DNA of 52,601 nt, from the NCBI GenBank assembly GCA_944389025.1, contig CALXKU010000018.1, positions 1 through 52,601 of the forward strand, in the 5' to 3' direction. Below, in pieces: positions 1-52,601 of this stretch; within the stretch, counting starts at the first letter, position 1, and every line of letters begins with the position of its first letter. The notes beneath the pieces are model-generated. The model was given only the letters and a program-made list of their open reading frames with translations, was not told where the DNA came from and did not search any database. The position numbers and the translations under genes were made by a program. This DNA comes from an uncultured Spirochaetaceae bacterium. Lineage in GTDB: Bacteria; Spirochaetota; Spirochaetia; Sphaerochaetales; Sphaerochaetaceae.

Positions 1-260
1 TACAGGGAGTTCAGGGAAGCTTTAGAGTGGCTTAAGGGCCCGGGAGGAAAGAGGAAGATGTGTGAGACTTTTGAAATACTTAGGAAGATTGGAGAAAAGG
101 AAGGGATTGAAAAAGGTCGTTTGGAAGAGAGAGAAAAGAGCAGAATGATTATGCAAGCAAGCTGCTCCGGTCAAAGCTTTTGAATCCTGAGCAGATAGCG
201 GAAAATCTTGAAATACCACTTTTGAAGGTGCTTGAAATTAAAAGTCGCTTGAGTCTCTGA
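1..260 (+). pseudogene. C-terminal remnant of an Rpn/PD-(D/E)XK transposase-like protein, frameshifted
   Basis: The window opens inside a reading frame (frame 1) that gives a charged helix with the pattern EKEGIEKGRLEEREK, typical of the tail of Rpn/YhgA-like recombination-promoting nucleases. That frame stops at about 183. A second frame entering near 155 continues with KLLNPEQIAENLEIPLLKV, the small helical motif that closes this family, and stops at 258-260. The two halves need a frameshift near 150-160 to join. The 5' end and nuclease domain lie outside the window. The family identity is inferred from the tail pattern only. Confidence 0.5.
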
Positions 261-294
261 CTAAAGTCTTTTTAGTGGTTGCTATATCAATAAT

Positions 295-320
295 CGGCTG
301 GATTTCTCCAGCCGAGTTTT
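295..320 (+). terminator. Hairpin with short T run between Rpn remnant and secA
   Basis: A 7-bp perfect stem (CGGCTGG at 295-301, CCAGCCG at 308-314) with a 6-nt loop is followed by TTTT at 317-320. It best fits a terminator for the plus-strand remnant. It lies immediately beyond the secA stop, so it may also end secA transcription from the other side, although the T run on that strand is poor. Confidence 0.5.
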
Positions 321-321
321 G

Positions 322-3048
322 TTACCAGTTTTTTCCGCAACAGTTCTTATACTTCTTACCGCTACCGCAGGGGCATGGATCGTTTCTTCCGATCTTGGGT
401 GTTGTACGCCTTATCTGCTGATTCTCGCTCTCACTTCTTGAGGAGACTGCCGTCTGGCTCTGTGCCTGGGCGTGTTTTGCGTTAAGAATTCTCTCTTTCT
501 GTTCTCGCTCCGTAAGGACTCTGACCGAGACGACTGTTTTCACAACCTGGTCGCTTATTTCACTGATCATGTCATCAAATGCATCACTTGCAGTATTTTT
601 GTATTCTACAAGCGGATTCTTCTGTGCATAGCTCATCAGCCTTGCCGAATCTTTGAGCTCCTCGAGCGCATCAAGATGGTCTATCCATCTTCTGTCTATG
701 TTTCTGAGATAGACGAAGCGTATGAACCTGTTGAATTCAGGCTTTGTAATTTTCTCTTCCTTGCTCCTTATGTTGTTCTCAATGAAGGAGTAGGCGTTAT
801 CGAGAGTGAAGTTATCATCGCTGATATGGAAGAAATCCCTTAATTCACTGAGTGCTTTGCTCTTATCTTTCGGGTTCTCTTCCCTATAATAGTCTATGAT
901 ATTCTTCACATTCTCAAGAATCCTGTCAGATAAGTTGTCTGCAAGGAGGATCTTGTCACGTTCAGAGTATATGTAGTTCCTCTGCTCGTTAAGGACATCA
1001 TCATAATCAAGAAGATGTTTTCTGATTTCGAAGTTCCTGGCCTCAACCCTTTCCTGCGCTTTCTCTATCGCATTGTCGAGCATCTTGTGCTCGATGGCAG
1101 AGCCATCATTAAGACCGAGACGTCCAATCATCTCTCTAAGCCCTTCTTTAGCGAAGAGTCTCATAAGGGGATCTTCAAGGGATACGTAGAAACGGGAGGT
1201 TCCCGGGTCTCCCTGTCTTCCGCTTCTTCCCCTGAGCTGGTTATCTATTCTTCTTGACTCATGGCGCTCCGAGCCTATGATGTATAGCCCTCCAAGCGCT
1301 TTTACTTCCTCGTAGGCCTTCCTGTACTCCGGCATGATTTCATCAAGAGCTTTCCTGTACTCCTCGAGGCTGGCATCGGTTCCGCATTTCTTTCTTGCGA
1401 GGTGCTCAGGAGATCCACCGAGCTTGATATCCGTTCCACGGCCGGCCATGTTCGTTGCAATCGTGACAGCACCTTTCATGCCTGCCTCTCCGATGATGTA
1501 GGCCTCTCTTGCATGGTTCTTCGCATTGAGAACTTCATGCCTTATCCCGGCACGTCTTAGAAGGGCAGAAAGGAGTTCTGATTTCTCGATGCTTACTGTT
1601 CCGATGAGTATCGGCTGTCCAGTCTCATGTATCTTCTTTACATCATTTACTATCGCACTGAACTTCGATTTCTCATCATAGTAAATAAGATCCTTGAGAT
1701 CTTTTCTTATCACAGGTCTGTTTGTCGGAATAACTACTACATCAAGGCCATAGATTTCCCTGAATTCTCCGGCCTCTGTATCTGCCGTACCGGTCATTCC
1801 TGAGAGTTTATCATACATCCTGAAGAAGTTCTGGAACGTGATGGTTGCGAATGTCTTGCTCTGTCCGAGAACGCGTACTCCCTCTTTCGCTTCTATCGCC
1901 TGATGAAGCCCGTCCGAGTATCTTCTGCCCTGGAGGACACGGCCTGTGAACTCATCGACGATCTGCACCTGTCCGTCTTTTACGATGTAATCCACATCTT
2001 TTGTAAAGAGGCGGTGAGCCCTGACAGCCTGTGTCACATAGTGAACAAGCTCGAAATTCTCCCCGTCATAGAGGCTGTATATTGTGCTGCCATCATCATC
2101 CTTGCTCGGAAGAAGTGCTCCCGCTTTCTTAAGCAGCTCTTCCATGTGGCTCATTCCCTGCTTGGTGAATGTGACCTTCTTCTCCTTCTCCTCGAGTTTG
2201 TAATCACCCCTCTCGTCGAAGTTGAGGGCTGTCTCCCTGTCAAGCTTCTCCATCTCAGTAAGCTCGTAATAAGTTCCTGTTTCCGGATCCTTCTCACATT
2301 CCTTAAGCATTGGGACGATGGAGTTTGCAGCACGGACCTTCGGAGTGTCATCCTCTCCCTGTCCTGATATGATGAGCGGGGTTCTCGCCTCGTCTATGAG
2401 GATGCTGTCGATCTCATCCACGATTGCATAATGGTGCTTGGGCTGGATCTTATCAGCATAGCTTGCTTTCATGTTGTCCCTGAGATAGTCGAAACCGAAC
2501 TCATTGTTCGTACCGTATGTAACACCGCATGAGTAGTTGGCTTTCTTCTGTGCAAGATCCATATCGCTGGTTATGACACCGACGCTCAGCCCGAGATAGT
2601 TATAGATGGGGGCCATCCACTCGGCATCACGACGGGCAAGGTAGTCGTTAACAGTAACGATATGAACTCCCTGTCCCTCAAGCGAATTAAGGTATGCAGC
2701 TGGAACACAGGCAAGAGTCTTTCCCTCTCCCGTCTTCAGCTCCATGATCTTTCCCTCATGCAGTGTCACAGCACCCATGAGCTGAACATCATAGTGCCTT
2801 TCCCCTATGGTTCTGAAAGCCGCCTCTCTGGCAAGAGCGAACGCTTTAGGAAGGATTTCATCGAGGCTCCTTCCTTCCTTTACTTCATTCTTCCAGCTTT
2901 CCGTCTGTCTTTTGAAATCATCTTCTCCAAGGCTTTTCGCCCAGGCTTCCTCATCATTTATCTTTTTAATTACAGGAGCAAGATGTTTCATGTCCCTGTC
3001 ATGCTTCGTTCCTCCGAAGAGGGCTGTTAAGAAATTAGCCATGCCCAT
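322..3048 (-). CDS. secA: Protein translocase ATPase SecA
   Basis: This 908-aa protein is the ATPase motor of the Sec translocon, pushing unfolded preproteins through SecYEG at the inner membrane. It has the SecA Walker A region ([11 protein letters not shown], about residue 105), a Walker B region reading [19 protein letters not shown], the [11 protein letters not shown] segment and the motif VI region [13 protein letters not shown]. The C-terminus has the zinc-binding SEC-C motif [13 protein letters not shown], which in known SecAs binds SecB and lipids. Length is normal for the family. Two possible starts (3048 and 3042) lie six bases apart and neither has a strong ribosome binding site. 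Confidence 0.97.
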
Positions 3049-3123
3049 AATATACTAAAATTAATTGAAAAATGGTAGGAAGAAAGTCCTTTTTTCGTTT
3101 ATCATTGACAGGAGGAGTTTTCA

Positions 3124-3621
3124 ATGGAGTTTCAAATGCCTGGAATTCTCGATGCCGTTCTGGCTCTCATCCTGCTCGTATCATGTGCAGGGGGGATAAT
3201 AAGAGGACTGATTAAAAGCATAAGCTGGCTTCCCGGGCTCGTACTGGGAGTTCTTGCCGTCAAATTCTTTTCCATCGCACTTGCCGACCTTATAAATGAG
3301 AACAGCACGCTCTCTCCGCTTTGGAGCACGTACATATCCGTAATCGCACTCATGGCGGGCACTTATCTAGTCGTACGACTGCTAGCCTCGATTTTCGCAT
3401 CTTTTCTGGATGAGATAGGGCTTAGTGCGATAGACAAGATTCTCGGAGGGCTTTTCGCACTCGCTTTCACCCTTCTTGTATTCGGCCTCATCATATCTGT
3501 CGTCGATAATGTGGCTGCTCTCGATGGGGCAAGAGCTTTCCTTGACCAGTCGTGGCTAGTTAGAAATGTGATCCGTCCTTTCATCTCAGGGACGATCTCT
3601 TTCGTGAAGGGGGCGATATAA
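3124..3621 (+). CDS. CvpA-family membrane protein
   Basis: This 165-aa hydrophobic protein has four predicted membrane segments (about residues 8-25, 32-55, 65-95 and 105-130). It shows the CvpA pattern of a small-residue-rich first helix, a GxxRGxxKSxxW-like stretch (GGIIRGLIKSISWLPG) and a late ALxxxxxxF helix. CvpA proteins are linked to colicin V production and envelope stress, but their molecular role is not settled. A strong ribosome binding site (AGGAGGAG, 3110-3117) fixes the start. It is the first gene of an operon running through the helicase at 9307; the next start codon follows its stop directly. Confidence 0.8.
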   Translation: MEFQMPGILDAVLALILLVSCAGGIIRGLIKSISWLPGLVLGVLAVKFFSIALADLINENSTLSPLWSTYISVIALMAGTYLVVRLLASIFASFLDEIGLSAIDKILGGLFALAFTLLVFGLIISVVDNVAALDGARAFLDQSWLVRNVIRPFISGTISFVKGAI

Positions 3622-4734
3622 TTGAAGCTTTATAGGCCGGGGCTCTGGGATGAGATATCAAGATCGATAAAAGAAGATAAGCTTGCACGTTCAATGCTTT
3701 TTTCGGGCCCAAGATATTCGGGCAGGCTTTCTTTTGCAATGGATCTTGCTAAAGAGCTTGGTGCGAAAGATGTCATATTCTTTCCATCCCGGGATCTTGC
3801 ACTTGAAATTGATGCCGCTTATAACATGCTGACAGAAAGATATTCATCACGCTTTCTCTCCCGTTTTCTTCTATCCGTCCAGAATGTCCTTCTTGAGTAT
3901 CATCCGGCGCTGCAGAGCGAGAGCCCGGAGGGTGCGAAGGATAAGCTTTTCTCCCTTGCAGCCGATATCGCGGATATGATCTATCTCTTGAATGGACTTG
4001 ATGCTGAGAAGAATCGCGATGAGGTTTTGAAGCTCTCTGCTGAGATTTACTCAAAATCCACGAAAAGCGATCTTGTGTACAGGGGACGGAAGAAAGGGGT
4101 GATTTCCGTTGACGAGGTCAGAGCCGTGCAGAACTATCTTGCAAGAAAGAGCGGAAAGTGCATGGTGATCATAGAGGATATCGAGGATGCCACCGAGGCA
4201 AGCCGCAATGCTCTCTTAAAGGTCCTCGAAGAGCCTTACCCCGACAGCTATTTCGTTCTAATATCATCAAACGCTCAGAGGATTCTTACGACCATACTGT
4301 CAAGGCTGAGAAAGTACAGCTTTTCTCCTCTGGAAAAGAGCGATCTTAATGCATACCTTAGGGAGAAATTTCTTACTCTGAAAGATTATGATAGCTATGA
4401 GGATTTTCTTTTTGAGATGAGCTGTGAGAAGGAAGAGCGATCTCTAATAGCAGAAAGCGCCGCTTTGATATCAAAGGCCCTCATTGAAGGGATTTATCCG
4501 GATTCTGAAAAGCTTGATGAGGCGTATCTGAGCGTTGAGAAGAATCCATCCTATTTCCTCTCTCTTGTAATCAAAGCTGTCAGAGCATCGTTTTCATCCG
4601 GCGCTCTCAGCGCTTCGAGGGCACTAAGGATACTCAAGGCCCTTGATGGTGCGCTGCTTATGAATACCGTGTATAATCAGAATATCAGGAGTGCTCTTGA
4701 TCTCGCACTCAGGGAGGCTGTAAGTGTCGGTTAA
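3622..4734 (+). CDS. holB: DNA polymerase III subunit delta' (clamp-loader AAA+ protein)
   Basis: This 370-aa protein starts with TTG directly after the CvpA stop. Its N-terminal AAA+ fold carries a degenerate P-loop (FSGPRYSGRLSFA) lacking the catalytic lysine, as expected for a delta' subunit that does not hydrolyse ATP. The region VISVDEVRAVQNYL followed by IIEDIEDATEASRNALLKVL and EEPYPDSYFVLISS matches the sensor/Walker B part of HolB/DnaX proteins. In the clamp loader, delta' opens the sliding clamp together with delta and tau/gamma. It overlaps the next gene by 11 bp. An inserted helical stretch at about residues 70-130 makes it longer than many delta' subunits. Confidence 0.85.
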   Translation: MKLYRPGLWDEISRSIKEDKLARSMLFSGPRYSGRLSFAMDLAKELGAKDVIFFPSRDLALEIDAAYNMLTERYSSRFLSRFLLSVQNVLLEYHPALQSESPEGAKDKLFSLAADIADMIYLLNGLDAEKNRDEVLKLSAEIYSKSTKSDLVYRGRKKGVISVDEVRAVQNYLARKSGKCMVIIEDIEDATEASRNALLKVLEEPYPDSYFVLISSNAQRILTTILSRLRKYSFSPLEKSDLNAYLREKFLTLKDYDSYEDFLFEMSCEKEERSLIAESAALISKALIEGIYPDSEKLDEAYLSVEKNPSYFLSLVIKAVRASFSSGALSASRALRILKALDGALLMNTVYNQNIRSALDLALREAVSVG

Positions 4735-5866
4735 ACTTTTAAAGAAGGTTATGGGATCCAATATCCCTCTTAGTCATGAGCATCTGATTGAGCTGATAAA
4801 CGCATCCCTGGATGAATATGACCTTCTTAAGGAGGTTCTTGACAGGGAGGATGAGGCTCATATCGTCGTGGACAGGAAAAGGGAGGAGGCTGTGCTTGTA
4901 ACCCGCTCGCTGGCAAAGCTCATTCCTGTGAACATGAGTGGTAAAAGCATTGAGGATTTCATCAAGGATAACGATTTGAAAAAGTATTTTCTTTCTGTCC
5001 TTAGCGGGGAGGAGGGCTTGAACGACAGGGACTTCTCATTCGGGGAAGGGGAGATAAAGACGATCCGCATCTCTTTTCTTCCGTTCATGCTCAAGGACAG
5101 GGAATATCTTGATATCCGCTTCCGTGATATCACAGAGAGCCTTAAGAAGGAGATGAAGCTTAGAAACACCGAGGCTCTGGCAAGCATGACAACAATGGCC
5201 GCAGGGGTAGCGCATGAGATAAAGAACCCTCTTGCGGCAATGCAGATATATACATCCCTTTTAAGAAAGGCGATCCAGAGTGGAAAGGGCATAGAGAAAG
5301 CGAACGAGTTCATAGACATAATAGAGCAGGAGACTGAAAGACTTAATGAGATCGCCGTGGATTTCCTCTTTGCTGTAAAGCCGATGCAGGTCGATCTCAA
5401 GATGGACAGCCTCAATGATATCATACTCGAGCTAAGCGATTTCGTTGCGGTAGAGGCGGCGACAAAGGACATTAAGATCACTCTGCGCCTGGATAAGTTC
5501 CTCCCGTCCCTGATGCTTGACCGAAAGCTTTTGAGAAGGGCATTTCTCAATATAATAAACAACAGTTTCTATGCGATGAAGAACGGTGGGGAGCTGGTCA
5601 TAGAGGATAAGAGTGATGGGGACTACGTAAAGCTCTCCATAAGTGATAACGGTACGGGAATGAGCGAGGAGACGCAGAAGAAGATCTTCGAACCCTACTA
5701 TACCACGAAAGCAGAAAGCGGTACGGGGCTTGGCCTTACGGCTGTTCTTAAGATCATCAATGCGCACTCTGGTGAGATAGCTTTGGAAAGTCACCTTGGG
5801 AAGGGGACCTGTTTCACGTTCAAGTTCCCAATTCCTAAGAGCCAGAGGAAGGTTTTGAAAAGATAA
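4724..5866 (+). CDS. PAS-type sensor histidine kinase (NtrB/AtoS/Hk2-like)
   Basis: This 380-aa cytoplasmic kinase has no membrane segment. Residues of about 35-140 form a PAS-like sensor domain, followed by a HisKA dimerisation domain with phospho-acceptor His164 in AAGVAHEIKNPLAAM. The ATPase domain shows an N box (NIINNSFYAM), G1 (DNGTGMS), F box (IFEPYYTTK) and G2 (GTGLGL). It starts with GTG inside the end of holB and its response regulator follows 11 bp after its stop. In Borrelia the soluble PAS kinase Hk2 is paired with the NtrC-type regulator Rrp2, and in Treponema denticola AtcS with AtcR; this pair looks equivalent (inference). The signal is unknown. Confidence 0.9.
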   Translation: MSVKLLKKVMGSNIPLSHEHLIELINASLDEYDLLKEVLDREDEAHIVVDRKREEAVLVTRSLAKLIPVNMSGKSIEDFIKDNDLKKYFLSVLSGEEGLNDRDFSFGEGEIKTIRISFLPFMLKDREYLDIRFRDITESLKKEMKLRNTEALASMTTMAAGVAHEIKNPLAAMQIYTSLLRKAIQSGKGIEKANEFIDIIEQETERLNEIAVDFLFAVKPMQVDLKMDSLNDIILELSDFVAVEAATKDIKITLRLDKFLPSLMLDRKLLRRAFLNIINNSFYAMKNGGELVIEDKSDGDYVKLSISDNGTGMSEETQKKIFEPYYTTKAESGTGLGLTAVLKIINAHSGEIALESHLGKGTCFTFKFPIPKSQRKVLKR

Positions 5867-5877
5867 GGATATGGAAA

Positions 5878-7248
5878 GTGGCGACAATACTGATAACTGA
5901 TGACGAGGTGAATATCGTCAGTGGACTGAAATACGCTTTCGAGGATGAGGGGTATACCGTCCTTAGTGCGAATAACGGTCTTGAGGCATGGCATCTGGTG
6001 AATACCAATGCCGTGGACCTTGTAATAACTGATCTCAGGATGCCTGAGATGGACGGCTATGAGCTTATCAGGAAGATAAGCGCCTCCTATCCTATGCTTC
6101 CGATCATCGTCCTTACCGGGCATGGTACGATTGAGACCGCTGTAGAGACGATGAGGGATGGGGCTGTCGATTTCTTCACGAAGCCTGTCGATCTGGATAA
6201 GCTTCTTCTTGTTGTTAAGAAGAGCATCAAGAACAGCCAGCTTCAGGAGCAGAACAGGAAGCTTTCTGAGGAGATAGACAAGCTAAGAAGCCAGCAGAAG
6301 TATTCCAAGATAATCGGTAAGAGCGGAAAGCTCTCGCAGATGATGCAGATAATAAACCAGGTTGCACCGACAAAGGCGAGCGTGCTCATAACAGGAGAGA
6401 GCGGAACAGGTAAGGAGCTGGTTGCCGATGCAATTGTCTCCTTGTCTGACAGGAAGGATAAGCCGTTTATCAAAGTGCATTGCGCATCCCTTTCCGAGAG
6501 CCTTCTTGAGTCCGAACTATTCGGTCATGAGAAGGGTGCGTTCACAGGTGCATCAAGTCAGAAGAAGGGCCGTTTCGAACTTGCAGACGGTGGTACGATA
6601 TTCCTGGATGAGATCGGCGAGATAGATATGAGTACCCAGGTGAAGATTCTCCGTGTCCTTCAGGAGAGGGAGTTCGAAAGGGTGGGCGGTGAGAAGACCA
6701 TAAGGGTCGATGTCCGTCTCATTGCCGCTACGAACAGGGATCTGGCAAGCGAGGTGAAGAAGGGGAATTTCCGAGAGGACCTCTTTTACCGCCTCAATGT
6801 TGTTCATATAGAAGTACCTCCACTGAGAGAGAGAAAGGAGGATATAGAGCTCTTGACCATAAATTTCCTTGATGAGTTCAACAAGGAGGATGGCAGGAAG
6901 ATCGAGGGCATAAGCCCGCAGGCAAGAAGGGCGCTTCTGAATTATGACTGGCCCGGTAACATAAGGGAGCTTAAGAACTGCATCGAAAGCTCCGTCGTCC
7001 TTGCCAAGGGCAATATTATACAGCTGGAGGATCTGCCCCCGCAGGTTACGCAGAAGGAAGGGGAGGCAAAGAGCAGCATAACAATAAACCTCCCTACGAC
7101 GATGGAGGAGGCGGAGAAGAAGATAATTCTCTCCACGATTGAGTACTGTGCGGGAAACAAGAGCAGAGCCAGCGAACTCCTTGATATCGGTCGAAAGACG
7201 CTTCACAGGAAACTTAACGAGTATATGGGAAAGACAGATGGAACTTGA
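5878..7248 (+). CDS. NtrC-family response regulator, sigma-54 enhancer-binding protein (AtcR/Rrp2-like)
   Basis: This 456-aa protein has the full three-domain NtrC layout. A receiver domain (1-120) carries acidic residues D8-D9, phospho-acceptor D52 in [10 protein letters not shown], and K102. The AAA+ domain has Walker A GESGTGKE (173-180) and the sigma-54-contacting GAFTGA loop (220-225). A C-terminal Fis-type helix-turn-helix ends near 450 ([16 protein letters not shown]). Such proteins hydrolyse ATP to remodel RNA polymerase-sigma-54 and start transcription. The GTG start puts the receiver beta-1 strand at residue 3. A sigma-54-type promoter lies at 10,958-10,976, upstream of a sigma factor, a plausible target. 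Confidence 0.95.
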
Positions 7249-9307
7249 TGACGTCTTCTCCCCGGGCGGAATTCTTTCTTCAAAACTCCCATTTTACAGT
7301 TATCGCGACAGCCAGTATGAGATGGCAAAGAAGATAGAGGCGGCATTCAAGGATGAGAGGATTGCAGTCCTTGAGGCAGGAACGGGAATTGGAAAGAGCT
7401 TTTCATATCTTGTACCTGCATTCCTTGAGATAATGAGGGATAAAAAGAAGCGCGTCGTTATCGCAACAAGCACGATAACACTTGAAAATCAGCTTTTTGA
7501 GAAGGACATTCCTCTTATAAATGAGGCTCTCGGTGCCGGTGTTGAGAGCCAGATCCTGTTCGGCCGTTCAAACTACGTCTGCCTAGCCGCTTTCAAGGAG
7601 AAGGAGGAGGAGCTAGCTGTCTTGAAGGATGATGACGCATCCGATTTCTCACGTCTTAGAGCCTGGGTCTATTCGACAGAAGATGGAACACTTTCCGATC
7701 TCAAGGATAAGAGGGCGCTCTCTCTTTTCCATGAGATAGCATCCGATATAAACACTTGCAAAGGTGCAAAGTGCCCATATTTTTCCGAATGCTTCTTCTA
7801 TGAGTCGAGAAAAAAAGCCAAGAAGGCTAGGATAATAGTAACGAATCATCATCTGTTCATACTGGACGGAAGAAGCAGGCTTGAAAGGAATATCGATTAT
7901 GATGAGGATGCTGTGCTTCCATCTTTTGATTATGCGGTCCTTGATGAGGCCCATCATCTTGAAGAGGAGTCCTCCCGCCTTCTCTCATCATCCTATTCTT
8001 ATGAGGCTCTGCGTAAGACGATAGATAATCTGCTGAAAAAAGAGAAGGACCTTGGCGGAAGGAACAAGGTTGAGTATGCGAGAACCTATGAGAGGAGGAA
8101 AGGTGCCTCATCCGAGTTCCAGAAAAGTCTCAAGGTCATCAGGGATGATGCGGAGAGATTCGATTCGGCTCTGATGATGAGCCTTTCGGCTTTGACGAGG
8201 GAGGCTGAAATCCTTCTTGATGAGCGTCTGCTCGGTGCATTGAAAGATATTGCGGATTTCTCATCAGAGCTCTCTAGGAAGATTTCCAATTCGACCCTTT
8301 CCTTCATGGGTGCCCTTGATATCGAGGGCTCGGAGTCCGATGCCACGCTATCTCTTCTCTTGAGAAACATCTCATCCCTCAGTTCATACTCCCATGTGCT
8401 TTCATCGTTTTTCTCCATTCCCGACTACTCTAAGAGCGTTCCGTATTTTTTAAGGGAGAGAAGTGGCAGGTATTCTTTACAAATCAGTCCGATGGATATC
8501 GGAGCAATGCTTGGCGAGATGTTCTACAGCCGTATTAAAAGCATAATATTCTCCTCTGCTACACTGACCGTTGGAAAGGAGTTCTCTCACTTCTTAAGCA
8601 GGGTGGGGCTCAAAGGGGCGGATACGATCTGCGCTCGTTATGACTCACCATTCAACTTCAAAAGGAATCTCATGCTTCTCATCCCGCAGGATGGAATGCC
8701 ATATAAGATAGGGGATGATGAGAGGTATTACAGCTATGCCTCTTCTGTCATTTCGGATGCTATAAAGATGAGTGGCGGTGGTGCTCTGGTGCTCTTTACC
8801 AGCAATGAGATGCTCAGCCGTGTCTCAGAGATGGTTTCAGCGAGTCTTCCAGATATGAGAATCCTCAAACAGGATGGAAGGAAGGTTAACAGGAAGAAGC
8901 TTCTTGATGCGTTCAAAGCGGATAAGGATTCCTCCCTCTTTGCCACCTCATCCTTCTGGGAGGGGGTGGATGTTCCCGGAGACACACTCCGTCTGCTGAT
9001 AATAGCGAAGCTTCCTTTCTCTTCTCCGACAACTCCGATGAACAAGGCGAGGGAGAGGGTACTCGAGATTGAAAACAGAAGTTCGTTCTATGAAATTTCA
9101 CTTCCTGACGCTGTTATAAAATTCAAGCAGGGGGCGGGAAGGCTAATAAGGAGCGAGGGGGACAAAGGTGTGGTTCTCATCCTTGACGGGAGACTCGCAA
9201 GAAACGGCTACCGCAGATTTTTCATTGAAAGTATTCCCGAGTGCTATTTCCCCGAAGATTGCAAGATAGATAACATAGCGGATAAGATTGAAAGTTTCCT
9301 TTTCTAG
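7238..9307 (+). CDS. DinG/XPD-like ATP-dependent DNA helicase
   Basis: This 689-aa superfamily 2 helicase has a Q-motif-like RDSQYEMA (about 23-30), Walker A EAGTGIGKS (46-54), DEAH box LDEAHHLEEES and a C-terminal QGAGRLIRSEGDKG motif. The cysteines in NTCKGAKCPYFSEC and one further upstream (NYVCLAAF) match the iron-sulfur cluster domain of XPD/DinG helicases. These unwind DNA 5'-3' in repair and at R-loops or unusual DNA structures. I chose the ATG at 7238, which overlaps the regulator stop by 11 bp, like other junctions in this operon. An upstream in-frame extension to 7139 would run deep into the regulator's helix-turn-helix. Confidence 0.9.
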   Translation: MELDDVFSPGGILSSKLPFYSYRDSQYEMAKKIEAAFKDERIAVLEAGTGIGKSFSYLVPAFLEIMRDKKKRVVIATSTITLENQLFEKDIPLINEALGAGVESQILFGRSNYVCLAAFKEKEEELAVLKDDDASDFSRLRAWVYSTEDGTLSDLKDKRALSLFHEIASDINTCKGAKCPYFSECFFYESRKKAKKARIIVTNHHLFILDGRSRLERNIDYDEDAVLPSFDYAVLDEAHHLEEESSRLLSSSYSYEALRKTIDNLLKKEKDLGGRNKVEYARTYERRKGASSEFQKSLKVIRDDAERFDSALMMSLSALTREAEILLDERLLGALKDIADFSSELSRKISNSTLSFMGALDIEGSESDATLSLLLRNISSLSSYSHVLSSFFSIPDYSKSVPYFLRERSGRYSLQISPMDIGAMLGEMFYSRIKSIIFSSATLTVGKEFSHFLSRVGLKGADTICARYDSPFNFKRNLMLLIPQDGMPYKIGDDERYYSYASSVISDAIKMSGGGALVLFTSNEMLSRVSEMVSASLPDMRILKQDGRKVNRKKLLDAFKADKDSSLFATSSFWEGVDVPGDTLRLLIIAKLPFSSPTTPMNKARERVLEIENRSSFYEISLPDAVIKFKQGAGRLIRSEGDKGVVLILDGRLARNGYRRFFIESIPECYFPEDCKIDNIADKIESFLF

Positions 9308-9378
9308 TACTTTTCCTCCTCTGAAATACAAAAGCAGTATAGTATTAATAATCTAAATCTAGTTTGTTAGAGGGGAAT

Positions 9379-9970
9379 ATGAAGAGGAAAACGTTTTTGT
9401 TTTTTTTTAGTAATACTTGTCTTTTTATTCAATTCTTGCGTCTCTTTTGATGTTCCTGCATCTCGTTCGCAAGGAAGTGAACCTCGGTATGAGTCAAATG
9501 TTTATTCTAGTAACCTTTCCCAAATCGATTTCGAAAAAGATGCTGGCATTATTGTGTTTTGCGATATATTAGATAATTCTCTGATGCAGGTTGCAACTGA
9601 AAAGAATATTGTTGATGCTTTGGAAAGAAGAGGTGTGAGAGCTTATTCTTTTTCTTCTTATACAATTCCGGATGAAACAATAGATAATCTTGTCTCTCAA
9701 ATGTATGATTTAGCAGAGGTGCTTAATTGCAGATACCTATATTCTCTTTCATATGAGGAATTTTATACATTTGAATTTGGCGGTGGAATCTCTAATGTGT
9801 ATTTTGATTCTGTAACAATAGATAGAGAATATCAAGAAATCTCTGTTAGGGTAACTGGAGCAGTTTTCTGTGATGAGAATGAATTCCAGTCGTTTAACGA
9901 AAGTTTAGAAATAGTTTACGACTGCATTGGAAAAGCTGTTGCAGATGAATTCATAAAGTACTCACGATGA
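9379..9970 (+). pseudogene. Lipoprotein gene switched out of frame by a nine-T run (possibly phase variable)
   Basis: An ATG at 9379 with an upstream AGAGGGG starts a signal peptide MKRKTFLFF that hits a stop at 9409-9411, just after nine consecutive Ts (9400-9408). With eight Ts the frame runs on as LVILVFLFNSC, a clear lipobox, then through a mature domain to the stop at 9968-9970, about 196 aa in total. The intact downstream part (from 9554) encodes an acidic, tyrosine-rich globular domain of unknown function. The gene is therefore off as written. It could be phase variable by T-run slippage, a recent pseudogene, or a base-calling error. Its stop overlaps the groES terminator on the other strand. 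Confidence 0.6.
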
Positions 9971-10002
9971 AAAAACAGGACACTCGAAAACCGAATGTCC
10001 TG
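9970..10002 (-). terminator. Rho-independent terminator of groES
   Basis: Read on the minus strand, a stem with CAGGACA/TGTCCTG ends (9976-9982 and 9996-10002) is followed by six Ts (complement of 9970-9975). It lies about 25 bp after the groES stop. Confidence 0.8.
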
Positions 10003-10025
10003 CTCCCCTAGCTTCATCTAAGTTC

Positions 10026-10289
10026 TTATTTGATGATAGCGAGAATATCCTGAGCATTTACGATCAGATAGTCCTCTCCGCCGTCCTTGATCTCCGTTCC
10101 AGCATACTTGTCATGCAGGACCCTGTCTCCGGCCTTGACCTTGATCTCCTCGCTGTCTCCGATTGCAACAACAGTTGCGATCTGTGTCTTTTCCTGTGCT
10201 GCCTGTGGAATGAAGATTCCTCCTGCAGTCTTTTCTTCTGTCTTTTCTGCCTTGAGCAGAACTCTTTCACCAAGTGGAATGATTGTCAT
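10026..10289 (-). CDS. groES: Co-chaperonin GroES
   Basis: This 87-aa protein caps the GroEL chamber during protein folding. It contains the N-terminal IIPLGERVLLKAEKTEEK strand, the mobile-loop region TAGGIFIPQAAQEKTQ that binds GroEL, and the conserved VGDRV-like AGDRVLHDKYAGTEI segment. Length is slightly short of the usual 94-97 aa. A ribosome binding site (GAGGTGATC) precedes the ATG. groEL is not adjacent, so the two are encoded apart in this genome. No CIRCE inverted repeat (TTAGCACTC type) is visible upstream. Confidence 0.95.
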   Translation of the reverse strand: MTIIPLGERVLLKAEKTEEKTAGGIFIPQAAQEKTQIATVVAIGDSEEIKVKAGDRVLHDKYAGTEIKDGGEDYLIVNAQDILAIIK

Positions 10290-10446
10290 TTCTGATCACC
10301 TCGAAAAATCAATTTCAATAAGTAATATATATAAGGAATGTGAAAGCGGCAAGAAGGAAAAAGATATAAAGTTGGAGAAGTTTTTTTTCTCTGAAACTCT
10401 TAACTTTTACTTTATATTTGTTATATTTCTGTTAAGGACAGGGAAA

Positions 10447-10836
10447 ATGAAGTACGAGGAGAGTGGAAAAAAGTTTTCAGAGGCAGGACGGAGGATGAGA
10501 GACGGGGATGTTCTCAAAGCTTTCGACATGTATTGCGATGCCCTCCTTGAGCGTCTTTCTGTTTCCTCTGACAACACTGATTTCTTCTTTTTCTTCCGCT
10601 CCCAGCTCATAAAATACTTAAGGGAGAAGAACAGCCTGTTTCTGGGTCTTGCCGAGGCTGACATGGTAAGCGATCTCATAAGATGCACGTATGATGAGTT
10701 CAATCTCTCTTTAAAAAACAATCCGTTTATCAGGAGCGAGAAGGGTAGATTCCGTCTTTTGATGGCTGTGAAGATAATATTCCCGGTTCAAAATGACACA
10801 GGCTTATCTGAATTGGTAAATGTTGTGTCAAAATGA
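10447..10836 (+). CDS. Small unknown protein upstream of the sigma factor
   Basis: This is a 129-aa mostly helical protein with charged N-terminal helices (KYEESGKKFSEAGRRMRDGD), reminiscent of a TPR-like helical hairpin (inference). I do not recognise the family. I chose the ATG at 10447, preceded by GGACAGGG; the frame is open much further upstream, but that would cover groES on the other strand and begin with low-quality sequence. It ends about 160 bp before the sigma-factor gene, with a separate promoter between them. Confidence 0.5.
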   Translation: MKYEESGKKFSEAGRRMRDGDVLKAFDMYCDALLERLSVSSDNTDFFFFFRSQLIKYLREKNSLFLGLAEADMVSDLIRCTYDEFNLSLKNNPFIRSEKGRFRLLMAVKIIFPVQNDTGLSELVNVVSK

Positions 10837-10957
10837 TACTCTTTTGTTGCTGTTTTGTTTTATTGTGTCAAATTGAAACCATGTTGATATAAACTACATA
10901 TTGTTTGTAATATGTTAATTCCTTTTTGTATGAGTAAATAAAATAGAAATTATAAAG

Positions 10958-10976
10958 TTGGCATGTTTCTTGCTAT
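10958..10976 (+). promoter_or_regulatory. Sigma-54 (-24/-12) promoter upstream of sigma-factor gene
   Basis: The sequence TTGGCATG, four bases (TTTC), then TTGCTA matches the sigma-54 consensus TGGCACG-N4-TTGCW. The invariant GG (10960-10961) and GC (10972-10973) are separated by exactly 10 bp. The predicted transcript would start near 10,985, a few bases before the AGGAG ribosome binding site (10988-10992) of the gene starting at 11001. Confidence 0.7.
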
Positions 10977-11000
10977 ATGTAAATTGTAGGAGAAACAGAA

Positions 11001-11873
11001 ATGTCAAAGGAATTATCAAACGCATCATATCTTGATTCGGATAACGAGGTGCTTTCCATATATCTAGAGCAGATTAACAAGATTCCCATGCTCAGTTATG
11101 AAGAGGAGTATGAGCTTGCTTTAAAGGCTAAGAATGGGGATAAGAGGGCGTTTGATAGGATCATAAACGCCAATCTCCGTTTCGTTGTCTCGGTCGCTAA
11201 GAAATACAGGGGCCAGGGTCTTCCTCTCTCAGATCTCATTAATGAGGGTAACATAGGGCTTATCACGGCTCTTGAGAAGTTCGAACCGGAGAAGGGCTAT
11301 CACTTCATTTCATATGCTGTATGGTGGATCAGACAGTCGATTATGAAAGCTCTAAGTGAGAAGGCAAGGGCTGTGCGCCTGCCTCTCAACAGGACCAATG
11401 AGCTTATGCAGATTCAGAAGGTACAGAGCGAGATTCTCCATGAGAACGTTGAGGACCCGAATGATCTTGAACTTTTAAGCGAGAGAACCGGCCTCGAGAA
11501 GAATCTTGTAAAGGATCTTCTCTCGATCAGTCAGGATATGGTGAATCTCGACTCATCCATAAAAAGCGATGATGACTCATCCTCCACATTCTCCGAATTC
11601 ATCGAGGATCCGGCTGCAGGACCTGAGGCTGAGGTTGTTGATGAGTCCCTTCGCACAGAGGTTCGCTCTCTTCTTCTTACTCTAAGCGATAAGGAGAGAA
11701 CTATACTTAGCATGCGCTACGGGCTTGACGGACAGAAACCGATGAGTCTTAAGGAAATAGGGCTTGAGTTTGGACTTACTAAAGAAAGGATCAGGCAGAT
11801 AGAGAAGAGAGCTCTTGAGAAGCTGAGAGATAACAGCCAGGGTAGGGCGCTTGAGTGCTACACTGTCGCATGA
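11001..11873 (+). CDS. Short sigma-70-family RNA polymerase sigma factor (group 2, RpoS-like role)
   Basis: This 290-aa sigma factor has region 1.2 (LSIYLEQINKIPMLSYEEE), region 2 with NLRFVVSVAKKYRGQGLPL and the -10-binding segment FISYAVWWIRQSI, a region 3, and region 4.2 with MSLKEIGLEFGLTKERIRQI for -35 recognition. It lacks region 1.1 and the long spacer of a housekeeping RpoD, so it is probably an alternative, group 2 factor. The sigma-54 promoter just upstream recalls the spirochaetal cascade in which an NtrC-type regulator and RpoN drive rpoS. It ends in a strong terminator. I leave the symbol open because the sequence could also be named as an RpoD-family protein. Confidence 0.85.
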   Translation: MSKELSNASYLDSDNEVLSIYLEQINKIPMLSYEEEYELALKAKNGDKRAFDRIINANLRFVVSVAKKYRGQGLPLSDLINEGNIGLITALEKFEPEKGYHFISYAVWWIRQSIMKALSEKARAVRLPLNRTNELMQIQKVQSEILHENVEDPNDLELLSERTGLEKNLVKDLLSISQDMVNLDSSIKSDDDSSSTFSEFIEDPAAGPEAEVVDESLRTEVRSLLLTLSDKERTILSMRYGLDGQKPMSLKEIGLEFGLTKERIRQIEKRALEKLRDNSQGRALECYTVA

Positions 11874-11881
11874 TTTTGATC

Positions 11882-11911
11882 GGGGAGGCGAAACCTCCCC
11901 TTATTTTATTT
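11882..11911 (+). terminator. Rho-independent terminator of sigma-factor gene
   Basis: A perfect 7-bp stem GGGGAGG (11882-11888) / CCTCCCC (11894-11900) with loop CGAAA is followed by the T-rich tract TTATTTTATTT, eight bases after the sigma-factor stop. Confidence 0.9.
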
Positions 11912-12035
11912 CAAAAATGAAACTTCGTTTCAATTTTAATAGATATATTTTTATGGCATAAATAATTAAATAAATTAGGTTGTATTATCCCCCATTAAAT
12001 GGTAATCTTTAAAAAGTTTAAATTCAGAGGTAAAG

Positions 12036-14747
12036 ATGTCTAAAGTTGAAAAAAAGAAGTATGTTTATTTTTTCGGAGGGGGTAAAGCTGAAGGTACAGC
12101 TGATATGAAGGCCCTCCTTGGGGGAAAGGGTGCGAATCTTGCTGATATGACCAGCATAGGGCTTCCTGTACCTCCTGGATTCACGATTACAACGGAAGCA
12201 TGTGCTTTTTTCGATAAGTCAGGTGGTGGCTATCCTGAGGGAATGAAGGATGAGGTTCTTAGTAATCTCAGGAGGCTTGAGGAGCTGCAAGGTGCTAAGC
12301 TCGGGGATAAGGAGAATCCTCTTCTTGTTTCCGTAAGAAGCGGTGCGGCACAGTCGATGCCTGGAATGATGGATACAGTCCTTAACCTTGGTCTTAATCA
12401 GGACAGTCTTGAGGCTCTCGTCAAGAAGACAGGTAACGAGCGTTTCGCATGGGACAGCTATAGGCGTTTCATTCAGATGTTCGGCGATGTCGTTATGGGC
12501 GTCGAGCATGCTAAATTCGAATATATTCTCCAGAGCGTAAAGGATGAGAATGGCATACATTTTGATAACGAGCTCACTGTCGATATGCTCAAAGAGGTTA
12601 TCAAGCGCTATAAGATCATGTACAAGAAGTCTACAGGGGAGGACTTCCCGACAGATCCTGAGTATCAGCTGTTCAAGGCAATAGATGCCGTTTTCAGAAG
12701 CTGGAACAACGAAAGGGCGATTAAGTACAGGATGATGAATGATATCCGCGGTCTTCTCGGAACGGCTGTCAATGTCCAGTGCATGGTATTCGGCAATATG
12801 GGTGAGACGAGCGGCACTGGCGTTGCATTCACACGCGATCCTTCAACAGGTGAGAACAAGTTCTTCGGAGAGTATCTGATGAATGCCCAGGGCGAAGACG
12901 TTGTTGCAGGTATCAGGACGCCTCAGTCAATCGATACCTTGAAGAACGTGAACCCGGATGCGTATGAGCAGCTTGTAAACATCCGCTCTATTCTTGAAAA
13001 GCATTACAAGGACATGCAGGATCTTGAGTTCACAATCCAGGAAGGCAAGCTTTACATGCTTCAGACCAGGAATGGAAAGAGAACTATATTCAGCTGGCTC
13101 AGAAGCCAGGTTGAGATGGTGGAGGAGGGGCTCATCGATAAGAAGACTGCTGTAAGCAGGGTTCCTGCAAGTGAATTCAGTAAGCTCTTTGCTCCGATTC
13201 TTGATAACAAGATCATCCGCGACCTCTCATGCAAGCCGGCGACAACCGGTCTTAACGCAAGCCCGGGAGGTGCCTGTGGTCAGATCTATTTCACAGCAAA
13301 GGATGCCGAGACTGCTGCCGCAGAGGGAAAGGAAGTCCTTCTTGTCCGTGTTGAGACTAGTCCTGAGGATATCGGAGGAATGGCTGTCAGTCAGGGCATT
13401 GTAACATGCCGCGGAGGAATGACGAGTCATGCTGCAGTAGTAGCACGTGGTATGGGTTGCCCATGCGTATCAGGTTGCGGAGAGATTCATGTCGACGAGA
13501 TAAAGAAGACTCTGGAAGTTAACGGTGTTATCCTCTCCGAGGGTGATTACATGGCTATCGATGGATTCACGGGTGCAGTCTATGCACAGAAGATTCCTGT
13601 AAAGCCGAGTGAGATCATGCAGGTTCTCGAGGGAAGCATGAGGGAGTCCGAGTCAATCCTCTTCCAGAACTATAAGAAGTTCATGGGATACGTCAACGAG
13701 TACAAGACAATGGCCGTAAGGACCAATGCAGACACTCCTCAGGATGCCAGACATGCAGTTCAGCTTGGAGCTGAGGGTGTCGGACTTTGCCGCACGGAGC
13801 ACATGTTCTTCGGTGGAAACAGGATTATCAGCATGCGCAAGATGATTCTGGCTAACAATACGAAGGACAGGGAGAGTGCCCTTTCCGAGCTTCTTCCTAT
13901 GCAGAGGGAGGATTTCATGGGCATATTCAAGGCCCTTAACGGACTGCCTGTGACAATCCGTCTTCTCGATCCTCCTCTTCATGAGTTCCTTCCAAACGAC
14001 CATACGAGCCGCCATGAGATGGCTCTTACGATGGGAATCAGCCTTGAGGAGATTGCTCAGAAAATCAACAGCCTTCATGAGTTCAACCCTATGCTTGGTT
14101 TCCGCGGTTGCCGTCTTGCAATCGTATATCCTGAGATTCTAAAGATGCAGGTGAGGGCGATAATAGAAGCGGCAATATTCGTCAAGAGGGAAGGAATCCA
14201 GGTCCATCCGGAGATCATGATTCCACTGGTTGGAATATACAAGGAGTTCAATTTCTGTAAGGAGAAGGCCGTAGAGACGATTGAGGAGGTATTCAGCGAG
14301 CAGGGCATAAGGATCGATTACAAGATCGGTACCATGATCGAGGTTCCTCGTGCGGCCATAACAGCTGATGAGATTGCAAAGCAGGCAGAGTTCTTCTCGT
14401 TCGGAACTAACGACCTGACACAGATGACCTGCGGTTTCAGCCGTGATGATGCAGCATCATTCTTAGGACACTATGTCAACGATCCTGATAAGCAGTTCTA
14501 TGATTACGATCCGTTCGCAACCATAGACTTCGATGGAGTTGGTAAGCTCATAAGGATGGCGGCGGAGCTCGGACGTTCTGTACGCCCGGATATTAAACTC
14601 GGTATCTGCGGTGAGCATGGAGGAGATCCGAAGTCCATCGCATTCTGCCAGTCGATCGGACTCAATTACGTCTCCTGTTCCCCGTTCCGCGTACCTATCG
14701 CAAGGCTTGCGGCGGCACAGGCTGCAATTGCACAGTCTGCCAAATGA
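12036..14747 (+). CDS. ppdK: Pyruvate, phosphate dikinase
   Basis: This 903-aa enzyme interconverts pyruvate, ATP and phosphate with phosphoenolpyruvate, AMP and pyrophosphate, and serves glycolysis or gluconeogenesis in anaerobes. The N-terminal nucleotide-binding domain contains LGGKGANLADM and SVRSGAAQSMPGMMDTVLNL. The central swivelling domain carries the phospho-histidine in GGMTSHAAVVARGMGCPCVSG, and the TIM barrel has EGVGLCRTEHMF and the catalytic cysteine in GICGEHGGDPKSI. Length matches bacterial PPDK. It has its own intergenic region upstream (about 160 bp, AT-rich) and a terminator downstream, so it is probably monocistronic. Confidence 0.97.
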   Translation: MSKVEKKKYVYFFGGGKAEGTADMKALLGGKGANLADMTSIGLPVPPGFTITTEACAFFDKSGGGYPEGMKDEVLSNLRRLEELQGAKLGDKENPLLVSVRSGAAQSMPGMMDTVLNLGLNQDSLEALVKKTGNERFAWDSYRRFIQMFGDVVMGVEHAKFEYILQSVKDENGIHFDNELTVDMLKEVIKRYKIMYKKSTGEDFPTDPEYQLFKAIDAVFRSWNNERAIKYRMMNDIRGLLGTAVNVQCMVFGNMGETSGTGVAFTRDPSTGENKFFGEYLMNAQGEDVVAGIRTPQSIDTLKNVNPDAYEQLVNIRSILEKHYKDMQDLEFTIQEGKLYMLQTRNGKRTIFSWLRSQVEMVEEGLIDKKTAVSRVPASEFSKLFAPILDNKIIRDLSCKPATTGLNASPGGACGQIYFTAKDAETAAAEGKEVLLVRVETSPEDIGGMAVSQGIVTCRGGMTSHAAVVARGMGCPCVSGCGEIHVDEIKKTLEVNGVILSEGDYMAIDGFTGAVYAQKIPVKPSEIMQVLEGSMRESESILFQNYKKFMGYVNEYKTMAVRTNADTPQDARHAVQLGAEGVGLCRTEHMFFGGNRIISMRKMILANNTKDRESALSELLPMQREDFMGIFKALNGLPVTIRLLDPPLHEFLPNDHTSRHEMALTMGISLEEIAQKINSLHEFNPMLGFRGCRLAIVYPEILKMQVRAIIEAAIFVKREGIQVHPEIMIPLVGIYKEFNFCKEKAVETIEEVFSEQGIRIDYKIGTMIEVPRAAITADEIAKQAEFFSFGTNDLTQMTCGFSRDDAASFLGHYVNDPDKQFYDYDPFATIDFDGVGKLIRMAAELGRSVRPDIKLGICGEHGGDPKSIAFCQSIGLNYVSCSPFRVPIARLAAAQAAIAQSAK

Positions 14748-14760
14748 GTTTTTAAAGATA

Positions 14761-14785
14761 GGGAAGTCTTCACGGCTTCCCTTTC
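14761..14785 (+). terminator. Likely terminator after ppdK
   Basis: A 6-bp stem GGGAAG/CTTCCC with a 9-nt loop is followed by TTTCTTCTGTT, starting 13 bp after the ppdK stop. Confidence 0.65.
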
Positions 14786-14803
14786 TTCTGTTATATTCTT
14801 GCT

Positions 14804-15634
14804 ATGTTTAAAACATTAGTTAAAGGTTTCATTGTTGGTTCAAGCATGATGATTCCCGGTGTTTCTGGCGGATCCATGGCAATGATCCTAGGAGAATATG
14901 ACCGCCTCATAGCTGCGATTCCTTCGCTTTTTTCCAGAAAGACATTCAAAAGCAGTCTCGTTTATCTTCTTTTATTCGTGATTGCGGCCCTTGCAGGCAT
15001 TCTTATTGTCGCACGTCCTCTTGAGATTATAATCAACCGCTATTCCCTGATAATCATGTACCTCTTCCTTGGAGCGGTTTGCGGAACAATTCCGATGATG
15101 GTTAAAAAGGCGCACGCCGAAGGTTTCGATATTCCCAGTGCGATATATATCATAATTGGAATTGCTCTTGTCTTTTCTGTTGAGCTCATTCCCGAGGGGA
15201 TTTTCAATCCCACGCTTGATGCGTCATTTTTGGATATTCTCATACAGGTTCTCGGTGGCGTGCTTGTCTCAGTAGGTCTCGTACTTCCTGGTATAAGCAC
15301 GAGTTACCTTCTTCTTGTTCTCGGTCTTTATGAACCGATAATAAGCGCGCTTTCGAATAATGAGTTCATATCCCTTATTCCGATAGTGGCTGGACTTCTT
15401 GCAGGAATACTTGCCCTTACCAAAGCTTTGCAGATTGCAATGGATCGTTATCCGAAGATAACGTACATGATGATACTCGGCTTTCTCCTTGGTTCTATAA
15501 AAGAGATTTATCCTGGACTGCCATCATCGTGGGGTATTCTCGTTGCTCTTCTACTGTTTGCTTTGGGCTTTGCTGTTGTCTATAAGCTCTCACTCTTTGA
15601 GGAGGAAGATGAAAAAAAGCAAAAAACCTGTTGA
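14804..15634 (+). CDS. DUF368-family polytopic membrane protein
   Basis: This 276-aa protein has about eight hydrophobic segments. The N-terminal GFIVGSSMMIPGVSGGSMAM and the second half-repeat LVSVGLVLPGISTSYLLL carry the paired PGVSGG/PGIST motifs typical of DUF368. Recent work places this family with undecaprenyl-phosphate flippases (established for some members; inferred here). The ATG at 14804 has no obvious ribosome binding site. The C-terminus is cytoplasmic-looking and charged (EEEDEKKQK). Its stop overlaps the -35 region of the tRNA-Thr promoter. Confidence 0.85.
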   Translation: MFKTLVKGFIVGSSMMIPGVSGGSMAMILGEYDRLIAAIPSLFSRKTFKSSLVYLLLFVIAALAGILIVARPLEIIINRYSLIIMYLFLGAVCGTIPMMVKKAHAEGFDIPSAIYIIIGIALVFSVELIPEGIFNPTLDASFLDILIQVLGGVLVSVGLVLPGISTSYLLLVLGLYEPIISALSNNEFISLIPIVAGLLAGILALTKALQIAMDRYPKITYMMILGFLLGSIKEIYPGLPSSWGILVALLLFALGFAVVYKLSLFEEEDEKKQKTC

Positions 15635-15659
15635 AAACAAATTCTCTTTTTAGTATATT
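15631..15659 (+). promoter_or_regulatory. Promoter of tRNA-Thr
   Basis: TTGAAA (15631-15636) and TATATT (15654-15659) are 17 bp apart, and the tRNA begins 11 bp downstream. Confidence 0.7.
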
Positions 15660-15669
15660 TTCTAGGTAC

Positions 15670-15741
15670 GCCAAAGTAGCTCAGTGGTAGAGCAGCTCAC
15701 TCGTAATGAGCAGGTCGCGGGTTCGACTCCCATCTTTGGCT
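15670..15741 (+). tRNA. tRNA-Thr(CGT)
   Basis: The acceptor stem GCCAAAG pairs with CTTTGGC (15734-15740). The D arm (GCTCAGTGGTAGAGC), an anticodon loop with CGT at 15702-15704, and a T arm with GGTTCGACTCC are all present. The CGT anticodon reads the ACG threonine codon. No CCA is encoded. Confidence 0.97.
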
Positions 15742-15747
15742 TAGTTT

Positions 15748-15779
15748 GCACCTCTTTAATCGGGGGTGCTTTTGTTTTT
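15748..15779 (+). terminator. Terminator after tRNA-Thr
   Basis: GCACCTC pairs with GGGGGTGC (ending 15769), followed by TTTTGTTTTTA. Confidence 0.7.
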
Positions 15780-15841
15780 AATGGTGCTATTCTTTTGTGA
15801 AAGAAATAAGTTATATTATATATGAGGATTGGGAGGTGTAT

Positions 15842-16102
15842 ATGGATTACTTGAATGATGAGTATACGAACTATCTCAACGACTATTATGACACTGAAAG
15901 CGCGGTAGTGCTTTCAATCGACAGGAAAAGAGCGAAGAGCGGACCGGGGCCGGAGATTGGCCTCACATGGTCCGAGGATGTTTTTAACTATATTTTCGAT
16001 AACATGGATTACAAGAGGATTGAGAAATTCCTGGAGGACAGCTATAGCGCATCCTACCAGAATTATCTATCTCTCATGATGGGAAGGCAGATAAACCTAT
16101 GA
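15842..16102 (+). CDS. Small unknown acidic protein overlapping tsaD
   Basis: This 86-aa tyrosine- and aspartate-rich protein (MDYLNDEYTNYLNDYYD at the N-terminus) is not one I recognise. The ATG at 15842 follows a good ribosome binding site (GGGAGGTG, 15830-15837); the earlier in-frame start at 15797 lacks one. Its stop overlaps the tsaD start (ATGA), so the two are probably translationally coupled. Confidence 0.65.
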   Translation: MDYLNDEYTNYLNDYYDTESAVVLSIDRKRAKSGPGPEIGLTWSEDVFNYIFDNMDYKRIEKFLEDSYSASYQNYLSLMMGRQINL

Positions 16103-17112
16103 CAGTACTTGGAATTGAAACAAGCTGTGATGAGTGCTCCGCAGCAGTGGTTGTCGACGCGAAAGAGGTGTTAAGCAATGTCATTGCCACGCAGATCGAA
16201 CTTCATAAGCCATACCAGGGGGTCGTACCAGAGCTTGCATCGAGGCTTCACACGGAGTGGATAGAGCAGGTTGTTGATGCGGCAATAAGCAAGGCTGGCA
16301 TTACGAAAGAAGATCTTGATGCCGTGGCTTTCACGAACAGGCCTGGTCTTCTCGGCTCTCTCCTTGTAGGGGTGAATTTCGCAAAATGCTTTGCCTCTAC
16401 GCTGGACATCCCATTTATTGCAATAGATCACATCAGGGCGCATTTATACGCCTCGCAGATTGAGACCCCGCTTGAATACCCTTACCTCGGAGTGCTTGTC
16501 TCCGGAGGTCATACGGTAATCTGTAAAGTAAACAGTTATGACAGCGTTGATGTTCTCGGTACGACCATCGATGATGCTATAGGTGAGGCGTTTGATAAGG
16601 TTGCTAAGTTCTACGATCTCGGATACCCCGGAGGGGTCGTGATTGACAGGATGAGCAAGAGTGGGGATGCAAATGCTTTCGCTTTTCCTGGTCCGACAAT
16701 GGACAGAGATAAACATCCATATGATATGAGTTATTCCGGACTAAAGACTGCTGTGATAAACCAGAAGGACAGATTCCTCAATCCAGGTCATGAGGATACG
16801 AAGGAGAATATCGCGGCCTCATTCCAGCGTCAGGCTGTAAATATCCTGATGCGCCGTGTTAAGGTCGCTTTAAAAGATACCGGACTTACACGCATAAGCG
16901 CAGGTGGTGGTGTTGCTGCGAACTCACTGCTAAGGAAAGAACTCAAGGATCTCGAGAAGGGGGGATATACTGTAACTTTCCCATCACTCAAGCTTTGTAC
17001 GGATAATGGCGCCATGGTTGCAGGTCTTGCCTATAACTATCTCAAGGATGGTTTCAGGGATGATGTTAACGTCAGTGCTAGCGCTAGAGTAAGTGCGTTT
17101 AAAAAATTTTAA
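16099..17112 (+). CDS. tsaD: tRNA threonylcarbamoyladenosine transferase TsaD
   Basis: This 337-aa Kae1/TsaD-family ATPase transfers the threonylcarbamoyl group from TC-AMP to A37 of ANN-decoding tRNAs, together with TsaB and TsaE. It starts MTVLGIETSCDE, the family signature, and has metal ligands H111 and H115 in DHIRAHLYA. The phosphate-binding SGGHT and the C-terminal SAGGGVAANSLLRKEL and CTDNGAMVAG motifs are also present. Length is normal. tRNA-Gln and tRNA-Glu follow with their own promoter. Confidence 0.96.
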   Translation: MTVLGIETSCDECSAAVVVDAKEVLSNVIATQIELHKPYQGVVPELASRLHTEWIEQVVDAAISKAGITKEDLDAVAFTNRPGLLGSLLVGVNFAKCFASTLDIPFIAIDHIRAHLYASQIETPLEYPYLGVLVSGGHTVICKVNSYDSVDVLGTTIDDAIGEAFDKVAKFYDLGYPGGVVIDRMSKSGDANAFAFPGPTMDRDKHPYDMSYSGLKTAVINQKDRFLNPGHEDTKENIAASFQRQAVNILMRRVKVALKDTGLTRISAGGGVAANSLLRKELKDLEKGGYTVTFPSLKLCTDNGAMVAGLAYNYLKDGFRDDVNVSASARVSAFKKF

Positions 17113-17121
17113 AAATTAGTA

Positions 17122-17150
17122 TTGACAGGTTATTCAATTTTCTATAGGAT
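17122..17150 (+). promoter_or_regulatory. Promoter of tRNA-Gln/tRNA-Glu
   Basis: TTGACA (17122-17127) and TAGGAT (17145-17150) are 17 bp apart and end 15 bp before tRNA-Gln. Confidence 0.7.
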
Positions 17151-17164
17151 ACCTGAGTGACCTT

Positions 17165-17235
17165 TGGGATGTAGTGTAATGGTAACACTGCAGATTCTGG
17201 TTCTGCCTTTGGGGGTTCGAATCCCTCCATCCCAG
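17165..17235 (+). tRNA. tRNA-Gln(CTG)
   Basis: Acceptor TGGGATG pairs with CATCCCA (17228-17234). The anticodon stem GCAGA/TCTGC encloses a loop with CTG at 17197-17199, reading CAG. The T arm contains GGTTCGAATCC. It shares a promoter with tRNA-Glu, 8 bp downstream. Confidence 0.95.
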
Positions 17236-17243
17236 CTGATTGC

Positions 17244-17315
17244 GGTTCCTTCGTCTAATGGTTAGGACAGGAGATTCTCAGTCTCTAAATAGGGGTTCGA
17301 TTCCCCTAGGAACTA
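17244..17315 (+). tRNA. tRNA-Glu(CTC), likely prophage insertion site
   Basis: Acceptor GGTTCCT pairs with AGGAACT (one G-T end pair, 17308-17314). The anticodon loop contains CTC at 17278-17280, reading GAG, and the T arm contains GGTTCGATTCC. The prophage integrase gene lies just beyond its 3' end, so this gene is probably the attachment site. The matching repeat at the far prophage end is outside the window. Confidence 0.93.
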
Positions 17316-17326
17316 TAAAGAAAATC

Positions 17327-17362
17327 GCCTAACTCTTTTAAACATAGGAGTTAGGCTTTTTT
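17327..17362 (+). terminator. Terminator after tRNA-Glu
   Basis: A perfect 9-bp stem GCCTAACTC (17327-17335) / GAGTTAGGC (17348-17356) is followed by six Ts. It ends the tRNA transcript and lies between tRNA-Glu and the convergent integrase gene. Confidence 0.9.
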
Positions 17363-17406
17363 ATTTTCTTAGCTCTGTACCATTTCTGTACCAAATAACT
17401 GCATTT

Positions 17407-18489
17407 TTAAGCTGGTTCTATTTTTATTGAAGTCTCTGCGAGTTTATCCAGCTCCGATACGAGCTCCTCTTCTTTTTCCTTGTACATGTGGGAGTATGTG
17501 CTGAGCGTAATCGTCACATCATCATGGCCTAATCTCTCTGATATCTGTTTCACAGGGATTCCCATGTTGATCAGCAGGGAGGCGTGAGAATGCCTCAGAT
17601 CATGGATTCTTATCGTTTTCACGTGGGCTTTCACGCTGTACCTTTTCAGACACTCCCTGTATTTCGATTCAGAGCGGTCAAAAAGCCTCGTAGACGCGTT
17701 CAGTCCATAAATGTGGGAAGAATACTCCCTTATCTTTTCCATGACGATTCTGGGCATCCTTATCGTTCTGGTGCTCTTTTTCGTTTTTGTACCGTAGATG
17801 TAGGCCGTTCCTTTCACGACGACATAGTTCTTGCTTATCGATACCGTGTTGTTTTGGAAATCGAAATCGGAAAGTGTCAGGGCGCATGCTTCTCCTATGC
17901 GCATCCCCGAATAGAAAAGGAGAAGGAAGAAGGCTTCCTTGTCTATTATACCCGAAATAGCCTGCATGAACCGGTTGAACTCTTCCAGCGTCCAGAATTC
18001 CATTTCCTCGGACTTAGTGCTCTTGATATTTCCTACAACCGTGCAGGGATTCTGTTTCAACCCGTATACCTTTATTGCGAAATTGAAAATTGCCGATAGC
18101 TGCTTGTGTGTCTTTCTGAGGGTTGAGTTCTTATAGGTACCGTTCTTTATCAGTTCCGTTTGCCACTGTCTGATGTCGGCCGGAGTGATCTCATTGATCC
18201 GCTTCTCCCCGAAGTAGGGAATGATTGCGGTTTTGAAATTCGATTCCTTGTTACTTACCGTTGTCGGCTTCATTCTTGCCTGGCAGTCGTCGATATAATA
18301 CAGGAAAAGGGAGTTGAATGTCATATCGCAGTTGTTCTGCTGCTTGTCCAGGAATGCCTTCTCATACTCCTTGGCCTCCCTCTGGGTTTTAAAGCCTGTT
18401 TTCTTATGCTGTTTCGTTTCTCCCTGCCAGTTCTTATAGCGGAACTTGCAAGCCCATGATTGCGTATAGCTGTCCTTGAATACCGCCAT
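17407..18489 (-). CDS. Prophage tyrosine integrase
   Basis: This 360-aa site-specific recombinase integrates and excises the prophage. It has an AP2-like arm-binding N-terminus (SWACKFRYKNWQGETKQHKK), a SAM-like core-binding domain (about 55-160) and a catalytic domain with R197 (YSGMRIGE), H296 and R299 (HDLRHSHA), H322 (RLGHDD) and probable nucleophile Y332 (STYSHMY). The ATG at 18489 follows AAGGAGGTG at ideal spacing; the in-frame GTG nine bases earlier overlaps that site. It points towards tRNA-Glu, the usual layout next to an attachment site. Confidence 0.95.
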   Translation of the reverse strand: MAVFKDSYTQSWACKFRYKNWQGETKQHKKTGFKTQREAKEYEKAFLDKQQNNCDMTFNSLFLYYIDDCQARMKPTTVSNKESNFKTAIIPYFGEKRINEITPADIRQWQTELIKNGTYKNSTLRKTHKQLSAIFNFAIKVYGLKQNPCTVVGNIKSTKSEEMEFWTLEEFNRFMQAISGIIDKEAFFLLLFYSGMRIGEACALTLSDFDFQNNTVSISKNYVVVKGTAYIYGTKTKKSTRTIRMPRIVMEKIREYSSHIYGLNASTRLFDRSESKYRECLKRYSVKAHVKTIRIHDLRHSHASLLINMGIPVKQISERLGHDDVTITLSTYSHMYKEKEEELVSELDKLAETSIKIEPA

Positions 18490-18524
18490 TGTTAACACCT
18501 CCTTCCTGATGCTAGAATATTCAT

Positions 18525-18866
18525 ATGGCTAAAGATGATTACTACGTTATTGTCTACAAAATACTTGCTTACCTTTATGCTCGTCTCAAGGAAGATGAGA
18601 AGATCGATGTTAGATTGATTGCCCATGATAGCCCAATGCTTGATATCAAAAAGGGATATTGGACCTATATAATCGAGCATATGTGGAAACAGGGTTTCAT
18701 TGAAGGAATAGACGTGGCATATGGGATAGGGGATTACCCTGAAATCGTAGGTCTTGAGTACATGAAAATTACTCCAGATGGTATAGGCTATCTCTTGGAT
18801 AACAATCTTCTGGCTAAAGCTAAAAAGCTTCTCAAAGATATGAAAGAAATAAATCCTTTTGTATGA
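18525..18866 (+). CDS. YjcQ-like winged-helix protein
   Basis: This 113-aa protein matches the YjcQ pattern: a short N-terminal helix YKILAYLYARL, a middle WxxxIEHMWKQGFIEGI segment and a C-terminal ITPDGIGYLLDN wing. YjcQ proteins are small phage-associated winged-helix proteins without a proven role. It diverges from the integrase. A possible promoter (TTGTTA at 18489-18494, TAGAAT at 18513-18518) sits so close to the ATG that the message may be leaderless. Confidence 0.65.
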   Translation: MAKDDYYVIVYKILAYLYARLKEDEKIDVRLIAHDSPMLDIKKGYWTYIIEHMWKQGFIEGIDVAYGIGDYPEIVGLEYMKITPDGIGYLLDNNLLAKAKKLLKDMKEINPFV

Positions 18867-18914
18867 CAAATTTGCCTCCTTTTCTCAGAGGCAACCATGT
18901 GCTAGAATGACAGG

Positions 18915-19042
18915 GAAGACCTCTGGTTTGAAACTGAAAAACGTTTCTATCGCTATCGATAATCAGGCCGAAACCTGATACTCCAAGGTGTTTCAATTGG
19001 GAGCTGCATGATCTGTGGTAGGTGAGATGCAGCTCTTTTTTT
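18915..19042 (+). ncRNA. Putative prophage small RNA
   Basis: The 177-bp gap between the YjcQ-like gene and the RhuM gene holds an extended -10 (TGTGCTAGAAT, 18898-18908). Hairpins follow at GAAAC/GTTTC (18930-18947) and ATCAGG/CCTGAT (18962-18979). A strong terminator has a 9-bp stem GAGCTGCAT (19001-19009) / ATGCAGCTC (19027-19035) and seven Ts. No open frame of note lies inside. This fits a free-standing RNA of about 125 nt, although it could also be the 3' tail of the upstream gene. A 7-bp hairpin at 18872-18894 lies between the gene stop and the -10. The function is unknown. Confidence 0.5.
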
Positions 19043-19043
19043 C

Positions 19044-20045
19044 TTATTGCTTTTTTTTCTGATGTTTTTTTGCTTCCTTTTCTATTCCTTTTATTGTCTC
19101 TAAGTATGATTCTTCAACGGGAGACAGATTGTTCTGAATGAATTTCTGATATTCTTTCTCTGCTTTTGCAATTGCTTGCTTATGGCTGATTCTTCCTGAA
19201 TTATCGAGAAGTGGTTTTCCTGTTCCTGCAATCATGATATCAAGCTGTTTGATGTAGTCCTTCATATACATTTTCTTATGTTCGATGGCATTTATTTCTG
19301 CCAAATCAAAATAGGCTGAAACCAGATTGTTTAGAACTTTCAGTTCGCTCTCAGATAAATAGTTTTTCGCAATTGCTACATCCTTCTTTGTTGGGAAATC
19401 GCTTGCAAATGAAGTCAGCCCCATGAACTCTTTTTCAGCATCCGCACGATTGTATATGACCTCAGCTGCTGTATTCCCATGGGTTGCATAATGAAATTTA
19501 TTTTGAACCATCTTGAAGAATGTAATACTCTCTTCACTTTTGGGGTCATAATCTATGCTTGTCGCATACAGATCCAAAACTTGCCGATACAAAACTTTCT
19601 CCGATGAACGGATATCCCTTATCCTGTCAAGAAGTTCTTTCCAGTAGCTCCCTCCTCCAAGTTCTTTCAGCCTTTCATCGTTCAGTGCAAAGCCTTTCTT
19701 GATATATTCTTTCAGGACTGAATTTGCCCAGATCCGGAATTGAGTGCCCCGTAATGACTTAACCCTGTATCCTACGGATATGATTACGTCAAGCGAGTAG
19801 AATGTGGTATTGTAGCTTTTCCCATCGGAGGCAGTAGTTCGGATTTTCCGAACAACTGATTTCTCCTCAAGCTCACCTTCTTCAAAAATATGCTTTATAT
19901 GTTCACTGATGTTTGATTTGCTGGATTGGAATAGCTCAACCATCTCAGCTTGCGTCAGCCATACGGTTTCATCCTCAAGCCTGACATCTATTTTTGTCAT
20001 TCCATCTTCAGTTTGATAGATAACTATTTCAGATTTGTTTTCCAT
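19044..20045 (-). CDS. RhuM-family protein
   Basis: This 333-aa protein belongs to the RhuM family by its N-terminal pattern ETVWLTQAEMVELFQSSKSNISEHIKHIFEEGEL, followed by a YSLDVIISVGYRVKS core and a long helical C-terminus (KDYIKQLDIMIAG, HKQAIAKAEKEYQKF). Family members occur in pathogenicity islands and prophages; their biochemical role is not established. I chose the ATG at 20045, which follows GAGGGAG; an in-frame start 14 codons upstream lacks one. It reads in the same direction as the exonuclease and repressor genes and probably belongs to their transcript. Confidence 0.85.
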   Translation of the reverse strand: MENKSEIVIYQTEDGMTKIDVRLEDETVWLTQAEMVELFQSSKSNISEHIKHIFEEGELEEKSVVRKIRTTASDGKSYNTTFYSLDVIISVGYRVKSLRGTQFRIWANSVLKEYIKKGFALNDERLKELGGGSYWKELLDRIRDIRSSEKVLYRQVLDLYATSIDYDPKSEESITFFKMVQNKFHYATHGNTAAEVIYNRADAEKEFMGLTSFASDFPTKKDVAIAKNYLSESELKVLNNLVSAYFDLAEINAIEHKKMYMKDYIKQLDIMIAGTGKPLLDNSGRISHKQAIAKAEKEYQKFIQNNLSPVEESYLETIKGIEKEAKKHQKKKQ

Positions 20046-20108
20046 TTTTTCTCCCTCAATAGTTAACATGAACCAGCCTTTCTTCACGGTTCCCTATGAA
20101 GCATTTGA

Positions 20109-21155
20109 TCAGACTGAATTGGCATGAATCCAGCCGACAATATCTTTAAATTCGTTGGCATCTATTATTTTTATATTTTGATCAGGTGTTAGACCTGTTT
20201 TTGCAATTTCAATAGTTGAGTCGTTTTGATATTCTCCTACAACAATCATAGTCGTTTTCTGTCTTATTTGATTCCCATAATCACCTCCATTGTCGAAAAC
20301 TGCTTGAATGGCTTGTCGCCTTGTCATGTCAGGAATCTTGCCGGTAAATACAATATGTTGTTTATATAATGGCAAATCTTTGCAATTCTCAGGTTTCTTA
20401 AATTCTCTTTTAGGAAGCTCATAATGATACCAGATCATATCTACATCATAGGCTTTAGGATTGAGCTTTCTCCCTTTTTCTCCTAAATCTTTTTTCATTC
20501 CTTCAAATACAGTGTGTGTCATTTTACAGTCGTAAAGTGCATCATGAGCATTTTGAGGTATTTCTCCAGTGAAATATTGATAGAGATTGGACAAAGAGTA
20601 TCCATCTCTTAAGCTATAGAAATCTCTTGCCAAGGTGAGCGTGTCTATTCTTTTATTCATTAAGGATTCTCCCATGTGATATTCAAGAAAAAGTTTGTCA
20701 AAATGGATATTATGACCGACAATGTAATCATCTCCTAGAAATTCTAAAATGGACTGAACGTAGTAAGAGAAATTTGGTAGCCCTTCGACATCGGAATCTT
20801 TAATACCATTTACTTTTGTTGCCTCAGGAGGAATAGGTATTTCGGGGTTTATCATGACCTGCATGGAATCAACAATTTGATGGTCTCTTACTCTTATAGC
20901 GGCAAATTGTATTATCTTGTCTGTTCTATAATTTAACCCCGTTGTTTCAATATCAATGATAGTATAGTCGGGGAAGAATGAAGAATTATCGACAGCAGTA
21001 ATTCGCTTAGTTTTTGAAGATGCGACAACAGGGGGGTTAACGGGATTGTATGTTTTATAATTAGTTTTTGGCTGGTTTGTTTGTTTAGTGCTATATGCTA
21101 TGAACAACTTAAAAACAATATAACCTACAACTAAGAAAAAAAGTATTCCAAACAT
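20109..21155 (-). CDS. Membrane-anchored DnaQ-like DEDDh exonuclease with C-terminal BRCT domain
   Basis: This 348-aa protein has one N-terminal membrane helix (about 3-21), a linker, then a DEDDh 3'-5' exonuclease domain with D68 and E70 (IDIETTG), D153 (HNIHFDK), H204 and D209 (HDALYDC). Residues of about 264-348 form a BRCT domain (HIVFTGKIPDMTRRQA). Exonuclease-BRCT fusions are known, but the membrane anchor is unusual. The gene starts 13 bp after the CI-type repressor stop with AGAAGGA as ribosome binding site, so it is likely transcribed in the lysogen. A role in superinfection control or prophage maintenance is an inference. Confidence 0.85.
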   Translation of the reverse strand: MFGILFFLVVGYIVFKLFIAYSTKQTNQPKTNYKTYNPVNPPVVASSKTKRITAVDNSSFFPDYTIIDIETTGLNYRTDKIIQFAAIRVRDHQIVDSMQVMINPEIPIPPEATKVNGIKDSDVEGLPNFSYYVQSILEFLGDDYIVGHNIHFDKLFLEYHMGESLMNKRIDTLTLARDFYSLRDGYSLSNLYQYFTGEIPQNAHDALYDCKMTHTVFEGMKKDLGEKGRKLNPKAYDVDMIWYHYELPKREFKKPENCKDLPLYKQHIVFTGKIPDMTRRQAIQAVFDNGGDYGNQIRQKTTMIVVGEYQNDSTIEIAKTGLTPDQNIKIIDANEFKDIVGWIHANSV

Positions 21156-21168
21156 ATATTCCTTCTTT

Positions 21169-21837
21169 TTAATAATTCTCCAGATGAATCCATCCTATGA
21201 CCTTACCGATTATTGATACGCAGTCCGAATCGGTCGTCTTAGGAGGATAGTCTTTGTTTGCACTGATTATAGTCACCTTGTTTTCCATTGAATCGAACAG
21301 AATCTTCTTCACCAGCACGTCCCCTCCATAATTGATGACATATATTCCAGAACCTCTTATCATACCTTTTGAGAACACGGCTATATCTCCTGAATAAATC
21401 TTCTCTTCAATCATGCTGTCTCCTATGACCTCAGCTGCAACTAAAGTACTCTTGTCTATGCCTCTTGCCATGGAAGAGAGAATGTCAATCTTTCGGATGC
21501 TTATATCGTCAGATGATAGGTAATTCTCTCCTACGCCAGCAGAAAGCTTTTGATTAATAAAAGGTATTGTTAATATTCCTGAGCTTGAATCATAAGACGG
21601 TACTTCTTCCTCCATGCCAACATCAAAGCCTGCAAGCCAAGCAGGAGAAACTCTTAAAACTTTTGCCATTTCTAATAGCGGTGTTCTTTTGGGTTCAAAA
21701 CGTCCTGATACATATGAGCTAATAGTGCTGAAATTAATACCTGTCAGATCTGCTAATTCGGTTTGTGTCATCTCTCTTTTTTTTAAGGCGATATTCAACC
21801 TTTCTGAGACCATGTTCTTATTGTATTCTGGTTTCAT
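21169..21837 (-). CDS. CI/LexA-type prophage repressor (HTH + S24 peptidase)
   Basis: This 222-aa regulator has an N-terminal helix-turn-helix (MTQTELADLTGINFSTISSY, residues 23-42) and a C-terminal S24 self-cleavage domain. The Ala-Gly cleavage site is A100-G101 (KLSAGVG), the nucleophile is S141 (IGDSM) and the general base is K177 or K178 (VLVKKIL). This predicts RecA-triggered self-cleavage and induction after DNA damage. It faces a Cro-like gene across an operator-rich gap of about 160 bp. Confidence 0.92.
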   Translation of the reverse strand: MKPEYNKNMVSERLNIALKKREMTQTELADLTGINFSTISSYVSGRFEPKRTPLLEMAKVLRVSPAWLAGFDVGMEEEVPSYDSSSGILTIPFINQKLSAGVGENYLSSDDISIRKIDILSSMARGIDKSTLVAAEVIGDSMIEEKIYSGDIAVFSKGMIRGSGIYVINYGGDVLVKKILFDSMENKVTIISANKDYPPKTTDSDCVSIIGKVIGWIHLENY

Positions 21838-21923
21838 TCTTTTGTTCCTTATGCAGTCTCAATCATACGGCTATATTTGTTTTTACGCAACAAAATTTTG
21901 TTTTTACAAAATAATTTTATAAA

Positions 21924-21987
21924 TTAGCAAGTTTTTGCTTGACAACTGCAAATAGCAAGATTATAGTTACTTGTGAAATTAGCAAGT
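21924..21987 (+). promoter_or_regulatory. Early lytic promoter with repressor operators
   Basis: A strong promoter TTGACA (21939-21944) and TATAGT (21962-21967), 17 bp apart, reads towards the Cro-like gene. The 19-bp near-palindrome ACTTGTGAAATTAGCAAGT (21969-21987) covers the start-site region. Half-site copies TTAGCAAGT (21924-21932) and ATAGCAAGA (21952-21960) flank or lie inside the promoter. The same motif forms a perfect palindrome at 22,202. Confidence 0.75.
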
Positions 21988-21998
21988 AGGAGATGGAA

Positions 21999-22199
21999 AT
22001 GAAATTTGCGAAGTTAAGAGGACTTATAAAAGAAAAAGGAATGACGGAAGCCGAACTTGCAAATAAAATAAATCTTTCTGCTTCAAGTCTTTCTTGTAGA
22101 CTTGGAGGAAAGGTTGATTGGACACTTCCTGAGATGAGAGCAGTTTGTGATGTTTTGGAAATCAACTTTTCTGAGATAGGAAAATATTTTTTTAATTGA
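21999..22199 (+). CDS. Cro-like helix-turn-helix regulator
   Basis: This 66-aa single-domain HTH protein (KEKGMTEAELANKINLSASS) is the first gene on the early rightward transcript, opposite the CI-type repressor, the position of Cro. The ATG at 21999 is six bases from AGGAG (21988-21992); the ATG at 21993 is too close to it. A perfect operator palindrome begins three bases after its stop. Confidence 0.8.
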   Translation: MKFAKLRGLIKEKGMTEAELANKINLSASSLSCRLGGKVDWTLPEMRAVCDVLEINFSEIGKYFFN

Positions 22200-22201
22200 A
22201 T

Positions 22202-22220
22202 ACTTGCTAAATTAGCAAGT
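22202..22220. promoter_or_regulatory. Perfect 19-bp operator palindrome downstream of cro-like gene
   Basis: ACTTGCTAAATTAGCAAGT is a perfect dyad around one central base and shares its right half with the operator copies before the Cro-like gene. Its position between the regulator and the next gene suggests control of distal early genes. Confidence 0.7.
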
Positions 22221-22243
22221 TAATTTACAAAGGAGCTAAACAC

Positions 22244-22513
22244 ATGAACAGAAGCAGAAGACAGAGGATTGAAAAAGCAGTCGATGCTTATCTCGCAAAG
22301 CTTGAGGAGATTAAGGAAGACCTCATCAACGTTCTCACCGAGGTTAAGGACGAGGAAGAGGAGGCTTACTACAACATGCCAGAATCCTTGCAGGATGGCG
22401 AGAAGGGCGAGGCGATGCAGGAAGCTATCGACGCTCTGGATTATGCCGTTTCCGAAATTGAGGAGGAACCGGATTTCTCCGAGCTTTACGAGGCCTGCGG
22501 GCTGATATGTTGA
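22244..22513 (+). CDS. Small acidic unknown early phage protein
   Basis: This 89-aa protein is helical and strongly acidic (EVKDEEEEAYYNMPESLQDGEKGEA), with a basic start MNRSRRQRIEK. The pattern is common in small phage proteins of unknown function. A clear ribosome binding site (AAAGGAG) precedes the ATG. It overlaps the frame of the following gene slightly. Confidence 0.65.
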   Translation: MNRSRRQRIEKAVDAYLAKLEEIKEDLINVLTEVKDEEEEAYYNMPESLQDGEKGEAMQEAIDALDYAVSEIEEEPDFSELYEACGLIC

Positions 22514-22527
22514 GAGGAGCTGAACGA

Positions 22528-22821
22528 ATGAGCATATCTACAATTGAAGGTTACACACCAAAAGATGCTGGAAAACCTGCACCGAAGAAGCCAGAGAACT
22601 TCATCCCAGCCGGCAAAGAAAGAATCAGATCCAATGTCGGGTTCATCATCATTGCATCAGAGCGCAACAGGGCAGGGGAGGAGATAGTCCTCGGATACAA
22701 CCCTGAATCGAAGCTCTATGTCACGTGGCTCTGCCTTGGCGGCTATGACTACAACCACGGTCATTACGGCTCTGACTTCTTCAAGGCAGTCGAAGATTTC
22801 AAAAGGAGATCTCAAAGATGA
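22528..22821 (+). CDS. Unknown early phage protein
   Basis: This 97-aa protein has a proline-rich start and a globular part (VGFIIIASERNRAGEEIVLG, then aromatic and histidine residues around GGYDYNHGHYGSDFF). I do not recognise it. I chose ATG 22528 because GAGAGGAGC lies before it. The stop overlaps the start of the next small gene. Confidence 0.6.
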   Translation: MSISTIEGYTPKDAGKPAPKKPENFIPAGKERIRSNVGFIIIASERNRAGEEIVLGYNPESKLYVTWLCLGGYDYNHGHYGSDFFKAVEDFKRRSQR

Positions 22822-22970
22822 AGGAAGAAAAGAAACGCCTGTACATCTGGATACCATTAAAGCTTTTTGCGGATTTGCAGTATGAAGCGAACATGAGCGG
22901 TAAGACCCTTACCGATTATGTCATCGATGCCCTCCAGAGGAGGTTGAAGGAGAGCGGAGATGAGAAATAG
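22818..22970 (+). CDS. Small ribbon-helix-helix-like protein
   Basis: This 50-aa protein (start KEEKKRLYIWIPLKLFADLQ, later GKTLTDYVIDALQRRLKE) resembles an Arc/MetJ ribbon-helix-helix protein: one strand, then two helices. Such proteins bind DNA as dimers. It overlaps its neighbour by 4 bp (ATGA), has AAAGGAG nearby, and is well supported by spacing despite its size. Confidence 0.55.
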   Translation: MKEEKKRLYIWIPLKLFADLQYEANMSGKTLTDYVIDALQRRLKESGDEK

Positions 22971-23401
22971 AAGATTGGCAGCGGGAACCCGCCTCTTGCC
23001 CCTGCATGTTTCAGGTGCATGGTCGTACGGGCTCCGCCATTATCCTCACGGTCCAGAACCTGCTGATGTAAACTCCAGTACACCAGGCAGTTCCTGGATG
23101 TCACTTGTCATCCGTTTTACTGAACTTAAAGTGCAGCACATGTCAACAGAGGCGTACCGTTCCCTTGTCCCAACGGACTTGGGCCTAGCATGTCAAAGTG
23201 ACAGGTGTCCGATTTTGGCCGCTGCCGGTCTTCGTCCCCGTCAACCATGCCTGTCCGTAGCTGGAGACTGCGGCGCAAGAATAGGGGACTTCAAAAGTTT
23301 GGTCAACATGTTACCTCCTTTCTCGGTCCCCCGAAATGGGGGGCTGGGATTCATGTTACCACTTTTCCACAAAAGAGCAAATAAAAACAGAAGGAGGATA
23401 C
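22971..23401 (+). other. 430-bp structured, probably non-coding stretch in the early region
   Basis: One plus frame stays open here (22,960-23,409), but its product is rich in P, R, S, G and L and uses CGN arginine codons, unlike neighbours that use AGG/AGA. The DNA carries regular short hairpins: GCGG/CCGC (22981-22992), CCAGG-cagtt-CCTGG (23083-23097), CCCAA-cggac-TTGGG (23169-23183) and CCCCC-gaaat-GGGGG (23328-23342). The 11-mer ACCTCCTTTCT (23313-23323) equals the anti-Shine-Dalgarno end of 16S rRNA. Read on the minus strand it is a perfect ribosome binding site for a 22-codon frame (23309 to 23241). It could be a structured RNA, a regulatory leader or an unrecognised gene. Confidence 0.35.
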
Positions 23402-23638
23402 ATGGCTAAATCATCAATCACACAGCAGGTTCCTTTTAGAAACAAGGGAATCGAAAAAATGAGCATTGTCGAAGTTCCGTACTACACGGCAGAGGATGTC
23501 CAGAAGCTTCTGGGAATCGGCAGTTCAAAGGCCTACTACATCATCAGGCAGCTGAATGATGAACTGAAAAGCAAAGGGTTCATTACAGTTGCTGGGAAGG
23601 TTTCCAAGAAATATTTCAGGGAACGTGTGGCGTTATGA
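23402..23638 (+). CDS. Small helix-turn-helix protein (excisionase-like)
   Basis: This 78-aa protein contains a MerR/Xis-like winged HTH: VPYYTAEDVQKLLGIGSSKA, then YYIIRQLNDELKSKGF and a basic end GKVSKKYFRERV. Such proteins act as excisionases or small regulators in prophages and integrative elements. The ATG at 23402 follows AAGGAGGA; an in-frame upstream start lacks a site and would overlap the structured stretch. A 6-bp inverted repeat AGCTCC/GGAGCT follows the stop without a T run. Confidence 0.65.
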   Translation: MAKSSITQQVPFRNKGIEKMSIVEVPYYTAEDVQKLLGIGSSKAYYIIRQLNDELKSKGFITVAGKVSKKYFRERVAL

Positions 23639-23721
23639 AAAAAGCTCCTAAAAAGGAGCTGGATAACGAGGAGCTATACCCTCACTAACATCAAGGTAAG
23701 TATAGCAGGGAGGAAAAGATA

Positions 23722-23910
23722 ATGCAAGTTGAAACACACTTTCTCACTGCGGCGGTTGTACTCTTGGCAGAGGCTGTGATCTCAATGGTTGCCAGGGGGA
23801 TATCCAAGAAGATCAGCAGACATAATCAGCTCAGAAACGAAGAGTTCTGGACGCTCACGCGGGGCTCCGTCGGCTATATCGGCGGTGAGTACGTGAGAGG
23901 TGCGAGATGA
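23722..23910 (+). CDS. Small protein with one membrane segment
   Basis: This 62-aa protein has a hydrophobic helix (FLTAAVVLLAEAVISMVA, about residues 7-24) followed by a basic tail. A good ribosome binding site (GGGAGG) precedes it, and its stop overlaps the next start. I do not recognise it. Confidence 0.5.
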   Translation: MQVETHFLTAAVVLLAEAVISMVARGISKKISRHNQLRNEEFWTLTRGSVGYIGGEYVRGAR

Positions 23911-24179
23911 TGACAGGCAAGGAGAGCAATATCCGCAAGCGGCTTGCCTTGGTGCGCCTTGTACCCGTCTATCCGGATTCCGTGCATATGAATGATATCT
24001 GTAAGGCCTTAGGCATGGATCCGCGAACATGGACAGTCTTTCTTACAAACGTGGACGGCCTTGCAGAGCGTAATAACTGGATTTGCTTCCCGTCCCTTAA
24101 AGACAAGGAAAAGGCGGAAAAGAAATACGAGAATCAGCTGGCCGAATGCCAGCGGAAAGATAACGGAGGAGACTTATGA
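23907..24179 (+). CDS. Small basic phage protein, possible HTH
   Basis: This 90-aa protein carries a helix-turn-helix-like stretch (VHMNDICKALGMDPRTWTVF) in a lysine-rich context. It is locked into the early operon by 4-bp overlaps on both sides. I do not recognise the family. Confidence 0.55.
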   Translation: MMTGKESNIRKRLALVRLVPVYPDSVHMNDICKALGMDPRTWTVFLTNVDGLAERNNWICFPSLKDKEKAEKKYENQLAECQRKDNGGDL

Positions 24180-24355
24180 GAATAAGCGACATCACAGCAG
24201 TAGCGGAAGCCCAGCTTGAGGACTCTATCAAGCGCACTCATGAATCATCGGGATTCGAAGGGGTTACGGTGAACGTGGCATACACCAAGAAGCCGTCCCT
24301 TGAAATCAGGAGCACCTATTCATTCGTCAAAGGTGAAACAGTGGAGGGTGAATGA
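24176..24355 (+). CDS. Small unknown phage protein
   Basis: This 59-aa frame starts at an ATGA overlap with the previous stop and ends in another ATGA overlap with the next gene, with GGAGGAG upstream (24166-24172). The spacing supports translation. The product (MRISDITAVAEAQLEDSIKR at the start) is not recognised. Confidence 0.5.
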   Translation: MRISDITAVAEAQLEDSIKRTHESSGFEGVTVNVAYTKKPSLEIRSTYSFVKGETVEGE

Positions 24356-24576
24356 TGGCTGGAAAGTACAGACCGTCGAGGCAGACAGTCATAAGGAATT
24401 ATGAGGTTCTGGTTTCAAAGGCGGAAGAGATGAAAAAGAAGGCGGAGGAGCTCATTGCCTCCGGCATGTGCCCGTGGGGACCGCCTTCATTCATCCTCGT
24501 CAACGACAGCATAACATGCTGCCAGGTTTTCGTGAAGAAGGAACAGGTCAGAGTGACCATGAAGGAGGATGTTTAA
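24352..24576 (+). CDS. Small unknown phage protein
   Basis: This 74-aa protein has a basic helix (RNYEVLVSKAEEMKKKAEEL) and a short C-terminal strand region containing CPWGPPSF and a CC pair. It lies between overlapping early genes, its stop (TAA) sharing one base with the start of the ATPase gene. Function unknown. Confidence 0.5.
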   Translation: MMAGKYRPSRQTVIRNYEVLVSKAEEMKKKAEELIASGMCPWGPPSFILVNDSITCCQVFVKKEQVRVTMKEDV

Positions 24577-25262
24577 TGGCATTGAGAATCTTATCGACGG
24601 AGGATTACGGCAGGGATGCCGGAGTCAAGGTGTTGGTGTATGGCGCACCGGGAGCAGGAAAGACGAGGCTCTGCGCTACGGCGCCGAAGCCTTTCATACT
24701 TTCCGCTGAATCGGGGCTTCTGTCTCTTAGGAAGGAGAAGCTCCCATATGCGGTGATCAGCAACATAGACGACCTTAATGAGGCGTATGCATGGGTTACT
24801 GAAAGCGAGGAGGCTAAGGAGTATCAGACAATATGCCTGGACTCGATATCGGAGATTGCCGAACAGGTGCTTTCCACGGAGAAGGCGAGTTCCAAGGACG
24901 GCCGTAAGGCATACGGGGAGATGCAGGACAGGATGAACAGGCTTCTAAGAGCCTTCAGGGATATCCCAGGGAAGAACGTCTACTTCTCAGCCAAGATGGA
25001 GAGGACACAGATGGATTCAGGTCTCATACTCTATACTCCTTCTCTCCCGGGAAGGAACCTCACCCAGGGCATCGGATACTTCTTCGATGAGGAATTCGCG
25101 CTCATCACGGTCAAGGACAATGACGGCAACGTGGAGCGTTACCTTCAGACGGCTTCCGATACGGCCTATGAGGCGAAGGATAGATCCGGCTCTTTGGATT
25201 TCCTTGAAAAGCCAGACCTTACAAAGATTTTCAGGAAGATAGCAGGAGGAGAGGATGCCTAA
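24576..25262 (+). CDS. Phage RecA-like ATPase (AAA_24, Sak4-type candidate)
   Basis: This 228-aa ATP-binding protein has Walker A in VYGAPGAGKTRLCATAP and a Walker B-like strand QTICLDSISEI. Its size matches phage nucleotide-binding proteins of the AAA_24/Sak4 group, which promote single-strand annealing and recombination (family knowledge; function here inferred). The ATG at 24576 follows GGAGGATG; earlier in-frame starts lie in the previous gene. It starts the replication-recombination module with the DUF669 protein downstream, a frequent pairing. Confidence 0.8.
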   Translation: MALRILSTEDYGRDAGVKVLVYGAPGAGKTRLCATAPKPFILSAESGLLSLRKEKLPYAVISNIDDLNEAYAWVTESEEAKEYQTICLDSISEIAEQVLSTEKASSKDGRKAYGEMQDRMNRLLRAFRDIPGKNVYFSAKMERTQMDSGLILYTPSLPGRNLTQGIGYFFDEEFALITVKDNDGNVERYLQTASDTAYEAKDRSGSLDFLEKPDLTKIFRKIAGGEDA

Positions 25263-25677
25263 GATTCCGGTAGTGGCGATTGAAAGCGCCGAATTCGATC
25301 AGCTGGTGGCTGCGATAAACGAAGCCAAGGATGCGATCAGGAAATGGCAGGAGTATCAGAAGAAAAAGGAAGAGGAGCTTGAGGAGAGATTCTCAACCAT
25401 AGACCCATCTTCGGACTTCGAAGGGATAGAGCGCCTGGACAGCGAAAGATACACGGTCAAAATCACCCATAAGCTCACAAGGAAGGTGGACAAGAGGATG
25501 GCAGATTACGAGATATCCAAGCTCGGTTGCATTCCTGAAACGCTTTTCAACGTCAAGTACGACTATTCGGCGACTCTTTTCTACAAGCTCAATGATGAAC
25601 AGAAGAATGCTGTTCTCGATTCAATGACCACAAAGAGGGCCAGAAGCTCTCTTGAAATAACACTTAAGGAGGCCTAA
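25255..25677 (+). CDS. Unknown protein of the recombination module
   Basis: This 140-aa protein has an N-terminal coiled-coil-like helix (about 15-45, KWQEYQKKKEEELEERF) and a C-terminal alpha/beta part. It overlaps the ATPase gene by 8 bp. Proteins in this position between the ATPase and DUF669 are common in siphoviruses, but I cannot name a function. Confidence 0.6.
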   Translation: MPKIPVVAIESAEFDQLVAAINEAKDAIRKWQEYQKKKEEELEERFSTIDPSSDFEGIERLDSERYTVKITHKLTRKVDKRMADYEISKLGCIPETLFNVKYDYSATLFYKLNDEQKNAVLDSMTTKRARSSLEITLKEA

Positions 25678-26181
25678 ATGGCAAGATTAAATCATGCAAT
25701 CGATGTGACGGAAGAGAAGGGCGGACTCGGTGAGTTCGAACCCGTTCCGGCAGGAGTCTATCCTGCCCAGATCATATCCGCAGAAGAGGAACCGACAAAG
25801 GACGGTACAAGCTGGGTTCTCAAAATCCAGTTCAGCATAGTCGGTCCCAATTATCCTGGACACAGAGTATGGGGAAGAATAATTACAGCTTCTACGGATC
25901 CATCAAAAGTAGCCATGGGAAAGAGGCATCTTGCGAATCTTCTTGATGCGATCGGAGTGGGAAGAAGGATAAGCGATACCGATGTACTCCTGAACAAGGT
26001 AGCTCCAATCAAAGTGAAGCTTCAGGCGGCAACTGAGCAGCATTCTGCATCAAACAAAATAGTCGAATACGGAATAGCTGCGGATCCGTCTTTCAGACCT
26101 GCCAACGACGTACCAGGTACGGCATCCTCTTCTGCGGCGGCTCCTAAGCCTGGTTTGAAAAAACCACCTATGAGTTTCTGA
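25678..26181 (+). CDS. DUF669-family protein (SSB-like)
   Basis: This 167-aa protein has the DUF669 pattern: AGVYPAQIISAEEEPTKDGT, then LKIQFSIVGPNYPGHRVW and NLLDAIGVGRR. It ends in a disordered alanine/proline-rich tail with KKPPMSF, resembling the C-terminal tip of single-strand binding proteins that recruits partners. A single-stranded DNA-binding role in phage replication is inferred. AAGGAGG precedes the ATG. Confidence 0.75.
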   Translation: MARLNHAIDVTEEKGGLGEFEPVPAGVYPAQIISAEEEPTKDGTSWVLKIQFSIVGPNYPGHRVWGRIITASTDPSKVAMGKRHLANLLDAIGVGRRISDTDVLLNKVAPIKVKLQAATEQHSASNKIVEYGIAADPSFRPANDVPGTASSSAAAPKPGLKKPPMSF

Positions 26182-26189
26182 GGCTGGAA

Positions 26190-27245
26190 ATGGCGGAACT
26201 GCACATAGACCTGACAATCTCAAAATCCAAGACTGCGGAGATGATAGATGACGCATGGTTCTGGGAGGGGAACAAGGCCGAGCTCAGACCATATCTCGGT
26301 GTTTCCCTGATAGGCCATCACTGCCCGCGCTATCTCTGGCTCAACTTCCGCTGGTTCTCATGGGACGTCCAGGAGGGGCGCATGCTGCGCCTCTTCAGGA
26401 GAGGACAGAGGGAGGAGGAGACCGTGGTGTCCGACCTCAGGATGATAGGAATGGAGCTTGATCATGTTCTTGATGATCAGCTCGACATGGATTTCGGCTG
26501 TCATGTCAAAGGACATCCGGATGGCATCATCCTATCAGGAGTTCCCGAGGCCCCTAAATCACCTCATACGCTCGAAATCAAGACCCATAACAGGGAAAGT
26601 TTCAACGAGCTTGAGGCGAAGGGCGTCATGGAAGCCAAGCCCATGCATTACGCACAGATGCAGTGCGAGATGCTGGGGTCATCGAAGACTCTTGGATTGA
26701 AGATTGAAAGGGCGCTATATGTCGCGGTTTCGAAGGATGACGACAGACTGTATACCGAGCGGATCCGATTGGACCGACCTTATGCTCAGAGCCTCATAAA
26801 AAGAGGCCAGGATATAGCCGTCTCGGATTACATGCCTTCTCCGATATCCACCAGGCCCGACTGGTGGCAGTGCAGGTTCTGCCGTTTCCATGACCTCTGT
26901 CACGGAGGGAAGCTGCTTCCCGAAGTCCATTGCCGCACATGCATCCATTTCACGGCCGAAAAGGACGGAAGATGCACGTGCGCATGTTACGGGGGCAAGG
27001 AGATTCCACTTGAGGCACAGCGGAAGGGATGCCCATGTCACGTTTTCCATCCGGACATGGTTCCTGCCTGGGAGCTCATAAGGGAGAGAAGCACGCAGGA
27101 TTCGGCCTGTTACAGGGTTCCGGAGCTGGGGGATGTGCTCAACGGATGGGAAGGTTATCCGTCAGAAGACATAAAGGCTGCCGCAGGGAGGGGCGAGCAT
27201 GGAACTGAGAACATATCAGCTGAAAGCGATCCAGTCGACTTTTGA
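26190..27245 (+). CDS. PD-(D/E)XK nuclease (Cas4/AddB-like)
   Basis: This 351-aa protein carries the PD-(D/E)XK core: CHVKGHPDGIIL provides the aspartate, HTLEIKTHN the E-x-K, and MHYAQMQCEM the QxxxY-like helix. The C-terminal half has a cysteine cluster (WWQCRFCRFHDLCH, then HCRTC and CTCACYGG) that may bind an iron-sulfur cluster or zinc as in Cas4 exonucleases. It overlaps the helicase gene by 47 bp, suggesting coupled synthesis of a nuclease-helicase pair. Confidence 0.8.
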   Translation: MAELHIDLTISKSKTAEMIDDAWFWEGNKAELRPYLGVSLIGHHCPRYLWLNFRWFSWDVQEGRMLRLFRRGQREEETVVSDLRMIGMELDHVLDDQLDMDFGCHVKGHPDGIILSGVPEAPKSPHTLEIKTHNRESFNELEAKGVMEAKPMHYAQMQCEMLGSSKTLGLKIERALYVAVSKDDDRLYTERIRLDRPYAQSLIKRGQDIAVSDYMPSPISTRPDWWQCRFCRFHDLCHGGKLLPEVHCRTCIHFTAEKDGRCTCACYGGKEIPLEAQRKGCPCHVFHPDMVPAWELIRERSTQDSACYRVPELGDVLNGWEGYPSEDIKAAAGRGEHGTENISAESDPVDF

Positions 27246-28875
27246 CTATCTTGCGGAGAATCCCGGTAAGAACCCCTGCCTGGTTCTTCCTACAGGTGCG
27301 GGGAAAAGCGTCTGCATCGCCGCGTTCATCGAGGCCGCGCTCGAATGGTGGCCGGGAATCAAGATAATGATTCTCACTCATCAGAAGGAACTCATAGAGC
27401 AGGATGCGAGGGCGTTGCACAGGATTGTTCCGGACCTCTCCATAGGGCTTTACTCATCATCACTCAGATGCAAGGACCTCTCACAGCCTGTGACCTTTGC
27501 ATCAATCCAATCGATCTACAAGATATCCGTGCCGGATGTCAGATTCATCCTGATAGACGAGGCGCATCTTATCAACAACGAGGACCAGGGGATGTATCGC
27601 CGGTTCCTGGAACATTCGAGGGCGCGCATCATCGGGCTCACAGCCACGCCGTACAGGATGGGGCAGGGATATCTTACAGATGGGGACGGCATATTCGATG
27701 AGCTCATCCAGCCGGTTTCCATTCTTGAGCTTCAGGGGCTCGGATATCTTGCGAAGCTCAGAAGCAAGGGGACTTTCACTAAACTAGATGTTTCCAACGT
27801 CCGTCTCAGGGGAGGGGAGTTCATAGACTCCGACCTTCAGAAGGAGCTGGACACGTTCACAACCAACGAGGCCGTGGCTGAGGAGATAATCAGGAGCGCC
27901 GCATACTACAAGAGGGCGCATATACTCGTATTCTGTTCGGGTGTGGAACACGCAAGACACATATCGGAGATACTTTCTGATAAAGGCATGAAGGCCTCAT
28001 ACATAGCTGGGAACATGGGCATGGAGGACAGGGAGGAAATCCTCTACTGCTTCACTCATGGCCATACCACAGCGCTCTGCAACGCTAATCTTCTCACGAC
28101 AGGCTTTGACTTCCCTGACATCGACATGATAGCCATGCTCAGGCCTACGATGTCACCAGGGCTATATCTTCAGATGGCTGGTAGGGGATTGAGACTCAAA
28201 TCAAATGGTGGGGACTGCCTTATCCTTGATTTCGCAGGCAATGTGCAGCGCCATGGTCCTGTGGCTTTCGTATCTCCACCTGCAAGAAAAGGGGAGGCGA
28301 GGCAGGGTGTCATGCCGTGCAAGGAATGCCCTCAGTGCCTTGAGATAGTTCCTCTGTCTCTTGGTGTCTGCCCTTCATGCGGATATGTGTTCCCGAAGAA
28401 CTCCCTTACATGGGTGCTCTATGACGGGGATGTCAACGGGGACGGATATGAGAAGCACTCCGTCTGGAAATGGTCATGGATGATTACTCAATCCAGGAAG
28501 AACAGCACCCCGATGATAGTCTGCGAGTTCCGTACAAACGGCAATGACAGGATAAGCAAGTACTTCCTCGTATGGCATGAGAAGATGAGGAGGAAGTCCG
28601 TAGTCGAACTCATCAAGGTGGCAAGAAGGGCTGGCGTGGATCTTGATGCGAGTTACTGCGATGAACTCAAGGAGGAAGATGACTGGTGGAATCTCATATC
28701 GGCCATAGAAGCTGGTGAGATGCCTCAGATGATCATAACAAAGAGGTCCGAACAGGACAGGAGATACAAGAACATAGCCTACATGCTCTGGAAATCCGAC
28801 ATCGAGGAGCTGAGGAATGAGGCTGAAAAGGAGAAGGAGGTGATAGAGGATGCAAGAAGAAAACTTCTCGGCTGA
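27199..28875 (+). CDS. SF2 DEAH-box helicase with zinc ribbon
   Basis: This 558-aa helicase has Walker A LPTGAGKSV (about 30-38), DEAH box LIDEAHLINN, motif III GLTATPYRMG, and motif VI MAGRGLRL. A four-cysteine zinc ribbon (CKECPQCLEI and CPSCGYVF) lies at about 375-400. It resembles phage helicases of the type III restriction subunit/RecQ-like class that open replication forks or recombination intermediates. GGGAGGGG precedes the start, and it overlaps the nuclease upstream and the primase downstream (26 bp). Confidence 0.88.
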   Translation: MELRTYQLKAIQSTFDYLAENPGKNPCLVLPTGAGKSVCIAAFIEAALEWWPGIKIMILTHQKELIEQDARALHRIVPDLSIGLYSSSLRCKDLSQPVTFASIQSIYKISVPDVRFILIDEAHLINNEDQGMYRRFLEHSRARIIGLTATPYRMGQGYLTDGDGIFDELIQPVSILELQGLGYLAKLRSKGTFTKLDVSNVRLRGGEFIDSDLQKELDTFTTNEAVAEEIIRSAAYYKRAHILVFCSGVEHARHISEILSDKGMKASYIAGNMGMEDREEILYCFTHGHTTALCNANLLTTGFDFPDIDMIAMLRPTMSPGLYLQMAGRGLRLKSNGGDCLILDFAGNVQRHGPVAFVSPPARKGEARQGVMPCKECPQCLEIVPLSLGVCPSCGYVFPKNSLTWVLYDGDVNGDGYEKHSVWKWSWMITQSRKNSTPMIVCEFRTNGNDRISKYFLVWHEKMRRKSVVELIKVARRAGVDLDASYCDELKEEDDWWNLISAIEAGEMPQMIITKRSEQDRRYKNIAYMLWKSDIEELRNEAEKEKEVIEDARRKLLG

Positions 28876-30844
28876 ATCGTTCCAATCCTTCACTCAGCGC
28901 ATCCTCGGTGTCGCCGTCAATCCAGTGATGGATGACAGGCTCCACAGGTTCGATGTGAAAAAGCGCGGAGACAAGGCAGGCTGGTACGTATACCACTACA
29001 ACGATGGAAACCTCCAGATAGCCATAGGTGGCTGCTGGCAGACCGGGACGGAATTCAGATGGTCGAGCAAGAATAAGTCCGATTACACATCAACCGACTG
29101 GGAAGCGATTAGGCGTGCTGATGCTGAAAGGAAGAGAATCCAGGAGGAGGAATGGAGGAAAGGAGCTGAAAAGGCTCAGGAGATCTATTTGAATTCACCC
29201 GTATGTCCGGATGACTTCAGCTATCTTGTGAGGAAGAATGTCAGGAACCATGGCGGTCTTCTCCACATCACCGAGACAGGGGACGCATGCATAATCCCCG
29301 TATACGGAGCTGATGGAGAGATCAGGTCCATTCAGAAGATCTTCGCTGATCCGAATAAGAGGAAATGGTTCATGCTTGGGTCCCGTAAGAAGGGCGGATT
29401 CTGTGTCATAGGCCAATTGGAGGATAAGGCCTACCTCTGTGAGGGCTATGCCACAGGAGCGTCAATCTACGAGGCAACGGGAAGGTCTGTCGTCGTGGCT
29501 TTCGATGGCAACAACATGAAGGATGTGGCTGATGAGCTGAAATCCAGAGTTGAACTCACCGTAATAGCAGACAACGACCAGAAGGAGGATGGAAGCAATC
29601 CGGGAAAGACATACGCAGAGAAAACCGGGCTTCCTTACATCCTCATCCCTGAGACGGGCAAGGATGCCAACGACTATGCTGCTGAGCATGGTCTTGAGGC
29701 TCTGAAGAACCTTCTTATGCCTCAGACATCCTCATGGATCGAGGATGGAGACGAGCTTCTGAAAACACCATCCCCTCTGCGCTGGCTGATTAAGGGATGG
29801 ATTCCCCGGGAAGGTCTTGCCATGGTCTTTGGCGCTTCGAACTCAGGAAAGACGTTCGTAGTCCTGGACATGCTGCTGAGCATGTCTACCGGCCGTGGAA
29901 GCTGGATGGGGATGAAAGCCAGGGATGCAAAATGCCTCTATCTATGCGGCGAAGGATTCGCAGGGCTGAGGGGAAGGGTTGCATTATGGGCACAGGAGCA
30001 CGGCCTCTCATCAATGGGTACGTTCAAGATCTCGAAAGGTCCTAAGAGACTCAACGAAGCCTCGGATCTGGCATTCGTCGCAGAGCAGATAGACCTTTCC
30101 GGTATGCAGCCGGACATAATCGCAATCGACACTCTCAACCGCTTCTTTTCCGGAGATGAGAACTCTGCTGAAGAGATCAGCGGTTTCCTCGAATCGCTCA
30201 TGGAACTCCAGAATAAGTACAAGTGCGCAATTCTGCTTATCCACCATACGGGAGTATCCAAGGAAGCCGACATGAGGGCAAGAGGTTCAAGTGCGCTCAA
30301 CGCCGCTGCGGATGTCGCTATCTGCGTGACCAACGAGAAGGGCTATCTCACCTTGACTCAGACAAAACAGAAGGATGCGGAGCTTCAGGAACCTGTTGAG
30401 GTCCACCTGAAGGGCGCAGTGATCAACGGCTGGCTTGATGAGGACGGTGAGGAGGTCAGATCCGCAATCATTGAGCCTGTGGGCGAGGAAGGCAAGCAGA
30501 TCGATGTCACGGAAGAGATGGTGATCATTTCCGATGCATGGCTGAGGAGCGAGCACAAGATGATGCTCGGATACCCCGCGCTCTCAAGCTCTGATCTGAG
30601 GGCCTACATGAGGGATGTCCTGGCATGGAGCCGCAACAAGATCAAGAAGGTTTTCGCCAACGACTACGGCTCAAGATTCCTCAGGAAGATGCTTTCCGCA
30701 GGTGTCATCCAGATGGTTGAAGAGCAGATTCTGATGGTTGACGAGGTCTCGGTTTCATGCTGTCTACTGACGCTTTCCGGCATGGAAAAACAGGGTGGTG
30801 CCAATGGTGCCAACGTGGTGCCAAAAACATTTTGGCACCAGTGA
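28850..30844 (+). CDS. Primase-helicase: Toprim plus RecA-like (RepA/AAA_25) ATPase
   Basis: This 664-aa protein combines a Toprim domain (glutamate in LCEGYATGAS near 197, acidic pair in VIADND near 238) with a RecA-fold ATPase (Walker A FGASNSGKTFV near 330, Walker B IIAIDTLNRFF near 422, LLIHHTGV after it). No N-terminal zinc-finger primase motif is obvious. The C-terminus is a helical/winged region. It is the likely replication initiator/helicase of the phage. Its last codons lie within the TGGTGCCAA repeat cluster and encode GGANGANVVPKTFWHQ, an odd tail dictated by the repeats. Confidence 0.85.
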   Translation: MQEENFSAESFQSFTQRILGVAVNPVMDDRLHRFDVKKRGDKAGWYVYHYNDGNLQIAIGGCWQTGTEFRWSSKNKSDYTSTDWEAIRRADAERKRIQEEEWRKGAEKAQEIYLNSPVCPDDFSYLVRKNVRNHGGLLHITETGDACIIPVYGADGEIRSIQKIFADPNKRKWFMLGSRKKGGFCVIGQLEDKAYLCEGYATGASIYEATGRSVVVAFDGNNMKDVADELKSRVELTVIADNDQKEDGSNPGKTYAEKTGLPYILIPETGKDANDYAAEHGLEALKNLLMPQTSSWIEDGDELLKTPSPLRWLIKGWIPREGLAMVFGASNSGKTFVVLDMLLSMSTGRGSWMGMKARDAKCLYLCGEGFAGLRGRVALWAQEHGLSSMGTFKISKGPKRLNEASDLAFVAEQIDLSGMQPDIIAIDTLNRFFSGDENSAEEISGFLESLMELQNKYKCAILLIHHTGVSKEADMRARGSSALNAAADVAICVTNEKGYLTLTQTKQKDAELQEPVEVHLKGAVINGWLDEDGEEVRSAIIEPVGEEGKQIDVTEEMVIISDAWLRSEHKMMLGYPALSSSDLRAYMRDVLAWSRNKIKKVFANDYGSRFLRKMLSAGVIQMVEEQILMVDEVSVSCCLLTLSGMEKQGGANGANVVPKTFWHQ

Positions 30845-30992
30845 TGCAATCTCCCCAAATGGTGCCAACAGATGTGCCACACACTCTATAGAGTGTGGCA
30901 CCATTGGCACCAGGGAGCATGGGGATGAGTTGGAACCGTATTAGGAGGGTTAATGGATAGGAAAAAGTACAGGGGTGCCAAGATGGTGCCAA
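30796..30992. repeat. Iteron-like TGGTGCCAA cluster, candidate phage replication origin
   Basis: Exact TGGTGCCAA copies lie at 30796, 30805, 30816, 30860 and 30984, with inverted copies at 30832-30840 and 30904-30912. One-mismatch copies lie near 30873, 30895 and 30973. Two copies form a perfect 11-bp hairpin (30816-30840, loop ACA). A long dyad centred on CTATAG (30878-30895, 18 bp perfect) lies between copies. The cluster spans the end of the primase-helicase gene, the 108-bp gap and the start of the VRR-NUC gene. Confidence 0.65.
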
Positions 30993-31321
30993 GACCTGCG
31001 GAGGCTGTGATACAGGCTGATGTTGTGCAACTTCTGCAGAAGAACGGGATATTCTGCCACAGCGTTCCAAACGAGGGCGCAGGTACGGATATGATACGCA
31101 CCACGCAGCTTATCGCGCTTGGCTTGAGAAAAGGCGTGGCCGACCTGGTTGTCTGGTGGCCGGATGGAATCGGATATCTCGAGATGAAGAAGCCGGGTGG
31201 GACGCAGTCCCCTGAGCAGAAGGTGTTCGAGATGAAATGCAGGGAATACGGAGTGGCTTATGATCTGGCTCATTCCGTGGAAGAGGTTGAATCACTTATA
31301 GAGTGGCATAGGAGGAAATGA
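30953..31321 (+). CDS. VRR-NUC domain nuclease
   Basis: This 122-aa protein matches the VRR-NUC fold, a stand-alone PD-(D/E)XK nuclease: GVADLVVWWPDGIGYLEMKK supplies the D and the E-x-K, and GGTQSPEQKVFEMKCREYG the following helix. Phage members act on branched DNA such as Holliday junctions. TAGGAGGG precedes the ATG. Its first codons contain two TGGTGCCAA-type repeats. Confidence 0.85.
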   Translation: MDRKKYRGAKMVPRPAEAVIQADVVQLLQKNGIFCHSVPNEGAGTDMIRTTQLIALGLRKGVADLVVWWPDGIGYLEMKKPGGTQSPEQKVFEMKCREYGVAYDLAHSVEEVESLIEWHRRK

Positions 31322-31479
31322 GAATGGGAAAGAAGAAGGAAAAGGAAAACGTGAAAATCATGAGAGCCAAGTATGACGGCTCAAATGTCGTTGTCGAACT
31401 TCTCAATGAGAAGGGTGAGACCGAGACCATAAAGAGCAGGCGGAATCCTCATGAGGATTTCAAGAAGGCGCTTAAGAAG

Positions 31480-33140
31480 GGAGGTACGGACGAAATCTTG
31501 GACTTGAAATCTACAGGTAAGGAGATTGAGTCATGTATTCAGTTGAAGAGAGACAAAAGGCAGTTGACCTTTATCTTAAGTATGGAAGGAATGCAGCGCT
31601 AGCCATAAGGGAGTTGGGCTATCCAAAGCGCCATGCTCTGATGCAATGGGTCAGGGAATATGAAAAGACGGGCAAATTGCATGAGAAGACTGCTGGTCAT
31701 AGAGGGTACAGCGAAAAAGAAAAACGGACAGCTGTCGACTTCTACCTTGAACACGGCAAACAAATCAAATATACGCTGAAGACACTGGGCTATCCAGGAA
31801 GGACAACATTGAAGCTCTGGATAGATGAGCTGGCTCCAGGCAATCGCCGCGTATTCGAAGGCAACTCAACCCAGACCAGATATCCTGATGTGGACAAGGA
31901 GAAAGCTGTTGCCGCACTAATATCTAGGGAAGGTAGCGCAGCACAAGTCGCCAAGGAGTTCGATGTCAGACGCTCAGCCCTTTACAACTGGAAAAAGCAG
32001 CTTGCTAATGATATCACTGTCCCTGATATGGAAAAGAACCAGGACGGCGGAATCAAGGTAGCCGCCATTGAAGAGGCGCAGGAGATCATAAGGCAGTACG
32101 AGGAAAACATAGCTCGTCTCAAGGAAGAGAATGCCGCACTTGACCGCGAGCTGTATAGGAAGCGGATTGAGGTAGCTGTGCTTAAGAAGGCTGCAGAAGT
32201 AGTAAAAAAAGGAGAGGGCATCAGTCTGGAAAAGATGACAAACAAGGAGAAGACACTCGTGATTGATGCCCTACGCAAAGACTTTCCTCTTAAGGACCTT
32301 CTCCATGTAATGTGCATCTCGAAAAGCAGCTACTGCTACAGTCACAATGCACTGTCAAATGATAAGTACAGAGAGCTCAGGGTACAGATATGCCAGGTCT
32401 TCAATGAGAATGATGGCCGCTACGGTTCTCTGCGCATCTGGATGGCCCTCAAGCGCAATGATGTAGTCATTTCAGAGAAGGTTGTCAGACGGATCATGAA
32501 GGAAGAAAAGCTGCGTGTCAGATGCGTCAAGAGAAAGAAGTACAGCTCATACAAGGGTGAGATCTCGCCTGCTGTACCGAACCTCATCAATCGCGATTTC
32601 CATGCTGATAAACCCAACGAAAAGTGGCTTACCGACATCACTGAATTCAGCATACCCGCAGGTAGGGTCTATCTCTCCCCATTGGTCGACTGCTATGATG
32701 GTATGGTTGTATCCTGGACGATAGGGACGAGTCCCAATGCTGAGATGGCTAACAGAATGCTTTCTGCAGGCATAGCGGCTCTGCAAGAAGACGAGCACCC
32801 GATTGTGCACTCCGACAGAGGCTGCCATTACCAGTGGCCAGGCTGGATTGAGCTCATGGAAGAAGCCCAGCTAGTCAGGTCCATGTCCAAGAAAGGATGC
32901 TCTCCTGACAACAGCGCATGTGAGGGCTTCTTCGGAAGAATGAAGAACGAAATGTTCTACAAGAAGGACTGGAGAGGATGGACAATCAATCAATTCATCG
33001 AGGAAGTCGACACATACATTCATTGGTACAACGAAAAGAGGATCAAAATGTCTCTTGGGGGAATGAGCCCTCTTGAGTTCAGAAAAGAAACTTCCAATAA
33101 TTCAGAGGCAGTCTAAGTCCAAAAAAACGTCCGCATCCCC
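31480..33140 (+). mobile_element. IS3-family insertion sequence, 1661 bp
   Basis: Imperfect 26-bp terminal inverted repeats (31480-31505 and 33115-33140, 19 of 26 matching) share CGGACG and TTGGACTT blocks. The element is flanked by AAG direct repeats (31477-31479 and 33141-33143), a 3-bp target duplication typical of IS3 elements. It contains one transposase gene in the same direction as the prophage. Confidence 0.88.
31533..33116 (+). CDS. IS3-family transposase, OrfA and OrfB in one frame
   Basis: This 527-aa transposase holds three N-terminal helix-turn-helix units (about 5-50, 55-105 and 115-160), a leucine-zipper helix (about 175-225), then an HTH_21 segment and the rve catalytic core. 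The DDE residues are D368 (WLTDIT), D428 (HSDRG) and E464 (CEGFFGR), with exact DD(35)E spacing. Most IS3 elements need a -1 frameshift to join OrfA and OrfB; here the protein is a single frame. It has its own ribosome binding site (TAAGGAG). The stop overlaps the right inverted repeat. Confidence 0.93.
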   Translation: MYSVEERQKAVDLYLKYGRNAALAIRELGYPKRHALMQWVREYEKTGKLHEKTAGHRGYSEKEKRTAVDFYLEHGKQIKYTLKTLGYPGRTTLKLWIDELAPGNRRVFEGNSTQTRYPDVDKEKAVAALISREGSAAQVAKEFDVRRSALYNWKKQLANDITVPDMEKNQDGGIKVAAIEEAQEIIRQYEENIARLKEENAALDRELYRKRIEVAVLKKAAEVVKKGEGISLEKMTNKEKTLVIDALRKDFPLKDLLHVMCISKSSYCYSHNALSNDKYRELRVQICQVFNENDGRYGSLRIWMALKRNDVVISEKVVRRIMKEEKLRVRCVKRKKYSSYKGEISPAVPNLINRDFHADKPNEKWLTDITEFSIPAGRVYLSPLVDCYDGMVVSWTIGTSPNAEMANRMLSAGIAALQEDEHPIVHSDRGCHYQWPGWIELMEEAQLVRSMSKKGCSPDNSACEGFFGRMKNEMFYKKDWRGWTINQFIEEVDTYIHWYNEKRIKMSLGGMSPLEFRKETSNNSEAV

Positions 33141-33598
33141 AAGCTTGTTCCTATAATGAGCTATCACATGGAGCTGGACGACATGGATACCAGGATCACC
33201 ATTACAGAGGCAATCAGAAAGGATGCGAAGGAGTATTCGGGGTATGTGCTCAAGGGTTCCCTATACTGTCCGGGCTCTCAGAGCAGGATGAACATATCAT
33301 CATGTTTCCTCATGGTTCCTGATGAGAGATTCTGGGTCGAGCATGATATCAACGAGAAAGATTACAACGGAATCCTGGATGATGAGGAAATTGCGGATAT
33401 CGAGAACGTCCTGAATGAGGCATACCTGTATGCAAGGAAGAACAAGAACGGTGTGGAACAGCCTGACCTGTTCGATAGCGAGGATGAGGACGATAAGGAT
33501 TCCGTCAAGAAATAATCAAACAACAATTAATGATGATATAAAGAATTGGCTGGAATCGCTATGTTTCCAGTCAAATAAAAAGAAGGAGAAAAGAAATG

Positions 33599-33919
33599 AT
33601 GGATGAAGCGTCATATGGAGCGGAAAAGGAATTTAACTACCGAAATAAAATGGATCTGCTTTTAGGCATATTCAGAAGTTTCGCTGAGGTTTATTCATAT
33701 TCAAATGGGTACAAGGTCATTGAATATGAAAGCCATCATTTTGAAATCATACTAGATAAAGATAGTCAGAAGCTTAAATTTATTGGGCCCCATGATGAAG
33801 TTGTTTTTGATGTCGATTTCACACTAACCACAGATGAGATCGCAACTGTCGTGGAGACAGCTATTACTGCTTATGTTCATGGCTACAATAATGGATATTC
33901 GCAGGCATGTGGTTTGTGA
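33599..33919 (+). CDS. Small unknown phage protein
   Basis: This 106-aa acidic protein has a helical start (NYRNKMDLLLGIFRSFAEVY) and a mixed alpha/beta body. It uses AT-richer codons than its neighbours. AAGGAG lies 12 bases upstream. The 80-bp gap before it contains a CTGGAA/TTCCAG inverted repeat. Function unknown. Confidence 0.5.
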   Translation: MDEASYGAEKEFNYRNKMDLLLGIFRSFAEVYSYSNGYKVIEYESHHFEIILDKDSQKLKFIGPHDEVVFDVDFTLTTDEIATVVETAITAYVHGYNNGYSQACGL

Positions 33920-33958
33920 ATATGGACGTAAGGTTGAGAAGTAATAAGGAGGTTAGTG

Positions 33959-34414
33959 ATGATTAAGAAATCTCCGCAAGAAATTGCGGATTTCTTCGGC
34001 GTTTATGTCGCTCAGGATAATGAGGGTAAGCAGTGGAATTTGTTCGCTGATAAACCACAACGCATAGGTTATTGCTGGTATGCTGAACTGGGAGATGGAG
34101 GAGTTGATTACGGGATAGACATAACCGACTTCATCAATGCTCCGGCGAATCACGACTGGCGCACCCTGTATGAGCCTCATACGTATGAGACAACGCATGA
34201 AAAACGCATGGATAGCGCACCTCATCAGAGTAACGTCTATCTCCATCCGGAGAACGGGAGTTACAGGACGGTCACGGGATACACGCTCCCTGAGCTTGAT
34301 AACAAGGTTCATGCGGCCATGAAAGAAGGCTGGAAGCCAATCTCTATACACGTACATTCTTTTGAGAATGCACCGAAGGTGATATTTTACATGGCGATGG
34401 TGAGGGGGCTGTAA
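33959..34414 (+). CDS. Unknown phage protein
   Basis: This 151-aa protein starts with a helix (PQEIADFFGVYVAQDNEG) followed by aromatic beta-rich sequence. AAGGAGG lies six bases before the ATG at 33959. Its stop overlaps the next start (TAATG). It lies between the replication and packaging modules; I cannot assign a function. Confidence 0.6.
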   Translation: MIKKSPQEIADFFGVYVAQDNEGKQWNLFADKPQRIGYCWYAELGDGGVDYGIDITDFINAPANHDWRTLYEPHTYETTHEKRMDSAPHQSNVYLHPENGSYRTVTGYTLPELDNKVHAAMKEGWKPISIHVHSFENAPKVIFYMAMVRGL

Positions 34415-34599
34415 TGAGCAAGGTCAGATTCTTCAAAGGTGATACTGTAAGACCTTCCGGATCCGATAAGAGATACAAGGTTGAGGAGATTGTCCATGAC
34501 AGCCAGGGCAGGCGCATAATCATAGCCTTCCCTGAAGATCATAAGGGCATAGGTCTGAAATTCTATGATTTCGACAGATCATACCTGCCTGTGAGGTGA
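34414..34599 (+). CDS. Small beta-rich unknown protein
   Basis: This 61-aa protein (FFKGDTVRPSGSDKRYKVEE) looks like a small SH3-like barrel of the kind common in phage genomes. Its start overlaps the previous stop. Function unknown. Confidence 0.5.
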   Translation: MSKVRFFKGDTVRPSGSDKRYKVEEIVHDSQGRRIIIAFPEDHKGIGLKFYDFDRSYLPVR

Positions 34600-34602
34600 T
34601 TG

Positions 34603-34803
34603 ATGCAGGGCATCCATACTCCAGTGATCATCATATATCCAAGACATACGGAGTACTACCCGTCAGTCATATCCGCAAGCAAGGCCACCGGCATAAGCCG
34701 TTGGCGACTCTTCAGAGGGCTTGCGGATCCTTACGGGCAGATTCCTTCCACAAGGCCGACCCTGTATATAGATGAGGCTGTGGAACCTCCGAAGGAAGCA
34801 TAG
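34603..34803 (+). CDS. Small unknown protein with HTH-like segment
   Basis: This 66-aa protein contains YYPSVISASKATGISRWRLF, a short homeobox-like or NUMOD1-like helix pair that may bind DNA (inference). The ATG at 34603 follows GTGAGGTGATT. It precedes the HNH gene. Confidence 0.45.
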   Translation: MQGIHTPVIIIYPRHTEYYPSVISASKATGISRWRLFRGLADPYGQIPSTRPTLYIDEAVEPPKEA

Positions 34804-34865
34804 CTTGTGCAATATTCGCACAAGTGCGCTTTTCTATTTCCTTTCATGATTCAACAATTGCAGTC

Positions 34866-35363
34866 ATGGGCATATTGAAGAAACGCTGCAAAACTTATGG
34901 GTGTAGAAATTTTCATCATAATGTATCCGGCTACTGTGATGAGTGTACTGCCAGATACAATGCTACTCATCCCCGAAAGGACGATAACAGACCTTCCGCT
35001 GCCAAGCGTGGCTATGACTGGAAGTGGAGGAAGTATGCCAAGGATTATCTGAGGGAACATCCTATATGCGCAATCTGCGGAGCTCCCGCAACATGTGTTG
35101 ATCATAAGGACATGACAGCTGACATGATGATGGATGCCTATGGCTCTTTCGATTACGACCCTTCACATTATCAGGCTCTGTGTTCTTCATGCAACGCTAG
35201 AAAAGGTGTGAGGGAGGATAAGGCAATGAGAGCAAGATATGAGCGTGATAAGCGGGATCTTTCAGCGATTTCTTCTACCCCGGAGGGGGAGGGTGAGAAA
35301 AATACCCCCCCCTTACCGACCGCGTTGGGTTCAGAGTATCCCACACACAAGAGGAATGATTGA
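34866..35363 (+). CDS. HNH endonuclease of the packaging module
   Basis: This 165-aa protein has the HNH fold: zinc cysteines CAICGAPATCVDHKD and CSSCNARKG, with catalytic histidine in VDHKD and asparagine in SSCNARK. A second cysteine set (CKTYGCRNF, CDEC) is at the N-terminus. HNH proteins next to terminase are needed for cutting at cos sites in HK97-like phages, which suggests cohesive-end packaging. I chose ATG 34866; an upstream GTG is possible. Its stop overlaps the TerS start. Confidence 0.88.
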   Translation: MGILKKRCKTYGCRNFHHNVSGYCDECTARYNATHPRKDDNRPSAAKRGYDWKWRKYAKDYLREHPICAICGAPATCVDHKDMTADMMMDAYGSFDYDPSHYQALCSSCNARKGVREDKAMRARYERDKRDLSAISSTPEGEGEKNTPPLPTALGSEYPTHKRND

Positions 35364-35671
35364 TGGCTAAAAAGAAAATCTTGGATATTCCTGAATGGAT
35401 GAGTGATGAAGCTAAAGCTCATTACGAGTGGCTTTTCCCGAAAATTACAAAAGAGAATGATGTTGAGGAGATTGATTACCCTCTTATCTGGGCTGCATGC
35501 GACTACTATGGCCGATTCCTAACATCCGAGAAAGTCGCAGATAAGAAGAACTATCTTTCAGCATATTCGAATCTGCTGGAGAAATTCAAAAGGAAGTTAG
35601 TTGTGATGGAATCTAAAGAGGAAGGTTCTGAGGAGGGGAGAGAAGATGTCATCTCAAAAGCCTTCGAATAG
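35363..35671 (+). CDS. Terminase small subunit (P27 family)
   Basis: This 102-aa protein sits between HNH and TerL. It has the P27-like order of a DIPEWMSDEAKAHYEWLFPK motif followed by a helical core (PLIWAACDYYGRFLTSEK) and an acidic C-terminus. It recognises phage DNA and hands it to TerL. It overlaps TerL by 26 bp. Confidence 0.8.
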   Translation: MAKKKILDIPEWMSDEAKAHYEWLFPKITKENDVEEIDYPLIWAACDYYGRFLTSEKVADKKNYLSAYSNLLEKFKRKLVVMESKEEGSEEGREDVISKAFE

Positions 35672-37364
35672 CAGTACTCTTCAGAACAAAATCCTGAAAT
35701 ACTACAGGGATGCATATGCCAGTTATCGGGACAGCGTATTATGGGGTACCCGTGTATGCTCCACGGCTGAGCGCCAGAAGGTGGAGCGGCAGGAGCGGGA
35801 TATAAAACAGGGAGTATCAGGGTATGAGTTCATATTGGAAGAAGGACTCAAACCTCTCCTTTGGATAACAATGAACCTATGCATCCCTCTTGGTAGGAAG
35901 AGGGGCCAGCCTATGAAGCTTGAGGCTTGGCAGGCATATGATACTATAGTGCTTTTCGGGTGGGTAAAGAAGGATGATCATGCGAGAAGGCGCTTTGTTG
36001 ACGCTTTCTGGGAGATTGCCAGGAAGAATGGAAAGAGCACATTTTCCGCAGCTCTTCTTGATTACCTCATCTTCGGGGAAACTCCTGGAGTGAGAGGCTA
36101 CATAGGAGCAACCACCTTGGAACAGGCCGAAGAGGTTTTCGTCAGGTGTGAGAAGGAGCTGAGCCTAGTAAACAAGGGTGTGAGCGTAGCTAATTCGAAA
36201 AATAACAAGGTGCTCAAATGGAAGGATGGTGTGATAACAGCCATTGCCGGAGAACCAAAGGATGGAAAGCTCGCATACGGCACTGTAATAGATGAGTACC
36301 ATCAGCACAGGGATAACGGGCTCATAAATTCAATCCGATTTGGAAACATCTCTGACCAGCAGTCACTTCTGATCAGGATTACGACAGCGGGTGTCTCCCT
36401 CGGAGGTGTCTGCCATGAGGAGTACAAGAAGTGCAAGAGGGTTCTTTCCGGAGAGCTCGACATACCCCGGTATTTTATATCGATCTATGAGGTGGATGAG
36501 TTCGACTCTCCGGATGATCCTTCCATCTGGCCTAAGGCGAATCCAAACTGGGGAGTCTCTATAGATCCGGATGATTTCAGGGCGAACTACGACAGTTGCA
36601 AGGCAAGTGCTACGGAGATGCTTGAGTTCAAGACCAAGAACCTGAACATGTGGTGCCACAGTCTCAGCCGATGGGCGAACATGCCCGTATGGATGGAGAA
36701 GTGTCAATGGACAGTGAATGAAGATGATCTATTTGGAAAACCCGCCTATGGCGGTCTGGATTTATCATCCATCTCTGATTTTACGGCTTTCACGCTTGAT
36801 TTCCCTCTTGAAGACGGAAGGCACGTACAGATCTCCCACTTCTGGATTCCTGATGCGATGGTGGAAACACTTCTCAGACAGTGCAGGATACCGCTGAGGG
36901 AATGGATTGAAAAGGGCTGGGTTACGGCCACTCCCGGAAACACCATCGATTACAACTACGTAATGGATTATCTCAATGACTGCTACGAGAAATATGAGCT
37001 CTGCTTCATAGCTGCAGATAAGTGGAAGATCAACGAGCTAGTGAACATCATGCCTCCCTGGTTCATCGATGTCGCATACGAGTTTAGCCAGGGGATGAAG
37101 ACGATGAGTCCAACTATCAGGGATTTTGAGAAAGCCTATTTGGAAGGCAAGATTTCGGCAAATGGAAACGAGGTCATCGACTGGATGATGAGCTGTGCGG
37201 AGACATATCAGGATTCAAGTGGCAATGTGAAAATCGTAAAACCCAAACAGAGGACGGAGTCGAGGATAGACGGGGTGATCACATCTATCATGGCGCTTTC
37301 AAACGCCAAGACAAACGACATCAGCTATCTTGGCGATGTCAGTCATATGATAACCGCATGGTAA
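35646..37364 (+). CDS. Terminase large subunit
   Basis: This 572-aa packaging motor has an ATPase domain with Walker A EIARKNGKSTFSAAL (about 124) and Walker B YGTVIDEYHQH (about 214). The C-terminal nuclease domain shows acidic strands GGLDLSSISDFTAF (about 370) and FIAADKWKIN (about 457). It belongs to the Terminase_1, HK97/P27-associated class. It cuts and pumps concatemeric DNA into the prohead through the portal encoded next. Confidence 0.95.
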   Translation: MSSQKPSNSSTLQNKILKYYRDAYASYRDSVLWGTRVCSTAERQKVERQERDIKQGVSGYEFILEEGLKPLLWITMNLCIPLGRKRGQPMKLEAWQAYDTIVLFGWVKKDDHARRRFVDAFWEIARKNGKSTFSAALLDYLIFGETPGVRGYIGATTLEQAEEVFVRCEKELSLVNKGVSVANSKNNKVLKWKDGVITAIAGEPKDGKLAYGTVIDEYHQHRDNGLINSIRFGNISDQQSLLIRITTAGVSLGGVCHEEYKKCKRVLSGELDIPRYFISIYEVDEFDSPDDPSIWPKANPNWGVSIDPDDFRANYDSCKASATEMLEFKTKNLNMWCHSLSRWANMPVWMEKCQWTVNEDDLFGKPAYGGLDLSSISDFTAFTLDFPLEDGRHVQISHFWIPDAMVETLLRQCRIPLREWIEKGWVTATPGNTIDYNYVMDYLNDCYEKYELCFIAADKWKINELVNIMPPWFIDVAYEFSQGMKTMSPTIRDFEKAYLEGKISANGNEVIDWMMSCAETYQDSSGNVKIVKPKQRTESRIDGVITSIMALSNAKTNDISYLGDVSHMITAW

Positions 37365-37373
37365 GGAGAGGAT

Positions 37374-39314
37374 ATGGGAATAATGAGTTTTTTTAAAAGG
37401 AAAGCAGAAAGTATTCAGAACATACTTGTATTAGGCTCAGGGAGAAACTTGATATTCTCCTCATCCGAGTTGTTCAATTCTGCGCTCTGGTCATGCGTGA
37501 TAAACCTTTCAAGGCTTTATGCGACCCTTCCATGGCATGCGTATTCCGAGGACAGGAAAGGGAACAAGCATAAGGAATCGGGGACGCTCCTTTCCGAACT
37601 TCTCAAAAAGCCAAACCCATTCATGACCGATTATGAGTTCCGCTTCGCTATGGGCTACAACTTCGAGATGCACGGTGAGGCTCCGGCAATCATACAGAGG
37701 TCGACAACGGGACGGCCGATAGCGCTCTATCCTGTTTCACCTCATTCACTGGTTGCAAGCTGGGAGGAGGGGAGGCTTTACTATACTCTCGCATTGGATG
37801 GTAAGAGATATCCGGCTTCAGATGTTCTTCTGATAAGGAACACACCTACAGGATACGGTGCGGGTAATGTGCTGGATCCGATATACTACGCAGCTTCGGA
37901 TCTGGAGCTGGAAGAGCACTGCAAACAGCTACAGAAAGAGTATTACAACGGCGCATCCGTTGTTGGAAACATAATATCTGTTCCGTCTAGGACTCCGGAT
38001 GATCAGAAGGACAAGATAAGGCAGCAGTTCAATTCTGCAAAAGGATTCAGGAACTACATTGTTGATGAGAACGTCAAAATCACTCCAATACAGATTCAGA
38101 ACGCAGACATATCTAAGCTTTCTGAAGCACAGAAATGGAATGCATCAGAGGTTGCAAGGCGCTTCAACATTCCGCCTTTTCTCATCGGAGATACCACTGG
38201 TACATATAACAACTCTGAACAGCAGGGGCTGCATATGGTCATCTACTGTCTTCAGCCGAGAGTGACTGCATGGGAGACAGCCCTCAATGCTTCACTCTGC
38301 AACAAAGACCAGTATGTGAAGTTCGCACTTGAAGGACTTATGAGGGGAGATCATGCGACAAGGTCAGCTTATTACCATAACGCAATCATGGACGGTTGGA
38401 TGGATATAAATGAGGTACGTGCAAAAGAAGAGCTTCCGGGAATAGGCCCTGATGGCGATGTCCATTTCTTCCCTATGAACTACGGTTCTCTTGCGGATGT
38501 CGCATCCGGGAAATTCGCCTCTTCCGGAGTCGGACTGGGCGGCATATGGAACGAGCCGGCAGGCAAGAATGAGGCGCAGAAGAAACGTACACTCCGGGAG
38601 GAGAAGAGGGCGCATGATCTGAGATATGTGGCCGAGGCTCAGGCTCCGGCAAAGAGCAACAGGGCTAAGATTGAAGCTCTGATAAGGAAGCAGCTAAAAA
38701 AATCCATAGAACAGCTGAGGGCTCTTATCGCTACAGGTTCTCCGACAAATCAGGTTCTTTCTGATTTCAAGAATTGGCTTGATACGTATGCTGCGGAACT
38801 TCAGCCACAGTACAAGGCCATATATCTCGATATCCTTCAGAAGATGGTTCCAATAGTGAAGGATGAGACGGGAAAGGATGATGAGATTCCTGATGATAAG
38901 CTTGAATCATACGCCTCATCCTATGCAGACGGAGTTGTTGGCCGGGTTTCAGGAACGGTTCAGAGCACAGCCAAGAATTCCATAGATACCGACAATTTCG
39001 ATGACGACATGGACAATCTTGAACAGGACTATCCGATAGATCAGAGCGAGGAGGAGGTCAACAGGAGCAGCAATGCTTTCGCTGTCTTCCTCTTCTCCCA
39101 GCTCCATCTGAGCGTGTTCCATGTCGTAGCGGCATCCAACAGCTGCGAGTTCTGCAGCGCTTTGGATGGTAAGACGGCTTCCGTTGAGGGCTATGTGCTT
39201 AAAAAGGGCTCCGATGTCGATACGGGCGATGGCGGGGTAAGACATATAAACAAGGACTACAGGCATCCACCGTTCCATTCGCACTGCAGATGTTCTGTGG
39301 CTCCGGGAGAGTAG
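37374..39314 (+). CDS. Portal protein fused to a MuF-like minor head domain
   Basis: This 646-aa protein is much longer than a usual HK97 portal (about 400-450 aa). Residues 1-410 follow the HK97 portal pattern (LYATLPWHAY, LLKKPNPFMT, PPFLIGDTTGTYNNSEQQGL). A helical linker follows, and the last 110 residues match the SPP1 gp7/Mu F end: SNSCEFCSALDGKTAS, then HPPFHSHCRCS. The fusion places the minor head protein, which may be packed inside or ejected with DNA, on the portal ring. AAGGAGAGG precedes the start. Confidence 0.9.
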   Translation: MGIMSFFKRKAESIQNILVLGSGRNLIFSSSELFNSALWSCVINLSRLYATLPWHAYSEDRKGNKHKESGTLLSELLKKPNPFMTDYEFRFAMGYNFEMHGEAPAIIQRSTTGRPIALYPVSPHSLVASWEEGRLYYTLALDGKRYPASDVLLIRNTPTGYGAGNVLDPIYYAASDLELEEHCKQLQKEYYNGASVVGNIISVPSRTPDDQKDKIRQQFNSAKGFRNYIVDENVKITPIQIQNADISKLSEAQKWNASEVARRFNIPPFLIGDTTGTYNNSEQQGLHMVIYCLQPRVTAWETALNASLCNKDQYVKFALEGLMRGDHATRSAYYHNAIMDGWMDINEVRAKEELPGIGPDGDVHFFPMNYGSLADVASGKFASSGVGLGGIWNEPAGKNEAQKKRTLREEKRAHDLRYVAEAQAPAKSNRAKIEALIRKQLKKSIEQLRALIATGSPTNQVLSDFKNWLDTYAAELQPQYKAIYLDILQKMVPIVKDETGKDDEIPDDKLESYASSYADGVVGRVSGTVQSTAKNSIDTDNFDDDMDNLEQDYPIDQSEEEVNRSSNAFAVFLFSQLHLSVFHVVAASNSCEFCSALDGKTASVEGYVLKKGSDVDTGDGGVRHINKDYRHPPFHSHCRCSVAPGE

Positions 39315-39323
39315 GAGGATTAG

Positions 39324-39929
39324 ATGAAAGGAAAACTATTGATTGAATCGGGTGGAGTGCTGCATAAGCCGGCTCTTAAGGAAAGCGAGACGAAAGGGAA
39401 ATGGACTGCGAGCATATGGAAGTTGGACCAGAAGAATCTCAACGGCAGGATCTACAGTACCGAACTTGCCAAGAGGATATGTGCAGAGAACAAGGTCACG
39501 GTCGCCTATGACGGCCATGAGGTCAACTGGGCTACGGGAGAGGAGTATGGGATATCCAAGGCGGTCTGCTCGAATCCCCGCATCGAAGGTGAAGAGCTCA
39601 GGGTTGATATTAAGTTCGTGGATAAGGATTATGAGGCGCTTCTGACATCCCTTGCAGAGGAAGGGGTTGCCATCGGGGTATCTTCGGTCGGATATGGTGA
39701 AACAGATGATTACGGCCGCATAAAAGAGGACACCTATGAACTTGTGCGATATTTAGACTTTGTCACTATGCCGGCAGGAGAGGTGTACGCGAAAATGGGA
39801 GAAAAGGCGGGAGAAAGGCATCCTGGACAATCGGAGGAATCGATGGATGAATCCGGTGCCGATGAGGCGTTGGCTGAAAGGCGGTTTAAAGTTGCCCAGG
39901 CTTTCGCGGATTTACTGATAAGGAGATGA
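39324..39929 (+). CDS. Prohead maturation protease
   Basis: This 201-aa protein lies between portal and capsid, the usual place for the protease. Its pattern (NGRIYSTELAKRI, YDGHEVNW with the likely catalytic histidine, and GVAIGVSSVGYGE with the likely nucleophilic serine) resembles T4 gp21-type herpesvirus-fold proteases more than HK97 gp4. It should cut the capsid N-terminal delta domain during maturation. Ribosome binding site AGGAGG is upstream. Confidence 0.82.
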   Translation: MKGKLLIESGGVLHKPALKESETKGKWTASIWKLDQKNLNGRIYSTELAKRICAENKVTVAYDGHEVNWATGEEYGISKAVCSNPRIEGEELRVDIKFVDKDYEALLTSLAEEGVAIGVSSVGYGETDDYGRIKEDTYELVRYLDFVTMPAGEVYAKMGEKAGERHPGQSEESMDESGADEALAERRFKVAQAFADLLIRR

Positions 39930-39932
39930 ATC

Positions 39933-41054
39933 ATGGATAAGAAGACACTTATGGCGATGCTCGCAAAAGTAAAAGCGAAGATTAAGGAGAAGTTCGAGGC
40001 TATGCTTGAGTCCTCGAAGGATGAGGATATCAAGGCGTATGAGAACCTTCTGAAGCAGGCCAAGGACCTTGAGGAGCAGATTGCGCTTGTCGAGAAGGAG
40101 GAGCTTGATGAGGGCGGTACGATTCCAGAAGGTCTTGAAAAAGAGGATAAGAAGCCTAAGGAGCTCTCCGAAAGGGAGAAGTTCGGCCAGAAGATCGTCG
40201 AGGCCGTCTCCAAAGGAACAAGCTTCACAGGCCTCCTTCCAAGGGAATGCACAAGAAACATCCAGATGAAGAAGGAGCAGATTGCAAGGGTTCGTGGCCT
40301 ATGCACAGTGCATCCCGCATCCGGAGAATATACGATTTGGGTTGAAGGCGATGATGTCGTAGTTGACTACATCAATGAAAACGGAGCTTTCGGAGAGACG
40401 ACCCCAAGTATCAACGGTGTAGGGCTTGCGGCTCTAAAGCTTGGCGCACTTACAAAGATCTCCGAGGAGTACATTGCGGATCTCGGTGTTGATGTCATGG
40501 GTTACATCGAAGAGAAGTTTGCGAAGGCTTTCGCCAAGAAGGAGGACAAGGAGATCATCTTCGGTTCCGGAACTTCTTCCTCAAAGACCAAGCTCAGGGG
40601 GGTTGCTGTGAATGCGGCTGCAGCCAATATCGTTACGGCGGCATCTGAGACGACAGTTACATGGGTCGAAGTCAAGCAGACAATCCAGAGGCTCAAGGCA
40701 TATCGTGGAAACGCAACAATAGTATGTTCCCAGGAGTTCCTGGACATCGTGCATGAGTTCAAAGATGGAAACACCTACATGTTCCCTCAGGCTAATGAAA
40801 TCAAGCAGATAATGGGTATTCCTGTAGTTGTATCAGGAGAATTCCCGACTCTCGGATCAGAGGCGGTTGCAATGGTTGTCGGTGATTTCAGCTACTACCA
40901 CATCTGCGACAGGCAGAGTGTCGAAGTCAAGCTTCTTCCGGAGCTTTACGCCGCCAACGGTCAGGTGGGCGTGAGAGGTCAGGAGAGGATTGACGGAGAT
41001 CTGACCGTGAAGGAAGCTTTTGCAGTCCTCAAGATGAAGGAGGCTGCGGCTTGA
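39933..41054 (+). CDS. Major capsid protein (HK97 fold)
   Basis: This 373-aa protein begins with a charged coiled-coil scaffold-like delta domain (1-95, rich in K and E). From about 110 it follows the HK97 capsid pattern (REKFGQKIVEAVSKGTSF, then VWVEGDDVVVDYINENG, LGALTKISEEYIADLG, IMGIPVVVSGEFP). The N-terminal part is probably removed by the protease encoded just upstream. TAAGGAG precedes the ATG. Confidence 0.92.
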   Translation: MDKKTLMAMLAKVKAKIKEKFEAMLESSKDEDIKAYENLLKQAKDLEEQIALVEKEELDEGGTIPEGLEKEDKKPKELSEREKFGQKIVEAVSKGTSFTGLLPRECTRNIQMKKEQIARVRGLCTVHPASGEYTIWVEGDDVVVDYINENGAFGETTPSINGVGLAALKLGALTKISEEYIADLGVDVMGYIEEKFAKAFAKKEDKEIIFGSGTSSSKTKLRGVAVNAAAANIVTAASETTVTWVEVKQTIQRLKAYRGNATIVCSQEFLDIVHEFKDGNTYMFPQANEIKQIMGIPVVVSGEFPTLGSEAVAMVVGDFSYYHICDRQSVEVKLLPELYAANGQVGVRGQERIDGDLTVKEAFAVLKMKEAAA

Positions 41055-41064
41055 GGAGTAGTTG

Positions 41065-41586
41065 ATGCTTGTAACGCTTGATGATTTGAGGACAAGATAT
41101 GGCTTTTCGTTTCCGGAGAGCCAGAATGCGGCTTATACGGATCTGCTTTCAACAGCTGAAGAGGCCTGCCTTTCCTATGCTTCAATAGAGCTGGGTTCTG
41201 TCGAGGAGCATTTCAAAGGCGGAGGCAGCATCTATGTCTTGACTCATTCCCCAGTGCTTTCCGTTGAGAGCGTGAAAATCGGGGAAAGGGATGTCGTCTT
41301 CAGATATGAAAAGCGCTCCGAGACTGTCGTATTGGGTTCTGCAGCATCTGAAGGGGTGGAAGTGGTTGTCAAATATACATGCGGGTGGGAAGAGGGGAAA
41401 GTTCCTTCTTCCCTTCGTACTGCCATAGCATTTACGGTGCAGCATCTTTCCAAGCTCAATTCGGCTAAGCTTTTAGGCATAACATCAAGAAGTACGGAGG
41501 GAGGGACGGAGAGCATCGAGCAGTCCGTTCCTCCTCTTGCCGTACAGAAGCTTTTAGAGCCGTTCAGGAGGAACAAGGTATTATGA
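41065..41586 (+). CDS. Head-tail connector protein (gp6-like)
   Basis: This 173-aa protein starts MLVTLDDLRTRYGF and has the helical pattern (LLSTAEEACLSYASIEL) plus a beta segment (VLSVESVKIGERDV) of HK97 gp6-like adaptors that dock on the portal. I chose the ATG at 41065, after GAGGAG. It overlaps the next gene by 4 bp. Confidence 0.75.
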   Translation: MLVTLDDLRTRYGFSFPESQNAAYTDLLSTAEEACLSYASIELGSVEEHFKGGGSIYVLTHSPVLSVESVKIGERDVVFRYEKRSETVVLGSAASEGVEVVVKYTCGWEEGKVPSSLRTAIAFTVQHLSKLNSAKLLGITSRSTEGGTESIEQSVPPLAVQKLLEPFRRNKVL

Positions 41587-42038
41587 CACCGATGTTCGCA
41601 ATTACTGATAACATGCGCATAGCCGAAGTCATGGAGAAACTTAAGGATGTAAGTGACAGGAGGCTTGTAGCCTGGGTGAATTATGAGCTCGGAGATCAGA
41701 CTGATAAGCTTGCCGAACATATCAAGGTCAACTATGTTTCCGGACAGCGTATCAATGTCATAACAGGCGAGACAAAGAACTCTATAGCCGCTTGGTCGCA
41801 AAGGAAATCCAGGAGGAAGAATCCTGATGCACCTACTTACCTTGTACGCCCCGGAGTTATAGGGTTAGATGGAAAGAAACCCATAGATGGCATGCTCAAC
41901 TATATCGGACGCTGGTCAGGTACTAAACATGAGTTCATGACTCCTGCCTATAAGACGTTCGGAGGCGAGGCATATATCGCACGTATGGTGGAGGCAAACA
42001 TCATCAAGCAGTGTGACAAGCTGGAGAAGGAATTATGA
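41583..42038 (+). CDS. Tail completion / HK97 gp10-like protein
   Basis: This 151-aa protein in the connector cluster has TGETKNSIAAWSQRK and an HEFMTPAYKTFGGEAYIAR end, the pattern of gp10-like proteins (a stretch of membrane-like beta, then a helix after F/MxPA). Such proteins complete the head-tail joint. It overlaps both neighbours by 4 bp. Confidence 0.65.
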   Translation: MTPMFAITDNMRIAEVMEKLKDVSDRRLVAWVNYELGDQTDKLAEHIKVNYVSGQRINVITGETKNSIAAWSQRKSRRKNPDAPTYLVRPGVIGLDGKKPIDGMLNYIGRWSGTKHEFMTPAYKTFGGEAYIARMVEANIIKQCDKLEKEL

Positions 42039-42574
42039 GAAACAGCACGGAAAGATTCGTAAAAGCCGTTCAGGATTATCTGAAGACGGCGTTCTCTGAA
42101 AGGGTTGCTGATATCAATGAGAAGGATAAGGACATCCATCTGCAGGATATTGCGCTCTGGCAGTCAGGATTCAACGGAGTGACGGCGGGACTTACCGCAT
42201 ACCCCGGATGTCTCATCCTTGTAAACAGCAGGACTCTGGTTGATGCGTATACCACATCATATTCACTGATCATAGGCATCGGGGTAACCGCTGATGATCC
42301 TGATTATCTTGAGCGTCTTGGACGGTACTGGGAGGATATCCTTGAGGATTCGATACGATCGGACTGGCATCTTGGCGGTGCTGTTCTTGATACGGACATC
42401 GGAGTCAAGTTCGAATCGGATTGTACATCAAATGTCTATATTATTCAGGCACAGCTGACATGCCAGGTGGACCTTCAGGGGTTCGTATATCTTGATGAAC
42501 AAGACGAACCGGAGATGGCGCCTGAAGAAGGAGAAGAGGATGAAGGCGAAGGAGAAATGGTTCAGGTGTCCTAA
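42035..42574 (+). CDS. Putative tail terminator protein
   Basis: This 179-aa protein has a helical start, a beta-rich core (GCLILVNSRTLVDAYTTSYS) and a highly acidic C-terminus (EMAPEEGEEDEGEGEM). Its position just before the tail tube gene suggests the tail terminator that caps the tube (inference from order). The acidic tail overlaps the next small gene in another frame. Confidence 0.55.
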   Translation: MRNSTERFVKAVQDYLKTAFSERVADINEKDKDIHLQDIALWQSGFNGVTAGLTAYPGCLILVNSRTLVDAYTTSYSLIIGIGVTADDPDYLERLGRYWEDILEDSIRSDWHLGGAVLDTDIGVKFESDCTSNVYIIQAQLTCQVDLQGFVYLDEQDEPEMAPEEGEEDEGEGEMVQVS

Positions 42575-42695
42575 ATGCGGCAGTGTTAGCGGCCCATATG
42601 GGAAGGATAAGGAGATAGCATTCTGCGCGCACTGCGGAATGATTATGAAGCAGGTTTCGAAGGAATCTGCGAAGAAGAAAGTCTTGATAGACTAG
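42540..42695 (+). CDS. Small zinc-ribbon protein (Com-like)
   Basis: This 51-aa protein has two CxxC knuckles (RCPKCGS and FCAHCGM) in a lysine-rich context, like the Mu Com translational activator and other phage zinc ribbons. GAAGAAGGAGAAG lies before the ATG at 42540, inside the end of the previous gene. The role is inferred as nucleic-acid binding. Confidence 0.6.
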   Translation: MKAKEKWFRCPKCGSVSGPYGKDKEIAFCAHCGMIMKQVSKESAKKKVLID

Positions 42696-42707
42696 GAGGA
42701 GAACAAG

Positions 42708-43103
42708 ATGGGTGTAATGGCAGGAAAAGATGGTGAAATCAAAGTTGGGACAAACAAAATTGGATACATTGATAATTTTTCAATCAATGTGAATCTTGGA
42801 TCTGCGGAAACGAGTCAGATAGGTAAGCAGTGGAAGGAGTATATCCCTACAGCTTCGGACTGGTCTGGTTCCGCCTCGGGAACTCTTGACTATGCCGATG
42901 CGGCACAGAAGGAAATCGTGGATGAGCTTTTGAACTGCACGGATCAGCTTTTCACGGGTGAGTTCAAGGTAGGACCGACATTGACTCTGACTGGTTCCAT
43001 GATAATCACATCCGCATCCATCACCGGCTCTCATGGTGATAAGGTGGCTGTGAGTTTCAATTTCCAGGGAAGCGATGCGCTTAGTGTCAAGGAGGCTGCA
43101 TGA
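42708..43103 (+). CDS. Major tail tube protein
   Basis: This 131-aa beta-rich protein (KVGTNKIGYIDNFSINVNLG, SGSASGTLDYADAAQKEIVD, TLTLTGSMIITSASITGSHG) matches phage tail-tube proteins of the TP901-1/Phi13 type in size and position. Tube subunits stack as hexamers around the tape measure. A strong site (TAGGAGGAG) precedes it, consistent with high expression. Its stop overlaps the chaperone start. Confidence 0.82.
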   Translation: MGVMAGKDGEIKVGTNKIGYIDNFSINVNLGSAETSQIGKQWKEYIPTASDWSGSASGTLDYADAAQKEIVDELLNCTDQLFTGEFKVGPTLTLTGSMIITSASITGSHGDKVAVSFNFQGSDALSVKEAA

Positions 43104-43405
43104 TGGTTACTCTTGAAAGGGAGAGGACGGTTTCCATTCCGTTTCATGATGTCAATGTCAATGTGACATTCAAAGTGCCTACGGCGGAAGAAGCCCAGAT
43201 GAAGATAAGAGGAGTGAAGGAGCTCACGGATACTGGGATTTTCAAGGAGTTCGTATCAAAGGTTGAATCGTCCGAAATAGCAGGATGGGAGAACGGGGTA
43301 AATGCGGATAACGTTCTGCACAGCCCCGGAACTTTCAACTTTGTTTCCAAGGTCGCTATGGAAATCGTCAATGCGGCTTTCCTTATGGATAGCGAAAAAA
43401 ACTGA
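43100..43405 (+). CDS. Tail assembly chaperone, short (gpG-like) form
   Basis: This 101-aa protein lies between tail tube and tape measure, the position of lambda gpG. It has a beta start (SIPFHDVNVNVTFKVPTAEE) and a helical C-terminus ending FLMDSEKN. The stop follows immediately after the slippery heptamer A AAA AAC, so a fraction of ribosomes should continue into the -1 frame. The start is ATGATG (43100 or 43103), overlapping the previous stop. Confidence 0.8.
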   Translation: MMVTLERERTVSIPFHDVNVNVTFKVPTAEEAQMKIRGVKELTDTGIFKEFVSKVESSEIAGWENGVNADNVLHSPGTFNFVSKVAMEIVNAAFLMDSEKN

Positions 43406-43689
43406 TAAAAGCCGTGTATTCCCTGCTCTCTGAGGGGTACACGGCCTCTTATTCACCCAGCGGGGAAAAAGACAGGGAAGTAAGGCTCAAGACTGATGAA
43501 TGGGTGAAGGCATATGAAATACCTGAGATGCTTAAGGATTCGGAGACTATGGAAGCCATACGGTTCTATCTCAGGTGGAAGAGGATGGGCATGCCCTACG
43601 GTCCATGGGGCATGAACCCAAATAAGCTTGTTGAGGTGGTAGAGCTTCTGGACCCTCTGGACGGGTTCTATCATCCGAGGATGATTTGA
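43100..43689 (+). CDS. Tail assembly chaperone, long (gpGT-like) form by -1 frameshift
   Basis: Shifting -1 at 43,396-43,402 joins the short chaperone to a 95-aa extension (LIKAVYSLLSEGYTAS to GFYHPRMI), giving about 196 aa. The extension has no ribosome binding site of its own; its only candidate start is a GTG at 43414 inside the overlap. In lambda-type tails the G/GT ratio is critical for tail length and assembly. Coordinates cover both frames; the join is at 43,402. Confidence 0.78.
43396..43402 (+). promoter_or_regulatory. Slippery heptamer A AAA AAC for -1 frameshift
   Basis: The heptamer is in the correct zero-frame phase (gaA AAA AAC TGA), directly before the zero-frame stop. Confidence 0.8.
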
Positions 43690-43720
43690 CAGGATGATGG
43701 ATTGATTTTAAAATACAAGT

Positions 43721-43825
43721 ATGAGTTTCGAATATTTTGGTAAAGGAGCAATTGCCGCATTAATATTTATTATTTGTGCAATTCTTTTTTGGCCGATTGT
43801 TTTTTTACTTATGCTTATTTTCTGA
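43721..43825 (+). CDS. Possible 34-aa membrane peptide
   Basis: In the AT-rich 168-bp gap between chaperone and tape measure, an ATG at 43721 opens a 34-aa frame consisting mostly of one hydrophobic helix (AALIFIICAILFWPIVFLLM). It has no good ribosome binding site. The composition differs from the surrounding phage genes. It is reported because a clean membrane segment in so short a frame is uncommon, but translation is unproven. Confidence 0.35.
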   Translation: MSFEYFGKGAIAALIFIICAILFWPIVFLLMLIF

Positions 43826-43857
43826 GAACAATCTTCTTCCTGCTTTGAAGATTCATT

Positions 43858-46149
43858 ATGGCAGGAAATATAACTTTAAAAATATCTTCAGATGTACAGT
43901 CAGCTGTTAACGGTATTAATAGTGTCAATCAGAAGTTGGATCAGTTCAAACAAAAGACAGAGTCAGCTGCTTCAAAACTAACCCAATTTACTGTAGGATT
44001 CAATTCCTTTGCAGATATGGGAAGTAAGGTGGTTTCTGTAATAAGAGCAATTGTTGATGTTGCTACAGAACTAATTAATTCCTATTCTGCGCAGGAGCAG
44101 GCCGAGGTCCGTTTGCAGTCCACGCTGGCTGCAACTCAGCAGGCTTGTGGAATGACCGCTTCAGAACTTTTAAATCTTGCGGATTCCCTCCAAAAGGTAA
44201 CCACCTACAGCGATCAGGAGATTATTGCTGCTGAGCAGGTGCTTGTGGCAACAAGGAAGATTGGCCGGGAGGTCATGCCTGAAGCTACAAAAGCGATTCT
44301 TGATATGGCAGCCGCGACGGGAGAGGATCTCACAGGGGCGGCACAGAGACTCGGTCAGGCTCTTGCAGATCCGGCGGGTGAAATCGAATCCTTGAAGGAA
44401 GCGAACATACAGCTTACGGAAGAACAGGCTGAGAACATAAAGAAAGTCCAGGAACAGAACGGATTGTATGCAGCACAGAAACTGCTTCTGCAGGAGGTGA
44501 AGAACACCTACGGAGGTATCGCTGAGAGTCTGGCTAATACCGATACCGGTAAGCTTGAGAAACTCCAAGACGCTTGGCAGGATTTGAAGGAAGGTCTTGG
44601 AGAGACACTAATGAATTCTCTTGATGGAGTTCTCGATTATACGCTAAGTCTTGTTGAAAGAATTGAAGGTTTCGTGGATGAGCATAATGAGAACACCCGT
44701 TTGGAGAATCTGGGACAGTCCGTAATCTCCGGTAGCAGCAATGTTGATTATAAGCAGTTGTCGGATTCGGAGCTTCAGGCAATACTGGATGCATCCTCTT
44801 ATATTCACTGGACTCAGGAAGCAACAAGACAGCTTCCAGATTTTGAATCAAACAGGGTGAATTACGCATATGCCGGTATAGATGCCGGAGTATTCTCTGA
44901 AACTGATATGAGAGCCGCCTTGGCTGTCCTGGATGAGCTTGAAAGAAGGACAGCTGAAAGGGAATCCGCATCAAGACTGGTTGGCTTTCAGAACCTTTGG
45001 AAAATGCAGGATCTTGCGAGGAACGATTTAGGTATTGCTCCTATAACAGTAGGACAACCTTCTGTTTCCGAAATATTGTCAGCTCCTTTTGGATATTCTT
45101 ATGATAATGCCTTATTCTCATCAGCCGAGCCTTACGCTGAACAGCAGAGGAAGCAGGATGCTTTCAGCGAATACATAAAATCCAACGGCTCTCTTTCAAC
45201 CTCCTATCAGATCGATCAGATAAACCAGCGCATGCTATCTGGATACGATCTCATCAAGCAGGGAGGTCTGAGCGAAGATCAGGTTAAGCAGATAGGAGAA
45301 ATAAATGCGGCACTCTATGAACAGAAGAAAGCCCTTGAGGATGTGTCTGGAGGGGAGGATGACCTCAAGGAGAAGGTCGAGGAGATAGGGCCTGCCATTT
45401 CAGACATAGTTTCGGAGCTCATGACTTTCACCAGCAGCATAAGCGACCTGTTCTCTGCCATGGCTGACAACGCGGAAGCATCACTTTCCAAGATCGAGGA
45501 GAAATGGGATGAGTATTTCTCAGAACTCGATGAGAAGCAGGAGCGGCAGAGAGACAGCCTTAATGCTCTTCTTGCTTCGGGAAACATCTCATATGGCGAT
45601 TATATCGATTCAATGAATGCCATGGATGAGGAGCGAGCCGAGAAGGAAGCTGAAGCCGCAGAGGAGGAAGAGGAAGCGAGGAAGAAGGCAGATCAGCTTA
45701 ACGAGGCGGCATTCATTGCAAACCAAGCGAACGCTATAGCAGGAGCGACGATATCCGGAGCTCAAGCGATCATGAACGTATGGGCTGATTCAACGACTCC
45801 GATCTGGGCGAAAGGAGTCATGACCGGTCTTGTTACCGCAACTACGGCCGCGGAGATTGCTACCATCGCAGCGCAGCAGTATACGCCGCTTGCCGCTGGT
45901 GGAATAGTACAGAGCCCTACAAAGGCGCTCATAGGAGAGGGCGGTTCTCCGGAGATGGTTCTTCCTCTTACGGATTCCAACATGGAGCGTTTCGGAGTCT
46001 CTGGCAAATCGGCGGATAGCGGTGTGATAAACATCATCATAAACATAGGGAACTCATATTCCGGAGAACAGCTCTCCGAGGATGTGTTCAGGGGAATTGA
46101 AAGGGCCCAGAGAACTGGAGCTCTTCCTTCATGGAGGTATACAGCATAA
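43858..46149 (+). CDS. Tail tape measure protein
   Basis: This 763-aa protein sets tail length and enters the tube during DNA ejection. It has long alpha-helical stretches, a conserved early domain (TYSDQEIIAAEQVLVATRKI, ILDMAAATGEDLTGAAQRLG), coiled coils at about 535-630 (EERAEKEAEAAEEEEEARKK), a hydrophobic helix near 640-690 and a C-terminal GGIVQSPTKALIGEGGSPEM motif usual for tape measures. By length it predicts a tail of roughly 110-115 nm, using the rule of about 0.15 nm per residue. Confidence 0.92.
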   Translation: MAGNITLKISSDVQSAVNGINSVNQKLDQFKQKTESAASKLTQFTVGFNSFADMGSKVVSVIRAIVDVATELINSYSAQEQAEVRLQSTLAATQQACGMTASELLNLADSLQKVTTYSDQEIIAAEQVLVATRKIGREVMPEATKAILDMAAATGEDLTGAAQRLGQALADPAGEIESLKEANIQLTEEQAENIKKVQEQNGLYAAQKLLLQEVKNTYGGIAESLANTDTGKLEKLQDAWQDLKEGLGETLMNSLDGVLDYTLSLVERIEGFVDEHNENTRLENLGQSVISGSSNVDYKQLSDSELQAILDASSYIHWTQEATRQLPDFESNRVNYAYAGIDAGVFSETDMRAALAVLDELERRTAERESASRLVGFQNLWKMQDLARNDLGIAPITVGQPSVSEILSAPFGYSYDNALFSSAEPYAEQQRKQDAFSEYIKSNGSLSTSYQIDQINQRMLSGYDLIKQGGLSEDQVKQIGEINAALYEQKKALEDVSGGEDDLKEKVEEIGPAISDIVSELMTFTSSISDLFSAMADNAEASLSKIEEKWDEYFSELDEKQERQRDSLNALLASGNISYGDYIDSMNAMDEERAEKEAEAAEEEEEARKKADQLNEAAFIANQANAIAGATISGAQAIMNVWADSTTPIWAKGVMTGLVTATTAAEIATIAAQQYTPLAAGGIVQSPTKALIGEGGSPEMVLPLTDSNMERFGVSGKSADSGVINIIINIGNSYSGEQLSEDVFRGIERAQRTGALPSWRYTA

Positions 46150-49100
46150 TGCCGGTATTGGATTATCCATACACGTTGAACATCGGTTCGAAATCGTATC
46201 CCATCCTCAGAGATGGGTTTTCTTTAAAGGTTTGTGCCGGGGCGGAGGGAAAGCACAGGAGCTCTTTCTGCACTCTTTCCGTTAGAGGTGATGACATCCT
46301 TAACGAAATCATGTATGCCGACGGCCTTATAGATGCGGTTGTCAAGGATGATAATGGAAATGTGCTGTTCACGGGAGTGATTCGTCCTTACGCATCGATT
46401 ACAGTCAATCAGACACATCTGGGTAACATCTCGCTCGAAGTGCTTGAGCTGTCCGAGAAAATGCATGTCAAGGTATACGAATCTCCTGAAGATGAGAAGG
46501 AGAAGGTGGAAGGTATCATCTACTCAGACGTATGGGATGGCTACAAGGTATGCGCTCCGGATGATACGGAGCATTCCATAGTCCATCAGCTTTGCGCGCT
46601 TTCCGGTATAGCTGTTAATAACGCACCTGTCATTGATACCGTCGTTTACAGGTTTTCTCTGGAATATGGAGATTATCTTGATGAGAAGCTTTCCAAGCTT
46701 CTTTATGAGTTCGTGTACGATTACGGGTTTGATGAGCACGGAAACATATTCTTCTTCCAGACTGGGCCGATTGTGACGGATACCGACAACGGAGGGGAGC
46801 CTATGGTTTCAGATCTTGAAATGAAAGGTACCGTGGATTCCTTCCTCGGCAAGCTGACGGTTTCCCGTGCGGATGACACCAAGCAGGGCATACTGATTTC
46901 CTATCCGAAGTTCGAGACCCAGAAGAATGTGGAAATATACAGGGAAACGCGATCTTCATACTCTCTTATCCTCGATATTCATCCCGGATGGTGGATACAG
47001 GACTACAAGGATGTGCAATGGGATTTGTCAAAGGTTAAGCCAGGGGTGAAGGATGTAATCCTGTCGAATTTCTGGATGAGTTATGATGATCAGTCTTGGG
47101 GGACTGGAAGCATCTGGATGGTTGAAAGCGATATGAAAAACTGTGATTCCGAAGGTGGTACCATTTCCTGGCAGATTGGCATGATGGGCGGTTTGATTTT
47201 CAACACAATAAAAGGTGGACCCGTTGTGTATGCTGATGCATCCTTCTTAGTTGATACAAAAAACTGCGGTTATGCGGGAGAAAACGCGGAAAGCTACTCC
47301 GCTCAATACCTTCAGACGGAGGAAGCCGCACTTAGGCTGGCTTATGCGATCAATACAAGGAACACTTATAACAGATACACTTACAAGTTCAGCTCTAAGG
47401 AAAAGCTTGTTCCTGGCCAGATCTATGGACTATCAGAAAAAGCTCTTTCCGGAATGAATGTGACTGTGAGAATAATATCCAGGGAAATGAAGGATGAGCA
47501 TGGTGTTTACAGCTATGAGGCAGAAGGCTACGGGGAAATAGCTTTTGTCAAACCAATGATGCTTTCAAATGATATCCAGCTCCAGCCGACGGATGTGACA
47601 TTCCTGAATCTCACGGTATCTGAAGATCTGATAACAGATGACACGGACATGGATGTGAACGCGGTTGCATCCGGCGAAATCTTCGAACGTTATGGTGCGG
47701 TGCCGAGATGGTACATAAACCAGGTGCAGCAGACAGAGCTCTCAGACAAGGCTGTACAGCTGTCAAAAAACAAGTTCTATCCGGGGAAGAACATTCTTAG
47801 AGTCTCTGCTGATTACAATGGTGAAACATATTCCCTTGATAAGGTGATTACATGCATAACGACTGTAGCCGTTACCTTTGAAATGCAGTTCACGCTCACC
47901 GATGCGGGAAAGCGCCCAGGTGCGACGGCCGTATGGTCGGAAATACAGCCGATTCCTGGAGATGGGCAGGTCGTATGGATGCGCTTCAAATCATCTCAGG
48001 ATGATACCTGGACGATGCTGCAGGCGACAGGTAAGGACGGCCATGATCCGATTGTCTACTTCCAATGGGCGACAACCCCGTATTACGCTCCTGATGAGGG
48101 CTGGGATCTCATAGCATGGGGTAACACGGCCATAGTATGGGAATGCTCCGATGGGACCCTTATGGGCTTTGCTGCCAACGATTCAAATTGGGAGACGCTT
48201 GTTCCGGAGAAACCGTTCGGAATGAACTACCTCTGGGTTAAATATTTCAATTACCAGATCAACGACTGGGATTATTTCTGCACAACTGGAACACCAGCCA
48301 TGAGTTTTGACATTATTGTCAATCCGCAGACATACAAGCTTACCACTAGGGGAGTTACAAAGGATGGCCAGAAAATCAACGTGAAGTGTCAGAAGATAAA
48401 TACTACAGCCCCTGTGACATGGATGATCAGTGATGGCCTTGAATATGATTATCCAAAACAGAGCGATGATTCCGAAATTGAAATTGTCATCCCTGAAATG
48501 ACTGCTTTGCCGTCTTTCTCCATCACATGTTCAATTGCTGATATCGATATGAGTAAGGAGTGCGTCGTTTCTGGAGTCCAGGAAGGAAAAGCTGAAGAGA
48601 TCTATTTCGGAGTCGTATCAAGCCTTGATGAGCTTAACGCGATTAAAAACACCAGCGAGGGTAAGCTGATGGTCGGAGACCATGCTGTAGTCGAGATAAA
48701 CGGTGCGAGAGTACCATATTACTGGAATGGATCAGCATGGGTGATGTCGGATTCCGAAACCCCGGCGAATATAAAATATAAGATTCTTAACAATTCTTTG
48801 TATGATGCTCTTCAGAAGCCGACCGCGGATGCAGCAAGCATCATAAACCTGTATGCCGCGAACTTAGCGGCATGGGATGCATTGCTTTATAGGTTGGTCG
48901 TTTTCGCAATAAAGATAGGCACGGGTACGCCGTCTGAAGGATTGTATTTCAGAATCATGGATATAAATGAAAATGGGGAAAAGTTACCGGTTCCTGTTTT
49001 CCAATGCTTATACGATGGGACAAATGTTTTTTCAATTGATTTCACAGGACCTCAGGTGATTATAGGAGACTATTTCAATACTGGAGGATTATTATGGGAT

Positions 49101-49778
49101 GCAAAGCAAAAGCAATTGTATGTCAAGGGTACAGGAACTTTTCAGGGTACTCTTGATACATTAACCATAAAGACGACAAAAGGAGATGGAATAACTACTT
49201 ATCCAGCAAAAGACATAAGTAATTCTAAGCTGTTGTTGGATTTCATTTATACATATACGAAGAATCCCAATGAATCAGTGAAAGCATCAGGAACAGCAAA
49301 CAATAAGGAAATTGTGAGCGTATCGCTTACTTCGTTAAAAAAAACAGTATTTCACCATCAGGATCAGTTTGGAATTCTAGGGTTGCATTCGTATGATAAC
49401 TATTCATGCATGGTTTACTATTGTGATGTGGTTATCGTTTTTGCAGATGGTTCAACTGCTGTATATCGTAAGGTGGCTCAATGGACAGAATCTAAAATTG
49501 AGAAAACGACAAATAAAAACAATTTCCCGACTCCTGCCGATCCCAATTGGGACATGTCTGATTTTATAGAGCTATCTTATGTGGCAACTATAAGTAGCCG
49601 CTATAGTGATAGTTCAACTCAAGATGGTTATAAAGCTTTGTATCCTTATGAGCTGATTGATTTTGCTCTAATGGATTCTACGAGTGAACGCTTGCTAATA
49701 GAAAACCTACCAAGACAAGCGCCAGATGAGCTTAATAGGGTATGGAGAGATTCTGAAGGATATTTGAGAATTGTTTAG
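46149..49778 (+). CDS. Large tail hub/tip protein
   Basis: This 1209-aa protein follows the tape measure. The N-terminal 400 residues (GFSLKVCAGAEGKHRSSF, TGVIRPYASITVNQTHLGN) resemble baseplate-hub/Tal proteins with a distal-tail-like fold. A beta-rich middle with Ig-like or carbohydrate-binding-like repeats follows (WYINQVQQTELSDKAVQL; TWTMLQATGKDGHDPIVYF). The C-terminus ends DELNRVWRDSEGYLRIV. The start ATG overlaps the tape measure stop (TAATG); an in-frame start 18 bases earlier also exists. Codons after about 48,900 become AT-richer, suggesting an exchanged C-terminal receptor module. Confidence 0.75.
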   Translation: MPVLDYPYTLNIGSKSYPILRDGFSLKVCAGAEGKHRSSFCTLSVRGDDILNEIMYADGLIDAVVKDDNGNVLFTGVIRPYASITVNQTHLGNISLEVLELSEKMHVKVYESPEDEKEKVEGIIYSDVWDGYKVCAPDDTEHSIVHQLCALSGIAVNNAPVIDTVVYRFSLEYGDYLDEKLSKLLYEFVYDYGFDEHGNIFFFQTGPIVTDTDNGGEPMVSDLEMKGTVDSFLGKLTVSRADDTKQGILISYPKFETQKNVEIYRETRSSYSLILDIHPGWWIQDYKDVQWDLSKVKPGVKDVILSNFWMSYDDQSWGTGSIWMVESDMKNCDSEGGTISWQIGMMGGLIFNTIKGGPVVYADASFLVDTKNCGYAGENAESYSAQYLQTEEAALRLAYAINTRNTYNRYTYKFSSKEKLVPGQIYGLSEKALSGMNVTVRIISREMKDEHGVYSYEAEGYGEIAFVKPMMLSNDIQLQPTDVTFLNLTVSEDLITDDTDMDVNAVASGEIFERYGAVPRWYINQVQQTELSDKAVQLSKNKFYPGKNILRVSADYNGETYSLDKVITCITTVAVTFEMQFTLTDAGKRPGATAVWSEIQPIPGDGQVVWMRFKSSQDDTWTMLQATGKDGHDPIVYFQWATTPYYAPDEGWDLIAWGNTAIVWECSDGTLMGFAANDSNWETLVPEKPFGMNYLWVKYFNYQINDWDYFCTTGTPAMSFDIIVNPQTYKLTTRGVTKDGQKINVKCQKINTTAPVTWMISDGLEYDYPKQSDDSEIEIVIPEMTALPSFSITCSIADIDMSKECVVSGVQEGKAEEIYFGVVSSLDELNAIKNTSEGKLMVGDHAVVEINGARVPYYWNGSAWVMSDSETPANIKYKILNNSLYDALQKPTADAASIINLYAANLAAWDALLYRLVVFAIKIGTGTPSEGLYFRIMDINENGEKLPVPVFQCLYDGTNVFSIDFTGPQVIIGDYFNTGGLLWDAKQKQLYVKGTGTFQGTLDTLTIKTTKGDGITTYPAKDISNSKLLLDFIYTYTKNPNESVKASGTANNKEIVSVSLTSLKKTVFHHQDQFGILGLHSYDNYSCMVYYCDVVIVFADGSTAVYRKVAQWTESKIEKTTNKNNFPTPADPNWDMSDFIELSYVATISSRYSDSSTQDGYKALYPYELIDFALMDSTSERLLIENLPRQAPDELNRVWRDSEGYLRIV

Positions 49779-49820
49779 GTATTCACGAGAAAGTCAAATT
49801 CCCGCACATCCCGGCTTGCT

Positions 49821-49860
49821 TCAGCCTCCTGTCTGGAAGAAGATTCTATCAGGAGGCTGA
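49821..49860 (+). promoter_or_regulatory. Hairpin that hides the tail-fibre ribosome binding site
   Basis: TCAGCCTCCTG (49821-49831) and CAGGAGGCTGA (49850-49860) form a perfect 11-bp stem with an 18-nt loop. The 3' arm contains the AGGAGG of the fibre gene, which starts at 49863. There is no T run, so it is not a simple terminator. Confidence 0.65.
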
Positions 49861-49862
49861 GC

Positions 49863-51881
49863 ATGGCTGTAAATACTGAAAACATTGTTATAGATGACAT
49901 CCTTACTATGGAAGATAAGCAGAAACCTACTGAAGATCATTCCGTGTTCACTTTCAAGGTGGGCAGTGATGGACGTCCGGAAAAAGGAAGCCAGGGATGG
50001 TATACGATAGGGGAGCTCATCGATGATTTCGGAGAGGAGGCTGTCAATGCCAAGAATGCCGCGGTGTCGGCACAGAAGGCTGCGGAGGCGGCTCAGAGTG
50101 CTGCGGAAAGTGCTAAGAATTCAACCAAGGCCATCTATGATGATGCTGTTGAGCTGAAATCGGAATATGATGCAAAGGTTTCCGAGGATACGACAGCTTT
50201 CAATAATAACTATGATTCTAAAATGCAGGCATTCAACAATAATGCCACGGCCAAGACTAATGAATACAACAGCAATCATTCGACGAAGAAATCAGACTAT
50301 GATAACAATGCACAGGAAAAGCTGAAGGATTACAATGATAATCATACATCCAAGAAAAATGAGTATGATAACAATGCCTCAAGCAAACTAGGAGCATACA
50401 ATAACAACCATACGGAGAAGATGGCCGCATATGATGCTCAGGCATCAGAAGATATGACTGCACTCAATACTCTAAAGACCCAGACCGAGAAAGCAAGGGA
50501 TACCGCGGTATCTGCTCGTGATGCTGCCGTATCAGCCAAGACGGCCGCCGAGACTGCAAGGGGGCAGGCTGAGGATGCAAAAGATGCAGCTGTCTCTGCA
50601 AAAACTGCTACGGAGACTGCTCGTGATGCTGCTAAAAGCGCGCAATCCGCGGCCGCATCTTCTGCCAGTACAGCCTCAACAAAAGCCTCTGAAGCAAGCT
50701 CTTCAGCGTCTGCCGCCCAGAGTGCGAAAACGGCAGCGGAGTCGGCTAAGACAGCCGCTGAAGAAGCAGAGACTGCGTGCCAGAAGCTGGTTGAATCAGT
50801 GGACGCCGAAGGGCTTGGAGAGAGGATGGACTCCATTGAAGCAGATATGGCGAACAAGTCCGATAATGGTCATAAGCATACATCTGCCGATATCACGGAT
50901 TTGCAGGGTAAGCTTGATGCGAAGCTGGATAAGGGTGCTAATGCCGTTTCCGCATCCAAATGGCAGACGGCCAGAAAGATAACGGTATCAGGTGATGTAT
51001 CTGGTAACGTATCGATGGATGGAAGCAAGGATGTATCACTGTCCCTTGCTCATAAGACTTCAGGCGTGACGGCTGGAACATATGGTCCGACTGCCGCGGT
51101 AACGCTTGCTTTCGGTGGTTCAGTGAATGTTCCGAAAGTAACTGTTGATTCAAAAGGTCATGTTACAAGTGCGTCTCATTATGCGATTAAGCTTCCTGCC
51201 GCACCTACGAGTGTATCAGGTAACGCAGGTACAGCCACAAAATTACAGACCAAGAGGACAATAACTCTTGCGGGGGCTGTTGCTGGATCTGCACAGTTTG
51301 ATGGCTCCGCAAATATCACTATAACCGTCACCAACGAGCGCCGCCACTGGCCGGGCGAGATTTTTGCTTTTGCTGGAAAAAGCAATAAGCTACCTGCAAG
51401 AACTCTAGTTTGCAACGGAGGTGCAGTATCCAGAAACACATACAAAGAACTCTTTAATGTTATAGGCACAACATATGGAGCAGGGGACGGTAGTACTACA
51501 TTTAATCTTCCTAACCTGTACGCTTGCAAGAATGATGATGGAACCACTGTAAACAACGGAGTTTTTCTACGCGCCGCGGTTAATGACTCCCAAATCGGAC
51601 AGAAGGAGCAGGACGCTATAAGAGACATTACCGGAACTGTATCAGGAGCAAGTGGCAACAATAAGTATTTAACTAGAGGTAGAGGGTGTTTTACATATTC
51701 TACTAAATATTATAGCGGGGATAATAATATGGGAGGTTTTGGTAACTGGGATTCCCATTATTATCATATTTTTGATGCGAATGCAGATAACAATAATTGG
51801 GGCAATCCAATGAAAGGCCATGCGGTAGGAACCGATATTCATCCTTATTCAATGAGGATCCTATATCTAATTGCTTACTAG
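49863..51881 (+). CDS. Tail fibre with collar domain and exchangeable C-terminus
   Basis: This 672-aa fibre has an N-terminal attachment part (1-60), an alanine-rich coiled coil (60-100), asparagine/tyrosine repeats of about 12 and 24 residues (105-195), and a long alanine/serine coiled coil (205-315). A GHKHTSADITDLQGKL trimerisation-like motif, a shaft, and a Phage Collar domain (497-552, PGEIFAF to TTFNLPNL) follow. At 584-591 it reads QDAIRDITG, the conserved junction also seen in enterobacterial phage fibres. The last 85 residues, ending HPYSMRILYLIAY, are the variable receptor-binding tip. Alternative tips lie downstream. Confidence 0.9.
   Translation: MAVNTENIVIDDILTMEDKQKPTEDHSVFTFKVGSDGRPEKGSQGWYTIGELIDDFGEEAVNAKNAAVSAQKAAEAAQSAAESAKNSTKAIYDDAVELKSEYDAKVSEDTTAFNNNYDSKMQAFNNNATAKTNEYNSNHSTKKSDYDNNAQEKLKDYNDNHTSKKNEYDNNASSKLGAYNNNHTEKMAAYDAQASEDMTALNTLKTQTEKARDTAVSARDAAVSAKTAAETARGQAEDAKDAAVSAKTATETARDAAKSAQSAAASSASTASTKASEASSSASAAQSAKTAAESAKTAAEEAETACQKLVESVDAEGLGERMDSIEADMANKSDNGHKHTSADITDLQGKLDAKLDKGANAVSASKWQTARKITVSGDVSGNVSMDGSKDVSLSLAHKTSGVTAGTYGPTAAVTLAFGGSVNVPKVTVDSKGHVTSASHYAIKLPAAPTSVSGNAGTATKLQTKRTITLAGAVAGSAQFDGSANITITVTNERRHWPGEIFAFAGKSNKLPARTLVCNGGAVSRNTYKELFNVIGTTYGAGDGSTTFNLPNLYACKNDDGTTVNNGVFLRAAVNDSQIGQKEQDAIRDITGTVSGASGNNKYLTRGRGCFTYSTKYYSGDNNMGGFGNWDSHYYHIFDANADNNNWGNPMKGHAVGTDIHPYSMRILYLIAY
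51622..51635 (+). repeat. Crossover site S1 inside the expressed fibre gene
   Basis: GAGACATTACCGGA encodes the RDITG junction. The 16-bp string AAGAGACATTACCGGA is identical to inverted site S4. Confidence 0.75.
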
Positions 51882-51885
51882 ATTT

Positions 51886-51899
51886 GAGACATTACTGGA
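51886..51899 (+). repeat. Crossover site S2, direct
   Basis: GAGACATTACTGGA, one base different from S1, four bases after the fibre stop, opens silent cassette 2. Confidence 0.75.
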
Positions 51900-52121
51900 T
51901 CTCTTACGTTGACAGGAGGTGATAATTCTCTTTTCTGGGGCTCTGGGACAGGAGCCTTCGTAGTAAAAACGAAGAATAATAAGAATTACATAAGGTATTC
52001 GGCTCACGCTCAAACACCACCGATGCAATATGGCTGGGATTTCGCAGCATCAAACGTGATAAAAACTGCTTCCGAGGTAAGGCCATATTCGTTGCATGTC
52101 TTATATCTAATTGCTTATTGA
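51886..52121 (+). other. Silent fibre-tip cassette 2
   Basis: From the site the frame reads DITGSLTLTGGDN through to VRPYSLHVLYLIAY and a TGA stop (77 codons from the first Asp). It has no start codon with a ribosome binding site; a TTG at 51909 is the only candidate. It is a promoterless alternative C-terminus for the fibre gene. Confidence 0.75.
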
Positions 52122-52133
52122 GACATTACTGGA
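52120..52133 (+). repeat. Crossover site S3, direct
   Basis: GAGACATTACTGGA overlaps the TGA stop of cassette 2 and lies 234 bp (78 codons) after S2. Confidence 0.75.
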
Positions 52134-52355
52134 AATCTCAATTTTACAGGGGGCAGTGATTCTCACCCATGGGGAGGTGCATCAGGCGCATTCAAAGCAA
52201 ATAGTAAGACCTATTATAACTTTCTTGGAGGTCAGAAAATAAGCGCAGGGGCTTCCCTTGTTTATTCATGGGATTTTGCTGCTTCCAATGTCGTTAATAC
52301 AGACAATGAAGTTCGTCCTTATTCTATGAAAGTTATGTATCTAATTGCATACTAA
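52120..52355 (+). other. Silent fibre-tip cassette 3
   Basis: The frame reads DITGNLNFTGGSDSHPWGG through to VRPYSMKVMYLIAY and TAA (77 codons). It shares WDFAASNV with cassette 2. It has no start codon or ribosome binding site of its own. Its stop overlaps that of inverted cassette 4 tail to tail. Confidence 0.75.
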
Positions 52356-52600
52356 TAGGCTATCAGATACAAAACACGCATTGTATACGGATGGATATCA
52401 ACTCCATTTGCGTGTCCAGCCATAAGATTGGTTGTTTCATCTCCAGCGTTTGCGTCAAAAGAAATAACAGAATGGTTGTTATAACTCTTTTGCGATCCTC
52501 CCGCATAATTCATATATGGTTTAGTTGTTTCTATTGCGCCAACACGTCCTGTTCCACCTCTTTCCGACTCTAGTTCTTTAGATCGTCCGGTAATGTCTCT
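52352..52600 (-). other. Silent fibre-tip cassette 4, inverted
   Basis: On the minus strand the frame reads RDITGRSKELESERGG through to DIHPYTMRVLYLIAY and TAG at 52,352-52,354. It has the same first and last motifs as the expressed tip but a different middle. Inversion between S1 and S4 would place this tip in frame with the fibre shaft. The window ends one base beyond its start. Confidence 0.75.
52586..52599 (-). repeat. Crossover site S4, inverted
   Basis: The complement is GAGACATTACCGGA, identical to S1, in opposite orientation at the far end of the cassette array. Confidence 0.75.
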
Positions 52601-52601
52601 T

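Follow-up and report, generated by a model that had tools for sequence, protein, structure and literature searches.

An iteron array at the 3′ end of a Toprim/RepA-like primase-helicase gene, a probable replication origin in a family of phages

A dense array of short repeats at the 3′ end of a primase-helicase gene is, we hold with good confidence, both the replication origin of a phage and the site at which that primase-helicase acts as its own initiator; origin activity and binding are inferred. The array was found in a contig of 52,601 nucleotides (CALXKU010000018.1), the whole of which is referred to here as the window. Judged by the SSB-like protein, Cas4-domain exonuclease, DEAD-type helicase, TerL and portal encoded around the array (Pfam, PHROGs), the window is a tailed-phage prophage contig of a Spirochaetaceae MAG. 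A 558-aa helicase is encoded by the gene ahead of the primase, and TerL lies about 4.7 kb from the array, beyond an IS element. An IS3-family transposase (phrog_157, rve/HTH) at 31533-33116, two genes past the array, separates the replication module from the terminase and is likely an insertion into the prophage. The array begins in the last codons of the primase-helicase gene and finishes in the first codons of a gene for a VRR-NUC nuclease:

28850-30844, plus strand: primase-helicase, 664 aa (Pfam Toprim_3 and AAA_25; PHROGs primase/helicase matches)
30796-30804, plus strand: iteron TGGTGCCAA, exact copy
30805-30813, plus strand: iteron TGGTGCCAA, exact copy
30816-30824, plus strand: iteron TGGTGCCAA, exact copy; left arm of hairpin 1
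30816-30840, no strand: hairpin 1, arms 30816-30826 and 30830-30840 (11 bp, 100%), 3-nt loop ACA
30832-30840, minus strand: iteron TGGTGCCAA, exact copy; right arm of hairpin 1
30860-30868, plus strand: iteron TGGTGCCAA, exact copy
30880-30897, no strand: hairpin 2, the perfect 18-bp palindrome CACACTCTATAGAGTGTG, between opposed iterons
30895-30903, minus strand: near iteron TGGTGCCAC, one mismatch
30904-30912, minus strand: iteron TGGTGCCAA, exact copy
30953-31321, plus strand: VRR-NUC nuclease, 122 aa (Pfam PF08774)
30973-30981, plus strand: near iteron GGGTGCCAA, one mismatch; inside the VRR-NUC start
30984-30992, plus strand: iteron TGGTGCCAA, exact copy; inside the VRR-NUC start

A preliminary description of this DNA had counted seven exact and three near copies of a 9-mer in about 200 bp. 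The seven exact copies of TGGTGCCAA stand, as do two near copies with one mismatch each, all within 197 bp (30796-30992); the third near copy, ATGTGCCAC at about 30872, requires two mismatches. The two repeat orientations, the 11-bp hairpin and the 18-bp palindrome in the middle, which it had also reported, were all located in the sequence. If lengthened to 12-nt arms (30874-30901, 92%), the palindrome CACACTCTATAGAGTGTG includes the ends of iterons, and hairpin 1 has a counterpart in relatives such as L007 and L009. Its claim that the repeats dictate the end of one protein and the start of the next was borne out: both the C-terminal tail of the primase, which reads ...GGANGANVVPKTFWHQ up to the stop, and the N-terminus of VRR-NUC, MDRKKYRGAKMVPR..., are written by the repeats. 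In relatives the primase tail varies with the iteron (GKQHEQH, GKHHEHHTGTI and QGANGAK, each followed by the stop).

Chance clustering of 9-mers was gauged from 30 third-order Markov simulations of the window, in which no 9-mer exceeded a maximum of 2-4 copies per 250 bp, compared with seven in the array, which is the densest short-repeat cluster of the whole window. The rest of the 2.31-Mb assembly contains no paired copies of TGGTGCCA. The array meets the criterion of an iteron-type origin, namely multiple short repeats clustered near the (proposed) initiator gene. GC skew shows no reversal at the array and follows gene strand. An Rfam search returned no family there, and a structural RNA or a TIGR array was rejected on the grounds that the short words are uniform, lie in both orientations and have no spacers between them.

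A search of genome contigs returned one primase relative at 94% identity, from a Spirochaetaceae bacterium, and primase relatives of 51-56% identity from the same bacterial genus or family have an array at the same place. When viral contigs were searched with the window's primase alone as query there were no matches, whereas an alignment-based query gave hundreds, the full set of matching contigs numbering more than 560; three alignment-based scans yielded about 230 viral loci. The position of the array is conserved among relatives whose primases are 33-55% identical. Among loci that extend far enough downstream, most have their densest short-repeat cluster 10-250 bp beyond the primase stop, and at 105 of 179 distinct loci the array window at the primase stop outscored each of that locus's control windows. 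The array is a real and general feature, and probably a replication origin, although origin activity remains an inference. The preliminary description had set the array between the primase-helicase and VRR-NUC. Adjacency to the primase-helicase is kept in relatives, but the VRR-NUC neighbour proved incidental, being found downstream at only 8 loci, against 137 loci whose sequence continues for at least 1 kb downstream. We therefore rejected VRR-NUC as an essential partner; in distant relatives the array, as far as sequence comparison can tell, goes with the Toprim/RepA-like primase-helicase and not with the VRR-NUC gene.

The usual layout comprises direct iterons, an inverted iteron that forms hairpin 1, further direct iterons, a perfect palindrome and opposed iterons. 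A palindrome whose arms reach 8 or more is present in 65 of 79 arrays, compared with 6 of 79 shuffles; the centre is often CTATAG, CTTTAG or CTTAAG, and the arms are often C/G-rich. The palindrome is conserved as a palindrome while its sequence changes, and in groups that share one iteron the stem pairs are of several complementary types, a count that is illustrative only because the stems were chosen for pairing. Many viral arrays (L034, L038, L112 and similar) share a GGCAAAGGCA-like word between the two iteron sets, with a GATGCGGG-like word right after the last iteron.

Arrays are also present in the cultured phages XX1924, PB15, CGphi29 and 1N2-2, whose annotated stretches contain no origin feature. 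In the cultured marine or hypersaline phages L287, L288, L289 and L291 a regulator precedes the primase; none is found there in the window's phage. Salicola phage CGphi29 (L289) has been reported to carry a TIGR-Tas locus, which is separate from the iteron array (PMC12045711). Manatee Spring phage ct76p945 has no clear array, and a sizeable minority of relatives lack a clear adjacent one; only one such exception was traced to an array elsewhere. In that clade, G149 (L068, L078 and others), no array stands behind the primase; in the full contig of L078 there is, about 8 kb from the primase, a displaced array (L297:13666-13868) that combines ten copies of GTGCAA with a CTTAAG-centred palindrome. 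This array directly precedes a gene that, by a guess from sequence, may encode a small terminase subunit or a regulator. The G149 distance implies that the array is an element separable from the end of the primase gene, which argues against a mere transcription terminator. A repeat cluster at L298:19110-19352 in a related phage contig was rejected as an origin; it is a Gly-rich coding repeat (GYG/GTG-type) that mimics a cluster.

The iteron words differ by lineage. We obtained about 50 consensus 7-mers with related G-rich/C cores, for example AGGGTCA, CGGTAAC, GGTACGG, AACGGAC, TGGACAA, GGGTACA and GTTGCGT. Close relatives of the window's phage use GGTGCCAA (L008, L009), GCACCAT (L007) and GCAACAT (L006), and more distant ones TCGGCA around a TATATA-rich palindrome (L011, L012) and GGTGCCA (L013). 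L006 and L007 align closely, and nearly all of their iterons differ by the same base at matching positions (GCAACA versus GCACCA), the pattern that a single binding protein imposing the word would produce. As a check of the origin reading, the preliminary description had proposed asking whether related phages keep the repeat while its flanks change. The outcome supports that reading more strongly than the check required: across 184 distinct relatives position and layout are widely kept, with the word itself switching in concert.

According to Pfam, the 664-aa protein contains Toprim_3 at residues 194-281 and an AAA_25/RepA-like helicase at residues 301-470. AlphaFold2 predicts a winged helix for its C-terminal domain (modelled from residue 540, pLDDT 82.5) and likewise for that of a viral relative (pLDDT 92.2):

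30509-30793, plus strand: C-terminal winged helix, proposed origin-binding domain, residues ~554-648 (AlphaFold2 prediction)
30626-30658, plus strand: residues 593-603, second helix of the helix-turn-helix and proposed recognition helix, with the highest per-column iteron association

In a fold search with the C-terminal domain the best neighbours were mostly winged-helix DNA binders, none of them significant (Z at most 7), and they named no specific origin-binding family; a profile comparison with solved structures found no relative. The origin-binding domains of P4 or SaPI were not among the sequence matches or the listed fold matches, an absence that, for the listed fold matches, does not exclude the P4 domain.

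To relate iteron word and protein, we compared 79 non-redundant phages (<90% identity). Iteron similarity follows the identity of the C-terminal domain after correction for the other domains (partial Mantel r 0.26, reached by 0 of 500 permutations), with values of about zero or slightly below for the Toprim and helicase domains. In a per-column test of 528 columns, the 14 columns best associated with the iteron all fall in residues 586-608, with a peak at 593-603. The z values average 6.9 over residues 591-603 (maximum 14), compared with at most 4.8 in the Toprim and helicase parts and a mean of 1.5 at residues 620-632; they come from permutations that ignore the tree, with the roughly 500 other columns as internal control. 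Since z falls towards the stop codon, the end that is closest to the array, the signal is not accounted for by simple linkage. Residues 593-603 remain the top region when the largest clade, that of AGGGTCA, is left out; the column signal is weak among the 22 sequences left at 75% non-redundancy, with 603, 593 and 600 still near the top. Pairs of helix and word include SAKQYIKPSV with GGTAACT, SAKVYIKPSA with GGGAAC-like words, TVRNMINPSY with AGGGTCA and TIENDLSAAY with AGGGGGC.

This co-variation of the word with one predicted DNA-reading helix supports binding of the iterons by the primase-helicase and suggests that the protein finds its own start site, in the absence of binding data. We lean, if only slightly, towards a recognition code in which a few helix positions (596, 597, 600, 601 and 603) set the origin word, and in which phages diverge into origin-specificity groups by changing the helix and all iterons together.

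Other functions of the array have to be weighed against this. It could be an operator rather than an origin, with the primase-helicase or some other phage protein acting on it to control downstream transcription; many repressors share the winged-helix fold, and in the window the VRR-NUC gene and the late region follow the array. We regard this as unlikely, since the genes downstream change from phage to phage and the array remains with the primase, the G149 array is some 8 kb away, the co-varying reader belongs to the helicase-primase polypeptide, and a paired palindrome-iteron layout with 7-13 sites would be unusual for an operator. It is quite unlikely, too, that the iterons are read by another protein, such as a small regulator upstream of the primase, and tracked by the primase C-terminal domain through linkage only. 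Association that peaks at 593-603 and drops toward the stop codon is not what linkage to an adjacent array predicts. A small annotated transcriptional regulator does directly precede the primase in XX1924, PB15, CGphi29 and 1N2-2, but in the window that place is taken by the 558-aa helicase and the array is present anyway.

We give hardly any credence to the repeats being a packaging (pac/cos) site or a recombination hot spot that lies by the primase through chance. Such sites are repeat-rich too, and the G149 array stands just before what may be, again by a guess, the small terminase subunit gene; yet TerL in the window is distant and behind the IS element, the position of the array follows the primase in most lineages, and a packaging site does not predict a word that co-varies with a primase helix, although no terminase was given the same test.

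As a proposed origin read by its own primase-helicase, the array resembles several known systems, each of which differs from it in some respect. What appears to set the window's family apart from SaPI/PICI, SCCmec Cch2, pRN1 and P4 is its helicase class, as assigned by Pfam, together with the joint presence of iterons and a conserved palindrome. The Rep protein of SaPI is an AAA+/SF3-like helicase, and the helicase of P4 belongs to SF3. In SaPI/PICI, an iteron origin lies directly 3′ of the initiator gene, and the C-terminal domain of the helicase recognises the iterons (PMC6092414, PMC7581432). The array is likewise directly downstream of the primase-helicase gene, with two iteron sets around a central region. 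That centre is AT-rich in SaPI/PICI, whereas the window's family has a perfect palindrome with a short CTATAG-like middle and does not meet the AT-rich criterion; moreover, those elements are satellites and the members of this family whole phages, and SaPI Rep has a separate or fused primase where the window's protein has AAA_25 and Toprim_3. P4 alpha unites a Toprim primase, a helicase and a C-terminal winged-helix origin-binding domain that reads repeats in one polypeptide (PMC4234260, citing Yeo 2002). The window's protein similarly has a Toprim primase, a helicase and a predicted C-terminal winged helix in one chain, but its helicase is RepA-like AAA_25, and no sequence match to the P4 domain was found.

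In ORF904 of pRN1 and in phage BIP-1, which have an archaeo-eukaryotic primase and an SF3 helicase, a C-terminal winged helix is combined with an origin directly downstream of the gene; a hairpin conserved in shape and not in sequence is required, and no origin iterons were found (PMC4234260). A stem-loop downstream of the replication gene is present and conserved in the window's family as well, from which no essentiality is inferred, but the window's protein has Toprim_3 and not the archaeo-eukaryotic primase domain. In SCCmec, the Cch2 helicase uses its C-terminal domain to bind short direct repeats that lie downstream of the gene encoding it (PMC7581432); this system differs in having only three 5-nt iterons, a separate polymerase-primase and a D5-type helicase. 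The RSF1010 origin, served by RepA, RepB′ and RepC, has iterons, primase-specific hairpins and a RepA-type hexameric helicase (PMC4234260). There the functions reside in three separate proteins, whereas in the window's family iteron binding (inferred), helicase and primase are apparently in one chain.

In the mechanism that we propose, the C-terminal winged helices of several subunits would bind the iterons via the helix at 595-602, and the bound subunits would bring together a helicase ring on each side of the palindrome. The DNA there would then open, with the palindrome and the hairpin folding out into single-stranded hairpins; the RepA-like helicase would load on the opened DNA, and the Toprim domain would prime, perhaps beside an exposed hairpin.

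We found no paper in the open-access literature that describes the array in these phages, and the origins of most uncultured phages are unknown. The rule that iterons around a palindrome mark the 3′ end of a Toprim/RepA-like primase-helicase gene predicts origins in many phage contigs of public viromes. With about 50 natural words and their matching helices, a joint change of initiator and origin specificity becomes directly testable.

Follow-up and report, generated by a model that had tools for sequence, protein, structure and literature searches.

The window analysed here, a stretch of 52,601 nucleotides that makes up one entire contig (C18) of an uncultured Spirochaetaceae genome, ends inside an array of alternative tail-fibre tips that is very probably a tail-fibre shufflon of a temperate spirochaete phage. 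By swapping tips the prophage can probably change the surface molecules that it binds. Support comes from the anatomy of the array, frame conservation, catalytic residues in the adjoining recombinase, a reciprocal exchange between relatives in a sister system and homologous cassettes at different places in a second array. The prophage's 19-base attL (17302–17320, +) overlaps the 3' end of a tRNA-Glu gene and lies beside a 363-aa integrase that has an arm-binding domain (17407–18498, −); this enzyme belongs to the prophage and is separate from the array recombinase. The prophage context also includes, all on the + strand, the terminase large subunit (35646–37364), the portal protein (37374–39314), the major head protein (39933–41054) and the tape measure protein (43858–46149). 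The adjoining contig, C6, has a 77-base overlap with the end of the window (52525–52601) and carries the matching attR, with the same 19 bases, at L002:5485–5503; beyond the overlap lie a chaperone gene, a fifth cassette with its site S5, and a tyrosine recombinase.

The constant part of the tail-fibre gene (49863–51621, +) contains a phage tail repeat and a Collar domain, the latter at residues 498–552 of the open reading frame 49863–51881 (Pfam Collar, 1.3e-17). Each cassette is preceded by an asymmetric 13-base site with the consensus GAGACATTANNGG, in whose profile no conserved inverted arms are visible. At the expression site S1 (51622–51634, +) the left flank GCTATAA gives the codon AGA, and reading continues through cassette 1 (51622–51881, +), the expressed tip of 85 aa, which stops 4 bases ahead of S2. 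Two silent, direct cassettes of 77 aa follow: cassette 2 (51886–52121, +) at S2 (51886–51898, +, direct), whose TGA stop has its GA in common with S3, and cassette 3 (52120–52355, +) at S3 (52120–52132, +, direct), a homologue of which lies inverted beside the recombinase in an array on contig C31. Tail to tail with cassette 3 stands cassette 4 (52352–52597, −; 81 aa), silent and inverted, with its inverted site S4 (52587–52599, −); the contig ends 2 bases outside S4. Cassette 5 with S5 (L002:8136–8383), likewise silent and inverted, and the fibre chaperone, a tail-fibre-assembly gene (L002:8435–9019), are on C6, past the window. A first-pass annotation had described four cassettes running from GAGACATTACYGGA and DITG to YLIAY, their stops packed against or overlapping the next site, and this description holds, with sites at 51622+, 51886+, 52120+ and 52599− and no internal stop in any of the four. 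Its tally of one expressed, two direct silent and one inverted silent cassette is correct within the window, but the array runs past 52601 into C6 and totals five cassettes, one expressed and four silent, all five of which read in frame at the common site. That annotation lacked the fifth cassette, the gene for the chaperone, the array on C31 and the Rin precedent discussed below.

The four exact copies of GAGACATTACYGGA in the window all fall within its last 1000 bases, while about 0.001 per window is expected from base composition and none occurred in 40 simulated windows. All 11 exact copies in the 2.31-Mb genome (C18, 4; C6, 2; C31, 5; the last C18 copy is, through the overlap, one of the C6 copies) lie in two arrays, the second being an array of seven cassettes in another prophage of the same genome (C31). 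Five further copies carry one mismatch, two of them in the C31 array and three elsewhere.

A dedicated recombinase had been predicted just past the window, and we found a tyrosine recombinase of 255 aa (L002:7369–8136; Pfam Phage_integrase, 1.1e-20) at the far end of the array, pointing back at the fibre gene. It belongs to the Phage_integrase (tyrosine) family and is not a serine invertase. Its catalytic residues R124, K146, H202, R205, H228 and Y237 are present, and a structure model shows two helical domains (pLDDT 82); unlike the prophage integrase, it has no arm-binding Pfam domain. The G of its TAG stop is part of S5. In each of this genome's two arrays the recombinase lies at the far end with a stop that overlaps a site, and in several relatives it abuts one. 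The C31 copy of the recombinase may be inactive, since its frame is split.

From this layout we infer that the array recombinase would carry out inversion, with the position of crossover as follows. The fibre gene with its Collar domain is divided at the codon AGA|GAC, where GAGACATTANNGG is located, and the five cassettes, each site-first and stop-last, are arranged between fibre gene and recombinase. The enzyme would exchange strands at two opposed sites, within their 8-base cores, and invert the intervening DNA, so that a different tip would be read in frame after the constant fibre part. Whether reading goes on is set by the base to the left of the core: with A, as at the fibre, the codon is AGA and is read through, and with T, as at the cassette ends S2 and S3, it is TGA, a stop. 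The chaperone gene, adjoining cassette 5, would be carried on the flipping DNA, so that tip 5 and the chaperone would enter sense with the fibre together. When inversion between any two opposed sites was modelled, cassettes 4 and 5 were one inversion away and cassettes 2 and 3 two, in keeping with the inversion logic of the first-pass annotation. An AlphaFold model of the tip (36 rows) reached a pLDDT of 58, and no PDB entry met a threshold of E 0.001 in a Foldseek search with it, the non-significant matches including entries for the T4 short tail fibre; the assignment of receptor binding therefore rests on position and on the Collar domain.

Searches set at family and at order level each covered 139 genomes and gave the same 15 positives; arrays in relatives have up to 21 sites and cassettes (G008 C3), and G074 and G073 are listed in the same genus as the source of the window. 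Cassettes tile every array apart from a single gap per array, which holds the chaperone in five arrays and transposase-like sequence in G009 and is missing from G008 C3. Across eight arrays, 70 of 71 sites open in frame into at least 60 aa; in the two alternative frames the same holds for 2 of 142 readings. Within an array all tiled sites have one and the same 8-base core, which varies between arrays: GAGACATT is found in arrays of 5, 7, 8 and 12 sites, GAGGCATT at 21 sites, GGGACATT at 10 and GGAACATT at 7, while GAAACATT is known from one site. G008 C13 was counted with one site, its second being cut by the contig end. As the patterns used to count sites fix each array's core, uniformity needed a separate core-free search, which returned 17 further look-alikes, 14 within known cassettes and 3 elsewhere. 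Matching cores within an array are what strand exchange requires. The residues encoded at the site differ (DITG, GISG, DIYG, NITG), so it is the DNA rather than the protein that is conserved. These observations bear on the possibility, which we consider very improbable, that the silent tips are a dead or slow reservoir whose cassettes move solely through homologous recombination and duplication, the common start being a conserved protein motif, DITG or NITG, of this fibre junction. The junction motif does recur in tail fibres; cassettes are internally mosaic, cassette 5 and its C31 homologue having the first half in common and diverging after FDANAG; and duplication is evident in G045 from a tandem pair of 253 bases. 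Yet the silent cassettes retain GAGACATT though no start codon is seen there, CATT and GG stay constant while the encoded residues differ between arrays, a recombinase with catalytic residues adjoins the last site, and the switch in the sister system described next falls at a site.

This sister system, with gp53-like tips and a recombinase 37–38% identical to the collar-type enzyme, was compared in G047 and G067, which are two species whose other cassettes differ too (3 sites versus 5). G047 joins the recombinase to X and the fibre to Y, and G067 the recombinase to Y and the fibre to X, a reciprocal exchange; the switch point lies inside TAGTAGCGGTTAC, and the four pieces are 87–94% identical. 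The first-pass annotation had proposed comparing cassette order in relatives, and we find that this order varies among them. Homologous cassettes of the window and C31 arrays occupy different places at 81–88% identity, and at that level no recent exchange between the two arrays is seen. The end of C18 is the exact point at which the flank of cassette 4 diverges from that of the two fibre genes; this flank has 2 bases in common with the fibre flanks, and 8 other sites have 0 or 1. Such an end is expected if some reads join a fibre gene to cassette 4. Contig ends cut 6 of 10 collar-type loci versus 1.75 expected (P 0.002, calculated post hoc from rounded contig counts and assumed 4-kb spans). 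Mixed strains are an alternative source of contig ends. Fragmented assemblies with contig ends at sites could also mean that the array was stitched from several strains and is absent from any one genome, but this is extremely unlikely: in C31, G074, G009 and G038 the complete array, from first to last site, lies within a single contig, and the same design was found again in the assemblies of other genomes.

Several homologues fall outside this pattern. The collar-type recombinase loci of G073 and G010 have no array (the G010 match carries two stops), and no repeated site was found behind the recombinase of the homologues in G066 and on C19 of this genome. In a viral contig collection the recombinase alone as query found no relative, an alignment query found two (33% and 28%), and neither a fibre-end query nor a two-site DNA pattern gave a match; a second copy of the window's phage was thus not found there. 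Bacteroides phage BS-TP3 (33%) was also set aside: the neighbours of its enzyme are genes for replication and packaging, and the 12.8 kb inspected includes no annotated fibre.

The Pfam and NCBIfam models matched by the array enzyme are those of integrase, XerC/D and integron integrase (the NCBIfam ones under their curated cut-off), and the tiling resembles that of integron cassettes. Both would fit an enzyme that chiefly integrates and excises, as an integrase or an integron-like cassette collector, with inversion as a by-product. We judge this very unlikely. The prophage already has an arm-domain integrase beside attL; integron cassettes are not known to occur in both orientations, whereas both are present here; and a tree, in which branches are long, groups the enzyme with hsdS and gp53-tip invertases, apart from both prophage integrases. 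The collar-tip enzymes form a clade of their own (support 100/99), and the tree gives no firm branching order among collar, gp53 and hsdS groups. Invertases of the hsdS (PsrA) type are among the closest relatives outside the spirochaete arrays, at 34–38% identity over the full length, and all five such loci that were opened lie beside restriction S-subunit genes. PsrA-type enzymes act on restriction specificity subunits, whereas the array enzyme has fibre tips and the gene for a fibre chaperone in its neighbourhood.

The array shares several C-terminal cassettes and a tyrosine recombinase with the R64/Rci shufflon, whose sites are short and asymmetric; the R64 system, however, acts on the conjugative pilus adhesin PilV. 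Rci (383–384 aa, versus 255 aa) is distant from the clade of array enzymes and falls outside it with the C31 integrase, which places the array enzyme outside the Rci lineage, although both branches are long and the tree program warns of their joining. In Mu and P1 the fibre end and the chaperone switch together. Gin and Cin of Mu and P1 and Min of p15B also exchange alternative tail-fibre ends but are serine recombinases, unlike the tyrosine recombinase here (PMC6109161). A direct precedent for the mechanism comes from Bifidobacterium prophages, in the form of their Rin shufflon (Mavrich et al. 2018, PMC6109161). The Rin system and the window array both have a constant start of the receptor-binding protein, variable C-terminal genes each after a short asymmetric site, and cassettes in direct as well as inverted orientation. 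In both, the full-length gene contains one site and carries a second at its 3' end, and the far end of the array is occupied by an armless tyrosine recombinase. They differ in site (TTCCCTAACCC, 11 bases, in Rin; GAGACATTANNGG, 13 bases, here), in tips (TP901-1-like versus Collar or gp53-like in the spirochaete arrays) and in host (actinobacterial versus spirochaete), and the window array carries a chaperone on the flipping DNA, which goes unmentioned for Rin in the relevant section of PMC6109161. A Rin-like system in clade 1 of Eggerthella lenta prophages (PMC8778435) likewise combines a tyrosine recombinase with small variable genes that follow it in tandem, but its host is actinobacterial and its variable genes often carry an H-type lectin domain. 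The first-pass annotation had considered the multi-cassette switch undescribed; the mechanism is not new, working like that of Rin (PMC6109161), and the claim stands at most for spirochaetes.

Among the matches listed in our literature search, titles and the starts of abstracts told of no shufflon in a spirochaete phage. Such loci may already be included in a survey of inversions that alter genes. PMC5903667 records, without detail, a signal of inversion for one Spirochaetes species out of 8. Within the literature searched, the novel points are that the hosts are spirochaetes, that the invertases form a clade related to those of the hsdS/PsrA type, that the fibre chaperone is encoded on the flipping DNA, and how large the arrays are. 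Tentatively, and with rather less than even confidence, we suggest that kin of hsdS-type invertases were recruited to spirochaete phage fibres at least twice (Collar tips and gp53-like tips); that the 8-base core of each array drifts as a block, yielding a natural series of recombinase/site pairs; that the chaperone on flipping DNA would leave some states with a tip but no chaperone in sense; and that the two prophages of one cell, which have one core in common, may be served by a single enzyme in trans.

The window array widens the range of tyrosine-recombinase tail shufflons, which now takes in spirochaetes besides actinobacterial prophages. The related enzyme/site pairs, with the cores GAGACATT, GAGGCATT, GGGACATT, GGAACATT and GAAACATT, are usable for work on site recognition, on the position of crossover and on how deletion between direct sites is avoided. 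Finally, the keeping of silent tip variants in frame suggests that these phages face strong and changing receptor pressure.

The window ends inside an array of alternative tail-fibre tips. A tail-fibre gene with a Collar domain (49863-51881) has its 3' end in the last kilobase of the window, and its expressed tip (85 aa, N-terminal DITG) is followed by two direct silent cassettes and then an inverted one. The four tip cassettes reported in the first-pass annotation are indeed present, each starting with GAGACATTACYGGA and ending in YLIAY. The 52.6 kb hold four exact copies of GAGACATTACYGGA, against ~0.001 expected by chance, and all 11 exact copies in the 2.31-Mb genome lie within two arrays (the total includes one position twice owing to a contig overlap). 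Both fibre genes have A immediately before the site core, giving codon AGA, while sites S2 and S3 have T there, so that the same site bases yield an in-frame TGA. That from S3 is the sole stop of cassette 2; at S2 a TAG precedes it. Structure prediction for the tip was of poor quality.

The window comprises contig C18 in full, and its end overlaps the end of another contig, C6, by exactly 77 bases in reverse complement. A 19-base repeat (window 17302-17320, which overlaps tRNA-Glu at its 3' end; L002:5485-5503, near the host side of C6) and a further repeat of 20 bases a short way inside both prophage ends (window 17376-17395; L002:5603-5622), perhaps an integrase arm site, both recur, and C18 and C6 therefore contain the two ends of one prophage, calculated to be ~39 kb long. 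The window includes the genes for terminase, portal, major head and tape measure; between the replication and packaging genes of the prophage, the product of 31533-33116 (527 aa) belongs to PHROG family 157, which is named transposase. Outward from cassette 4, C6 adds a tail-fibre-assembly protein (the chaperone; 194 aa, phrog_105, 7.2e-10), a fifth cassette (81 aa) and, oriented towards the fibre gene, a tyrosine recombinase of 255 aa, whose TAG stop has its G in common with the fifth site. The dedicated recombinase predicted just past the window thus has a candidate at the array's far end. The gene order is fibre and cassettes 1, 2 and 3 in one direction, then cassette 4, chaperone, cassette 5 and recombinase in the other.

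Read in the fibre's frame, 70 of 71 sites in eight arrays open into at least 60 aa; in the remaining frames 2 of 142 readings do so. The sole exception, at 11827 in G009, leads into sequence with transposase-like frames. Two frames resembling transposase pieces by eye (L027:10415-10978, 11927-12430) break that array and cut its last cassette. Cassettes tile each array with at most one gap, occupied by the chaperone in the C18/C6 array, in the genome's second array (C31) and in G074, G045 and G038. An 8-base core is identical at all tiled sites within an array and differs among arrays (GAGACATT, GAGGCATT, GGGACATT, GGAACATT, and GAAACATT at the single visible site of G060). The search patterns of the first site count fixed the core, and a loose-pattern search was added as a check; none of its 17 further open-frame look-alikes adds a cassette to the tiling (14 lie inside known cassettes, two in contig C13 of G008 and one in the G038 chaperone gap). 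On the 3' side the core is followed by A or T, by two bases that vary when all arrays are compared, and mostly by GG; in the window's genome each of the 12 sites has C as the first of these two bases. Since the encoded residues change among arrays (DITG, GISG, DIYG, NITG) while CATT and GG stay constant, the constraint acts on DNA. From this pattern we infer that the 8-base block would be the region of strand exchange, where partners would be required to match.

Cassette order in relatives bears on whether the arrays move. A sister system occurs in G047 and G067, with recombinases 37-38% identical to the C6 enzyme, the site TAGTAGCGGTTAC and tips belonging to the gp53-like C-terminal type (the Pfam model matched the G067 fibre at 2.3e-14 and gave no match for the G047 fibre). 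The two are 94% identical in their recombinase flanks and 91% in their fibre genes, but tip X, together with the reading frame next to it (87%), and tip Y (90%) are swapped, the switch falling within the site. The swap is the result expected of an inversion exchanging expressed and silent tips, though the other cassettes of the two arrays also differ. The window's contig ends two bases outside S4. The outward flanks of cassette 4 (CAACAA) and of both fibre expression sites (GCTATAA) agree in exactly these two bases; eight other sites share none or one, and an outer flank identical to that of cassette 4 stands at one C31 site. Because the contig overlap is 77 bases, a 77-mer assembler can be assumed, and a break at S4 would be expected from its graph if some reads join a fibre gene to cassette 4. 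By eye, G008 C13 and L045 likewise break off within a site. Such contig ends are indirect signs of mixed states; alternatively, mixed strains could produce them.

PHROGs detected the tail-fibre-assembly protein in 5/5 collar-type and 2/5 gp53-type (G034, G047b) array frames scanned. Frame lists for nine arrays with both genes, read by eye, put the chaperone, or the gene in its position, in the same sense as the fibre in three arrays (G038, G067, G034) and antisense in six (C18/C6, C31, G074, G045, G047a, G047b); it therefore occurs in both orientations. A model allowing inversion between any opposed sites gave 48 states for the C18/C6 array. The earlier claim that every tip is reachable by inversions holds in this model with a single step for tips 4 and 5, and with two steps for tips 2 and 3. 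The chaperone is in sense always with tip 5 and never with tips 3 or 4; in the antisense state, we guess, it is expressed by transcription from the recombinase side.

C31 carries another Collar-domain fibre gene, a chaperone gene, a homologous recombinase, an integrase gene upstream and seven cassettes that share the core of the first array, four of them direct and three inverted. The array recombinase of this second prophage (L001:7152-7926) has its reading frame broken in two within a run of eight T, and the intact C6 enzyme might serve this array in trans, given the same site core. Cassettes 3 and 5 have C31 homologues in different places and orientations: cassette 3 with the end of the facing cassette matches at 87.6% over 340 bases, its segment being inverted between the arrays, and cassette 5 at 81.5% over 248 bases. 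The homologous cassettes L002:8138-8380 and L001:6675-6917 share their first half and diverge past FDANAG, where each resembles other cassettes, which is mosaicism inside cassettes.

Recombinase homologues occur in 15 of 139 genomes of the family (E 1e-20; the count takes in arrays of both types as well as two solitary genes). A pattern-based scan of an 84,980-species collection returned 11 loci of at least 52% identity, the next match being at 34%. Ten have spirochaete labels (Candidatus Ornithospirochaeta, Spirochaetales, Spirochaetaceae); the eleventh, labelled Gastranaerophilales, we suspect to be mis-binned. The 139 genomes contain 12 collar-type loci, in 10 genomes: seven are arrays of 5 to 21 sites, two (G008 C13, G060) reach the contig end after one or two sites, one (G065) terminates within the recombinase, and two (G073, G010) lack an array. 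The largest, on G008 C3 (L028:70-4946; 21 cassettes and sites, core GAGGCATT), is interrupted by the contig end and shows no chaperone gap in its sequenced part. A neighbouring cassette pair in G045 (L031:2578-3083) is a 253-base tandem copy at 84%, a cassette duplication; in G008 C13 the region upstream of the recombinase gene contains a tandem repeat of 285 bases whose copies match perfectly (L029:1616-2185).

A second family of arrays, with gp53-like tips (L036, L037, L040, L041, L042), has recombinases 34-38% identical and sites TAGTAGCGGTTA, AATGACGGGTAT and TGAGGGGTAT. PsrA, an hsdS invertase, is among the non-spirochaete plasmid matches listed at 34-38% identity, and all five loci examined outside spirochaetes, out of 260 records with a match, adjoin restriction S-subunit genes. 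A tree of 30 rows, including six hsdS rows (one labelled so by eye), placed collar-tip enzymes in one group (100/99), gp53-tip enzymes in another (97/99), and the hsdS rows, two solitary spirochaete homologues and one Bacteroidales homologue in a third (95/97). Rci, the R64 shufflon recombinase, and both prophage integrases fall outside on long branches, and the tree gives no firm branching order among the three groups. The solitary homologues, on C19 of the same genome (L039:8394-9191) and in G066 (L038:8488-9285), have no recognised array and group with the hsdS enzymes. In the Bacteroidales genome RUG436 (L055:7992-8798), divergent genes, exported-lipoprotein-like by eye, flank an invertase homologue, perhaps a surface-protein switch.

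The array had been thought undescribed in a spirochaete-type prophage. We found no spirochaete case of a tail-fibre shufflon in the literature searched, but the same plan is known from the Rin shufflon of Bifidobacterium prophages, for which inversions seen in reads and five possible full-length genes are described (PMC6109161), and a similar system is found in Eggerthella prophages (PMC8778435). From these precedents, the spirochaete arrays are a variant of a known plan. New relative to them are the spirochaete hosts, sites of their own and what is probably a separate enzyme clade, the Collar and gp53-like tips, a chaperone on the flipping DNA, and arrays larger than that of Rin.
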